A DNA stretch of 64,000 nucleotides from Ectocarpus siliculosus (Eukaryota > Sar > Phaeophyceae > Ectocarpales > Ectocarpaceae): contig FN648299.1 of the NCBI GenBank assembly GCA_000310025.1, positions 101,512 to 165,511 on the forward strand, given 5' to 3'. Shown here in pieces: positions 1-64,000 of this stretch; positions within the stretch are counted from its first letter, which is position 1, and each line of letters begins with the position of its first letter. Under the pieces are notes generated by a model. That model had not been told where the DNA came from. It did not search any database and saw only the letters and a program-made list of their open reading frames with translations. A program made the position numbers and the translations under genes.

Positions 1-135
1 GGTCAAGCATCCTCGAGGCAGTTACACAGTGCTTACAACTGTCGCTGGAATTGAAAGCACCAGAAAATAAATTAAGTCATACGCAGCTGCCATCCGTACG
101 CAAGGAAGTAAGCACAAGATGCCGAACACCCTTAG

Positions 136-290
136 CAGGATGCAGCTCACCCTTCATGCGACTCGCCAAATACCTCACGGCGCTTCGCGCTTGGTGATGT
201 GAGAGCCTGGTCCGGTGAGAACCCGGCGTGCTCCGTCCCGACTTTGTAGGGATGTGAGGTCAATGGTCTAACGACTACGGCATGCACGAC
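136..290 (-). repeat. Dispersed repeat, copy 1 (inverted relative to copy 2)
   Basis: Read on the minus strand, this segment closely matches 16136-16290 read on the plus strand. Both contain the run GCATGCCGTAGTCGTTAGAC, then GGACGGAGCACGCCGG, then CCAAGCGCGAAGCG. Conceptual translations of the two copies also align, both with the peptide TEHAGFSPDQA. Copy 2 sits in an intron of the PH-domain gene, so this is probably a mobile or duplicated non-coding element rather than a conserved exon. Family unknown. Confidence 0.8.
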
Positions 291-328
291 TATGAGTACA
301 CCTCCTCCCCCCCCCGGACTCTCAAATA

Positions 329-417
329 GTGTCCACACCACCCATCCCCCTTCGCGAACCGTGCCTCCGCATCGCCAAAAGGTAGACAAGGAGTTCGACC
401 GGATCTTCAGGGGAGGC
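329..417 (+). pseudogene. Possible PH-gene exon fragment
   Basis: A pyrimidine-rich tract ending in AAATAG (an acceptor) is followed by an open stretch ending in the peptide DKEFDRIFRGGV, then GGC|GTGTTT, a possible donor. The peptide resembles DREFNRILKSGVDVF, which ends an exon of the PH-domain gene at about 17.45 kb; most positions are identical or conservative. This may be a remnant or an exon of a paralogous PH gene lying mostly left of the window. The surrounding Pro/Ser-rich open frame to position 687 has no other recognisable feature. The call is tentative. Confidence 0.25.
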
Positions 418-1058
418 GTGTTTCATCCCGCCCCTTCCCGCCCGGCCCCTGGACCCCGTACGTTCACTCACCATTCTTCACCGTCGAGGCAAGGGACCCC
501 GGCGACCCCGCATAGCTCCGGCATGCACGGTCGACAGGCATCCCCCCTCGGTGAAGATGGCCACGATTTCAACGTTAGGAAGAGTCCGGGGCAGGGGCGG
601 CCCACATATGACTGGGCTAGCAGCATGCCCCCCGTCCCCTCCCTCCGCCAGTTCGAGTCTGCAGCAAGTTTTCTGGAACATTGGTAGCGACTAACCAGGA
701 ACCTCGTCATGAACTCGAATCGCTTTTGTCTACGGTAGTTGTGTGCCTGGCAAAAATCTAGGCACATTAGAGAGCCGTGTGGCCGCGCCAATAGGGCCAT
801 ACCGTGTTGGTTCCGTATCCAGATCTGGAGGACACGTTTCACAGGAAATGCCGATTCTGTCGTGACAACGAAAGTGCTCCTTGAAGGGAACGATTTCGTT
901 GGATACAGGCTAACGCTGCGGAGGCAACCAGAGTATCGGCAACACAAAGCGCCATCCCAGCAAATTCACGCCACAACACGCGATGTGCCCCTTGTTTCCT
1001 CGCTTCGAAGAACTAAACGTGTACGCAACTTCCCCGGACTCGAAACCCAGGGTCCGCA

Positions 1059-2629
1059 ATGGAACGGGGGTCCGGCATCGGCTCCGCGCATCACCATGGC
1101 CCCACCACCACACCTCCAACAGGTCCCAAGAGCAGCAGAGAGGCCGTGAGCGGCGCCGTTTCGGGAGCAAGGAGCGTACACTCTCGATCACGCAAAGGTC
1201 ATCGAGGAGTGGCCTCCCCTTCCTCCCCTGGTCGACACCCCTCGCCACTGGGGAGAGACCAGAGCGGGCAGGCGGGCGGCAATGGCGGCCATGGTCGGCG
1301 CGTGACGGGCGGGGGGCGCAGCAGCAGTGGCAGCAAGCGGCTTGGGCGCGCGGTGATCGGCGAGGGGAGCAAGGCGGGGGCCCAGCGAGAGGCTCACGCC
1401 GCCGTAGGCGGGGGTGACGGAGAAGGCGAAGACGGCGGGGCCGCCGCGCCGTTTCCGGGTTTCGATGAGTTGTCGAGGTGGCGTGTGACGCGGGGATCGG
1501 TGTCGAGGATGGTGCGGCTGGCGGGGGAGGTGAGCACAAAGGAACAACGTCGTTGTCGTCTGTTTCGTTAGAACCCACCCACCGGTTCTTTGAGAGTCTA
1601 TCCAGCGCCTCTCCTATTTCTTGGCTGTTGTCGTCGAAGTTCCACGTTCACGGATTTCCACGTTCCGCGTGGTACGTCATGAAAACCAAAAGAACAGCTA
1701 AGAGTAAGTCACGCCACTCTCCATGAAGGAGGGCACGGTCCTATCAAAAGGCAGGGTAGAACAAGGAACTGACTGAAAACAAGCCGGGGGATAACGTAGA
1801 GCCCATTGCTCCACTCGTTAAGACGCAAGAAAGAAACGCTGTAGCGTTGCCACCACAACACATATCATTCACCTACGATTTACCATGCGTTTTCTTTCGT
1901 GCCTCAGCAACATAAAACGCAGCAGTAGCCGACGGTAGAACGTAATAAACATACGTGCCTTCCAATGCCCGTTCAAGCTGTCTCAATACCCCCGCACGTG
2001 TATGGCTCATGTTGTAGCATTGTCGGAGAGCCCGAACCAGTATTTCCGCTCCATGTTGTTCTGTGCATCAGGCTCAGCAAGTGGCGTTGTCGAACCTCAA
2101 TCTTGCAGAGGCCTACCGACTAGCCGTGGCCACCAAGTTCTGGAAGACACCGTCTGGCACCGCCGCGGGCACCGCTGTAGCCGCCACCGCCGCCGCCGCT
2201 GCTGTCGGCCGAGCCAAACGCCCAGCAAGATTGTCCCCTGCTAGTCCTGTCGCAACCGCCAGTGGCGCCAGCGGCAGCGGCAGCAACAACAATAACAACA
2301 GCAACAACAATGAGGACAACGGTGGCGGCGGCTCCACCGACAGCCAACCCCACAGCAGAACACAGCAGCCACAGCAGGAGGAGGGTGCAAGGAGCAAGGA
2401 ATCCAAACGCCGCGGCGTCATCTGCGCGTCGCCCCCACCCTCGGATCCCGCCGGTGTCGCCGCCACCGGCGAGGGCAGAGCCCCCTTCTGGAAAAGGCGG
2501 GGGAGAGCGTTGACGGCTCGGAAAGAGCGGGGCAAAGGGGGCACGGACAACAGGCACGGCGACAAGGAGTTCTTCTGCGCGGATGCGTTGTCCGTGTGCA
2601 TCGCTTCGGTCGTCGAGCCGCAAGCATAA
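1059..2629 (+). CDS. Low-complexity protein of unknown function, two exons
   Basis: Exon 1 runs 1059-1529 and ends GGGGAG|GTGAGC. Exon 2 runs 2072-2629, beginning after TGCATCAG and ending at TAA 2627-2629. Both borders are phase 0, so the frame continues as RMVRLAGE-AQQVALSNLNLA. The joined product is about 342 residues. The N-terminal half is Gly/Arg/Ser-rich. A short helix-prone segment of about 45 residues spans the junction (LAEAYRLAVATKFWK), followed by Ala-rich, Asn-run and Gly/Ser/Gln-rich tracts. I recognise no domain. The start is uncertain: ATG 1059 is the first Met in the frame, but an upstream exon is possible. The antisense open frame over 910-1578 is treated as a shadow, because the plus-strand model has matching splice signals. 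Confidence 0.5.
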
Positions 2630-5027
2630 AAGCGGGGATCGCGGACATGCCCGCCATAGCTTCGAGGGATCTGGCTACTTGTGCATTTGTGCGATTCACA
2701 ACAACTTTCTTTCTAGTCTGCCATAGCATCGTTGTTTATGATGCATGTCGTGTTATTTATTCGACAATTGTTCGTTTCGTGACTTTCGTTCCAGGCATCG
2801 GCCGTGCTTCGAAAGGGCGTCTTTCATCTGCCATTGATGACGCGGGGAACTGGCCTCACGGTCGCTAGTTGCTGTTGGTGGTGTGGTTCTTGCTGGGCCG
2901 TGGTTGTCGTCCGCACTGCTACTGTTACTGTTGTCGGTGATGGTGGGGGTGGCGGTGTCGTCGAGATCGTCGTCGTAGTCGCAGTCGTTGTTGTCGTGGT
3001 CATCGTCGTCGTCATTGTCGTTTAGATGCCCGTTTCGTGATATTAACTCAAGACTTGTTCGGGTCGGGTCTTAGTGCGTGACGACAGCATGAGTCCGACA
3101 GCGTTTAGGTGAGGACTGACGAACACATTTCCGCCGACTGACAAATCAGCGCTCTTTAGTGTTTCGCAGGTCTATTGGGTGAAAAAGAGACTGATTTTGA
3201 CAGCCCCGTAACGTGTTTCACGTGTTTGAAGACTGGGCTACAACGTACGGGCGAAATAGTTTCTTCCGGCATTGAGCCTTCACTTCGAGAGTGGTTCTGG
3301 ACTATTCTCAGCAATATTGTGCTTTTTCTCAAAATCGATCGGAGCATTGTTAATATTTTCTTCTACCTAACCTCCTTTCTCCAGTGCAAGAAATTCGCTT
3401 CCATGCGTGCGCTTCACACTTCGAGATATGCCTGCCTGCACCCGGGGGATACTCCACTACGATCTAACGAGTGTGGCTTAGTTCCTACCGCTATCCATCC
3501 CGTCGTCGATAAACCGACCAAAACACATCTATGTACCAGCGCCTGTAAAGTTTCCATGAAGCGGAAGATTACCAACATTTCAACATTTCAAGGAGCGGTC
3601 CAACACCCCGACCCCCTGCTTTGAACCACTCACGCGCCACGTCCCATGGCGTTGCCCACTCCTCTCCCCTGATTACTCTCAGATCGTGGAAGCGTTTTAC
3701 TTAGCGGTCCTGCTTCTACTGGACGACGACCCCGTCGCCGTTTCCTTTTCTCTCACAACGCAGAGCACGAGGAGTAGTCCACCGCTACCGGCGGAGGACT
3801 CCCCCTCCCGTCGCTCGTGGGGCGTCGGGCCCACCGCCCTCCCTCGACAGAAGAGGCGGAAGCCTGCCTGGGTGGCGACTCCACCGGCGGTGGTTTGTGG
3901 GTGGGGTGTCGCAGACTCGGTAGAAGCGGGTGGGGGTGGTTGTTGTCTTCTTCCGGATCCTCGGCGACGCTCGGTTCGTACACGAGGACCTTGCTGCAGT
4001 CCATCGCCGGCTGGACCCGAATGCTGCGCGACTACTCGCCACGGTGTCAATCATGCGCGCGCGGGGGGGGGTCGGGCGACTTTGTCTATCAAACGTGTTT
4101 CTACATGTACATTCCGCTACCATCGTCTGAAACGTGTGTGTGTCGTCATCTTATTCGTTGTAGGTGTTGAAGTTCAAATCTTGTGGTTTGGTGTTTTTTG
4201 GGTACACCGACCGGGGTCACACGAGAGAAATGTCATACAGGAGCTTCGCATTGAATGTACTTCACTTCTTTCTGAGAATGCAACACTGCGATTTAGCGTA
4301 ACTTGTGGGGCTCCTGTTGCCAGATACTGAACGACTGGTTTGCCATAGTTTTTGGCCGGGGTGAAAACCCCGCGCGAGTTTTTCTGGCGAGGTTATGTGA
4401 GTTTTGTCAGCATTGGGAGAAACAGTAAAAGAAACAGAATGGACACGTAAACCTCGTGTTTGCCAATACTGGACGATGAAATGCAGGGCGATATCCTCTT
4501 TTGAAACTTCCATGTGTCTCCGGAGCGGAGGTTTTGTTTTTGTTTTGAGACCGACAAGACCGCACGGAAGGCTGACGCATTATTACCGTACGAGCGACTG
4601 CAATACATGAGGCGGCTGGAATGAAAAGAATGAATCTGCAACCCGTGAGATCGCTGAATCTAGCGCGACCAACCCCGCGAATAGACTTCGATTCCTCCCC
4701 AAGCGTTAAAATGCTCGCCTGGGGGATGCGTATGCGTGAGATATCGTTATCTCACATCGCATGGGGTCGTTCAGAAGGGGTCCGAGTAGCTGGCTAGCAT
4801 GTGTTTTCACTTCCAACGCGCTTCGAAGCACGAAACACGTCCCCCCCGAACGGATGTGGCACGTTGAACATCAGCGCCAAACGACAGTCTACAGAGCGAG
4901 GAACCCATCGTGGCTGTCAAGAACTGACTGGCCGCAGAACGCGAAACCTCGACAAGACGAGAAGATCATTCTACATCATAAAAAAGATACGGCAGAAATT
5001 CCACGAGCGCCCAAACGTTGGTGTAGA
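2630..5027. other. Intergenic region between convergent genes
   Basis: The low-complexity gene (+) ends on the left and the membrane-protein gene (-) ends on the right, so this interval should hold their 3' UTRs. A TCGTCG/GTTGTC-rich stretch lies at about 2935-3025. GC rises at 3690-4060 and several frames are open there. On the minus strand a Pro/Ser-rich frame ending at 3753 (peptide VYEPSVAEDPEEDNN) looks coding-like. A plus-strand frame (RFVHEDLAAVHRRLDPNAA) looks similar. I cannot choose between them. Nothing else is supported. Confidence 0.4.
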
Positions 5028-8000
5028 CTACTGTAGTGTCTCCGAATAGCGTCCAAAAGTTTGCGCGGGGCAACAATCTGACCCAAAAACCCATCGATCA
5101 ATGCTTTCACTACTCCAGCAAATCGTCACCTGGCTACTCTTCGTGGGCAGCCCGATTGACTTCTGCCCCATCCTGAGCAAGGCGCTGACGACGCCGGCAG
5201 ACGCTGATAAGTGAGCAGGGTGCTTCGCCAACCCATCGCCGCCACCGGTACTGCCGGGAGAAAAGGTTCTCGTCAGGTTCATGGTCTGCGAGTTGGGAGA
5301 GCCCGGGGACATTGGGGAGCCCAGGGAGCTCACCGGCGACGCAAAGGACGCCGCAGCTGAAGCGTGGACCACGACAGATCTCCGACGAGATCGGGCGGGG
5401 GGGCTGCGAGACCCGGTGTTCCCCGTCCGCCCCCCCTGCCCCGTGTGCCGGCGCTTGCTAGTGTTGTTTTTGATGGCGGAGGTCTTTCGGATGTGCTCCT
5501 CGGGAGCGCCTGTGCCCGCGAGCAACTGTGTTCAGATATTCATCAAAGCGGAGGGAAGGGGGGGAGGGGACGCATGTATGTACGTACTGTCGCTGGCCGA
5601 AGGCTGCACCTCATTCACCTTGAATCGGGGGACGGGTCGCAGTGGTTGTGAGGCGAAGGCGGCGCCTTAATCGAGTCAGCATGCTGGTCAGGAGTTTTTT
5701 TAGAAATATTACTCGATGCACAGGCACTTGAGTACGGCAGTGTACTTAGGGCACGCTCGTCCGCGGCCCCATCTTTTCACTGATAGGAGCGAACAAGATC
5801 ATTTTCGTTGTAGCTTCGGTGCGCAGTAGAGTACCACACGGCGGTAGGAACGAAAGCAGAAATTATGCCATGGTTCACTTCACACCTGCAGATCTAGGTT
5901 GGTATCCTGCAGGCCACAGTATGCCAGGCGGAGCTCCAGAGCGATGGCATACTGCGTCATCACCGCACCGAAGGCCATCATTATCATCAGCCACTCCCCG
6001 CCGTCTCTGGACGCCCCTACAGACCACCCCAGGCCAACTCGCCCAAGGCCGTCCCCCGTGTACTCGAAGGTGATGGCGATAGTTTTCCCGACTGCTTGAA
6101 CGCAGACGTGGCAATCGATCGAACCTCGTTGTACTTTCGGTGATTGATGGACATAGCACGAGATCGCGAATCGACACATATGTTCGCGAATGTTTCCTGA
6201 TTTACAGGCAACCAACCCTGGACATTTACACGTCGGATTATGAGACAAGGACCACCCACAGATGCATTCTCAGAGGAGGCCTCACCAAAATTGTCATCGT
6301 TTACTTGACACGATGTACCATGTATATTCGGTACATAGTCTTGTACACGAGTAGGGAGTATGCCACAATCCCTTTAACACTGGAAGATTCAAAAGTATCA
6401 TGAGGGTTTCGCATGGTTTGTGTCTGGTTACGCCCGTCAACAGTGTATTGCCCATGTCTACACTATTATTTTACCGAAGTTACCGGACCCTGGTCTCATA
6501 AGAGCAGGAAGTCATAACCTTCTCTCGGCGCGAACACGCGGCACTGACCTTCTAACAGAGAAAGCGAACTTACGAACTCAAGACCTCGTAGCTGTAAGGC
6601 AATCCTCGGACAAGGGGTCAGCTACTACTGCACATTGCACACACGTTGCAAAATTCCTCTATTACGACAGCACGAAGAATATAATGGCTGAAGCATTGTC
6701 CTCCTACATACTCTCTCCACGCCTGCCTACCGACGAGGGACAGGGAATAAACCTCACACCGGACCGTCGACAGCTGTGCTCGAGACTCACATAAGTCCGC
6801 CGACCACAAAGAGATGGCGAAGACCACCGAGCACAGCGGGCGAAGGTACTCATACGAAGGCTTCCAGACGAGCACTCGGAAGAGCAGCCAGCACGAAACG
6901 ATGCTAGTTACCAGCAAGTAGAACGCCAGCACCACGATGCCCGACGTTCTCCAGACTACCATGAATTCTCCGGTAAGGCCAAGAACGTTCAATGCCCAGC
7001 ACCCGAGAATTCCCATCGCCAGTATCGTTCCTGCAGCCACAATATGCTGCAGCTGCAAAAGGAAAGTCCACGAGAGTTTATTGTGAACTTGGGTGAACAA
7101 AGAACTCGCGGTGGTGCATGAATATGTTGTACAGCGGGGGCGGGGCGGGGGTAGGAGAGAGCATACATAACTGCGTTCTATGCTTGTTTCACTGGAAGAC
7201 CTCATCGGCATTGACGTACGAAGACATTGGTTGATGTCCTGTGGTGAAAAACCGGGGGGAACTCAAATTGCGGGAATACACTTGAATCTTCAGTCCAACG
7301 CTAAATAAATGCAGATTATCATAAAAACGAATGGAGCTGCTGCAGTCTTGTCCGGGTTGCGGCTACTTTGCGTTATTTGTAGTACAGATTTCAGCCTGGG
7401 GCGCTTATTACGCCGGTGAGCATGAAATAGTCTTGTCGCGGTAATACGAATGCATATTTCTGATACTTGAGCAGAGTGAACCCCTTGCAATTCACTGCAA
7501 GGAGTATTTGCAGGGATACAACCCGTGGATTTCCTTGTCAGTACCGTGAACCAAGCCGCATAAAATTAAGGAGAATCTCTATTACTGTCCGCACGGGAAA
7601 TGGGTATGTGACACCGTTCTGGTGGCGAGGCAGAAACTTGCAGAATCGGTTGGAGGCTGCCGTGTATGACAGAAGATCGACATAGAGTCACGCGATGGGG
7701 TTGAGGCTTGCATGGACTCTCCCGCCACATACAATACCCCAATGCTGTTGCGAGACTTAACGATGAATGGTGCAGATTATTATCTGCACGTCAACTAGGG
7801 AAGAAAAAACCTTGTTATCCACGCCGTTTTTGTCTAGGTCTACGTAGTTTCTTCGTCGCAGTGAAGTCGAACGCACCTGCCCCAAGTATGCCGCCTTCTT
7901 TCCCAAGCCTTTCTTTAGTTTGAGCTCGGCTATCGTGTGCCGCTGTGCGTTGAGTTTTCAGGAGGGACGGGCAGCGTGCGAGAGCAAGAGATGTGCGAGG

Positions 8001-10839
8001 TGCAAGGGAAACCGGGTGCAGGGGATGGAGAGACGAGTACTATAGGGAAGAGAACTGGCGCTAGCACAAGCGGAGATAGATCGGACTGTAAGACAGACAG
8101 ATGATACACGGAAGAATCATGTCCAAATACAAGATTCATACCACAACACTAGGCGTGTCTGTTGCCTTGGGGGGTGAATCCCTAGGGCACATGGGTACGC
8201 CCCCTTCCGCCTGTCACCCCAAGCGAGGAGGCTTAACAATGTACAGTCAGTCGTGGAGGGTACAGAAGCGGGTACACCGGGAGCAGAAACACCCCACCTT
8301 GAGGATAACCTCTTTTAGCCGCTCCACCCTGTCAACCCCGCCAAAGGTATCCTTTCTCGCGACGTACAGCATCGCGAACATGGTGGTGATACCCGTGACG
8401 GCAGCGAGGCACGTGCACAGCACGTTCCCTCCGAGCTCGATCTGATTACCACGGTTTGCAGTGAGGTGGGCGGAAAAGGACAGGCAGCAAACGGATGCAC
8501 CGTTTCATTATTTGGTATTGTGGCCATCATCTTCACCAGGCTCTATCATTTTCGTGGTGGACCATCTTTCCTACTACAGTACATGAAATACCAGAAGCAG
8601 CGCCTTCGATGATTTTTCATCCCTGACACGTCCCCGAAGCTCACCACGCCACGAGTTGTTCAGTGTATCAATCGAGCAAGGCCAGAGGGAGAGAGAAGAG
8701 GCCGGGTGCAAACGAATTTGAATAGCGTGGTTGGCACGCGTCCAGGACAAGATTTTCACTCAAAAGCAGGGAAGAGAAACATGATCCAAAACGAAAGGTT
8801 GAGCCACGATACGCAAGACGTACGCCAAAAACACAGCTAAATAGATGTTGTCCATGACGCGGGGAAAATACCCATAGTCGTCGTCATACAAGCTCGATCG
8901 AAAGACGACCACGTACGTTCACAAACGCTTCTTCTCTGCGTGATGCGTGCTGCGTCCAGACTGTGGAAATAAGGTTTGAGGTTTGTGGAGCAATGCCAGT
9001 GACCAACGATTGGGTTCCTGTTTTGAAATACATGAGCGGGGGGCATCGAAAAATGATAGACTCTCTCTTTGCGTGGAAGCGACCACCAGATGGAAAAGCC
9101 TGATCCGGAACTATGGTCTATGGCAAACAATGATTCATATTTGAACAAGACCAAAACACCAAGACAGAAAGAATGGGGGAGTAAAACAATCCACGGAATT
9201 GAAGAGGGGGTAACTAACCTCGCCGTCCAGACGTAGCGAAGAGAGGGCCACCTGATGGACCGTAGTGATACCACCAATTCCCATCGCGACAGCCGCCGAG
9301 AGAATCGGGGTGCGGAGGTGCATCACTGCTACCGCCTCGTGTTCGTCTCCCCATTCCTACACACGACAACAACGAAAGCAAATTATTGGGCGGCCGAAAT
9401 CGAAAGCAAAATGTTGGGCGGCCAAAATCGGGTGGGATTGCTGATTTGTACTGGTCGGTTTCTGTGATTGATTTGCGTTCGATATTTTCGCTGCGAAGTA
9501 GTACTCCGTTTGACAGAGTCGCGGTTCCAGAGGCCTTATTGTTGTGATTGGTTTATTGTGGCGTCAATGCTACGGCGAGCAAGGCAAAGCAATCGTTCGT
9601 CGACTTTCGCAAACACCGAAGTAATGTCTTGTAACTGGACAGAAAGCCTAGCTTGCGATGACGGGTTCGAAATTCCATGTCACCACCATCACTGCGCGAA
9701 ACTACTCTTGGTGGCCGCGTGATCGCCACACAAACAATTTTTCAGGAGGGACAAAGAAGGGGCGCACCGGGGGAGTCAAGAGACATTATAGTTGCAATGC
9801 ATTGGGTTGTGTCCACGGGCAGTAGACTGCCAATGACCATGACGAGGTGAACGACTCCAGCAACAGCGCACTCGGCACAATGGTCACAGGTGTCAAAGAC
9901 CCACTTGGCACACGCCCACCAACCTTCATCCACCGCTCGTGGTCCAGTATGCTGATAAGCGTGTAGGATGACAGCAGCGAGCATGCCGCTGCGTTCAGGG
10001 CCGGAGTGACGTACACCCCCTGGCTAATTTCGCCCATGATCTGCTGCGCTTGGTCTCGCCGTGATATCCTCCCCCTCTCCCAACGCAGTTAATATTCTGG
10101 ATTGGCGCCCGCTTCAGAAAGTTGGCCGCGTTACAGGGCAAGCGAGAAAGTTCAGGTGATGCGGAATTATCGAGGCTTGAGTTTGGAAGACAACGAGTGT
10201 CGTGCCCCTTTTCAGAACGGCTACGTTAAGTGACGAACGTCATCCGTTTCACTGGGTTGGGGGGGCAAGGCTGATGCAGGCTGTTGCAGACGAAATCATG
10301 TACAAGAGGCACGTGGGATGGCCGGTACGAAACGCTTGAGAGCATGAGGCGCCGCCTTCAGTTCGATAGATAGGGGCAACGGCTCCGGAGACAATGCAGG
10401 TCGAGAGGGATAAAAGGGTGAGGCAGCTCAATCGATAGGATAGCACGTGCACCTGTGTTGGTGGAGTCTTCGTGTTGACGGACAACGTACACGGAGATGT
10501 CAGGTAGCCTACGTAGCGTGGGGTTGGATAGTCGGAGTTATTCCATTGACTTTGGTGACTCTCGACGTGACTATCGACGTTGATGACTGTTTTCCAGAAA
10601 TCCATATTGATGTGTGGTATGTGTGTACTGTAGGTAAAATCCAATACCATTGTTTATCTTGCACCGCACCGTCGACGGTTGCATGCGTTTGAGAGAGCAC
10701 GTAAGAGAAGCCAGGCGGCAGTTCATCTCGGCACATCCATGATGACTCGTGGTGGCTACAATTCCCAATGCTCCTTATCAGCGTTTCCCCCTGTAGAAAC
10801 ACCACCCAATAGCCGCTACCAAAGAGGTGTGACTCGGAC
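5028..10839 (-). CDS. Multi-pass membrane protein with degenerate MHYT-like layout (5' end incomplete)
   Basis: Seven minus-strand exons with compatible phases: 10839-10701 (tentative), 10019-9920, 9325-9219, 8441-8298, 7052-6791, 6091 (or 6094)-5886 and 5525-5028, with stop TAG 5028-5030. Clear donors include GGCGAG|GTTAGT, CTCAAG|GTGGGG and ACTTAT|GTGAGT. The product has about seven hydrophobic segments, for example LNAAACSLLSSYTLISIL, LSAAVAMGIGGITTV, VLCTCLAAVTGITTMFAML and WLMIMMAFGAVMTQYAIAL. A 166-residue Ser/Pro/Gly-rich cytosolic-type tail follows. Helix order, the SYT/L start and the pattern of small-residue helix, short loop, then a helix ending in Arg recall the bacterial MHYT integral-membrane sensor domain. 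The MHYT residues themselves are replaced (TVHQV, WALNV). It lies head-to-head with the PH-domain gene. The first exon and Met were not found. The membrane topology is well supported; the MHYT relationship is a hypothesis. Confidence 0.6.
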
Positions 10840-11423
10840 CTGAACGAACGAAGGAGCACCAACAACCCAAATCTGGGGCCATCACGATGTTCTTTTACAT
10901 CCTGGACTACATTATTATTGTCATCTTCCGATAGACGTGAAGAATTGTGTCGTTTTGTGAGGCAAGACCTCAGGCATACTGTATGTAGTCTCACACTGCT
11001 GTGAGGCCATGGAAGTGTTTAATATATTTCCGAGCCTGAACCCGACGGGGAAGTGGGACCTCTCGATCAATTTCCTCTCGCCTGGCTACCAATTTACATA
11101 GACAGGTTGAAGCTAAAACGCCCTCTGGTATTTAATGCTGCTGTTGACGCCGAACCGATAGGATTTGTTTGTCTGTGCTGTCAGCTGTACATGGAGAGGG
11201 AGGTGCACAGCAGTAGTTGAAGAAGCACAGTCGACTCTGTCACATAGTATGTGCTCGCCAGAGGGCGCATACACATGTACACTATTCTCGACATGATTTA
11301 GACTACTATTGCACGTTCGCTCAGCAAACGGAGTCAATCATAGCAACAGTTGACACGTGTGAATAAAAAGGTGGGGTGAATGACGGCAAGGTCAACCAAG
11401 AGACTACGGGCAAGACATCAGCC

Positions 11424-11628
11424 CGAGATGGACGGACGCACCTTGCCCTTGCCGACCGCCCAACTTGACCTTCACGTCACCACATGCAGCCGTGAGTGAA
11501 CCAAATGATGCCGACCGTCGTTGAGGCTGGTTGCCGTCCAAAATAATTAGCGTAGGAGAAGCACCCGAAGCAGGAAGCAGGGCACGGCCGAGAGTGTTCG
11601 TCTCATGACACACCGCAGCAGCTACCAC
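11424..11628 (-). other. Possible additional minus-strand coding exon
   Basis: Between an AG at 11629-11630 and the donor GGGCAAG|GTGCGT there is an open minus-strand frame with protein-like composition (peptides VAAAVCHETNTLGRAL and LTAACGDVKVKLGG). It could be an upstream exon of the membrane-protein gene, but its end phase does not match my tentative next exon at 10839. It may also overlap the promoter region of the divergent PH gene. Kept as a candidate only. Confidence 0.25.
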
Positions 11629-11920
11629 AACCTCTCACGAAAAGAGTCGAGGTCGAATCTAGTCTCTTCTCGCCGGCAGACCTACTTACGCCTTGGGCAC
11701 CGTTTTGTCGCCCCCGCTCCGTTAGCGGCGGGGTGTCACCGCCTGATCGCGACAACTTTTGTTTTGGGGTCCTTGGTCTTCCTGCTGATTTCCCAGAGAA
11801 ACGCTTGGTGTCAGGGGCCATTTTCTTTAGCAGCGGGAACGAAGGGCGCGCCTCTGGTCCTGGTCACACCCACCGAGGGCCGTTTTTCGCCGAACAGAAG
11901 GGTAGTTTACTCTGTGGGTA

Positions 11921-12520
11921 GTGTGGTTGGATCCGTTTTGGATATTTTTCTTCTCTTCTGTCTGCTGTGCTTGTCCAAAGTCAATGTTTGGCCGCCCCGC
12001 GCGGGCTTACCCCCCCCCCCCCCTTGGAAAACCCGAACCCCCCCCTCTCCAATGGTTGAATGTTGAGGAATACATTGCTGATGCCATTCATGCCCGCCCG
12101 CCCGACGTTTTTAGAAAGTAAACACACCGCTGTATTACGGCACTACAGCACTACAGCCCGACTCAAGCAGCAGAAGCTGCGGCCGATACAGACTCGCCCC
12201 GCCGTTTGGCCGCAGCAGAACGTAAAAGGCCACGGGAAGAGGGAAGCGTGATATCATAGCTGGTGTGTCGCATCGGAAGGGGTGGGCGTTGCGGTCTGTG
12301 GGTTTGTGGAAACCGGCTCGTGGAAAGTTCCTCGGCTTCAACCAACCACCCTTTGTCGGGAAGACGCGGAGAGTGGGCACGGAGACAAGCAGGGCATAGG
12401 GGAGAGCCGGCGCAAACGGAGAGCCGGCACAATTGACCCCGGCACACGGAGGAGGGGATCAAGATGGTGCCCGAGGCCGCACACCTGCCGGCAGCATCCC
12501 AGCGGCTGGCCTCCCTAAAG
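11921..12520 (+). CDS. Candidate 5' exons of the PH-domain gene (or a separate small gene)
   Basis: Three short plus-strand coding-like stretches. A frame ending at about 12117 contains WLNVEEYIADAIHARPPDVF. A second runs 12157-12247 (TQAAEAAADTDSPRRLAAAE) and ends AAGC|GTGATA. A third runs 12400-12520 (GEPAQLTPAHGGGDQDGA) and ends CTAAAG|GTGAGG. The phases join in series, but the first junction would need an unusually short intron of 39 bp. The EYIADAIHARPPDVF peptide is loosely like the RIIa/Dpy-30 dimerisation helix seen in some ciliary and kinase-anchoring proteins; this is speculative. The Ala/Glu/Gly-rich composition resembles the N-terminal part of the downstream PH gene. Connection to the exon at 15221 was not established. 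Confidence 0.35.
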
Positions 12521-13311
12521 GTGAGGGCTGCTACTGCTGGTGTACACCGGCAACTACCTTTGTTTGTGATGATGAGGCGAGGGTTGTTTCGGTTGGACAG
12601 CATCCCGAGAAAAGCGTGCGCGTGCGTCGTCGTCACCCTTTCGCCCAGGGAAGAAGTTGGGGTGCGACGTTGGTGGCTCCTCTCCTGGTTGTGCTTCTTC
12701 TGCCCCTTGTAGGCGAGACAGCAGCACCGCGACGGCACGCTACATGCCGCGCCGGCGCCCGCCTTTTACTCCGCGAATTCCTGGATTTGTTGTCGTTGGC
12801 GATGTGCGGACAATCATCATGACTGGTTCTTTGTCTGGCGTCTTTATTAATAATACCACAGAACAAGACTTTTGGTGTTTGCAACGCATGTACGACGGGT
12901 GTGGGGTGGTGTGCACCGTTCTGCTGTGCTCGTTGTATCCAATGTGCGAGAGTGCCTGACTGCTGATGAGGATCCAGGCGTATGCCAATAACCAGTCCAG
13001 TACACACAGCAGCAGTTGCAAAGGAGACCCTTTGTACCTGCTTTCCTAATTTACCCAGCAAATTTCTCCAGTCCGTTGTGTTGTTGCGAGACAACGGTCC
13101 GTGCTTCTGACTCGCCGCCAAACTGCAACGTGTGGTACCGCACCAACACTTCTGATTCAACGATATATCCGTTTGAGCAGGTAGTCCTTGTCGGTAGCAA
13201 ACCCCTGAGACGCTACCCACTACATGAAGTAGGGCACCCTGGGGGTTTACGATTTTTGCCGTGCTCATGATCTTGCTCCCCCCAGCAGCCCTACGATGCA
13301 GATTGCCTCTG

Positions 13312-13368
13312 TACTACATACATACATACATACATACATACATACATACATACATACATACATACGAC
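13312..13368. repeat. CATA tetranucleotide microsatellite
   Basis: About a dozen uninterrupted copies of the tetranucleotide CATA/ATAC. It lies in the interval between the candidate 5' exons and the main body of the PH gene. Confidence 0.95.
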
Positions 13369-15220
13369 ATATACCCAATGCTTTGTATGCGCGCATATGC
13401 GTGAGTAGATGTCCACGCTCCAAATGCATGCATACAGAGCAGATCCGTAGTGCAACGTTTTCGAGGCTACTACCGCAATACAAGCACGGCTTGCTTGGAT
13501 GCCGGCGATTGTTTTGACCATGTGCCATGCCCACACAACTCTAATAGAACGAGCCGACGACCCCGTGCGTTACATGTTTGCCCGCTAGAACACCGCGGCC
13601 CCCCTCAATGAGCCAATGGAACCAAAGGTTGTACTTCCATACACATGGTCATCGTCTCTACATACCTAGACTACGGTACAAGTTCCCATACACAGCATTT
13701 GTCGAAGGTGTGTTCGTTAGCCGGCTGCTTTCTCAGTGTCAGTGCTTACTCTCCAGACCCCCAACACCTACAAGCAATAGTCTACATTCCTTGGGACGGC
13801 GGGGTATTTTGTCCAACGGGTAGCTCCAGCTGCTGTACATCGTGGGTAGGTCTTTCTTCTCAAATGATGTGTATACCATCGTATGCCGACCATCAAGAGG
13901 GTGCAAAACAGAAACAACGAGTGTGTTCATGTTTAGATATGTAGACTAGTTCAGCTGCGCACATGTCGTGTAAGCACAGCATGGCAATACCATGTGCTGG
14001 CAATGTCGGAGGAGAGGGAAGGGAGAAATCTTATGGTAGTTGATAGCACCCGCACTTGCATTTGAGAAATGTATATCGTAAGCATATTTTCTCTAATAAA
14101 ATGCATGCTCAGTATGTACTCCCCAAACGTGAACAATACAAACCTGAACGCCCAGCACAATTATATATATTTATTCTTTGTACAACATTATATGAAAGCG
14201 CACTTGCTGTACAAGCTTGAACTCCCCTCCACTGAAACCTACTTCTTCATATTTGCGGCCGTTTGTAGCTAACCTCCGCCAAAACGAGAGGCGCTCTTGA
14301 GCATCGCCGCTACAACAACAGTAACTGCTGTGCCCCGGAGCATCCGTAGAAGTATGCGTACAGGGCGCCAACGAACTTGTAGCGCGCGGAGATGTATAGC
14401 GCAATACGTCTCAGATTTGGTTTCCGTTACCCGCTCACCAAGCACCAAGAGGGGAAAACGTCAATCGCGGGTTGCATTTGATGAAACATTCGCGAGGACG
14501 GAAGGTTGCTTGCTATACGGTCGTCGTCATCACAGAAGCAGTTTGTCGTTATTTTTTTGTACTTCTGGGCAAGGGTCCGCGGAGGTGCAGCATAAGAATG
14601 TAGGACCTACGGATGGAAGATTGGACGGAAACACAGGTTATGAACAAAGAGAGAGTAGTTGTATGCATACTGGCGTTGATTCTGTGGGTTTTCTGGATTC
14701 CTAGCATACATTATCGCGCTTTGAGCGGGGAGCGTGTTGGAAAGTAGTCGGTGTGTTTCGAGTTTGTTTGTTGTCGTGGGTATTTTTAGGTTTCAGGTTT
14801 AGGGACTTTTTAATTGCGAAGACAAGAACAATAGGATTGGGGCGGAACAGTAGGAGCAACTTTAAAATCCGACGCAACTGCAAGACACTATTTATTTGCC
14901 GTTTGCATTTTGTCCATCTGTGATTACTCGAATCAGAAGGATCAGCGACCTAGGCATAGCGAATTGAACATCACTTGTTCATGCTTCATCGCGCCCCCTC
15001 TGGGTTGGTAAGACCCTGAACATAGAACGCAACGTGCGAAAATCGAAGAGATTGTGAAGTCGTGGCATGGGCGAGAAGGCCGATTGCGTACAAGCAGAAC
15101 GCGTACTACTACTGCTGTTTTCATGTGTCTAGCCTCATGAGGTCTTCTGTGAGGAGAATTTACAACCGCGTTCGCAGCGTGACTTGAACGCTCGTTTTTT
15201 TTCGTCCCATCCCTGTTCAG

Positions 15221-15734
15221 GGGGAGGCAGCGCCAACGGCGGTGAATGTCGTAGCTCCCACCACGGCTGCAACGAAGAAGGCAGCAGCATCGGCGTCCAG
15301 CCGAAGAAGGACACGCGAAGACGACGGGGGCAACAGTGCCGGCGAAAACGTTTCCGGCGAAAACGTTTCCGGCGACGCAGGTCAGTGCCAAAGGCGACAA
15401 CAACGCCTATTGTACGGACGAGATTTGTTGGCTGGGGGGGGGTGGCGATGAGCGACCGCTACATAGTGTAGCGCACTTTTTGTGTTCCCTGCCGACTTTG
15501 ACGGCCTCGACCACGCGCCACGGCAAGAGGAGGAAGCAATCGAAGGAGAGAGAGAGGGATAGCGACACGGAAGGGGGCGGAGAGGGAGGGCTGCTACCGC
15601 CTTTGCCATCTGAAACGTGTAGGTAATTTCGCCCGAGACTTCTTTATAGTTAGTTTTCTTTCAGAACTTTTCAACTCTCGTCCGTCGTCGTTTTTTTTTG
15701 TTTTGTTTGGGCTTCTAGGGGAGAGAGAGCGGCC

Positions 15735-15773
<39 letters not shown>

Positions 15774-17589
15774 AGAAGCGGGAGGTAGAGAAGGGGCGAC
15801 GCCGACAACAGCAGCCGCCGAGCCACCGCTACCGCCGCCATCGATGCAACACGTCGGCGCCGCCGGGGGGAATAACGGCGGCAGCGGCGGCAGGGGCGGC
15901 GGCGAGAGTCGGGTAGGGAGCGGAGCGGAAGATCGCTTCTCTTCTTCGGCGAGCTTTGGCAGCGTGACGCAAACCAAGCCGGTGGGGACGGGCACCTCCA
16001 CCTGGAAGGGATCATTCGTGAAGGTAGGCGCAAAAGAATACGAGACCTGGTACTGTAAGACAACCACGACGAAATGTTGAGCGACGTTACACTTGTGGCA
16101 GGCGGGACCCCGGGTATCCCACGGAGTACTCGTTGCCGTGCATGCCGTAGTCGTTAGACCATTCCCTTCAAAAGCCTGGACGGAGCACGCCGGATTTTCA
16201 CCGGACCAGGCGATCACATTACCAAGCGCGAAGCGTCGTGAGGTATTATTCGGCGAATCGCATGGATGGTGCGCTGCATCCTGCGACGGGTGATCGGCAC
16301 CTTGTGCTTTCTTGCATTGCGTCAGGGGCGCGCAAACAAACACGCAGCAGAGTGACAATGTAGAAGAAAGACGGCTGATTGTACTTATCAGCCGAGGATC
16401 AGGTTGCCGTTTAGGGTGCACGAATGGGGGGTGCACGCGCCATGGCTGTACAGCCGTATACCATTGTTTACGGGGTTTGGTTTGGGGCAGTCGCGTGGTT
16501 GTGGCATTGGTCGTACGGCCGCGGCCGAGGAGTGAATTTTCTTAAGGGGCTAGAAACGCCCGACAGGCGATGGGGCTACTACCGCTGTTGCTGTTGTTGG
16601 CATGGGAGAGGACCTGTGGTGGCGCGTGAAGGCGCCGCTGTTTCTGTCTGTTTGGGCAGCCGGCGGGCTCACAGCAGTTGCCGCTGCTGACGCTAGCTTT
16701 GAGCAGCCGCATTTTAAACTTGTGCTCCGGAAATTATTTGTAACTCGAACCGCTGGTTGTGTCGCTGCTTTCTTGGCATCATACGTATGAGTGAGCTTGA
16801 ACGGTGCGCCTTACCCTCGTCGCCCTCGCCGCTTTGCTCGCGATGGATTGTCTATAGGGGAGCCGCTGCTGTTGCAGCTGCGTGCCTCTGTCGCGAAGAG
16901 GCAGCAGCGCCGACGCTAGGGTAAGCTCCGGACAGGCAGGGGCTCCCGAGACGTTCGACGGCGAGAGCGACGGCTGGGTAAAGCCGCAAGAGCCGACGGA
17001 AAAGGGCAAGGGCAAGGGCGGCTTCCGTCCGCGCCATCGGAGGGGACACTCAACGGGTACGGGGACCAGCACGTTTTTTTTGTCAAACAAGAGCCAGTTC
17101 ATAAACGTAGGTTACAGGGACGGTAAGAACAAAGAGTCCATTTTCCTACGAAAACAACTCCAGCGGTCCCCACCTCAATCTCCGTCCGTCGCCTCTTTCT
17201 CAACAGGACACATCGCGCACGGCACAAACCCCTCAGCAAGAGCTGCGCGCATCACCCAGCCTCAAGGCTGGGAGGCCGGCGGCGGCGGCAGCAGTGCCAC
17301 GACATCCACAACGTCATCGACCGGCAGCACCGCTCTGGCCGTGGCGGCGGCAAGCGGCGGCGGCGAAGGGGGCCGGGAGACGGTCCTGTCGTGGGGGAGG
17401 AGGTCGGGTTCTTGGGGCGCCGGAGGGGTTGCTGCTGCGGACCGGGAGTTCAACCGCATCTTGAAGTCCGGGGTCGATGTGTTCAAGCATTGCTGTAAGT
17501 TGTTATGTGTCGTGCTTGGCATCGCGGGTGTTGGCGTTCAATCGAAGCTGTAGGCGGTATCGTACTTGGTATTGTGGGTGTTTTGTGTC

Positions 17590-17640
<51 letters not shown>

Positions 17641-19955
17641 CCTGCTGCTATTGTGTCCCGATGTCGGGACGATGGAAGCTTTTCCTGTCGGTTGTGGTGG
17701 CTTGCGAGGCTTCTGTAGACTGCCTTGTTTTCTTCTGTTGACGTATCAACCCTGTCCAGTGTATCGCACGCACGTACGCAGCGTCAATTTCAAGTAGGCA
17801 GTTGGAAAGTCGTCGCACGGTCCCTTGCGCAATTCTTGGCGCGCTTAGCACAGGAACCAAAGGCGGGACCCGGAATGTTTGGTTGACTCGGGTGGCTTTT
17901 TAGTGCCAGGTTTCGCCGAACATACCGAGAACCATGTAGGATAGTTCTTTCCGGTCCACGAATGGATGTGGAAGGTGGGGCTTACATGCCATCGTTTCCA
18001 GGGCCGAACCGGTTTTCTTGCAGAATGGAGAACGTTGCCTACACCTGTAAGGAGACACCATCGCAGATGACGGGTCGATAACATTTGTTCCGCGAACATA
18101 TAGAGTCAGATCGTCCGCCGTGTAGTCACGCAAGCTACTGTTGCTCACCGCATTATTTTCATTCCTGCCGTTCTTCGTGCGGGCACATTCTCCGACGGTT
18201 TGGTCGCGACAGCAACGCGGGAGTCAACCCAGCAGTGGGTGGACGTGGTGCCGAAACGAATCAAGGAGTTCTTGTCCAGGAGCTGTCCGCTGGAGGACGA
18301 AAATGAAGGTATGTGTTTCTCATGTACTCATTTTTTCGTTCTACGCGTATGATATATAACCGCAATGGCAAATTTTTGTCATTTGCGACAAGTTTTGGAA
18401 CGGGAAGGAGTATGTTTTTTTCAAAACCCACATTCGGTTAGCTTTTTCTCCTCTCCGTTCTCGTCGCCGATGACCCTCCCTTTCTTGCCTTGTCATTGTT
18501 TCTTGTTGCCTTCTTGGCTTTTGCAGGCCTGGTGACGCTGTTCCTGGACAAGGAGCGGGAGAACTTGTGCTGGTGCCCCCCCGGCGCGGCGGAACTTGTG
18601 CCGGATGAGCGGTACTCCCTGAGCGTCCGCTCCCTCGTCGAGGTGCGCCTAGATGGGAGGAGGGCCCAGAACAACCGACTCGCAGCTCAGGCGGGACACG
18701 CCACTCGAAAGCGTTGTTATTGTCGTCGCGGCCTTATGTATTGGAGCGTTGTTTCAGTCGCCAATCATGACCCCACCCCCGCCCTCGGCGCGGTAGAATG
18801 GCCAGCCTTCTGAGCGGAAAACGCCTCAATGCTCTATGTCTCGGGGTTCGGAAGAAAGCGAAGGGTCCACTGAGACTTGCCAGACTCTTTGCGGCCGCGA
18901 TGTTCTGACGGGGCCCCACGAAAGCCCGATTTGCCTTCCTGCGTCGTCATTCCTCGTTCAACCAAACCATTGGTCGAGGGTCTGATGCGTAGCGCTGGCG
19001 TCATTGTCGTGGAAAATTGAAGCCAAATGGTCGTCCAGCGTCGTTAGTCCCTTTCCAAGCAAATCTTCCAACTGGTGCGATCGAGCTAACTGGTGCGTGC
19101 TCCCGGCTTAAAGCGGAATGGCCGCCTCGTCTCCACACGAGCAACACGGACAAAAAAATCAAAGCCCTCATACAAGCATTTTTTTTTTACCGTTATGTCA
19201 TATTCTTGGCTGGTGCTGTTGTCCCAGCCGGGGCCCAGAGACGTGGACGAGCAGTATTTTTTCCCACTAGCAGCATGTTGAACGCCTAAGACTGTCCTTA
19301 CGTATGCCATTTCTCTCCCCTCCCCTCCCCTTCTCTCCCAACGATGGCGTACGTCATCATGGGTGCGCCACTGCTCGTTAACCGCAGGTCGTCCCCGGAG
19401 ACTCGGTCCACCCCCGTGTGCTCTCCCTTCGGTCCGCGGGCCGCGCGAACCCGCTGGTGTTCGAGCTCGACTCGGACGACCTCTACGACATCCTTTCGCA
19501 GGTAATGCAAAATAAGCATGCTGGGGTAGCGAGCAATCCTCGTGTGTTGGCACTGGGTACCCTTGTGTTCTTCGTGTCATGCAAACCTGAAAGGTGCCCC
19601 GCAATAATTGGTGGATGGATCGGGCAGGTGTCAAAATTATTTTACCCTTCCCGTTTTCCCACGTCATCTGGTTTGGTTCGTGCTGGCTTGAGTAAAGCTT
19701 AGCTTAGACCTTCCTTTTGTTGATGAGGAGGAAGGGATGATCGCGTAGGCACGGTCCCGCGTGCAAAGCTTAAGCCTGTCAACAACTTCTTTTTTTGCGC
19801 ACCTGCTCACCTTGTGTGTGTTGACCCCGTCCCCATTCCCTGCCCCCCGCCCTACCGTGGATTGCGATCGTTCCCAGGGGATCGTGCGCATTCTGGAGAG
19901 AAACCATCTCCGCGACACGCTCATGGTCGACCCCAGAAACTTCGCAGCCATCTGA
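15221..19955 (+). CDS. PH-like domain protein with low-complexity N-terminal region (eight exons, 5' end open)
   Basis: Exons 15221-15380, 15719-16023, 16936-17056, 17207-17494, 18213-18308, 18527-18642, 19388-19501 and 19878-19955 (TGA 19953-19955) all join in frame. Good borders include CTGCT|GTAAGT, GAAG|GTATGT, TTTTGCAG|GCCTG and CGTTCCCAG|GGGATC. The N-terminal part is Ala/Ser/Gly-rich with a Gln run of about 12 (15735-15773). The C-terminal ~150 residues begin DREFNRILKSGVDVFKH and continue through LVTLFLDKERENLCWC, RYSLSVRSLVEVVPGDS and LVFELDSDDLYDIL. This matches the strand order and the 'V.PG' turn of a pleckstrin-homology domain, as in phospholipase-C-type PH modules, so phosphoinositide or membrane binding is likely. 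No catalytic domain is seen. The initiator Met is not assigned; exon 1 starts after CCTGTTCAG and more exons probably lie upstream. Divergent from the membrane-protein gene. Confidence 0.7.
15735..15773 (+). repeat. CAG microsatellite coding for polyglutamine
   Basis: About 12 consecutive CAG codons in the second exon of the PH-domain gene. The repeat is in frame and gives a poly-Gln tract, so length variation would change the protein. Confidence 0.9.
16136..16290 (+). repeat. Dispersed repeat, copy 2
   Basis: Partner of the inverted copy at 136-290. It lies inside the 912-bp intron between the second and third exons of the PH gene. One short segment in the middle (around 16164-16176) differs from copy 1 in both sequence and length; the flanks are nearly identical. 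Confidence 0.8.
17594..17641 (+). repeat. CTG microsatellite in PH-gene intron
   Basis: About 14 consecutive GCT/CTG triplets in the intron between exons 17207-17494 and 18213-18308. Non-coding on this model, because the intron begins at the GTAAGT donor at 17495. Confidence 0.9.
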
Positions 19956-22900
19956 TGGGCTCGCGAGAACGCGAGAACGGGCCTTTGGTTTCTGTCCGGA
20001 CTTTTGTCGGTGACGCGGCGGACTGCCTCGGGTTGTAATGTCCTCTTGTCGATAGCTTTTTGTCGGGGAGGGGGGGGGAGGGGAGGGCGCGCTTGGAGGA
20101 AGGAGACTCTCTGGGGAGAAGGAGAGGAAGCTTTTCAATTATATCGGATCCGCCAACCCCTTGTTTCTCGCTGCCCCCGCTGCGGTTTCCCGGAAGACAA
20201 GAAAAACGCCCCCGTTTCTCTCAGGGCGTCTCGTTCCTTCTTCCTGCTGGAATGTAGGAACCCCGATGTATCTAATTCATATCTAGTGTTTTTAATTGTT
20301 CGTTTAGGTTTCTTTGTTCTGATGTCTTGTTTGTTTTTCTTTTTCTATGTTGCCGCCCACCCATCCTTTTTCGTGCTGCAATTGTTGGTGTTTTGTAGTG
20401 TTCGAGTTTGTGGCGCGTCTGCGCTTGTAGAGCTCGGTGTGGTAGGTTCTTGCGATAGGCAGGCCTGGCAGCGCAGTAGCTACCGACGGCACACATTACC
20501 GCTGCTGCTACTTGCTTGTGGTATCCGGCGCCATACTTTGGGTCTCGCACCTGGGTCGCTGGCCGGGGGGCTGGCCGCTGATGTTTTTCACTCGTTCGTG
20601 TTCTCGTTCTTCGTTCGTGTTTGGTTCGTTGAATGCAGTAGGTAAAAAAAAACAAAAACACACGGGTTCCGCTAGAGCGGCTTTTCTTCGACACACATCC
20701 TCCCGTGCGACGACGCGCTTGTTCGGCGTGGTAGGACTAGCCTTTGTTCACGCACTTTCCACCGGTCTGCTGTGTTCACAATGACCAACACGATGCGGGG
20801 GGCGGGGGGCGCGCGTGCTAGAGTATGAGTAGACCCCACACTACACACGCGTATGGTGTGCATTGGATGTGTCTCACACATCCGCTGTTTTGTTTGTTTT
20901 TCGTATCGTTTGCTGTTCGGTGTTTATTTCAGTCCCTTGTCCACTTTTTGTTATTTTTTTGGCGCCGATTATGTTCCTGGTGGTTTCATTTGTCCATCTC
21001 TTGTCTGGGTTTCCATCCAATCCACACCGTGCGTCTGTCCGTGGCATGTCGAAGCACTCGTACGTTGTTTTACAAGATCTTACCGTAGTTGTCCGATGAA
21101 CAAGAGGAAGGGGTGGAAATCAATTGCTTGGATACAGCTATGCATACTGCTTCTGTTTGTGTGGTTGTGGAGACGGTGATGGAGGCGTGGTAGCTAGCGT
21201 GTTTACGGCAGAAGTTGGTGGTTTGTGTTGGTCGCGTTTGGGCTTTGGTCGTGTCGTTGTCCACTCTTGGTGGGTTGGTGGTTTCTTGGTGGTGGTGGTG
21301 ATGGTGGTGGTGGTGATGGTGGTGGAGGTGGTGGTGGTGTGGTGCGTGCGAAGAGCCGCAGGGTCGCCGCTCAAGGGCACGGTGCATTCTGCGCAACAGT
21401 CAAGATGCCATGGATCTAGCCAAAGCGTGGATCGGCGAAACAGACCGAAATGCCTTGAAAGAGTAGTGGTTACGGCAATGTAGTGGGACGGGGCAACGGG
21501 CAACCGGTGGTGGCTGCCCCGTGTCCATACTCCAGTAGAACGAGCACGATCTCTCGGCCTTTGGTTGGGTGAAGAGTGAAAAAGTCAGCCTGAAGCGAGC
21601 GCTGGCTGTACGATACGATCGTAAGCTATAGTCTAGGCGTTGATATGGCATGAACGCGTTGTGTTTCATTGGCCCTGTTATTCGGTGCGCCGGCCTGTTG
21701 GTCAGAAGCTCGGCCTCGTAGGCACTCGTTGACGATTGGTTTGGCGCGTATCGTGTTGGGCCGTTGAGTCTTCTCGGTACCAAAGAAGCCGCCAGTCTTC
21801 CTCGTATCCGGTACCTTTTATCTCGTTCCCACTCTTGGGAGAAAGACGGATTTCTGGGGCCTGCGGAGATCCAAACCAACGGATATATTCGTTGGCCGTG
21901 ATCGTTATTGCCTTGTCGGTCATCTTACTGCTGTTGAGATGGTAATGATGAAGAGGAGCGGGGATTATTGGTTTGTGAGTAAGCATCCACATCAGCAAAA
22001 CTCGCTCGTAGTGAGCGGCATCGGATGGTCATCTTTCACTCTCTTCAACGGACAAGGGGTGCTCGCGTGTCTTGTCTGTTTCGTCCCGCCTCCCCGCACT
22101 CTAGTCTGCCGTAGGTATCTGGCAATGTCACCGAACTTGCCTGCGTGGCCTGTCGTTTGCACCGTTTCGTTTGCCATATGGCGCGATCATGTTGATGAAG
22201 ATAAGTACGCACGGTATGTGGCCGGGGTGACCTCTTCACGGTGATGCTGTCGGAAATTCAAAGCCAACATAGATGTGGGGATCAACATCAACACTAAATA
22301 GCATTTTTTTACGCAAGCATATTGACAGTAGTGTCGCCGGCGCAATGGGTGGATGAAGTAAGCATGACGTCGCGTATACGTACATGCACGCTATTGATGC
22401 TGCTTTTCGATTGAGGGCATGGCCCCCTAAAACAAGAAAACTTGAGAAAGTGGACGGAGGCAGAGAATTTCAACCAGGCATGACAAAAGACATGGGAAAG
22501 AAGCAACGGCGCTCATTTTTTCTCATTCAATGTTCCTCAACTGAGGAACATCTTGGAACGTGTATGAATTGACCTCTTGATCTCTGCCCGAGAGCCCATG
22601 GGATTGCCGGTCGCATTTAGTCTTCACGTTTCATCAACCTCTGATTGTTGTTGAGTATTATGTAGAATCTCGAATGTATTCCTCGTTGTTGGGATCTCAG
22701 AAAGCACCTACAAGTATTCTGGTGGCCACGACTTCAATTGACTCTTTGTCCGGAGGGTGAGCCTCAGCGGGCGGCGGGGAAGGTCTTGAGAGAGAGAGAG
22801 GAGAGAAGGAAGGTGACAAAGCAGTCAGCAGTTGCACAGTAATGAAACAAATCCACCAGCGATTTCTCGGGCCAACATCGAACAGCATCCCAACCAACTG

Positions 22901-24618
22901 GTGGAAGGGACTGGTTCAGGGAGCGTTCCTCAAACAGCTCCAACATACGTAAAGTCCGAGCGGTGAGTCTGTACTTATGTACCAGGTATAGCCGCCCTCC
23001 AACTAGTGTACGTTGCATGTACGTACCTGCTCTTGTTCCGAAACTGCTCTTGTTACGAAACATGTATGTCGAGACGCGTCGACCCAGACGTCCCCATATA
23101 TTGCCTCCTACCTTTCGCTACTTTTTCTACCTGCAGGATGCCAAGCAATCGGGGCCTGCAGCACCACCCCCAACGTCGCTAGCCATCACATAGGCATGGA
23201 AATCTGCGTGTTGTAAGGAGCGGGAGACAGCCCTTGGCCAATCAGAAATAAATGAGGGCGCGATATTCATTCAGAGGTGTTTTTTGTCTTAGCTGTGACC
23301 TGTCGTCAGCACTCGAACGAGTCAGCGTGGGTGGCCAGGTTTATTGTCTTCCAGTCGATATTCTTTCCTGGCGAGCAGATATGTAGATGCGGCGCAAATT
23401 TATTCCAATTCCGATGAATGTGCAGGCGGGGTCACGACGATGGACACAACGACCAACGACCGGATAGGGGTGCCGTAGATACTATACCCAACACGATTCG
23501 CCGCATCCGCCCACACCGCCCACGAGCATGTGCCACACATCGCCTTGGCATACGGCAACACGACGGATAGGTCAGCTACTTACGTGTAAAGTAGTCCAGG
23601 CCCTTCCTGCCTTGGTTGTTGCACAAAGAGAACGCGAATGAACGAATGAATGCCTGCTTTTGTTTTCCCCCGCAACTCTCTCTTTGTACGTGTTTTCTCG
23701 TGTCATCTACGAAGGCTGCACTTGCCCCGTCGGAGAGTACGCGCTGTTTGCTGCCTGACGAGCACGCAATAAGGAATTCTCAGCACAGACCGGAAATTTA
23801 TTTCGGCCCCAAACCGGAGGGTGTTGCCACACACTTCGCGCCCGCCGCATAAGGTGCGTGCGTGGTGTATTATTATGTGGAGATGTCGAGCCTTCGGATC
23901 ATGGTACAGCAGATGATGCAGCGCTTCCATCATATTTCGTTGGGGTTAGGGATCAGCAAAGCTGCGCGATCCTTGCGCGTTGCGGTTTGGTCATCCCACT
24001 GTGATCCGTTTCTGTCCAGCTCAACTCATCTCAGCTTCACCTACAGGTTCTCTAACTTGTCTTGTTGGTGCCAGGCGGCACCTGGGACGAAGTTTTCTAC
24101 TTGAAGTAGTCTATCCACTGCTGTATTTCAGTTGGTATCTTTTTCCGAATATGGTGATCTCCATGTCGGAACAACGCTGGAGGCACTTAACCTTTTCTCA
24201 TAAAGCTTGCCGGTGAGACGTGTGAACCACGCTTGCTGCTTTCCGGTCGCTAGACTGCGCGATGATCTAAGAGCTTCCAATACCCGAGGTCCTACGAGCA
24301 CCGTAACGGGGACATATTGAAGTGGTTAGTGAAGGCGACAAAAATTGGCGAGGTCTAGCCACACGACCTTGGAGAAGTCGAAGCTACGCAACGTGCAATT
24401 TGCTCGGACAACCTTCTCGTGATTTGGATGGACAAAGCATCCAGGCATGGACAACGGCCAGGCAGTGGAATGTGGTGTGCCATGCGCCTTCTGACACCTG
24501 TTATTTTTTGCCCACAGGCTGGCGGGAAACATGTTCAAGAAACCGCTTGTCGCCCTACCCCATTTCTCTGGTCGTGTGCACGTGGGTGCGTGAATGATTG
24601 TGTGCTTGATGTTAACAG
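19956..24618. other. Long interval without a convincing gene
   Basis: The first ~1.2 kb is T/G-rich, with long T runs and hydrophobic open frames typical of a translated UTR, and is probably the 3' UTR and downstream flank of the PH gene. A GGTGGT-type microsatellite lies at 21280-21340 and a GA-rich tract at 22783-22808. A possible acceptor at 23136 precedes a short frame DAKQSGPAAPPPTSLAIT ending in TAG, but no partner exon was found. The missing 5' end of the ROCO locus (initiator exon and LRR N-cap) should lie in the last 1-2 kb but could not be recognised. Confidence 0.4.
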
Positions 24619-24690
24619 GGTATATCCCCAAGGAACTGGGAGCTCTCTGCCGGCTGAGGACGCTTTAGCTCGCCAAGAATCGGTTCGAAG
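24481..24690 (+). repeat. Duplicated intron-plus-LRR-exon unit, copy 1
   Basis: This ~210-bp stretch aligns with 25546-25745 over the 3' debris of an LRR exon (CACAGGCTGGCGG.AACATG), a ~75-bp intron and a complete LRR exon. Copy 1 carries the TAG. It suggests the array grew by duplication of exon plus flanking intron rather than of the exon alone. Confidence 0.6.
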
Positions 24691-25745
24691 GTGGGCTACG
24701 TTGACCTCGTAATCTCTGTTCCCGACTTTTGTGTTCAACGAGTATCACAAATACACCTGTTACATGCTTGGAAGTATCACGTTGGATTGGGTGGGCGGGA
24801 GGTTGGATTGGGTGGGTGGGAATGGTGGGCCCGTGGGTCCGCGGGTCCTTGGGTTGCACAATATGCCGATGCTATTTGGAAATGTTAGGGTAAGAGGTTG
24901 AAGAACCACATAACAAAAATGTCCCTGAATCCAACTTCTGTTACCCCCTGTATTTCTAGAATGTCCGTTTCAACGACTTGAGTGGAGTGCAAGGAGAGTT
25001 TGGGTCGTTCAATCCCAAGGTTGTTTTCATTTTCTTCGTTCGCGTCTTGGACAGGCACGATACCGGAAGAGCTCGGAAATCTGTCCGGGCTGGTCGTACT
25101 TGACCTGAGAGGAAACGAACTGAGCGGTGAGGGAAGCGCCAAAGCACCACATTTGCTGTTACATTGTTCCAGAACTGGTGGGGAAACATATCTTCCCTGT
25201 ATCTTCCGGTCATTCAGGTTCGATGCCCGTTTTCACTATGCGATTCTGCAGGCAGCGTTTCCGTGCAGTTTGGAGCCCTGACTACGCTGGAGGAACTTCA
25301 CCTTTCCTCCAATATTCTGACGTGTAAGAGGCGTAGATCACGTTTTACGCTTTTCGATCGCTAGACAGCCAGCTGCTCGGAGCTCCCAGCACCTGCAGGC
25401 GTGGACATGCAGAACGTGATTTGTCAGCGGGATTCACTCACAAAATTGTCACGGAAATCGAAGCTGCCCAAACTTGTGGTGTTTACCTGTTTACAGCACT
25501 CACGCCTGCGACACTTTCAGGTACTGGAATACCGTGCGTTACGCGCCTATTGAACACCCGTTTTTTCCACAGGTTGGCGGCTACATGCTCCGCAAACCGT
25601 TTTGCTGCCTCACTCCGCTTCTTCTCTCATCGTATGTACGTGTAATAGTTGTGATCGTGTACGTGATGCCCAGGGCCTATCCCGAAGGAGCTGGAAACTC
25701 TCAGCAAGCTCAGGACGCTTGAACTCGCTAACAATCGGCTCACAG
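24619..25745 (+). other. LRR exon array: four 72-nt exons, one repeat each
   Basis: Exons 24619-24690, 25055-25126, 25252-25323 and 25674-25745 are each exactly 72 nt, in phase 1 at both ends, and each codes for one 24-residue plant-type LRR. Examples are TIPEELGNLSGLVVLDLRGN and PIPKELETLSKLRTLELANN. The first has TAG in place of the Glu codon of the LxL strand (RTL-stop-LAKNRFE). LRR-like debris between them includes 24529-24553 (LAGNMFK), 24956-24983 (RFNDLSG) and about 25369-25395. The identical size and phase mean any exon can be gained, lost or reordered without changing the reading frame. Confidence 0.85.
25546..25745 (+). repeat. Duplicated intron-plus-LRR-exon unit, copy 2
   Basis: Partner of 24481-24690. 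Here the LRR exon is intact (LRTLELANNRLT), with good acceptor GATGCCCAG and donor CACAG|GTGAGG. Confidence 0.6.
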
Positions 25746-26097
25746 GTGAGGTCGTTACGTGACGTACTTACTATTCATGCTCATCCCCGACTTGGGGTTT
25801 CACTCCCCGTCTGTCTCTAGTTGTGTCTGCCGTACTGACGCGAGCGCGATTCCACGCGAGTTGTCGTTCGGGTATTTCCCTCGTAGCGTTGATGAGCATG
25901 TGGATGCTGATCAAGCAATATGCATGGCATGAGCCGGGAAGGGTGCGACGTGTCCCCCTTTGCTGCGCAACGGCGGTACTCCTAATACAGAACGGCCATG
26001 TTCCGAGGCTTGGACGATGGTCTTGAGGTGCAATATCGATGTCACTGAGTATTTCTGGCCGATGCAACGTGAACTCTTCGCTTTTACGGTCTTGCAG

Positions 26098-27549
26098 ACA
26101 GCCCCGGAGATACCGCGGAAAGGTTAGTCGAAGTATCCGCGAACACGCTGATCAACTTAAGCGGGAACCGATGGGAGATCCCCCGGTTGGGGGTCACCCA
26201 AGGCGGTTGGGAACAGGTTGTCAGGTACTACGACGAGCTGGCCCAGTCCGGGGGCGTTGTGGTGACGGGTCTGAAGGTTGTGCTCGTGGGTGCGGTTCAT
26301 GCTGGCAAGACAACCCTGGCCCGGGGCCTCCTAGAAGGAGATGTACCTCAAACGCCTCCGCCTAGAACCAGGGGCGTCGATGTGCATGTTCACCCTTGGG
26401 TACCTGACTTCAACCCGGCGCTTGACGTCATGATCTGGGATTTCGCTGGGCATGATGCCTACTGCTCGGCGCATCATGTTAGTTTATGAGATTAATGTGT
26501 TCTACCTTTGCCGTGCCGGAGTCTGTGCTTTTGGCACGTCAGTTTCATCCGAGCATTGCGGGGTGCAAGGATGTGAGATTGATTGTGTCTCGGGACAAGT
26601 TGCGGGCGTCGTAAAAATATTACGCGTTGTTGGATAGTTGAACCTCGTGCGTATCACAAACGCCATTCCGTTGACCCCCTCTGATCCCTCCCGCTTTCGT
26701 TCCCCGGCAGCTGTTTCTCGCCGTCGGGGCACTGCACCTGCTCGTGGGGGACCTCCACATGTTTAGCCAAGATCCTTTGTCGAAGAAGAACGCGGTGTAC
26801 ATGTGGCTGGATTCGTTGCTCTGTCGGGTGCCAGGGAGCGCTGTTCTCGTCGTGGCAACGCGCGCGGATGCCTTCGTTGACAACAGCGAGGGAGCCTCTA
26901 CCCTAGAAAGCCCGGAAGAAGCGATCAAGACGCACCTGGAGCAAACAAAGAAAGTACATGTCATCGCTTCTCCGTACGTGGCAGTAGCCTCTGTGACTCT
27001 TCCAGGGTCTCGCTTTTTCAAACATTGTTTGTCCTGCATCTCAAATATACTTCTATATTCACAGTAATGACTGACCGCCGAGACTATCAAGAACCGTCAA
27101 CGGGCATTCCAGAGAGGTGGTTCAAACGCTGATACTTTGTTGGAGCGCCCACCGTCGCCTCCGCCCTCGCTCTGGCTGTGCGGATTCATCTCGATCTGCG
27201 GCCGCAGCTCGGACGGCATGGCGTCGCTCAAGAAGAAGATCTGCGACGTCATTCAGGAGCCAGGCACCGATAACTTCGCGTTCCCGGACCTCCGTCAACA
27301 TGTCCCAACCTCTTGGAGGAGGGTGCGGGCGGTCATGATGCACTCCACGTCGGGGCAGACCTAAAGCAGGCGGCTCGGCTAGAAGGCCCCATCGTTCCGC
27401 TTGAAGGGTGCGAAAAACTTGAGTTTGTGAAGCGGAAAGACGCCTTTGAGGCGTGGTTATTGGCGGACAGCCAATGGGCGAAATAAGTTGGTATTTTGAA
27501 GGCCTCTGGAAGGTTCAACACGCAAAACGAGGCTTCACAGCTCTTTCAG
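26098..27549 (+). other. Roc GTPase domain and start of COR (three exons, frameshifted)
   Basis: Exon 26098-26477 carries the LRR C-cap/linker (INLSGNRWEIP), then the P-loop GAVHAGKTTLA and switch-II IWDFAGHDAY. Exon 26711-26953 starts LFLAVGALHLLVGDL and carries VVATRADAF, the G4 position. The third exon begins near 27091, after a weak acceptor, and reads LWLCGFISICGRSSDGM then FAFPDLRQHVPTSW, the Roc-COR boundary. The frame is lost near 27340: the homologous continuation GADLKQAARLEGP is in another frame. It then meets TAA at 27484-27486 after WLLADSQWAK, before a donor TTTCAG|GTAAGG. Confidence 0.8.
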
Positions 27550-28094
27550 GTAAGGCGGTGCCTTAGTGAAAGCATTGAAGTCCAGCTTCCGTTCACAGGT
27601 GCGTTCTAGTTGGGATCCCTGTTATGCGGACACCCGCGGGACCCGGATGTTGATCCAAGGTGTACGTTGAGGCACACGATTCCCTGAGGTATATGCAAAA
27701 TTCCACGCCATTTGAAGTTCGAAGTTTCAGCGCTGTCGGTTTTCGACGTCTCGAGGTGCATGTCTGTGTAGATCCACGTTTACCTGTGCTAGAAGGCCGA
27801 CCCTCTTGTTGACGTTGTACGTTACACGTTCCCCCTGTTTCGTTAAAACTAGAGCCAATCCTTGCCGCACCATACCGCGCGGGGTTAGGTCCTTCCGTGC
27901 CGTGACAGCCTGCGTATCGTACCGTCAAGACAGAGAACCGTCCTGGCAAACGCTGTCGAGCAAAAATAGCTAGTGGTAATTTCGTACGTCGGCTGCCGCA
28001 GCGTCAGAAAGGGCCTGCCTCTACGGTTCCTCTCTTAACACATGCGAATCTCAACTTACGAATTACCGTTCTACCCATGTGCCATTTTTATCAG

Positions 28095-30157
28095 GATGCG
28101 CTCAGTCTACTGCAGGTTCGTGGAGCGGCACTGGTGGCATGTGATCTCATACACCTGAAGCCGTCGTGGATCAACAGTCTGCTGCGAGAAGTGCTGGATC
28201 ACAACCTAGCGGATCCGACAAAGGTAGGACCATTTACGTCCCAGTTTTTAATGTTCTACGGTTTCTCCATCTCACACTACACCGACAATGCCCCCGAATG
28301 AATGACTATGAGTTTTCACTCTTTTTCGTGAGGTGGGAACTCCCGCCTAAAGCCAGTCCAGGGGTCGTATTTTTGTTCGCTTTCTCGTGTTGTGATACGC
28401 CCAAGCCGCGCAAACTGGCCTGGTAAACAAGAAGGCCAGATCACCGGGAGGTCACACGGTGAGAAGGCATACCCGCAATGCAGCTTGAAAGTTCCACTCT
28501 CACCGTCTCAAACTCCGCGTTTTTTGTTGGAAAGGGCCCTTTGGAGTCGCCAGGAAAAGGTGAAACATTGTTCCATGTAGCATCATCTACCTACTCACCA
28601 GGCTTGCTGGGTAGGAGCAAGGGTCAGAGTTTCCGGAGAATGGCGGCGACAACTTTAGTATTGATGATTCCTCTCTATGTTGTTGTAAATCCAGGACAAG
28701 TGGTGGCGGGGGGAACTAGAGGAGTACCATCGTGAGCATGGCATCGTGTTCAACAGGCTCATTAAGGCCCGCAGGTATGGTTAGCTCTATTTGTGACGAT
28801 CGATGGTTTGAACTGTTGGCATTGCGTGCTCGCACCAAATAGCACATGAGGTTCCAAGAGGTTCTAGAAATCAGATGGAGTCATGGGAAAGCCCGCAGCA
28901 CATCAGCTCCCCTGCTGCTTAACGGCCAGTTCTCTCATGCGTTGCACTATTGTGGTTAAAAGGTTTTATGTGTGCCAAGCACGGGGCGTTTATCGGTACG
29001 CGAATTCGAGTGCTATCGGTGCTATCGACATATAAATGACTGACACGAACCGGGTCCCATGCTCGTCAACGTCGGCACGGTCTGCTTGAGGCGTAAATGT
29101 AATCCACAAACGAGCTTGGCAGAATGTTTCTCGCAGGGAAAGGTTGGACTTGCTCTCAAGGAGTGATGCCTTCTTGTTGCTGCGCATCCGCGGCCGCCGC
29201 GAAGAGTTGCTGCTGTACAGTAGGGTCGGATCGGGATGTTGGTACAATAAGGAAGACCCGCGGCCTATGAAGACAGGGGTGTGCAGCTGTGTACAACTGT
29301 CGCGGAGGCAGTAACAGGTGCCACCAAAGGTGGGATGGGAGAAGATGTTGTTGAGGAACTGCACCACGTCCTGAGGCCGGATTCGCCGCCAAAAGGGCGG
29401 CGACGAGCTGATTCGGAAAATGTTGCAGTCCTTCAACGCGGGAAGAAATCCTGCTCCGATCAACTTGTTCCGGTGTGCATCATTATCGACCTCCTGCTCA
29501 CAGAAATTTTCCCGACCTCCCACTCACAGAAAGTACGTCATATCGGGGATGCCATGCGTGGAGTATCTTGCTTCCTCTGGCGGAAGGTCGTGACGGTCGT
29601 CGACGACGAGGTCTTCTGCAGCCTGGTCGAGACCTTGGCTCTGCACGACGTCATGTTCCTGTTCGATGACGACGGGAATCAGGGAAGGGTGGGAGATCTT
29701 ATGGTACCCGCTCGGCTGCCAGGGAGCGTCTCAGAGGCCTCCCTCGCTATGCTGAAGCAAGCAGTCTCCCAGGGCACCCGGATGCAGTTCGCGATCGACG
29801 CCGAGTACGTCCCGCCGGCGATTATCCCGCTGTTCCTCGGCGGTTTCTGCCGCAGGGAAAACATTGTGTTTCGTGCCTGCTGGACCAGGGGGCTGGCGTT
29901 CATGATGAGCGGCCAGGAAGGCCTGGTGCGCCTCGAGGAGGCTGGCACTGGGCCCCGACGAGCGATCGAGATTAGCATCGCGGGCCCTTACATGAAGGAC
30001 GTGTCTGAGGTTGGGTTCTGTGCTCAGGGCAGCATGGAAAAACTCTTGGAGCTACCCGGGGCTGCAGTTCGATGCTTCGGCTGATCCCACCGAAGGGAAA
30101 GGGGAAGAAGCTTGGCAGGACAGTCTGAAGGGCCTCCGAGGGGACTTGTTCGAAAAG
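28095..30157 (+). other. COR domain exons
   Basis: Exon 28095-28223 (43 codons) reads LVACDLIHLKPSWINSLLRE, the COR segment that follows Roc. Exon 28695-28774 reads WWRGELEEYHREHGIVFNRL. Exon 29530-30157 carries FLWRKVVTVVDDEVF and QFAIDAEYVPPAIIPLFLGG, the C-terminal COR lobe. The frame breaks near 30045: upstream reads MEKLLELPG, while the homologous continuation YPGLQFDASADPTEGKGE lies in the next frame and runs to donor AAAAG|GTGTTG. The 28774/29530 junction is not phase-compatible, so a small exon or a lesion is missing there. Confidence 0.7.
28990..29523 (-). other. Antisense open frame in ROCO intron
   Basis: A 177-codon open frame on the minus strand fills most of the intron between COR exons 28695-28774 and 29530-30157. 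It has no repeat-like composition and no domain I recognise. The plus strand is also open over 29281-30084, which includes the coding exon. It may be chance or a degenerate insertion. Confidence 0.2.
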
Positions 30158-30545
30158 GTGTTGACCTAGGCATTTTCTGTCCTTACCTTAGTGGCGTGTA
30201 CTTTCGTACTCAACGGTGGTTGGAAATGGTGATGATGACCATTCTACCGTGCATGCTTTTATTTACCCTTCTTCTCGCGTATATCCACCTCACGTGACGA
30301 GTGAGGTACACATCTCGAGGCGAGGAACTTGTTTTTTCTGTTCACGAGTAACGCCTGTGGCAGATGGTTTGCTGCGTTTCATCGATTTTTGTTTTATCTT
30401 GGCCGGGAAATCCTATGAGTGGTAGCAGGGAAGTAGGCGATTCTCTGCATTTTTTATTTCAACATCATCTGTGCAACTCGAAGCGAGCGCGTAACTCCAA
30501 AAATATTGTCAATGTCCTCGTACCTATTGGCCCGGTCTCGTGCAG

Positions 30546-32226
30546 CTCGATCTGAAAGTGGAGGCCATGCTCAAGAGAATTCTTGAATCTCTCAGAGCTA
30601 AAAGCCTGGGCCTCGACGAGGCCCTGGCCAACAGGCTCAGCTGACTGCGCTCCGACGAGCAGCTGGACATGGGCTGCCAGTTGGACGCGACGAAACAGGA
30701 TATTGTGCTCCGCGTCGAAGAGGAAGCCGGGGACAAACTGGGGCCGACAAGTGGCGCGGGTATCGGAGGGTTGGGCCAGACGGAGAGAAAAGTTCTGACC
30801 AGCATCGCGCGAAAATAATTCGAAAGAATAGGGTGCCGTGTCAGGTTTGACGCCCTGTTTACTTGCGAACAGCCAGCGACCTACACAAGCTCATATTCCC
30901 GACCGCAACATCGAAGATACGGGTCAAAGACGGGGTTCGCGCTGAGTACGTCTTTCTGCGTTGGAATGCGCAGGTGGCCGATCCCCCGCCTAGTTTGCTT
31001 GCTCCCCGCCCCAGACAGCGGGGAACCAGCCCTGACGGCGGAACAAAGATCGTTCGATCATTTGTCAGACGCTCTGCAGCAGTGGTGCCTCAGCAAGAAG
31101 GCCAAGGGCAGGAGGCTGGCCACGCGGAAGCTTCGCCTGTTCTTCCTCTGCTCGAAGGACTACAGCCTCGCCGTGTGCGGGCCGGGGGGGCAAGGGTACG
31201 AGGTGCGCAAAGTCGCACGTTGTGAATTGTTTTTATATGCCTGTCCTCTCCAGCGGCTCCGGCGACGATTTTCTCGGTTACCCACACAGCTTCCGAGAGC
31301 AGGTGCTGAAAGCTTGGAAGTCGAAAGCGAGCGACTCTTTGTCGTCCCATGTGTGTAGAAAGACTAACCTTCTCGCATCGGGCGACGTGCAACCTCTTTC
31401 TCCCTCGTATGTATGGGTTGATCAGGTAACAGAGCTGCTCAACTGGGCAAAGAAAGCAAAGCCGGCGGCCAAGGTCGGGCTGGCCGTCGTCTCGATCGCC
31501 CTGAAGGTTTGCACCGGCCTGGCAATCCCCAGAATGGACTTTGACGCAGCCTTCGGGGCGACAACGGGCGATGTCGTGGCCGGGGTAGTCGAGGAAGCGG
31601 CAACCTCGAGCATCGATTCCATGATCAGTGCCGCGGGAGGCAGAATCGAGAGCGGTGGGCGGACGGAACGGCTCGAGCACGCTGGCGTGAACGCTCGCGC
31701 GATGGAAAAGGTGCAGCAAGTTCGGGCCGAGGCTCGCCGCTTTTTCGCATCCGAGGCTGCTTGACATTCAATCATCCGAATTAGCGGTCCGAAAGCGGGC
31801 TGCAGAGCGAACAACAGTTTTCTTATATTTTCGGTTCGTGTCTTGTTGTTCGGACGGGCTACGCAGGCCGTGTCACGCCGACCGGGCGTGCCGAGCCCAA
31901 TACCGTAGACGACACTGCAAAAGAGGATGACACCTGCGCTTGATGAGTCTCGCCCGCCGTTCGTTCTCATGTATGCCCCTGCGCGTACGGATTGACGCTT
32001 TCCGCATCCCGGCTTCCATGTGAGGCCCCTCCCGCTGGAAGGTTTCCAATACGATCAACTCAAGGAAGTGGTCAAGAGCTTCGAGGTGAACGGAACGCCA
32101 AAGGGTAGTTCTCCGTTCCCCAGTTTCGACACCGCCATGCAGCTACAGGACAGAGGCGGGGACGCAATAGAATGGGCGAGGGTCAGCAACGGTAACATTG
32201 ATGACTTCGTGACTCCACTACGTTAG
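30546..32226 (+). other. ROCO C-terminal region
   Basis: Exon 30546 onward encodes a helical segment (LKVEAMLKRILESLRAKS) broken by TGA 30642-30644 and TAA 30816-30818. A stretch LHKLIFPTATSKIRVKDGV follows. Exon 30974-31202 reads LRLFFLCSKDYSLAVCGPGG. Exon 31426-31764 reads VGLAVVSIALKVCTGLAIP then FDAAFGATTGDVVAG. A last exon near 32020-32226 ends FDTAMQLQDRGG...WARVSNGNIDDF and TAG. Fold and function of this tail are unknown. Phases 31202/31426 match exactly, but the last exon would have to be reached from before the TGA at 31762. Confidence 0.55.
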
Positions 32227-34538
32227 TGCGCGTTCCTTCACTGCAGTTCAAGAAGTTTCTGATGGGGTTCATCCGTTCAGTGCTGTGCTGTCGTTGGCAA
32301 TGTCTGGTTTTCTTCAGCAGTATGTCGAACATTCATCTACTCGCTAAGGTAAAGCGAGGTTTTGTACGGAGGGATCCGTGTTGTTCCATGGCCTCGCATT
32401 GTGACCACGGGGTGGAGTAAACGGCACTAGTGCTGTGAGCGCTGATTTGAAGTGAAGACAAAGAGAAGAAAAAAACCAAATGTGGCCAGCTCTCGTTGAA
32501 CTTTTGTAGCAGCATTCACTGCACCAGAAGGTAACATAGGTCGTATGCAAAGACGTACTCACTCGTATAATGGGAGGATATGCAGTTCTGATCGGTTTTT
32601 CACGGAACAACGGCTTATTGCTTGGGCGGTGTTGGGGCAAGGCACCAACGTAGCAATCCCTCTATGCACACTCATGTTCAGGGAGGTTTCTTGTAGGCGC
32701 AGACAGAAAAAACGTTGTTTGTTGAAAACCTTCGAGTTGTCCCACCGTGTTTGTGGGGTTCGTGGATAAAGTATCATGTAGTACGGGACCCCCAGCACGA
32801 GAGGGTTATCTCGGATCACTCTGCCGAAGTCAATTGTTCATGTAGAGAGAATAAGCGCAGTATTGAATCTATCTCCAGCAACAGGCTTCCTTTGTTCGTG
32901 TGACAGGTTCGCAGACTCATAAAAATCTCGGTAGATCTCGTGTGGCCTACAGTAATTGCACTTCGATGCGATTGGCCGCAGTGACTAACTACGAGGAGAT
33001 TGCGGAGCACTAGGGGATCCGCAAAGGGTGCAGGTAGCCTTTCGGCAAACCCGAGCCCTCCTCGATCGGCTTCGCAGCCTACAAATTCAGAGCATTTCTA
33101 CGAGTCGTTTAGTTGCCGTATTGTCGCCGACAAAATGCAGGAACACAAATAACGGCGCAAACCAAACTATCAATATCAATTTTTCCCTCGATTTTCCTCC
33201 CAGGTCGGAGGCGGGAACAATACATTTGTACGTCCGAATGGTCCAAAACTCTTCCACCGCGGCGAGCATCATGGCATCACGCCCCCCCCCCCCCCCCCAT
33301 GTTTTTCGCCAGCAGTCTCAATAGCATTCGGCATCAAGTCTTACGTCTATTCCCAAATCACACGTTGCTGTCGTGGATGGTGTATGTAGTCGACGGATCA
33401 ATAACGAAAATTGAAGAAATCAGCGGGACATCATCCCAACAGGAACTCCCAGAGCATAGCGAAAGGTATGATATTCCAAGGGAGTCCTGTTACATAACGA
33501 GTGAAACACAGACATGGGCAAGGCAAGAAGGACCTCGCTCGTCACGTTCATCGTACTCACAAACTATGCAGCGTCCGGAGGCCCCGTAGATCAACACTCT
33601 AAGGATACCCCCCAAATAAACCTATCTTTGTAAGTTGCTGCTGGGCTACTCAGGTATATACGTACTCGAGGTGATGAGACCCGAGCCTTGGGCTTTCCAA
33701 GAGGTGATGCGTTCAGCAAATCCGTTTGAAAGCCAAAGCAAGCAGGGAAAGGATAATGAAGCAGGAGTGCGAACACAAGCTATCGCCGTACAACCGTCAA
33801 ACGCAGGGAAGGAATGTAGTCTAATCACCGTCGGGATTCCTCTAAGACCAGGGCAATCCCCACCGAACCACCCACCCAGCCCCACCCGCTCACGAGGCGT
33901 GAAGAAAACTGAGAGCAACAACCACGAACTGCCAAACACAATTCATTGACCGCCGACCGGCCGGAAGAAAATCAACTACAAGTAGCTCTATCCTAGGCAT
34001 CTCCACACGCTCCGTCCATCCAGCCTCCCACCCACCAGGCAACACCCCCTTCCGCCAACGTTTGGGTGGGCGAGGGTGGATAGTCAGGGCACATGAATGG
34101 GCGGTACATACCATGCTTGCACTCCACTCTCTTTACAGACAGACTAGGACCAAATGAACATAAAGGAAAATGTCTTGTAATGTGATGACAAGAGGCGAAC
34201 ACGAGACTGAGAGACGTTCGGACGAGCTGGGCAGAAACGTGCCGCGCAGAGAGAACGAAGACCAACACAAGGCATGTACATGCATGGATAGGCAAAACAA
34301 GCACCAGCCTAGAGTCAACTATTGTTTGGGATTTTGGCTGTTCATGGCGTCGCGGTACCAGGCAAGAAAGGAAGTGAGGGAGAGAGAGAACCCCTCGATA
34401 TACGCTCGCTGCGGTGCCGATGTTGAAGCTTCGCCGCCACCGCCGCCACCATAGCTCACCCCCGGCCCCACCCGCGGCGCTGCCCACACGCCTGGTTGTT
34501 CATCCTTCACGTTGTTCACACAGAACGTTGCGAGCTCT
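32227..34538. other. Interval between ROCO pseudogene and first SET gene
   Basis: Contains a truncated SINE 3' domain (32400-32476) and a poly-C run (33283-33298). Right of 33960 is the likely 3' UTR and flank of the minus-strand SET gene. Open frames here lack splice support or domain similarity. No other gene is supported. Confidence 0.4.
32400..32476 (+). mobile_element. SINE 3' fragment
   Basis: GTGACCACGGGGTGGAGTAA followed by ACGGCACTAGTGCTGTGAGC and GCTGATTTGAAGTGAAGAC, ending in an A-rich tail. It matches the 3' domain of the full element at 52690-53006 and the inverted copy at 47631-47747. 5'-truncated, as is typical of retroposed copies. Confidence 0.75.
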
Positions 34539-35683
34539 TTATACGATGCCGTGTTCCTCAGCCCAAGTTTTCACGGCGCCGGTGAGGGGCGGGGACCCCG
34601 TCGCACCCCCATCGATGTACTCCTCCTGCTCGGCCCGAGAAAGGTTTGAGAAGCCCGACACCCAGCCTCTGCACCTGACCGCGCCGCATTGGCAGTCGAA
34701 GGGACACGTCATGTCGATCTCCATGGCATTGTAGTCGATCGTCAGCAATTCGCTAGGCTGGACTCGGGGCGCCCGGACCGTCACACGCAGGTACGGCTGT
34801 TCCTGCGAGTTGCAGTCGGTGATTGTAACATGGAGCGACAGTTAGTGCTGCACTTGTTTTTGGGGGTGGAGAACTTGAGACGTGTGCATGCCCCGTTTCA
34901 ATTTCACAGACGGGTTTCGGATGTGCCCCGGACCTCCAACGCACACAGGGGGAATCGTCGTCATGAGTAGCGCGGGGAAATTCAAGGCCAGTGCGAACTC
35001 CTCCCGTGAACACCGCAGCTTGTTCTCATCCCGTTACCGAGATACACGGGCCGGCAAAGACGTCCGGCCGTCATCGTGTTGGAGAGGGGACTTGTGCCTG
35101 TACCTCCATGCAAGGTTCGCTTCGCGCGTCACAGGATTGACTGAGTCTGGGTAAATGTCGCGCACGTCTTGTCATCACGTTTTTCACACACAACCAAGGC
35201 CTTGTCCTACTTTGTATCGCGCCATCGGGAATATGACCCGCCAGCCAGATGCCACTCCAGAGGAAGACTTCCGTGTGTATGTCTCTCCTATGAAAAACAC
35301 GCCGTCCCCTGACCGACATAGTTCCGGTGTCCCATTCCCATGCTTATCTTGCCATAGGCTGACATTGGGTTGCTAACTACAGTACGCTTCCTCTGAAGGT
35401 TGGGGGTGGGGGGCGAGGCTACACGAGTGTGAGTTCGACGTGTCTGGGATGCTTACTCACCGCCGTGTCCACCACCTCCAGCTGACAGTTGGGCTCACAG
35501 GAATGGTTCATGAGTACGAGGTTACCCCCGGCTTCCAGGTGCCGCTCTTTGCTGACCTGCACGCTGTGCCGCGTTTTCACGCCCGTGACCAAGCCTTCCA
35601 CTCGAGCGAACAGCACCCGGTTCTCCTCCAGCACACGTGCTGCCACAAGGAACTTCTCCGTTCCGTCCTCTACAACGGTGAAA

Positions 35684-35720
<37 letters not shown>

Positions 35721-36940
35721 TGACTGGAGAGCCGGCGGCAACGAACTCGTTCGGGCTAGCAAGCGAAGAGAACCGAGCACCCGGATACGTGTTCCAGGCC
35801 GGGTTTGGAGGTCTCCCGGCTGCTTTGAGGGCCATCGACGCGCCGGCGATCCTCGGCGAAGGTGTCGGCCCCGGCCGAGTAGCGCGATCATCCGTGAACA
35901 GAAGACGGCTTCGCGAGGATGATAGTGCCCCGATCAGGGAGCCGCTGGCTTGCCACCCTGTGCGGCATCGGCGGGCCAAAGCGAGGGTGTGCATCGCCAT
36001 CCCCGCTACCCACTTGTCAAGCTGCGGCCCTTGTTGCAAACTGCAGTCGACGAACCCGTCCGTGGAAGCAGCCTGAGCCGCCGGGGGAAAGGCAGCGAAG
36101 CATGGTACACGAGAACGCAAACCGGGGGGCAGGTACTAAGAGGACGTCCTTTTCTATTGTGCGAGGCACGCGGATGTGAAACTTTTCTCGTGCTTGGGTG
36201 TTATCATGGTAGACTCGTCGTTCCTCTATTATTTTCGTTCAAACGTTTCTTCATTCAATCCAAGCTGTCTACGACGACAACGCGCATGAAGAAGAGCCGG
36301 CTTCGACCCCACACCGTGCGCGCGCGCGTGAGAAGTGACGAGAAGGAGAGGAGGGTGAAGAGGTTGATAGGTGTATCGCGCAAAGCGGTGGCTTATGTAG
36401 AGATAGCTCTCTCCAGTACCGAAGCACCGCACACATTCATGTACCATGTACTTTGTAGCTGAATCTTTCGGCGTTTAGCAGACCACGGCAATCCGCTAAA
36501 TAGTCGCCCCAGCGGTACCCTCGCAAACTTCTGGCGTTTGGATATATGTGTGTTCGAAATCACGGGGCAGTCACACCAACTGGGGTTTTGGCTCACGCTA
36601 CGCCCAAACAACTGTGGGTAGCGATTGGCCGTTTTATGCTTACCTGGCAACACACCGTGGACTAGGGCGCTGCCATCGACAGATCCCTTCTCGCTCCAAA
36701 ATTTCAGGCAAGCATTGCAAGCTGGGGCACATGCCCGGGCTACATCAACAACTTAATGCGAACTGAACCGTGCTCCGGACACGATTCCTGGGTTTCGCAT
36801 GAGCGTTGTACGTGGATACCATAGAAAAATATTACGCGCTCAAGGAGGATACGGAAAGGCCGGACAACAAAGTCAAAATTCGGGGTCGAGACTCAATTTT
36901 TCTTTCGTCGAGCACCTACAGTATGAACATATCGAATGCA
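34400..36940. repeat. Segmental duplication, copy 1
   Basis: This block aligns with 50290-52675 in the same orientation. It includes the whole SET gene, its downstream flank, and upstream non-coding sequence (for example CTTTGTAGCTGAATC at 36449 against CTATGTAGCTGAATC at 52196, and CTCGCAAACTTCTGGC in both). Coding exons are the best conserved; the intron differs in length (658 against 499 bp). Confidence 0.85.
34539..35994 (-). CDS. SET-domain protein, paralogue 1
   Basis: Two exons, 35994-35461 and 34802-34539, joined in phase 0 (ACGGCG|GTGAGT; AACTCGCAG|GAACAG). Product 265 residues. The N-terminus [20 protein letters not shown] is Arg-rich without acidic residues, like a mitochondrial presequence (inference). 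A poly-Ser run from a GCT/AGC microsatellite (about 35689-35720) precedes the catalytic part. The SET signature [14 protein letters not shown] is near residue 165. [13 protein letters not shown] supplies the conserved Tyr region, and [14 protein letters not shown] is a post-SET-like Cys cluster. These residues form the S-adenosylmethionine and lysine pockets in SET methyltransferases; the substrate is unknown. The domain is short and lacks pre-SET. The start was chosen because Met 35992-35994 is the one conserved in paralogue 2, where the preceding in-frame Met codon is ATA. The frame is open upstream to 36120. Confidence 0.8.
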
Positions 36941-36965
36941 GCAGATATAATCGACCACGAAGAGA

Positions 36966-37170
36966 AAAAAAATATTGTTGCAACATGCGTTGGGAACCGA
37001 TTTACGGGTGATTATACCCATTGCGATTTCACTCGAAGGAGAGGGACGGTCGAATCTTTCTCAACACATACGCACATGCAAGTCTAAGGCAAGCACCGCA
37101 GGAGGAGAAGGTGGTGGAAAGAAACAAAAACGAAAAGTTAAAAATTTTATTCGACCTTCCTCCTGGCCCC
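36966..37170 (+). mobile_element. SINE-related repeat copy
   Basis: Aligns with 53775-53990. Shared segments include GCGATTTCACTCGAAGG (against TCGATTTCACTGAAGG), GGCAAGCACCGCAGGAGGA and CGACCTTCCTCCT. The GGCAA.GTACCGCAGGAGG motif also occurs in the tRNA-derived SINE at 52690-53006, so these are probably related families. Confidence 0.5.
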
Positions 37171-37202
37171 GACTGACATACATGTCAATTTCCCACCGCG
37201 AC

Positions 37203-37670
37203 AGGTGGTCGCCACAACATCAAAACAACACTACAAGCAAACGCGACCAGTCGTGGTTGCAGGCAACATCTGTACGCCTGTCACCAAACTGCATGTTGTT
37301 ATTCAATACAGTCCACTGTATGGAGCAGGAGTTTGATAGGAGGCATGGACACGAGTTGCACAGCGACATGACGTAGTCGAACCACATGTTCGTGATATTT
37401 AGTTGCCGCACGCAACGCGTGGTCGTCATAACATCAAAACAACACCACAAGCAAACGTGACCAGTCGAAGCCGCCGGCATCATCTGTACGCCGGTTACCA
37501 AACTGCGTGTTGTTGTACTGTACAGTTGATTGTACAGCTGTAGTTGTTAGGAGTTTGACAGGAAGCATGCAGTCGAGTTGCACAGCGACAGACTACATAC
37601 AACGTCATGTTCGTGATAGCTGCCGCACGCAACACGTCGTCGCCACAACATCAAGGCAACACCAAAAGCA
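37203..37670. repeat. Tandem repeat, ~218-bp period, 2.1 copies
   Basis: Three starts of the same unit, at about 37203, 37421 and 37637. Each contains CAACATCAAAACAAC or a close variant. The first two continue through GACCAGTCG, CATCTGTACGCC, ACCAAACTGC, GTTTGA.AGGA and GAGTTGCACAGCGACA. The spacings are about 218 and 215 bp. No coding frame spans the units. Confidence 0.85.
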
Positions 37671-37900
37671 AACGTAGGAAGTGGAAAATTACATGGTTGG
37701 GTGTGACGATGGTTCGTAAAGGTTCGGTGCACGTCGCTACTGCACCGTGTGCGTGCGTCTCAAATGGTAGAGTAGCATTTCTCGACGCATACGTGTGGCC
37801 CGCAAAAAAAAATCAACCCCCCGATGTCGGTGTACACTAAAATGTAGTCCAATGTCTGACGACGACATCCTGTGAGTACTATACACTGTTAACATGATAA

Positions 37901-38524
37901 TGTTATGGTATTTGGACACTTGGACTCTACATAGTAAGATACCATCTGGGCGGGTATATCTTTCAGGGATACCCCGACCACCTACCCAGATTGTAGTATT
38001 CCGACTTCAGGCAGGTAGCGGTACAATGGATTTGTGGCAGTAGCAAGCGATGTCCAAGCGTTCCACCTTATGTAGCCCTGCCCCTCTTTTTATCATCGGA
38101 CATTTTCTGCAATTCTTTGCTCAGCTTTCATAGCCACTGTCAGCCTGCTTGCCCCAGTTTGCCCTTGTTTCAATTCTACCCTTTTGCTAGCCGAGAGCGT
38201 AGCTCTCTTGATTTCCACGTGGCGGTGTGGGAGAGGTTTGTGAGGCTCCGTATCCTCGAGCCTAGAGTAGATACTTCAGATGGATTGTTATTTCCCCCTC
38301 TTCATGTTCTAGCCCCTGCGTATATGTCCCCTCAGGGTGGGCTAGTGTTGTTATGGTATTTGGACCCTTGGACTAAGATACCATCTGGGCGGGTATATCT
38401 TTCAGGAATATCCCGACCACCTGCCCAGATTCCTATTATAGTGTTCCGACTTTACAATAGGCAGGTAGCGGTACAATTGTTCCTAGCAGCAGTAGCAAGG
38501 GATGTGCAAGCGTTCCACTTTGCC
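37901..38524. repeat. Direct-repeat pair (~170 bp) flanking 280 bp
   Basis: 37901-38070 and 38348-38524 share TGTTATGGTATTTGGAC, AAGATACCATCTGGGCGGGT, ATATCTTTCAGG and GGCAGGTAGCGGTACAAT, ending CAAGCGTTCCAC. Repeats starting with TG around a short core could be a terminal-repeat retrotransposon in miniature (TRIM). I did not identify a primer-binding site, polypurine tract or target duplication. A 144-codon plus frame (38117-38551) spans the core; it has no recognised domain. Confidence 0.6.
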
Positions 38525-41259
38525 CTGGTGTTGCCTGGGAGTGAGCGATAGCGAGCGACTGAGAGAGGAAGGAAGGATAAGGAAGGAAACAGACTGAAGA
38601 AGCGAAGCGGCTCCAACCTGCACACAGCAGTGGTCGGACTACATAGCTCCACACTGAACCCGCATCAGAGATCGTCACATCTCGTCACAATAACATGATA
38701 TAAAACGCTCCTTGAGAATAGCGAAAGCTCTTATCTATCTATGTACGTAGATCGAACACCGAGAATGAAAGCAATACTAAACGGCCCGTTACAGCACCAC
38801 ACAGCAGCATGGTAACAGCAGGGTGTACTGCGATCTTTGTAGCATCGTCATCATCATCACCATCAGCAATCAACAAATCATCAGCAGTTTGTTGCCGTTC
38901 TCTTCACTCGGCGAAAAGATATGGTACATAAGCAGGCCACACAGACAGGTCTTAGGCAGCGTTCCAGATACGTGTTGCGGCGTTGCGGAACCGCAACATT
39001 TTCGTCGCATAATGGGATATTATCCGCAACATGAGACGGAGCCTTTGTTGCGGCAACAGAGGTTTTGAGAGCGCAGATTTTTCGCCGAAGGCAAAAAAAA
39101 GAAAATCGTTGCGGCACTTTCTCTCGTTGCAGGCGAGAAAAAAAATTGAAAAAAATATGAGGCATTTTTCTGGCCGCAGGAGAGAAAAATTGTCACGTAA
39201 CGAAAAGACGCCCGCAAAAAAAAAACACGACGCATAATAGACTGGTATTCTGTTTCTAACCACAGGTGAACAACGGGTTGTGAACAACATACAAATAGTA
39301 ATTGCACTTTGATGCTGTTTTTTGTATTATTTTTTGCAAGAAAAGTGTCGAATATCGTCCAAAAAATCGCCTTCGGCTTGTCGTTACGGCAACCTGCGGT
39401 TGCTGCATGCACACTTAAGGCCTATGACCTATCTGGAACACTGGTTTTAGCTGTTTCTCGTACACACCCACCCGGCAAACGTTGGATAGAGAGAAAGATT
39501 ACCCGACGGTACCAACGCAGGAACTCTTCAACCGCTTTGCAATGATAAGGAGGGATGATATCTTGACGTACGTATGTATGTGGACTATGTTGTTCTTCGT
39601 TCTGGTAAATGCGACCCACCAATCGGTCCCCGCATCCACGCCATTTTCAGCCTGACAAATTTACGGCGACGCCTCTTCTTTGAACAGATACTGTACCACT
39701 GATTGGTAGGTACTAAGATAGAACAACGTGCTCACTGGCAGCGTATACACTCTACTCTGTATGCGTCTACATGACGATTTACACGAATCCTGTAGACGTG
39801 GTACTTTGTCGGGGCATTTCTCGGGCGGGCATGTGTTCTCTCCGCGCTTGTGTTCACTGTATTTTCTGACAAACCGTGACCAAGACTTTGTGCTGCCGCT
39901 GCGGCTGCTGCTTGCTGCTGTGATGTTCATTTTACTGCCGTAGCTTCCTTTTTTTTCTAGTGTGTGCGTGTTGCAACGGAGTCTTCAAAAAAAGACGAGG
40001 GAAGAAACGGGTGAAGCCTACATAATAACCTTGTATCTATGCATACGGGCACGTTGTATTGTATGTAGACATAATACATGGGTTGCACAATAGGTAGCCT
40101 AGTCTAGACCACACGTAGCCTCACTCCTACTGGGATTGATCAGAAAGTCAAAGCTGTTGCGGCGATGGTGTTCTTGTGTTCCGGGTGAGGCTACATAACG
40201 TCTCGACACGTATCCTTGCGTGCTGCCGCAAGCAACAAGCATAACAACCGCATCAACCAGTCACAGCGACTCTGAAGCAAGCAGCACTTACTTCGATTCT
40301 CGAGCTACAAACGGAAAAGAAGAATTGATCGACCCATCCAGACAGACATCGGCTCCAAGCCCCAAGGACTGCGAGCAGTATACAGTAGTAGTACCAGATA
40401 CTTCTTTTGTGCATGTATGTACGTAATCTATGTAAGTTCCGACCGTTTCCGTGCCTATACAGGGCTGCGCTCTTCTTCCGCATCATGACAGGCCGACCGG
40501 TGCCAAGAGCTGTGAGCGTGGGACAGTGACCGCGAACACCGCACAGACAATACACCCACTCCCGGCACCCCGCTACACCTGGGTCCATCATCGGCACAAT
40601 CGTCCTAATTCACGGTGCATGACTTGTAAATCCACGGGGTGCATGGACGCGTAGATGCGTGCGTGCGAGCAGAACTTCCGCCCACCCACACCTCCTTACC
40701 CGCTTCTCTCCTCTTTCGGTTGTCCGTCGGTTGCGATTGTCAGTCAGGTCGGCGCTGTGCCGTCCCTTCACGTCGTTTGCCGGTGGATATGGATATTGCT
40801 TCCGGCAGAGCGGAGGAGGGTAGAAGGGGAGCGGGCGAGAATGTATGGATCAGACTGGTGTGACTGCTGTGTGACTCAAGCTGTCGCCCCTTGACAGACG
40901 TGTCAAGCACGAACGCCCACACTACTATTCCTAGTACAGTATATTTCCCAAAAAGACGCCCTTGACAAGCCTGTCAACCTTGTCAACTGACATCTATCTT
41001 TGGGTTCAACACTGTGACTCTTGGGTGACTCTTTGTTGCTACTTGCTGTTGCTTTTGCTGTTGTTGCTTACTTCAACATGCGCACGTCATCACCGCCCAC
41101 GATGAAACTTCCCCGCAATTTCTTTCCTACTCGGCACTACAGTTCATCAGCACCCCTTCTACTTCAAGTATGCACAGCAGCACTGCCTTCGTTCAATCTT
41201 TCTTACAATCTTCTGCTTGCCAATTGGAGAGAACCAAACAAAGTGACACACACACGTAC
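38525..41259. other. Interval without a recognised gene
   Basis: AT-rich, with A/T homopolymer blocks at 39060-39240 and short ATC repeats at 38848-38868. The frame at 40220-40426 (peptide TSITTASTSHSDSEASSTYF) has protein-like composition and a possible CAT|GTATGT end, but no partner exon was found. No promoter or RNA gene recognised. Confidence 0.4.
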
Positions 41260-41262
41260 TTA

Positions 41263-44200
41263 GGGCCGTTTTATACATTCCAAATTTTTGTTCAAATGTA
41301 CAAATATTCCGAAAATCTGGACATTGTACGGAGGCGTTTGTCCAAATATATTCAAAAAATCCGGAACGAACCTGGGCCCGAAAATTTGTACCCACTAGCT
41401 TCCAAATTTCCAAAAAATGTCCAAATTTTCCAGCATGCTGGCGGCATCGGTCCTACAACCCCCTGTCAAGGGTGCCAAAGGCCGTACCACAAGGGCTAGA
41501 CAACAGCAGATCTAGCTGAGATGTTGTCTGAGTTATGGCGGACGGCAGCAAACGTGGTGAGACTCCTGTTGCGGTGTTTTTTTCTCGACGGGGCAGCGCG
41601 CGCCTGCCCATGTCCGATCGAGAGGAAATAATGCTCCTGACGAGGTGCACCTAGCAGCTATCTCACCACGACAGCAGGGCTGAGCACAGGGGTGGTCATG
41701 TCGATGCTCGGTCATGGCCTTGTTCCCAAGACGCAGCAGACTGCTGTCGTGCCGCGGCGCCTAAATGGGGACGAGCAAATACTTCCGTGCTTCCTTGCGG
41801 ACATCTGTAGGCGGCGACACTCTCGAGGATGGAGGTACGCATCGATGAACGAGTACGCGTTCAACTGGAGCCGCTGGCACATACCCTGAGCACAAGGACG
41901 AGTCTACCAGGCAAGTGGGAAGAGATGGGAGGCAGACGGGCATGCCCTGTTCGTCTCCAGTAACCCGTTTGCGCTTTGGTTCCCCGCCCTCTGCTATTAT
42001 TCTACTGCTGCAGTGACCCGCTCTTTTTCCTGTCTTGTGCTGTGGTGAACCGATGCGCATATCTGCTCCTGTTTATGCATACACCATGCATCCATCCTTT
42101 GAATATCCGCCCGCTGTCACGCTGGCTGGAAATTGCAACCTCTTCTACTGAGGCTCAACCTTTGTACAAGTACCTGGGTCCATCAGTTTTTCGGTGTCTT
42201 GCTGCTGTAGTTCTTTTAGACTCCATGTGTTTCTGTATTCGGTGTTGTTGCTCATCGAACACGGCTGGCTGCTGTGCTGTGGCATCGCATCATGTGCAGG
42301 AACATGCGACGGCATTGGCGCGCTGTCGAAGATTCGTTCGCCCTGCCTACTTGTTGTGGCGGATACGGTCGAGAGCTTCATACTTCGACCTCACCGTGCG
42401 ATTGACTTTGCGGAGGAGCTGACCTTCGTGTCCCGTGGCACCAACGACGAAACCGTTCTATGCACGCCTAGCCGGCGGACCTACTGCTGCTTGCTGTGGA
42501 GGTATGTGCGGCATCTACACACACTGATGTGACGCCTCTTCAGCCAACTGCTGTCAGCGTTGCTGTAAACGAACGCGTGAAATTGCCCGTAACAGCAGCA
42601 AAAGGGTCAGTTGGGTCTGTATTGGCGTGGGCACAGCACCAGCAGTATCGTAGCGTTCGTTTGCGGCGATGTACTGTAGATTCGAACCACGCCACTGGTT
42701 GTAGATCTAGATCGCTCCTGGACTGCTTGTAGCCCGTTGAGTCGACTCCAGAGGCGGAGCTTGCGTTGGAGCTGCAACCTAGGTAGGGGTGAAAGTATTG
42801 CGTGTTTCGGCAAACCCTGTGGAGCATTGTCGGAAGGAAGGGGTTTGAAGCAGACAACCAACTTGAGACAACCGTCCTCTTTAGCAACGCCGTTTTAGCG
42901 CTGACTCGATTGGACATGAAACGCTTTTTTGGGCGCGGGTTTCCCACTCATTTTTCAATGGCAGTCTTTCTGTGCGTGTATTTATTTTTCCTTGATATCC
43001 TACCTGAAGTACACATTTCAGGGACAGCGTGCATATTGGCGACCTGATCGATGGTTGGGACTGCCTGAAGCAACTGCCAACAAATCCGCAACTTGGACCA
43101 AACGAAATGTCCTGGCCGTGGTGTCTGTGGAAGCGAGTACATGAGTGACACAGGTTGACTTAGGTACCCCGTCCGGAACCCAATTTGTTTCGCGGTGTTT
43201 CGGTACTGGTTTGTGCTGTTTAATTTGACTCGTAGGTTATCTTTCGACCTGAGTCACAAACCCAAAGAAGTTGAGAATTCAATATTGTCTGCAAGGGCTT
43301 CAACCCTTCCCTTCCAACACCCTAGACCCACCTACAACAACAGATACCGGCTATTCCCGCGTGTGCCTCCCGAAACCGTCTTTCGAAAAAAAGGCCGAAA
43401 ACACCGCGGGGTTTCCATTCGGGATTTGGTATAAGTACCTGGTACTACTTCGAGCAACGTATGGTGCAGGACATGAAGTGGGACGAGGGGTGCTTCCCGA
43501 GACGCTACGCTAACTGAAGAGAAACAGTAACAACGAGGCGTCGCCGTCATCCCCCCAACCCTCTTCACCCACCCCTTACCCCAGCCGTGTGCCTCCTGCG
43601 AGTATTTATTTTGTTATTGCGACATTAATTTGTTCGGGACAAATATTGATAATGCTCCTTTCGTGCGGTGGGTCCTGGGTTGTGAGTTGGATGCATGGCA
43701 TCAGCTAACCGGAACCCAACTGTTGTGTTGTTATCTTGCCCCTGCGAATTTCGTCTTCATCTAATGCTTAAGGCGAGCATCCAACGATGCGTTGCCGACT
43801 AAACATCAAGAACACTGGCATGGATAAGCGAGCGGGGTCCGGCGAAGTCGACACGCGCATGACGATGACGATACTGCTTGACGAACAGCGTGGATACCGT
43901 CCGGACACAACCTGGTCCGGGCTAGGAAATGATTTGGTCGGGCGGGCGGGGAATGTTGCGTGGACGTGCTGCCTCGAGGAGACTGTAGATTTGGGATCGT
44001 GGGCAGGGGGTAGAGGAGCCCTGGCTTGGGCTGGGTCGGTGACGGCGGAGGGCGACAGGAGCTTGTGTATTTGCTGTGCGGGGGGGGGTGCTGTTGTCTA
44101 GGTTGGGACCAAGGGGGTCATCAGCGAGAGGGAGGCGGTGGACGAACGAGGGATTGTCGGGTTGGGTTGCGCCATTTCGACAAGCACACACTGGCCGCTA

Positions 44201-47200
44201 CACGGACAAGGGCAGCGAGAACGTTTCGGTAGGCGGTCTTCCATTTGGAGTTGATTTTTGTTTGCTGTCTTCTTCATGGAGAGGTGCTGTGTAAGGTTTT
44301 CTTATGTCTTAACACCAGCCCTTATCACAAAACGCTGAAGGTGTACGTGGCAGACAAATATCCCCCTGCGATGTGCGCTCGCAGCCTTTGCGCTTGGTGT
44401 CTTTGCTTGGTTTTTTGTTGTTCCTGTTCTCAGTGTGCTGCTGCAAAGCACCGGGTAGAGGTGCTTGCCTATACGACGGTTTTGTGGCTTGGTGTGCTCA
44501 TTCAATGAATAAAAGCGAATAGGTTGTGCGGATCGCATGCAGATCACGAGCGTTCTTGGTGATGTCGTGATAGCACACCCCCCACACTAAATTTATGTTT
44601 GAAGGGGTTATTGTTGCGGAATGAGGACTGCCACTCTACGGAGGTGAATGAAACGATGAAGATGCCGGGAGAAATGCCTCGGGCATTGGCCAACCGCGTA
44701 AGAAAAAAACTATAATGCCCCAGGGCGAACTCAAAGTTTTGAGCTTCGGCGAGTTTTTTGGGGGGGAGATTATCATGGAGGGGGGTGCTCTGTACGGCAA
44801 GTGACGTGCTAGACCCACGAAATAGCTCAAGCTCCTGTGGGGAGGTGGCGTTTGTAGTTTACACACCACGAACAACTAAATGTTGGGGATCTTATTCACG
44901 TGGAAGAATGCGTCTGACTCTTCATTCAAGCAAAGTGCAGCATACCATGACCACCGCAGCATGACTAGTGCGATCTCCATCCTCTTCCTGAAAATCACGC
45001 ACGTGGCAGATCGCCCCAAAGAAGGAGCCCACGTGAAAACGACATACACAAGGAACCACACACGTCGCCACGCTGACTGGCAAGCGTGCTACTACACGAC
45101 AAAAAAAAATGCCGGGCATGGGGTGTCAGGCCGAAGTGTATTTTGGAGCATCGGCTCAGCTCTCTTTCCTGTTACCCCCAGTACGAACGCATGCCACAAA
45201 AATATTTGCACCTATGTCAGCAAGGTGCCATTCAATTCTCACGCAATGCTTGGTTCCTGAAGAGAACCTTTGCCTACAAATATTTATTGCGTATAGCACG
45301 ACAACGCAAATTACGAATGCTTTGCTTCGTCTTTGAAAACAAGTACACACGCTACCATTTTACGAGTGGCGAGGAACAAGAAAAAAAAAGGCGTAGTTGC
45401 CACCGTACCGTCCCCGCCGTCCTTTCAAACCAGCAATGGCCATGTGCGTGGGCCTTCCAGGAACCACACCGACATGCATAACCAAGTAAGAATGCGAGGG
45501 ACGCCAAAACCCGAACGTATCGAAAGCACGTTGAAGTTGTGCTAAACAAATGCGTCCCAGAAAATATTTCGCCATCATGCAGGCACGCCATCTGGATCAC
45601 CCCTAGAACAACAAGCCCCCCTTGTATCCCCCCACGCAATTCCTGCTCGCTCTCATCCCTCCCTCATGCTGCGAGATATCCCCCCACCGCTCCGTCAACC
45701 TGCGGCATTTTTTACCATAGCAAAAATATGTGAGAAGGGCGATCGGGGGGAGGTCAGCTGGGTAAAAAAGGCACGGCAACTTTGCTGCTGTACAACTTTG
45801 TTTTTTCTTTCTGGTGCCCCGATCTGCCACTTCGTTTCGCAAGCACTGATGGGACAGCTCAGAAAAGGCGTTCCTTCTTACTGATATAAGCGGAGAATGA
45901 CGCTAAGATGTGATCGTGCAACCTCGTTCTGTTGCAGGAAGGAAATCAAAGGGGTTGCCTGAATCGATTTTGGCTTTCGGGGAGAGGTTTGGTTACCCTT
46001 TGATAGTTGGGGCATCACCTTCACTATTTCGTTCTTGAAAGTAGTAGTCGGTGGCCCATTTCTCCGCGCTGTATCCTGGTTGCCGAGCTCTGCTTTCGCG
46101 CCAGCTGCGTCCCTTGCTCTCGGCAACGTCTTTCTTCTGCCAGTCATCTACTCCGTCACGCGAGGAACGTAATTTTGTTCATCTTCTTCTAGCTTTATGA
46201 GGTGCGGTCGCCGACTGCAGCGGCATTTCGCCTTGATGGCGCAAAAAAGAAGTGGCAACGGTGCGGGACGCTCAGTCAAATATTGCATTGTAGCAGAGTC
46301 GCACCCCAGAAATCTGGCGAGTGCAGGCGAGCAGAGAGCGGTAGGTCTAGGTAAACACGTACCAGTTTTTTCTCGCGTCCTGGTCAGGCATATTCGGTGT
46401 CGGCAACGCCGGAGGGGTGATGGGGTGTAATCCGACAAAAGCGTTGTACTCGTACAATACAATCGACACTTTGTCTCACAAGGACCGCTGGCAGAAAATG
46501 GCTGTTGCTATACTTCTAGACGAACACGCCACAACGCATGAGCGCAAAAAATGCTGCACATGGTATGCATGTCACTACAAAAGATAAACGATATACCACT
46601 GCTGCCGACTTGACCGACGGATTGCAGCAGGTTTCGGCGATACTACTGCTGTATCCGCGACAGCCAGAAAAGTAGACGGCGTGTCGTCTATTATGTAGGT
46701 AGAACACAAGTACTCTCGGCATGTATTTGCCCACACGCAAAAAGTACAGACATGCAGCGGTGGATCACAAATTAGGTACAGCACCTGCGTGGCACCAGCA
46801 TGTTTTGATGTGTATTTAAGAGGACACATGTGGGTGCAGCAGCTTGTACCATGAATACCACCTGGCACATGCTTCGACTTGCAGTGCGAGACAAAGAGTT
46901 GGGGGTGGCGCGGGTGCGAGCGAGTGCGGTGAGACAACAGAGAGGGGACGAGAGCGAGACACACACACACACACACCAGGCGGCGTATACAGAAAACACG
47001 CTTCTAACAGACCTGCTGCTGTAACCTCGAGGCCCGAGACATGATGGCTTCTACTTTCAACAACCTGGCTGGCTCTATCCAGCAAGTAGGACATGCTCTT
47101 GGTATCGTGTTGCTTCGCGCTTCGCCTTGGCCCGGGGTGTTGCCTGGCGCCGAGCAGGGAAAACTGCATGCGGCTGGACCTACAGCAGCGCCATTATCCG

Positions 47201-47469
47201 CCCTGTCTGCTGAATCCAGCCGGGACTTGCCCTTGGTGACCACCAACCCCATCTTTGTTGGGCCCTACCATGGTATTGCGCGTGTGGGGTCGTTGTCTGT
47301 GGAGTGCGGGGTGTGGTTGAAGGGGCACGCCCTCTCGCCATCACATGCGGCGAGATTTATTTGGAAAGTTGCCTTGCAGCGTGTATAAAATGAAAGTGTT
47401 GGTTCCAAATATTTGGACCCAAATTTCCAGAAATTTCGGACAAAAAATTTGGAATGTATAAAACGCCCC
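41263..47469. mobile_element. PIF/Harbinger-like DNA transposon, 6.2 kb
   Basis: The left end GGGCCGTTTTATACATTCC at 41263 and the right end GGAATGTATAAAACGCCCC at 47451-47469 are inverted repeats. They continue for about 31 bp (AAATTTTTGT) with one mismatch before a single-T indel. The direct trinucleotide TTA flanks both ends (41260-41262 and 47470-47472). A 3-bp TWA target duplication and termini starting GGG are hallmarks of the PIF/Harbinger superfamily. No intact DDE transposase was recognised inside. Internal frames (42540-42947 minus, 42802-43047 plus, 47041-47388 plus) are short, so this is a non-autonomous or decayed copy. Subterminal sequence inside each end repeats AAATTT/TCCAAAT motifs. 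Confidence 0.75.
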
Positions 47470-47472
47470 TTA

Positions 47473-47970
47473 GAGACCCCACAAAATAGAATAGGTCACG
47501 GTTGGTTCTAGTCTATCTCGCACGTAGCAAGGTTCTCTTCGGCGATTGCCATTTATTTCATTTTATTTATTTGATTAAAGGAATAATAAAAACACACACA
47601 GAAAGACTACCCATTCGAGATATTTATTTTCGTCTTCACTTCAAATCAGCGCTCACAACACTACTGTAGTGCCGTTTGGTCCAACCCGTGGTCACACAGA
47701 AGAGCCCCTCTCTACCCTCCCCTCCTGCGGTACTTTGCCGTCGATTTTTAATGCCATAAGGCCCTGGTCTTAACCACTTTGGTGCTCCCACACTTCACAC
47801 CCACACCAACAGTTAGTTAGAACAGGAAGATCCACAGAAGTCCCTGTTTGATTGGGTGAAATTATGACAAGAAGACCACTTTTTTTTTTTCTACCTGAAG
47901 TTCCCGCAAGCAATACTATGGGTCAGAATACCCGGACTAACTATATAAAAAATCATTTTTTTCAAATGAT
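47473..47970. other. Intergenic spacer with inverted SINE fragment
   Basis: Sequence between the 6.2-kb transposon and the fold-back element. Apart from the SINE fragment listed separately it holds AT-rich stretches (47555-47600) and a T run (47880-47890). No coding signal. Confidence 0.4.
47631..47747 (-). mobile_element. SINE 3' fragment, inverted
   Basis: The reverse complement reads GGCAAAGTACCGCAGGAGGG, then GGGTAGAGAGGGGCTCT, GTGTGACCACGGGTTGGA and GCGCTGATTTGAAGTGAAGA. This matches 52886-52995 nearly base for base, including the low-complexity AGAGAGGGG. Confidence 0.8.
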
Positions 47971-48761
47971 GAGCAGTGGCCAAAATCGGGTACACCTGGT
48001 CCAAACACGGCCATAATAATCGGGTACCGCTACAAGACGCCGCTGGGAGCCACCGCATGACACCATCTGAAAGGCCGACGCCCACTCCTACCTCCTACCC
48101 GACCTTGACCGTCTCTCCACCGGGTGCACCTGATCTTGGCTACTCGCCCCGGAGGGGTACATACCCGGTTTTTCTTTCCCCCCGAAAATGGTTGGACTGC
48201 TGTTCGACCAAAACCCATGCACACACAACAATCACAATTCGGACGCACACCGGCCCCGTTTGACACCAAGTGAGAAAGTAGTCGGAGGGAGAGAATATAG
48301 ACTAGACAATACGAGTTGTCTATTTTTTAGATGAGTCCCGTGTATGTCGCATCTCGTGAGGGAGGTATTCATCCAGCTCTGCTTCTCGATCATTTGCACA
48401 GACCGCCTGCCGTTTCCCCCAAGGGAGACTTCCACCCCCGGTGGGGGGTCTGCCTCCGCCCGCCGGGCCGTCAGAACGTCCGAATTCGAGGGCAGGGCGT
48501 TGCTGACGTGTGTACTTGTGTGCATGGGTTTTGGTCGACCAGCCCAGCATTTTCGTGTAGGGGAGAGAAAAACCGGGTACTCCTCCGGGGGGTGAGTAGC
48601 CAAGATGGGGTGCACCCGGTGGAAAGACGGTCAGGGTCGGGTAAGGGCGGGCGTCGGCCAACCAGATGGTGGCATGCATGCGGTCGCTCCCAGCAGCATC
48701 TTGTAGGGGTACCGATTATGGCCGTGTTTGGACCGGGTGTACCCGATTTTGGCCACTGCTC
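47971..48761. mobile_element. Fold-back element with ~290-bp inverted arms
   Basis: The left arm 47971-48257 begins GAGCAGTGGCCAAAATCGGG. The right arm 48463-48761 ends CCCGATTTTGGCCACTGCTC. The arms are imperfect complements throughout (CCATGCACAC, ACCCGGTTTTTCT, CACCGGGTGCACC, GGCCGACGCCC and so on), enclosing a ~205-bp core. No clear target duplication was seen. A single-stranded copy would form a long hairpin. Open frames inside are symmetrical by-products of the arms. Confidence 0.85.
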
Positions 48762-49259
48762 TTTTTTATCTCTGTTTCGTTTTTCACACCAAGGGTACAA
48801 GAGTTATCCCGCACACTTAGGTACCACCCCCCCCCCCCCGAGAAGGGGCCAAAAAAAACATTTCTTATTTTCCATGTTTGTTCCTTGCAAGTATGCCTTC
48901 AATGGTGCAACTCAAACCTGTTTAACCTGTCGTACACAGATGAAACACAGCAGCAAAGTGTGAAACTATAGACTGATGTGCCTTACAGCCGGTGCTAACG
49001 TGTTAATGGAGAAGCCACCACACGACATCGTCGAATCAAGTTTCAGTGACTCTCAAAGCCCGGAGTAGCATCACTCCTCGACGGAACCCGCGGTAGACTG
49101 TACGTAGGTCATGTCGGAGCTCGCAAGTAGCTGGGAGTGTTCCAATCGCCTACCGTTCCGCCTATTCTGACATTCATTTTCGAACGCACAGCTTACTACA
49201 GTACACCAACCAACACACGAACGCCGTTTCGGGGTGAGTTTAGCGGCGTCGAGCGTACG

Positions 49260-49520
49260 TCCGGCCCCTCTTCTTCCTTCCTTCCTCCTCCTCCTCCTCC
49301 TCCTCCTCCACCTCTTCATTCTCCCTTTTTCCTCCTCCTATAACTCNNNNNNNNNNNNNNNNNNNNNNNNNNNNNNNNNNNNNNNNNNNNNNNNNNNNNN
49401 NNNNNNNNNNNNNNNNNNNNNNNNNNNNNNNNNNNNNNNNNNNNNNCTCCTCCTCCTCCTCCTCCTCCTCCTCCTCCTCATCTCCTCCTCCTCCTCCTCA
49501 TCTCCCCGTCCTCCTCGTCT
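49260..49520. repeat. CTC microsatellite interrupted by assembly gap
   Basis: CCT/CTC triplets flank both sides of the gap (49287-49346 and 49447-49505). The array is therefore longer than shown and its true length unknown. Confidence 0.95.
49347..49446. other. Assembly gap (100 N)
   Basis: Exactly 100 consecutive N, the conventional placeholder for a gap of unknown size. It lies within the CTC microsatellite. Confidence 1.
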
Positions 49521-49552
49521 TCTCCCCCTTACCCCGACCCCTACCCCCCTCC

Positions 49553-49646
49553 CAGAAAGGCTCGCATCCGCCGATATTCGAACCCCTGACCCTGACCACT
49601 AGAAGGCTTTCGAGGATACCAACTAGAATACCGCGGCGACCGGCAT
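49553..49646 (-). mobile_element. tRNA-derived SINE head, minus strand
   Basis: The reverse complement begins ATGCCGGTCGCCGCGGTATT and contains TAGTTGGTATCCTCGAAAGC, TTCTAGTGGTCAGGGTCAGG and the B-box GGTTCGAATATC, then GCGAGCCTTTCT. It aligns with 52689-52780. The 3' body runs into the CTC microsatellite and gap, so the copy is truncated or its tail is unassembled. Confidence 0.8.
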
Positions 49647-49649
49647 TCT

Positions 49650-50400
49650 AGAAGCTTCCACGTTCTCCTCCCAAATACAGCAGGATAACCCAAGACAGGA
49701 GCCTCTCCCCTACCCCCCACCCCCACGCCACGCCCATCAAACACGAAAATAAAACACGTAACTGACCAGCCCCGCCCCACCCCATACATAACAGCCACAA
49801 TAACCCACGCATGTGTCAGCGCGTGGAAGGCGTACAATCTTTTCAGCCTGCGTTGGTCACGTTGCGCGTCGTGCTTAGACTATGCTTTGGTCATTCTTGA
49901 AGCATTTAGGGATAAAACGACAGTCGTCATCCGTAGTCTCCTCACGTTTACATGTACGATATGCCAAGAGAGATGGCTGCCACACGAACATGTCTGTTGG
50001 CGGATACCGCCAGTACAAGCTGCAGGTTGAGGCCAGGACATACTAACGTTTTTCCCGATTCCCGCAAATACAACGCACGAGACAGAGAGGGTATCGGGGG
50101 AAATCTGTTCAGGGGCGGACACGTCCCACGCAGCATAATGCAAACACAAAGCATACGCGCAGATGGCCAAAACAACTAACGGTCTACAGTAGTCTACTCG
50201 TATTTACGAGTTTTCGTTCTTCGTGGTTTCGTGGCACTAGCCAAGAGGAGGGAGAGAGGGAAGGATAGATAGGGCCCTTCGATCTACGCTCGATGAGGTT
50301 CCGACGTTCAAGCTTTAGCCGCCGCCGCCATAGCTCACCCCCGACCCCCCGCGCACCGCCGCCCGCACGCCCGGTTGTTCATCCTCCGCGTTGTTTCCAC
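49650..50400. other. Spacer before second SET gene
   Basis: No gene recognised. The right third (from about 50290) is the left edge of segmental-duplication copy 2 and probably the SET gene 3' UTR. Confidence 0.4.
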
Positions 50401-51406
50401 ACAGCGTTGCAAGTCTCTTTATACAATGTTGTGTTCCTCAGCCCACATTTTCACGGCGCCGGTAAGGGACGGGGACCTCGTCGCACCCCCGTTGATATAC
50501 TCCTTCTGCTCGACCCGAGAAAGGTTTGAAAAGCCGGACACCAAGCCTCTGCATCTGACCGCGCCGCACTGGCACTCGAAGGGACACGACATGTCGATCT
50601 CCATGGCATTATAGTCGATCGTCAGCAATTCGTTCGGCTGGATTCGGGGCGCCCTGACCGTCACACGCAGGTACGGTTGTTCCTGCGGGTTGCAGAAGGT
50701 GTTTTATTGCATGCGCGCGGCGGTCATTGCTGCATTACTTTTCGAGGGTCGAGAACTTTAGGATTTCTATAACGCCTTTTCTGATCCCAATCGGGTTTGG
50801 ATTTGCCGATGACCTCCATCCAACCCATTCGTCCTGAGTAGTGCGGGGGAATTTAAGAACAATGTATCACGCGTACGTCTCCGTGAGATGCCACGTCGGG
50901 TGTTGGCATCTTGTTCTCATCCTGTCACCGAGATACACGGGCGGGAACGACGTCCCGCGGGGACATGGCCCGCCAGCCAGATGCGTTTCGAAATGAAGAT
51001 TCCGTGTAGAAGCCTCTCCTGCCAAACATCTCGTACCCTCACCGACCTATGTATGTTGGATATCTATCAGCGATGCGCCTATATGCTGTTCCATGCTTGG
51101 CTATAGCCATGGGCTGACATTGAACACAAGGGTGGGAAAGGGTGCACGTGTGAGTTCGACGTGTCTGGGATGCTTACTCACCGCCGCGTCCACCACCTCC
51201 AGCTGACAGTTGGGCTCGCATGAATGATTCAGGAATACGAGGTCACACCTGGCCTCCAGGTGTCGCCCTTTGCTGACCTGCACGCTGTGCCGCGTGCTCA
51301 CGCCCGTGACAAAGCCTTCCACTCGAGCGAAGATCGCCCGGTTCGCCTCCAGCACGCGTGCCGCGACGAGGAACTTCTCCGTCCCGTCCTCTACTACGGT
51401 GAAATC

Positions 51407-51440
<34 letters not shown>

Positions 51441-52675
51441 TTGCTGCTTCTGCTGCTGCTGCTGTTGCTGCTGCTGCTGAAGCCCACGGGGAACAGGGCT
51501 AACGCGTTGCCCTTGCCGCCTATTCCGCCGCCCCTCCCGCGGCTGACCAAGACTGCCGCATCGCCAGCAACGTACTCGTCGTTCGGGCCGGCAAGCGAAG
51601 AGAGCCAAGCACCCCGATACGTGCTCCAGGCCGGGCTTGAAGATGTCACGGTCGCTTTGGGAGCAATCGACGCGCCGGCAACCCTAGTCGACGGCGGTGG
51701 TCCTCCGTGCTCCTCTCCTCCCGGCCGAGTAGCGAGGTCGTCCGTGAAGAGAAGACGGTGTCGAGAGGATGGCAGTGCCCTGATCAGGGAGCCGCTGGCT
51801 TGCCACCCGGTGCCGCATCGTCGGGCCAAAGTGGGGGTGTGCATCGCTATCCCCGCTACCCACCTTGTCAAGCTGTCGCGCTTATTGCAACCTGCAGTCG
51901 TAGAATCCGTCCGTGGAAGCAGCGTGAGCCGCTGGGGGGAAAGGCTAGCCCTGCACCATACACGAGAACGCAAGCATGGGGGGCGCGCTAAGGGGACGTC
52001 CATAGTTCAAGCTGTCTACGACAACGCGCGTCAAACAGAACCGACCTCGACCCAAAACTGAGCGTGCGCGCCGGAAAAGTGACAAGAGGGGTGAAGAGAG
52101 CAAAAGGTGTACAGCGCAAAGGGATCACTTAAGTCGCTCTCTCCCGCAACGAAGCACCACACCCATATTAGTACCCATGTATGTATGAGCACACACTATG
52201 TAGCTGAATCGTTTGACTCTTTGTAGACCACGCCGAAGCACTGCTCGCCCCAGTTATGCCTCGCAAACTTCTGGCAGTTGGGATGGGTGTTTGAATCGTG
52301 ACGCAGTCACACGAACTGCGATTTTCGCTCACGCTACGCCCAAGCCAAGTGTGTGGCAACCGAGTGACAGGTGTGTACACACCCGTCAAGTCCACGGTCG
52401 ACGAGGGCGCTGCAAAAACTGTCCCTTCTCGCGCCAAAGGTTCAGGTTAGCACTATTTACATGAAGCACATGCCCGGGGTACCATCTTCACAACTTCGAA
52501 TAATTCCAACCGAATAACACGATTCTTGGGCTTTGTATGCGTTTCGTACGTGGAAACGATTGCAAGTTTCTACCCGCCCAAGGAGGACACAGAACGATCC
52601 CGAAACAAATAAGTATCAAACGTCGGGTCGAGGCTCAATTACTTCTTTCGTCGCCACCGTCGAGCACCTATGAAT
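50290..52675. repeat. Segmental duplication, copy 2
   Basis: Direct copy of 34400-36940, offset about 15.8 kb. The right edge coincides with the insertion point of the SINE at 52690. Confidence 0.85.
50419..51844 (-). CDS. SET-domain protein, paralogue 2
   Basis: Exons 51844-51182 and 50682-50419, joined in phase 0 exactly as in paralogue 1 (GCGGCG|GTGAGT). Product 308 residues. N-terminus [20 protein letters not shown]. Compared with paralogue 1 it has an extra stretch ([20 protein letters not shown]) and a longer Ser/Asn/Arg run from an expanded GCT/GTT microsatellite (51408-51480). The SET signature [27 protein letters not shown] and the Cys cluster [14 protein letters not shown] are intact. 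Differences from paralogue 1 in the SET part are few, so a recent duplication with coding constraint is likely. The frame is open upstream to 52003, but the Met used is the one shared by both copies. Methyl-acceptor unknown; organelle targeting is inferred from the Arg-rich N-terminus. Confidence 0.8.
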
Positions 52676-52689
52676 AAAAAGAACGTAAT

Positions 52690-53006
52690 GCCGGTCGCCC
52701 CGGTGGTCTAGTTGGTATCCTCGAAACCTTCTAGAGGTCAGGTCATGGGTTCGTATCCCGGCGTAAGCGAGCTTTTCTTGCAAAGTGAGTTTTTCTCTCG
52801 CTTCCGCTCCTGGCCTAGTGGATAGCGCTAGTTCGATGTTACACAGAGGGAAGAGAGTGCTGAACTCTTCTCGCACCAAACATCGAAGGCAAAGTACCGC
52901 AGGAGGGAAGGGTAGAGAGGGGCTCTGCTGTGTGACCACGGGTTGGAGTAAACGGCACTATTATAGCGCTGTGAGAGCTGATTTGAAGTTAAGACAAAAA
53001 AAAAAA
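52690..53006 (+). mobile_element. SINE with two tRNA-like A boxes and poly-A tail
   Basis: The head CCGGTCGCCCCGGTGGTCTA contains an A box (TGGTCTAGTTGG) and 45-50 bp later a B box (GGTTCGTATCC), the internal RNA polymerase III promoter of tRNA genes. A second A-box-like TGGCCTAGTGG follows at 52812. Then comes a body (GGCAAAGTACCGCAGGAGGG ... GCTGATTTGAAGTTAAGAC) and a run of about 11 A at 52996-53006. This is the most complete copy in the window. The 5' part resembles a tRNA but has no credible full cloverleaf, so it is not called as a tRNA gene. Confidence 0.8.
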
Positions 53007-53707
53007 TGCAGGATCCACCGCACTTCGTTCACACCCTCTGTTCAACTTTTCGTGAAATTATTAGCCTCTTTTCTTGACAGAGCGTGGTGTGCCTAAACTG
53101 CGGCCCGTTGTGCACGCAGATCCTGGAACACAATATATCGTAGTACTTATTCCTCTTGCTTCGAAGCAGGCGGTAGTGAGCGTGTCTCCATTGGGAGATT
53201 GTGGCAACCTACATTTTTTGATATCGTGTTCAAGCTTCCATGGAAGTCAACATGGGTTTCCAGGAAGTTGTACAGGTATTGGTCTCCACAGAAAGTTGTA
53301 CAGCTATGGGACTTCCATTGAAGCTATATTGAGGGTTTTGGTTTATTTCTGGCGCCAGCTGCCATGACGCTTCCATGGAAGCTTGTATACATACAACCTT
53401 CATACAAGCTTCCATGGAAGTGATGATGGGCTTCCACATAAGTCGGGGGTAAAGAACGCTGTTGTCTTTCGTGCACAAAATCGCAAAGACCTTTCACCAG
53501 AACTTCCGAAGTCAAACTCGACTAATAGCGCAACCATGTCGATGCCACTTCGACGCAAGTAATTTCACTTCCTAACCGTTCAAGCTGCCATGAAATTTAA
53601 ACTCAACCAGCGCATAAACGCCGATGCGACTCTCATGGAAGAAATATTGTTGCTTTCATGGAAGCTAGGTACTTTTGTGGGACATTGGGGGCGTTTTCCT
53701 AGCATAC

Positions 53708-53990
53708 CGTTCGTCCCGGTGATCTACCAAGTGATCCATTTCGTCAACCTACTTGTAGTATATGAGAGCTCGATTCTCTCTCAGAAGCAAAAAAATACAG
53801 TATCTGCACGTTGCAGTGGGAAACTATTGATTCGTGGGTGTGTGCCGACTTCGATTTCACTGAAGGCGAAGGGAAGGTAGAATATTTCTCGCGATGAACC
53901 GAAGGCAAGCACCGCAGGAGGAAAAGTGGGGCAATAAAACAAGAAAATACGAGAAATAATGTCTCCGACCTTCCTCCTTTGTGAACCCGA
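53708..53990 (+). mobile_element. Diverged SINE-like repeat
   Basis: Starts TTCGTCCCGGTGATCTACCA, a degenerate relative of the SINE head. It has a B-box-like GAGCTCGATTCTC and a body GGCAAGCACCGCAGGAGGA shared with 36966-37170. An A-rich stretch (AATAAAACAAGAAAATA) lies within the 3' part. Probably an older subfamily. Confidence 0.5.
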
Positions 53991-54817
53991 CTGATGCGCC
54001 AAACTTATCAACCGAAACATGTGTAGAGTGACGCCAGAATAGACGAACTACACCCCTCCGGAGTAGGAGCACCAATCAAAGGTTTCATCGTGGGGCGACA
54101 AAAGATGAATAAAAAAGCAGGCAGCAGGACCAGCCCACAGCTGGCTGCCAGCTGCCAGCTGTGACGTTTCCCAAGCCCGAGCAGCTCACACAGTCGTGTT
54201 TTGGACTCGAAGAGCAAAGCGAACCTCAACGAACCCAAAAAATATATATCCTATCTGCGTACGGTCGTATTTACGTATTTACTAGTGCTGATTTCATTCG
54301 AAGACTAAACATGTTGCCCAAGGGTACACGAAGACGAGTGAAAAAATACCTATTTACGAAAAGAGGTATTTTCAATCAGCGGTGTCGAATTCATTTCTTT
54401 AGAGCAAAGTTATACCATGATAGATGGCAGCGTGCCACGGCTGCTTCCCCAGTTGATAGTAATCCAGCTAATAAATAGTTCGAATGCCGTGGCTTGGCAC
54501 GATGGCGTCACGAACGGGGATAGAAAGGTACTACAGAGTACTGCTTGCTGTGTGCTGCTGAAGACTCTCAGATTCTCCCTCGGTACGATGCGGCGTCACG
54601 ACCGCCTCGATAGATAGACAGATGTGCTACATACAGTCTAATGCGTACTTGGCACGAATACTGCTGCCGCTGATAATGATGGTGGTTTTTCGGTGGTGCG
54701 CACGAATTATCGATCCCCCCAATATGATAACTGAGTAGCAGTTCTTTCCACTCTCAACATCGGCTTGGTTCTCACTATCAGATACAGCTTGATACAAGGC
54801 CCCACTCAAAAGCACTG
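53991..54817. other. Interval without a recognised gene
   Basis: Mixed-composition sequence with a short CAGCTGGCTGCCAGCTGCCAG palindrome-like cluster at 54140-54160. No coding signal with splice support. Confidence 0.4.
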
Positions 54818-55735
54818 CTGTTGATGGATACTGAGTATCCAGCCTTGTGATACTGAGTATCCAGCCATACGTCAGGGTCGTTCGATGCTGGGTGACATGA
54901 ATAATATCATTGTTGTTGGGTGGATACAACGTATGGAGCCTTGTAATACCGTAGGTTGCATATCACACCCCCTGGACCGATTATCGAAGCTGGATTTCTC
55001 GGCAAGAAAAGCAGCGCCGGTGCCGAAAACGACGGCATCGGACCCGTCTTGCCGAGAGCTTTCCGAAAACATATCCTTTGATTTCGGCATTCTCTTTGTC
55101 GTCGAGCAATCGACTTTTGAAAATCGATCCAGGGGGTGTGATATCTTACGTAACCAACGGTACTGGGACCAAAGCTAGTCACGTGATACTGAGTGTGATC
55201 CCATGTGATGCTGAATACTGAGCGTGAAGCCATGCAATACTGAATATGAAACCATGTGATGCTGAGAATCAGGCCGTCTGACAACGAGTATCAAGCCTTG
55301 CGATACTGAGAGTGGAAGTAAATGATACTACTGCGTATCAGGGAGGGCGGGCTGATACTGATCCGTAAACATGGCAGGATTGATACTGAGAATAAAATCA
55401 TGTGATACTGAGGATCAAGCCATCTGACAATGAGTACGAAGCCATGCGGTGCGGAGCATCGAGCCATGTGACACTGAGAGTGGAAGGAAATGGTACTGCG
55501 TATCAGGGAGAGGGCGCAAACACGGCGGTTGGTTTGTTGCTGGGTATGAAGTCATGTGATACTGAGCATCAAGTCATGTGACACTGAGTACCAAGCAACT
55601 GTAGATACAGCGATGAAAGGAAACGATCATGAGTATCAGGGTGGGAGGGCTGAAAACATTGTTGGTTTGATATTGAGTATCAAAAACATCTTAACTTGAT
55701 GCTGAGAGTGAAGTGAGTCATGTGATATTAAGAAA
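54818..55735. repeat. Minisatellite with higher-order structure
   Basis: Dozens of diverged units around TGATACTGAGTATCAAGCCA (about 22 bp) cover the region on both sides of a MITE. On the right the units are grouped. A marker GAGAGTGGAAG.AAATGATAC followed by TGCGTATCAGGGAG recurs at about 55307 and 55483, and a weaker version (AAAGGAAACGATCATGAGTA) at about 55613. This implies a higher-order period of roughly 130-175 bp. Non-coding. Confidence 0.85.
54953..55155. mobile_element. MITE A (~200 bp)
   Basis: The ends GGTTGCATATCACACCCCCT (54953) and GGGGGTGTGATATCTTACG (55135) are imperfect inverted repeats of about 30 bp including CCTGGACCGATTATC/GAAAATCGATCCAGG. The interior shares GAGAGCTTTCCGAAAA with MITE B. 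It interrupts the minisatellite. Confidence 0.7.
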
Positions 55736-57190
55736 CAAGGCTGCAGCCAGAATCTCCCTAACATGGTGAGTCCTTTCGCCATAATCACCACCGTTAGTAA
55801 CGATTTACACGGTACGAGGGCTTCGTGTTAAAAAATGCTTCATTGCAATCACCGCAAGCGTTTGATGGAACCGAGCACCACCTGTTCTTCTCGGGAAAGT
55901 TGCTGTCGGTCAGACACTACCAGCTGAAACTGTCGGGCTCTTGTTCGCATTGCTACAACGGCTGCCCATCCACAAGCAAAGCGTTCTTCCTACTAACAAC
56001 ATTAGCAGCATATTTGGGGAATTCCGTGATAGACTCCAGTTTGTAGACTTGTGGCTGCTACCGTGTGCATACCATTGCTGGTTGTTGGGGCATGGAAGTA
56101 TCATGTCGCATTTGGTGCGTCTAGATAAACGTTTTCCGAAACTTGCACACACTTGGAGCGCAGAATCGAGTGGCCGAAAACACACACTCGCTTGTTGGGC
56201 ACAGACAGCCTCTGTGAGTTCACGTTATGCCTCTCACACATGTTGGCTGATGATATGTTTTTATCGCCTTTGAAAGAAACACACTCTCCCCCCGTCCTCT
56301 ACCCGCAATGTCCGTTAACCACAGGAACCCTGCATCACTGCAACTGCCGAACTGATCGATGAGAGGATGACTTTGTTCTCTCCACCCTAGTAGCCCGGCC
56401 CTCCCCCCTCCGCGCTAAGAAGACCTGCGGTCCCTTGCTTTGGCGTCCTGCAGAAGGCAGCGGCGGCGAGCGGCAATGGAGAGGCTGCCCTCTCCCTTGC
56501 CAAAGACAGGATACACTGATTGTATTGAGCCGCGGAGCGGCGAAGACGCGACCGTTCTTTTCCCTCCGTCCCAGTAGGGAAAAAACAGGCTCCCAGGAGG
56601 GAAAAACAGGCTCTAGACATCGGCCTGTTCCCAATGCGATGCAGGGGGGCCAAACTTGATTTCCCAGGGGTCCTAAACAACCCTCCTTTCGACCAAAGCA
56701 AGAGTAAGGCCTATAGGGCACCGATCGACGATATTTTGGCTTCTGCGGAGGAAGAAAAAAAGGGAATTCTTCGTCACACCGGTTGGGTCGTGCTCCGACA
56801 ACAGAGGGCCGTGCTACACAGGCATTTGGGCCCAAAATTCGTAGGAGACTAGGGACCCCAACCCTTGGGGTTGCCTAGGAGGCGGAACACAATCTATCGG
56901 AGATCGATCCACGCATGCATACGAACGAAACCAGCTTTAAGACAGAGGTGACACGCAGCTATGCCTCGCACATCCACAGAAACACACTCACACCCGCCGT
57001 TGCCCAGTCTCTTCCCCATATGAAAAGCATGGCAGTGATAGCAAATCTGGCGCCCCCTCTCTGGCTACACAAACACCGACGTGGTGCCGGCTCTCTGGCT
57101 GCACAACACAATCTCCCTCACTACTGACAGTTTTGATAAACTGCCCATGGGTCACTCATGGCCCACGAACTGCCCACGAACTGCCTACCG
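55736..57190. other. Interval without a recognised gene
   Basis: Several frames of 70-166 codons are open (55941-56273 plus, 56335-56835 minus), but none has a recognised domain or splice support. The minus frame 56335-56835 lies in a GC-rich block with GGGAAAAACAGGCTC direct repeats (56577-56612). Confidence 0.35.
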
Positions 57191-57198
57191 TGGGCACT

Positions 57199-57289
57199 TC
57201 AACCTAGAACTCGCCACCGGCATATCAACCTAAAACTTAGCTATCGGCACACCAACCTAGAACTTAGCCACCGAGCGCCAACCTAGCAC
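57199..57289. repeat. Short minisatellite, ~27-bp unit, about 3.5 copies
   Basis: Repeats of CAACCTAGAACTTAGCCACCG with variants (AACTCGCCACCGGCATAT, AAAACTTAGCTATCGGCACAC). Immediately left are GCCCACGAACT duplications. Confidence 0.8.
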
Positions 57290-60200
57290 GTATTGTGTGG
57301 TCTTGGGGTCAGGGGTTAGCGCTGGGGGTATTAGCCGTTATACTGCTCGTTCCAGAGCAGATAATATATTGTTAAGGAGTACACTGGTTCCGGTTGAAGG
57401 GCATCCAATGGCTGCCTATGTGCACCACGTGGGGGCAGTTCTTCTAAGAGATCGATACGGTCTCTAGAGGTCTCACAGAACGGTGGGAAAAAATGTGAAT
57501 GAATTATCACTTTCAGTCCGAAGGCCTGAACCACGCCCTTTTTTAGCCGAACGCCCGAGACGCAAGAAATCACTCCATCGGCCGTCCTGCACTGCTTTGG
57601 AAGCCCTCCGCAAGTTTCAGCTTGATTGGTGCCTTCGGCGTTGACGGTCGGCTGTGTCGGTGATCGGCTCCTCTCAAGAACGAAACACGAGGATTCAGCA
57701 GGTGCTGCCGACACCAAATTGCTCCGATCTCGATCGATTTGTGCCTAAACGTTTCCTATCCTCCACCAAATTGGAACCCCGTCCAATCTACAAATAGTTT
57801 GACATGTTCTTCGACGCTGGAATAGCTGTGTTTCTACCAATTTCGCCTGCCAACGAGAGGTTCGGGCCACACCGCCGTCTTTTCAAATTATTTTACGCGC
57901 GCGCGCAACATGTTGCGGAACAAATACATCACCAATCCATTGTAGTTTATCCTGATCTTGACGCGTGTGCCCCGCGATAGACTATTCGCTACGTTCGAGG
58001 GAAACAATATTTGTTCTTCTACATACGCGCGTGCATAGAGGGATGGCAGGAGCGATTTGTGCAGGTGTGTTTGTGTATTTCTCTTCCCGAACAGTCTTGC
58101 ACTCTGGATACGTGCGAAGACATGGTACACACGCGATCCCTCAGTCCAAGGCATGCGGGTTGTCACAGCTGTTGTTCTCCTATTTGTAACCTCGTGCATG
58201 ACTTCGAGCGGCAACAACTGCGGTGCTTCGAAATGTGGACGACGATGCAGCCCCGCAAGCACAAAAATAAGGTCGATCTTCCTTTGCAAACAACCCCGCG
58301 GTAGTCGACAATGACGACCTCGCATACTTACCGCTTCCCTAAGCGTCGTCGTACCACTTCATTTCTTCAATGCTCTCTACACGACCTTATAAACAAAACG
58401 AAAATCTCTTAGAGGACCAGCACGGTTGCCCGAAGCAAGCTGTGATGCCAATTTAGCAAAGGTGCAGAAAGTGTGCGGAACCCAATGAACAGGAGTCTGG
58501 ACGATGCGCTCTTCTTGCAGTTGGAAAATCTCAAAATACATTGTGGGTGAAATAAGATAGATGGGAGTCATTGCCATTACAGTAGCAGCAGCAACCGCAG
58601 CACTACAGTAGTGCATTCGAGTCAGCTTCCACTGCTCATATGTGTCGGTGGCAGTGCTGGTAGGTGACGATCGTTTGGCGGTACTGTCCTGTAGCAGAGG
58701 GCGAGCATGTGTGTGTGTTCCTCCGCTGTTGATGTGTATTTTTTAAAACTTCCAGCGGGAGTGGGTGGATGTACCAGTCTTGGAAGATCCGTTCAAATAT
58801 AGACAATATTCCGCAAGTAGGGAATTACGCGATCTAGGCTGCGGCGTCGCTGCCTGGAAGAAGCTTGTATCACACCTCGCATAGCATCGTAGATAGACTA
58901 CTGTCAGGTATTGAGTCGTACCCCGCGGCTCATTACCCCTCCCTTGTTGTACAGCTAATTCTGCGAAGCCAGCGTTGCAGGCAGAATCAACGGGAGTTTG
59001 TTGATGTGCAGGGGGGCGCTACGCCGTAGTGTTATTGTTTCGCCGGTGCTAACGTGCTACTGGCAATGTCATGCAGTCAGCACGACCTCTGGTTTGAGAT
59101 GCAAAGCTGTAGCACGTGAGATTGGTTTGGCCGGAGATCTAGTGTGATTTTTTCGGGTATGGCCCTGTACCCTTGCCAGATTGATTGAGGCAGAGATGGG
59201 CATGGATATGTATGCTACTTTGATATTCTAAGGTCGTTCCGTGTTGTCGGTGCCCTTGCTACTACTCTAGGTACTCCCAAGGAAAGCGTTTACCTTCAAA
59301 GGTATATGTGCGTCATCCTTGCGCTGTCTGGGTGTTGATCAGGGGCACTGCAGGCTGGACGAACTTCGTTATTCCTACTTAGTGGTGCCGATACGGTAAC
59401 GATGAATCAAGGGCAAAATGGACAGAGCGATATTCGACATGAAGGTAACAGTAGCAACGTGTCGCGCTGTGCCACAATTTTCGTGTGTAAGCGCGTTGAA
59501 CGTGGCAGACATGCACATGTAGGCAACGTTCCGCCCCGTCCGTGTGATTGGTGAACAATGTCACCGACGTGTGCGTCCCGTACCATCATCATGCCGGGGC
59601 CCGTTCGCGCCCCCGCACCATCGTTCGCCGTTTGTTCCACTCTAACTACTTCTCATTTCCGTAAGCTGTGCCAAAACAGGCACTATTGAGAGATTCAAAA
59701 CCTTCCATGGTGCCGGGTATTGGCACGCTGCAGCAGTACCGGTGGTACAGCGTGTGTGCTGTCGTATTCGCACCCACGACACCCCGGCACGACCGTCATG
59801 AACTATCGGTACTCTACACTCATCGTTCGTCTTCCCATTTCTGTATGCGACGAATTCCGAAGGTTAGGGCGAGGTGAGAAAGCACGTGATGGTACCGCGT
59901 GTGCCACCCTGACTGTCACACCCCATGTTATACCCTGTATGTATGTTTCTACTTTGAGCGCACTTCATCACACTGGTGACGTCACCATTCCCCGATACTT
60001 CACACGCCCCTGAATGATCACACAACGGGTCTGCGCGAAAAAAATTCCGGACACATAGGCCCTACGAATCGTCGAAAAGTTACGATGAGGTTTAGATGGA
60101 TTGCAAACATGCCTCGCTCTCGTTACTCCTTCCGCATCTGCTCGTCAGAAGCCGGCCCACGCTCAGCCGTGCTATAGGAACACACGTACGGTAGCGCCCC

Positions 60201-60709
60201 ATTCGTACAAAAGTACAGTAGATTCGGCCAAAGCTCAAAATGAGCGAAGCAGCTCAGCTAACCATCCAACAACACCACCTGCCTTGCAAACTTGCCTTTG
60301 CCACTTCTACGTAGCACTGCACAACAGAGAACATAGTCTCGCAAATCTACTCGTAGCCTTGGTCTTGTCTGATCAATCTAACCCCAACCCTAACCCTAAC
60401 CTAACGCCAAAGCGCCGACGCTCCGGGGGGAAACCCGGGGATACATGGGTATATGTCCCCGCCCCCCGCCCCCAAATCACCCCGATTTTCGATTAGTAGG
60501 CCTACGTGTCTTGAAATGTTTTTCGCACAGACCCACAACCTGTTTTGACCGCACTTTCTATCACGCGGGAGGCGCCATCAATACTATTGTCACACGCCCC
60601 CGGATTTCCCACCCTATTGTAGGTGGGTTCCTGTGAGCGCATGGCTTCACACGGGCGACATCACACACCCTTTAAGGCGAGATTCCCTCAGTGCACGTTG
60701 TCCAAGCCG
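57290..60709. other. Interval without a recognised gene
   Basis: Two minus-strand frames stand out by length only: 57331-57717 (peptide VVQAFGLKVIIHSHFFPPF) and 57888-58325 (peptide VKIRINYNGLVMYLF). They might be parts of one degenerate gene or mobile element, but I see no domain. The remainder is repeat-like, with CACACGCCCC motifs at 59990-60610 and a telomere-like run at 60378. Confidence 0.35.
60378..60403. repeat. Short interstitial telomere-like run
   Basis: TAACCCCAACCCTAACCCTA plus a degenerate unit. About three copies of CCCTAA on this strand. Too short to be a telomere. Confidence 0.6.
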
Positions 60710-61070
60710 TGACGTAAGATACCACCCCCGCTGCACAACACCAAAAACCCGTGTGATTACTTTAATTCTTGATCTCAAAAATGCCACAGGTGTGGTGTCT
60801 CATGCAACCTGCGCTATGCATGGTACGCTATGCATATTTATCTGCATGCTGTGGGCTGCAGAAGAAACCGCATCCCCTCGGCCAATTTGCAAAGCTCGAC
60901 TGCTACCGCTGTACTCTGCAGCGAAAACAGCGACGGTGTCGAAAATTGGCGGCGTTGGAACCAATTCGAGAGCTTTCCGAAAAGTATCAGTGATCCGTGG
61001 CATCATCCTCTATGTCGTGAGGTGCTTGGGCTCTGATAATCGGTCCAGGGGGCGTGGTATCTTATGCAAC
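60710..61070. mobile_element. MITE B (~360 bp)
   Basis: The left end TGACGTAAGATACCACCCCC and the right end GGGGGCGTGGTATCTTATGC are inverted repeats. The same termini and internal GAGAGCTTTCCGAAAA occur in MITE A. The interior is otherwise longer and different. Confidence 0.7.
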
Positions 61071-61744
61071 ACACGCGCGGTGTATCATCCGAGCGAGCAC
61101 CCGTTTGCGGCGTGATATGCATACCACTGAACTCTCTACTATAAATACAAGTGAGCAGCAGTGGAGTTTGGTTGACGATACGCAGGATCTGCAAACAGAA
61201 TTTCCCAGCGTGGATCATGTATGGGGTCCATGGAGCAAACACCGGGTGGTACATGTTTTTCGCGACAACGCAACCTCCTTTACCTGGAACGCTTACCCTG
61301 CTCGGTTGATGCGTGCATCATGTAGTCTACAGCAGTATGTGCGTCCACCACGAGTAAACTACACAAAGTACGAAGTAGTCTTTACCTGCTGCGTGATTCC
61401 CCGAGCTAGCTCTCTTCGCTTTCGCAGCAGCGGTGTGGCGCTCGCTCTTTATGTTGGCTGCGAGCCAATTCCACGTGCTTGCTGGATGCCTCAAGCAGGC
61501 ACTTCGATCCCGAATCTTAAATCCTGAGCAGACTCCGTTCTTTTTGCCCGAGAGGACTGCTATTGTTTTTTGAACTTTTTCAACCCGGGGCCAAATGTGC
61601 ATTTTTCCCCGCATCTAAGGCTTCGAAAAATACTACAAAACCTTTCCGCGCGCGCGAGGGGGCGAGGGAGGCGAGCAGGCGAGAGGGGTCGCAGCGGACA
61701 CTGAGAGAGACAGAGAGAGAGATGTGTATGAGAATAGACGCGCC
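61071..61744. other. Interval without a recognised gene
   Basis: A plus frame 61054-61527 begins inside MITE B and shows no domain. A GA-rich purine tract lies at 61656-61722. Probably 3' flank of the minus-strand gene to the right. Confidence 0.35.
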
Positions 61745-62060
61745 TTAGATCACCGGCTTGCCCCAGGAGCTTGAGCGGAGGCCAACGAAGAGGCCCTTGC
61801 GATCGGGCGAGGTTTCAGCCGGAATCTTGGAGAAGGGCGGCCGACGTAGGTTGCTGGGGGTCGCTTTTTCTCTTTCAGCAGGTAATTTCGTATGTTTGCA
61901 TTTTGGCTGATTTTTGTCTCACACACACATCATTTCGAAGACGGCGGGGAGCGGTGTTGGGGTTGCCGACTATGCTGCAGGTCGGTATTTCGTGGCGTGC
62001 TTCGCGCCCGAGCGTGTCTCTCATCTGTGAAGAAAACGGAGTCGTTGTCGTTTGCTCCAC
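61745..62060 (-). CDS. 3' end of a small unidentified protein gene (two exons)
   Basis: Exons 62060-61925 and 61863-61745, separated by a 61-bp intron (GTGT|GTGTGAG ... GAAAAAG|CGACC), joined in phase. Acceptor of the first: AACTGGCAG|GTGGAG. The C-terminal 84 residues include MRDTLGREARHEIPTCSIVG, NPNTAPRRLRNDV, RRPPFSKIPAETSPDRKGLF and VGLRSSSWGKPVI, then TAA. The composition is soluble and basic, and no family is recognised. Upstream exons were not resolved; a Met followed by TEPPLEEETRQA at about 62285 (minus) is a possible start but its phase does not fit directly. The model rests on splice signals and protein-like sequence only. Confidence 0.4.
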
Positions 62061-62897
62061 CTGCCAGTTGCATGTACAAGAGGCGCGTTGCGATGGGCAA
62101 CCCTACCTCTGGCGCTGGGTGAGGTAAATCCGTTTTTTTTTACGGGGAGAGAGTTGACTGGTCAGTGCCTCGTTTGTTTGCCCGTCCGTCTGCTTTGTGT
62201 AGTTATGAGCATGCCGCCCAACGCTTGCGAGGCTTATCAACACGCTTGCCTGGTTTCCTCCTCTAGCGGAGGCTCTGTCATCGCGATAGCGCATGCATGA
62301 GGAGCTCTTCACGGAGACACATCAAGACTTCATGAAGCATCGCCCCAGCGGTGTATATGCACTCCCGTCGAAAGATACTGGGGGGGGTGTTAAGCAGCGT
62401 GTTTGCGTGCGGGATTCCATGCCTGCTGGAGTACATAGTGTGTGCCTGCTGGGTTCATCTGCCCAACACGAGGTGCCACATGCAAGCCTTCGCTGTGCGT
62501 CATGACGGCTATCATGTCGTCGAGTGTGGCATCTTGCAGAGGGAGGCAGGAGACGTGATAAGTCATTTGATCATACATACGTAGGGGTTCGGGTTGTGTT
62601 TGGCGACCCGCGGGCGCGACATTTTTTTTTTGCTTTTCGTAAAAAAGGGGAGCAGCCTCGTGAGGTCATCCCTGCATCGCGGACTCTACACTAGCATTTA
62701 GCTGCCCAGGTTTTATTTGCTGAGTCTCGTTGGCGCCAAAAGTCAGCTCCCCCACGTGTGTCGTGTGTTTTTCCTCGTTCCTGGCAGCATTTTTACCCCA
62801 ATCCAGCGGCGCGGCTGACAGCGGCCTGGCGTAGCGCAGGGGAGAAGGGCAGGGCCATCTACATCTACATCTACGCGGAGCGGTGCTCGGGTGGTGA
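62061..62897. other. Spacer between divergent genes
   Basis: Probably contains 5' exons of the minus-strand gene and the promoter of the plus-strand gene starting at 62898. Frames at 62293-62584 have no splice support. No TATA element is assigned. Confidence 0.35.
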
Positions 62898-63652
62898 ATG
62901 GCTACCCCCAACAATCGGGCACCGAGCGAGGAAGGTATGTATCTTTGGCAGACCCGCTGTTTTTGCCTGCACACGGAAAGTAAATCACCACAACATACAA
63001 CCCCCGAACTGACAGTCAGGTCACACCAGCGTTATATCAAGCTGCTCTTGGCGCCAGGCTCGTTTCTGGTCAACGAGCGTCCTACTGTACGCCGACCCTG
63101 GCCAAAATTGGCGAGCCGTCGTTCTGTATCTTTGTGTCTTGGGTCGGCTTGACGCCGCACTATCGGTGAACAGACAGGCCGTGTCTCACACTGCCTGGCG
63201 CTGGAAGGATCGGTCAGGTGCATATCTACTTTTCGTTATCCCCCGGTGACTGTCACGAATATTCTTATTCGAACGAATGATGTAGAGGTACCACATACTA
63301 GTCCTGTACTCGATGCTGGGGTGAAAAATCCCCCCAAGCCCCCCTCCCCCCGAATCCACATCCAGACTACCGTGTGCGATGCGAGATAAAACATTCCCGC
63401 GATAATTTTTTGGTCCCTTTTTTTTTAGTACTGCTATGCATATGTGTGTAGTTGTTTGGGGGGGGGAGGGTTTCTTCCATCACCATATCTCAAGAGTAGT
63501 TTTCGTGTTTCGGGCTCATTTGAACCGTATAAATATGCCCAGCAGGTGTGGGTTTTTCGTGGGGGTGTGTGCTCATTCGTGTTTGTGTGAGATCTTGTGC
63601 TTTGTAAGGTGGTACACGTATCACCTGCGATTTCCGTCAACCTCAACCGCTG

Positions 63653-63689
<37 letters not shown>

Positions 63690-64000
63690 GCCCCTGCTTT
63701 CAATAGGGGAAGTCCCAGATGCGTCGCCCGCGAGGGGAAGGGGCAGCGGAGATGCTATTCCGAACCATGGATCGGCCGGGGGCTCGGGAGCGAGCGCCCT
63801 CTCACCGTCTGCGGCGGTCGGGGCCGGGGCCGCCACGCCCAACGGCACGGACAACAGTGGCGGCGGCGCCGGAGGCGCCGGCGGTCGGGACGTGCGCCGC
63901 TCCTTTCAGCAGCGCGACGGAAGCAGCGGCGGTGATCTGAGGGATCCGGACGGGGGCGGAGAGCAGCACCTGGAACTGCGGCAGCCGCGGGAGCGAGGAC
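62898..64000 (+). CDS. N-terminal part of a low-complexity protein (runs off window)
   Basis: Exon 1 (62898-62934) starts ATG and reads MATPNNRAPSEEG. The donor GAAG|GTATGT opens a 772-bp intron ending TTTCAATAG. Exon 2 starts 63707 and is open to 64000, with exact phase match (G+GG) giving EEGEVPDASPARGRGSGDA. The ~110 residues visible are Gly/Ala/Ser/Pro-rich (NGTDNSGGGAGGAGG; RDVRRSFQQRDGSSGGDLRD). No domain yet. The style resembles the N-terminal parts of the two other low-complexity genes here. The intron carries a CA microsatellite (63655-63688). Confidence 0.65.
63655..63688. repeat. CA dinucleotide microsatellite
   Basis: Seventeen uninterrupted AC units just upstream of the acceptor of exon 2. 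It may form part of the polypyrimidine context. Confidence 0.9.

Follow-up and report, generated by a model that had tools for sequence, protein, structure and literature searches.

Does an LRR-ROCO locus of a brown alga record, in its own bases, the reshuffling of LRR exons by which this receptor family is thought to diversify? Zambounis reportedly described, in 2012, brown algal LRR-ROCO genes whose 72-bp LRR exons are shuffled. The suspicion that LRR exon shuffling, perhaps somatic, diversifies brown algal receptors goes back to that year (PMC11378527, citing Zambounis 2012), and the main text of Teng 2024 (PMC11378527) describes brown algal exons of 72 bp carrying one LRR each, exon shuffling, and diversifying selection at positions 14, 16, 18 and 19. 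Frame-neutral reshuffling of 72-nt LRR exons in brown algae, as proposed in the original prediction for this DNA, is thus already published. We analysed a 64-kb stretch of Ectocarpus siliculosus (GCA_000310025.1, contig FN648299.1, positions 101,512 to 165,511), hereafter the window, together with related arrays elsewhere in the same genome.

The four LRR exons predicted for the window were confirmed. All lie on the plus strand as 72 nt between AG and GT, and each encodes one 23-residue LRR (Table 1). A split codon contributes its final two bases to the start of each exon, which makes the introns phase 1; the identical exon layout is named 'phase 2' in Teng 2024 (PMC11378527). The split codon and AG/GT borders of the single-LRR exons of brown algal LRR-ROCO genes are therefore present in 4/4 window exons. 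Each exon scored 10 in a motif scan, and 20 Markov versions of the window yielded two candidates at a score of 8 and none at 9 or 10. A profile scan of the whole window on both strands, with E values up to 10, returned those four exons and no others.

Table 1. Features of the LRR-ROCO locus, in window coordinates.
Feature	Position	Strand	Remarks
Duplication half 1	24171..24737	+	LRR exon 3' fragment (24171-24199), intron, LRR exon 1, following intron
LRR exon 1	24619..24690	+	72 nt, in-frame TAG at 24666-24668
LRR exon 2	25055..25126	+	72 nt, TIPEELGNLSGLVVLDLRGNELS
LRR exon 3	25252..25323	+	72 nt, SVSVQFGALTTLEELHLSSNILT; weakest match to the exon profile among the four
Duplication half 2	25281..25802	+	3' part of LRR exon 3, intron, LRR exon 4
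LRR exon 4	25674..25745	+	72 nt, PIPKELETLSKLRTLELANNRLT
Roc exon A	26098..26477	+	P-loop VGAVHAGKTT, WDFAGHDAY; open; 64% identical to C20 paralog, 62% to C9
Roc exon B	26711..26953	+	open; 62% identical to C20 paralog, 59% to C9
Exon C, after Roc	27071..27550	+	frame change near 27337; TAA at 27484-27486
COR-region exon D	28095..28223	+	open; 63% identical to C20 paralog
COR-region exon E	28695..28774	+	open; C9 paralog 46% over 28 aa, E 4.5e-5
Exon F, paralog-aligned part	29572..30163	+	frame change near 30050-30066
Exon G	30546..30815	+	in-frame TGA at 30642-30644; C20 and C9 paralogs open there
Exon H	30939..31211	+	55% identical to C20 paralog, 47% to C9
Exon I	31429..31763	+	about 53% identical to C20 paralog
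Last exon	31996..32226	+	ends with TAG 32224-32226; 54% identical to C20, 59% to C9

A duplicated exon-plus-intron unit had also been claimed, and its two halves align at 72.5% identity over 494 columns with a score of 123.5, where 100 shuffles reached at most 19.5. An ungapped repeat search mostly overlooked this duplication, detecting a 29-nt repeat, and gapped local alignment recovered it. Because the halves align in this register, LRR exon 1 is the duplicate of exon 4 and the debris at 24171 is the duplicate of exon 3. Exons 1 and 4 are mutual closest relatives, at 76%. With regard to further LRR exon fragments, the one at 24171 is clear, while the several fragments that had been described were not found. 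We conclude that the exon array of the window grew through ordinary tandem duplication and later died.

Downstream of the LRR exons, where Roc and COR exons had been predicted, the Roc assignment stood: Roc exon A matches Pfam Roc (PF08477) with 30.9 bits (E 3.5e-7, cut-off 27), and exon B, searched singly against Pfam, gave no match. For COR the picture is mixed: the Pfam COR model matched none of four window pieces, and a genome search for COR-A gave one match, on C17, and none in the window. According to the main text of Teng 2024 (PMC11378527), 18 of the 111 brown algal genes carry COR. The post-Roc exons of the window can be aligned to two ROCO paralogs (C20 and C9) down to the stop codon. 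The region of exon C is a single open frame in both paralogs, and the window copy shifts frame. An extra open piece (29138-29311, with TAA at 29312) lies outside the paralog alignment and may not belong to exon F. The TAG in LRR exon 1 and the further breaks downstream were unmentioned in the original prediction. A search of all 64 kb for an N-terminal cap exon found none (best E 0.091), and the same cap queries score at seven loci, two of them the query sources. In place of an open, complete gene with an N-terminal cap, the window thus holds a locus with stops, frame changes and no detected cap. Judged by its sequence, this locus is a decayed, isolated LRR-ROCO relic, a fossil of the receptor family and of little importance alone.

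The claim that reshuffling can be seen at base level in the window could not be upheld. Near-identical exons in a different order at other loci were found for 0/4 window LRR exons: none reaches 90% identity with an exon at the other sampled loci (top 69.4%). Moreover, a genome search at E 0.01 with the array DNA (24100-25800) found no match besides the locus itself, and the gene is broken. The same idea does hold at other loci, where identical exons recur in either orientation and on separate contigs, flanked by different neighbours.

These other loci were sampled as seven arrays (C4, C5, C11, C15, C26, C476 and C477), four used for discovery and three as later tests, from regions picked for matching Roc or LRR queries. 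Exons with a profile E above 1e-4 were left out of the counts. The arrays hold 122 LRR exons, on both strands. Their 111 counted junctions, all under 350 bp, comprise 60 direct, 26 head-to-head and 25 tail-to-tail arrangements (p 0.45 against random orientation, the three test arrays having been picked for mixed strands). HSP rows numbered 443 minus and 430 plus, and in a second set 473 minus and 511 plus. Orientation of the cassettes in these arrays looks random. In C4, antisense LRR exons are interspersed from the cap exon to the Roc exon of one gene. Roc adjoins the C5, C4 and C15 arrays and is separated from the main C11 array by about 7 kb that include an assembly gap, and the arrays C476, C477 and C234 are on contigs without Roc among the matches listed. 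As a control, strand was scored for 150 of 322 LRR candidates and 150 of 669 TPR candidates. Adjacent LRR matches were 48 same and 37 opposite in strand, versus 71 and 2 for TPR; after removal of 25 TPR matches in long open frames the latter became 54 and 2, both opposite pairs being at one place on C6. The Pfam TPR_10 matches, which we take to be NB-ARC-TPR exons, are clustered and repeat-coding like the LRR arrays, yet one-directional, and mixed strands as a general trait of repeat-coding exon clusters were rejected on this basis.

Exons are extensively shared between the arrays. For 86 of the 122, an exon at least 90% identical exists at another sampled locus, and 16 of the 22 identical 72-mer pairs are between loci. 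Near-identical copies have a median of 242 bp in common (65 pairs at least 90% identical), which defines the cassette; C11 and C15 share 252 bp at 100%, and 286 bp recur at 99% in opposite orientations within C4. Among cassette pairs at least 95% identical, which are not independent of one another, neighbours were conserved in just 2 of 150 comparisons, both belonging to one local inverted duplication. Since neighbours are so seldom in common, ordinary tandem growth was rejected as the main process in the live arrays. Frame and splice sites are intact in 40 of 43 sense and 24 of 28 antisense exons, a comparison biased towards intactness on either strand, since exons above the profile cut-off had been dropped. 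Of the three sense exons that are broken, one is interrupted by an assembly gap. Diversification, analysed with a cut-off of 1e-6, is strongest at four repeat codons, positions 14, 16, 18 and 19. The arrays thus resemble the published brown algal LRR-ROCO genes in their 72-bp exons, 23-residue LRR, frame layout and the same four codons. The published family also features many pseudogenes, LRR-only reservoirs and proposed somatic recombination, according to the main text of Teng 2024 (PMC11378527). That main text contains none of the terms antisense, orientation, opposite or palindrom, and its sole 'invert' is in 'invertebrates'; inverted exons may be reported in Zambounis 2012. Random orientation with intact silent exons is an unusual gene layout.

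We then considered the ends of the cassettes. These tend to lie at a near-palindromic RYGCRY core, mostly ACGCGT, ACGCAT/ATGCGT or ATGCAT, and 65 of 151 cores are perfect palindromes. Inward of the core lies a terminal motif that by consensus starts GCRTNGGC from both ends; it is well conserved at the exon 3' (tail) side only, as ATGAATCYCGCCGAYGC, and weak at the 5' (head) side. In the discovery arrays, RYGCRY occurred within 14 bases of 54% of homology endpoints versus 15.5% (388 endpoints, not mutually independent), and in the three test arrays the figures were 43% versus 14% (401 endpoints, likewise non-independent), or 24%, 51% and 51% versus 8%, 18% and 16% per array. The arrays therefore have at their cassette boundaries the common site that site-specific recombination calls for, and about half of the endpoints are without a nearby core. 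Cores were present at 50 of 65 (shuffled 27.6) and 35 of 47 (shuffled 19.7) junctions in the seven arrays. At nine other LRR loci, five one-directional and four mixed, the junctions showed no such excess (13 of 30 versus 15.2 shuffled). Longer palindromes at inverted junctions were unsupported, the median arm being 6 at direct, 7.5 at head-to-head and 5 at tail-to-tail junctions. In 90 cassettes with a core, the terminal 17 bp are alike across unrelated cassette families, and identity is at background from position 18.

The 16-base tail motif has 38 matches in the 189 Mb genome and its reversed control pattern has none. None of the 38 is more than 966 bp away from an LRR exon match, and the zone so defined covers 0.09% of the genome. 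Four of the arrays had served to derive the motif, so finding it in them carries no weight, whereas its absence elsewhere and its presence in unsampled arrays are informative; 15 of the 38 are in arrays beyond those sampled (C4:1891k, C4:4686k, C15:4025k, C16, C80 and C234). The mixed-strand locus L028 has no tail motif. For an exon-less linker module with similar ends, all 23 matches, a lower bound, are no farther than 1.2 kb from a match to an LRR exon.

Our preferred reading, to which we assign a probability of roughly 60%, is that the window gene has decayed and that elsewhere single cassettes are mobile through their near-symmetric ends, which are candidate joining sites. In the live process the 72-nt LRR exon would travel within a cassette, with single cassettes excised or copied and then joined again at the cores, whose near-symmetry would make joining indifferent to orientation. 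Cassettes landing in the orientation of the gene would be spliced in with the frame intact, reversed ones would form a silent, mostly intact reserve that a later flip could restore, and selection would diversify four residues per repeat. Against this reading stand the junctions and endpoints that have no core, the weak head motif, the modest share of perfect palindromes, the marginal excess of equal flanking 4-mers, the gaps in three arrays and the mixed-strand locus with no tail motif. A defined cassette, an end motif confined to the arrays and a near-symmetric core make the exon-shuffling idea testable.

The near-palindromic cores could also suggest that no dedicated sites exist, and that fragile palindromic introns often break and are repaired through end joining or microhomology, the motif reflecting common intron ancestry. 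Consistent with this, the core is missing from 26 of the 111 junctions, and ordinary duplication and inversion do happen, as in the inverted duplication of C26. However, common ancestry does not sit well with terminal motifs that are alike, up to an edge at 17-18 bp, although the inner introns are at background. The homology breaks near the same core in later-sampled arrays, the near-absence of conserved neighbours and the lack of a core excess at junctions of the nine other LRR loci also argue against it, and we regard this explanation as possible but rather unlikely.

Alternatively, the cassettes may be, or descend from, short non-autonomous TIR DNA transposons that captured an LRR exon and inserted into one another's ends, giving piled arrays in random orientation. 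TIR transposons and MITEs have similar ends in inverted orientation and small size. The cassettes are likewise small, exon-less linker modules occur among them, and their ends are alike by consensus, GCRTNGGC beginning both, strongly at the tail and weakly at the head. Their orientation looks random. Equal flanking 4-mers, as target-site duplication would give, occur in 25 of 67 cases versus 17.9 shuffled, a marginal excess (p 0.035; 6-mers p 0.0525), and a search for empty sites of cassettes found none. A transposon family would be expected elsewhere in the genome too, whereas tail motif and linker, the latter count being a lower bound, are seen in LRR exon arrays only. A dispersed transposon is disfavoured, with no matches to either outside LRR arrays, and we consider a transposon origin unlikely.

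The transposon-origin and somatic readings are versions of the preferred reading and are not exclusive of it. One somatic version, which we put forward as quite improbable, is a putative rearrangement system dedicated to immune-type receptors, which would move and flip cassettes while the alga lives and so give individuals or tissues different ROCO repertoires; if true, silent reversed cassettes and Roc-less arrays would be donors for such somatic repertoires. In bacterial shufflons and integron cassettes, a short common site bounds cassettes that are flipped or moved singly. Unlike these, the algal cassettes are eukaryotic and exon-carrying, their sites are degenerate and no recombinase is known. 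A very improbable reading is programmed somatic assembly of LRR cassettes in individual algae, like lamprey VLR or V(D)J joining. It would fit the silent yet intact cassettes that lie next to receptor genes in either orientation, the arrays on contigs without Roc among the matches listed, and diversification at four repeat codons. In the lamprey, VLR cassettes likewise flank the receptor gene in either orientation, as templates that are themselves not rearranged (PMC3308329, in the part bearing on cassette layout). The algal cassettes differ from these in being spliceable exons in or beside genes with their own Roc, and in having near-palindromic common ends. Against somatic assembly, the presence of identical cassettes on other contigs requires copying in the germline, and the main text of Teng 2024 (PMC11378527) states that neither somatically recombined ROCO loci nor site-specific recombinases nor clonal immune cells have been reported. 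That mixed orientation is an assembly artefact is hardly credible: gaps do occur in L029, L032 and L040 (two of four discovery arrays and one of three test arrays, the L040 gap lying inside an inverted duplication), but four of seven sampled stretches are gap-free, the counted junctions are short, TPR matches of the same assembly are one-directional, and the breakpoints obey a sequence rule.

Profile searches of both strands of the window recovered four LRR exons at the LRR-ROCO locus (24619-32226) and none beyond these. As the original prediction had it, they are of 72 nt, share one frame layout and precede Roc exons, and its coordinates were good. COR exons had also been called. Exons 3' of Roc do align with the ROCO paralogs on contigs C20 and C9 of the same genome, as far as the stop at 32224-32226, but no COR model matched at the locus.

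Exons of the LRR-ROCO locus in window coordinates
Feature	Position	Strand	Remarks
LRR exon 1	24619-24690	+	72 nt, AG/GT ends, split-codon layout common to all four
LRR exon 2	25055-25126	+	72 nt, AG/GT ends, split-codon layout common to all four
LRR exon 3	25252-25323	+	72 nt, AG/GT ends, split-codon layout common to all four
LRR exon 4	25674-25745	+	72 nt, AG/GT ends, split-codon layout common to all four
Two Roc exons, open, 3' of LRR exons	26098-26477, 26711-26953	+	First above Pfam's Roc cut-off

The gene is dead. A TAG lies inside LRR exon 1 at 24666, and relative to the C20 and C9 paralogs, which are open there, the window copy shifts frame near 27337 and again near 30050-30066 and has stops at 27484 (TAA) and 30642 (TGA). 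Queries that match seven loci, including the two from which they were taken, detected no N-terminal cap exon across the window's 64 kb (best E 0.091). The locus had been read as exon shuffling caught in progress, to be checked by finding near-identical exons elsewhere; at any other sampled locus, however, the best matches of its four exons reach 62.5-69.4% identity, and at E 0.01 the array DNA matches only itself in the genome. LRR exons 1 and 4 are mutual closest relatives (76%), which is explained by a tandem duplication, 24171-24737 against 25281-25802, 72.5% identical in a gapped alignment. The exon debris was correctly seen but is an ordinary result of this duplication, the fragment at 24171 being the twin of LRR exon 3. 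By these comparisons the locus did not arise through recent exon exchange; the family has been published, and this member is an ordinary relic. Downstream of it, a stretch at 32359-32481 (-) resembles DNA near the C9 ROCO copy (L024, complement) at about 54-70% in translated comparison, possibly a shared repeat. Two similar open frames, 35419-36135 (-) and 51101-52006 (-), also lie downstream and have the same 27-residue ending or nearly so; they resemble part of a SET-type domain. An assembly gap, a run of 100 N, occupies 49347-49446.

Genome searches with Roc and LRR queries turned up further loci. Seven arrays on C11, C5, C4, C15, C26, C476 and C477 (loci L029, L032, L033, L037 and L040-L042) hold 122 LRR exons, interleaved on both strands. 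When exons were compared with 300-bp flanks, shared units emerged with a median length of 242 bp (10-90%: 195-287; 65 pairs with 90% identity or more across 180 bp or longer), comprising about 91 bp before the exon and 68 bp after it. These cassettes cross between divergent ROCO genes: C11 and C15, whose Roc segments are 42% identical, share one at 100% identity over 252 bp. Within C4, two cassettes in opposite orientation are 99% identical over 286 bp. For 86 of the 122 exons, a second sampled locus holds a copy that is 90% identical or better, and 16 of the 22 identical exon pairs are between loci. Among cassettes matching each other at 95% or more over 162 bp, 2 of 150 comparisons show the same neighbours, and a single local inverted duplication accounts for both.

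A cap exon and a Roc exon on one strand flank the C4 array; therefore, its reversed exons fall within the span of one gene. Four arrays have a known Roc strand, and among their 71 exons frame and splice sites are kept in 40 of 43 in sense orientation and 24 of 28 in antisense (Fisher p 0.42); four Roc searches, which are lower bounds, gave no match on C476, C477 or C234. Junctions between exons are direct in 60 of 111 cases, head-head (5' sides joined) in 26 and tail-tail in 25, and cassette orientation looks random. Assembly error is unlikely as a general cause of the mixed strands, because TPR matches in the same genome are one-directional (of neighbours within 1 kb, 71 are on the same strand and 2 on the opposite one, or 54 and 2 without 25 matches that share one long open frame, against 48 and 37 for LRR exon matches) and because four of the seven fetched stretches are free of gaps. 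It could nevertheless shape single places such as C26. There, in L040 (C26:5006500-5011500), exons 1583-3061 form a local inverted duplication in which cassettes -1583, -1891 and -2081 reappear as +2531, +2271 and +3061, with paired exons 99-100% identical; a scaffolding error is possible because an assembly gap (1662-1761) sits in one arm.

Near-palindromes recur at cassette ends in alignments and junction listings, such as GATGAATCTCGCCGATGCATCGGCGAGATTCAT at a tail-tail join in C5, where the listing reads ATGAATGAATCTCGCCGATGCATCGGCGAGATTCATAC. Of the 388 endpoints of homology that fall outside exons in C11, C5, C4 and C15, 54% are no more than 14 bases from a RYGCRY core, versus 15.5% of random inter-exon positions. 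For the three arrays fetched later the figures are 43% of 401 endpoints versus 14%, or singly 24%, 51% and 51% versus 8%, 18% and 16%. The rule holds in each array and covers about half of the endpoints, fewer in C26. Cassettes of different families are alike over their last 17 bp and fall to background identity from position 18 (3671 pairs among 90 core-bearing cassettes; the search pattern fixes or partly fixes the first four positions and leaves 5-17 free), with weaker likeness at the head than at the tail. The 16-base tail motif, derived from four arrays, has 38 matches in 189 Mb, all 966 bp or less from an LRR exon match and 15 of them in arrays outside the fetched DNA; the reversed pattern has none. 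All 23 matches of an exon-less linker with similar ends lie no more than 1.2 kb from an LRR exon match. Allowing up to three mismatches, the tail motif occurs in 10 of 11 mixed-strand loci (the exception being L028) and in neither the window nor four other one-directional loci (Fisher p 0.0014, post hoc).

Selection was assessed in 237 cassette pairs, not independent of one another, whose flanks are 85% or more identical. Flank divergence is 7.1%, with pS 0.064 and pN 0.079. Amino-acid changes peak at codons 14, 16, 18 and 19 (157, 116, 150 and 138 pairs), followed by codons 13 (52) and 21 (40); mean change at the four peaks is 59%, versus an expectation of about 20% if codons changed in any way at the flank rate. 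These are the same four LRR repeat sites for which Teng et al. 2024 (PMC11378527) report positive selection. Between loci, pN is 0.081 for pairs in the same orientation and 0.080 for opposite ones; the 16 opposite pairs that share a locus have a slightly smaller value, 0.064.

Exons of 72 bp with one LRR each are described in the same paper, as are exon shuffling, alternative splicing, pseudogenes and LRR-only sequences as a possible reservoir; it states that somatic recombinant ROCO loci and a site-specific recombinase are both unreported. No description of the cassette layout was found in the literature searched, the founding paper (Zambounis 2012) lying outside that search. The arrays combine shared units, shared tail ends, core-enriched breakpoints, random orientation and lost neighbours. 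Single cassettes are probably cut or copied and rejoined at the near-symmetric core; splicing would be limited to sense cassettes, and reversed ones would form a silent reserve. This layout, reached by following the window relic, makes the shuffling hypothesis directly testable.

Three other mixed-strand loci, L025 (C483), L034 (C4:4926000-4935999) and L035 (C31), have few or degraded tail motifs and several broken exons, and look like ageing arrays, intermediate loci. Genome search alone gave more LRR exon or end-motif matches at C80:31515-31945, C16:1128000-1133000 and C13:1390000-1448000.
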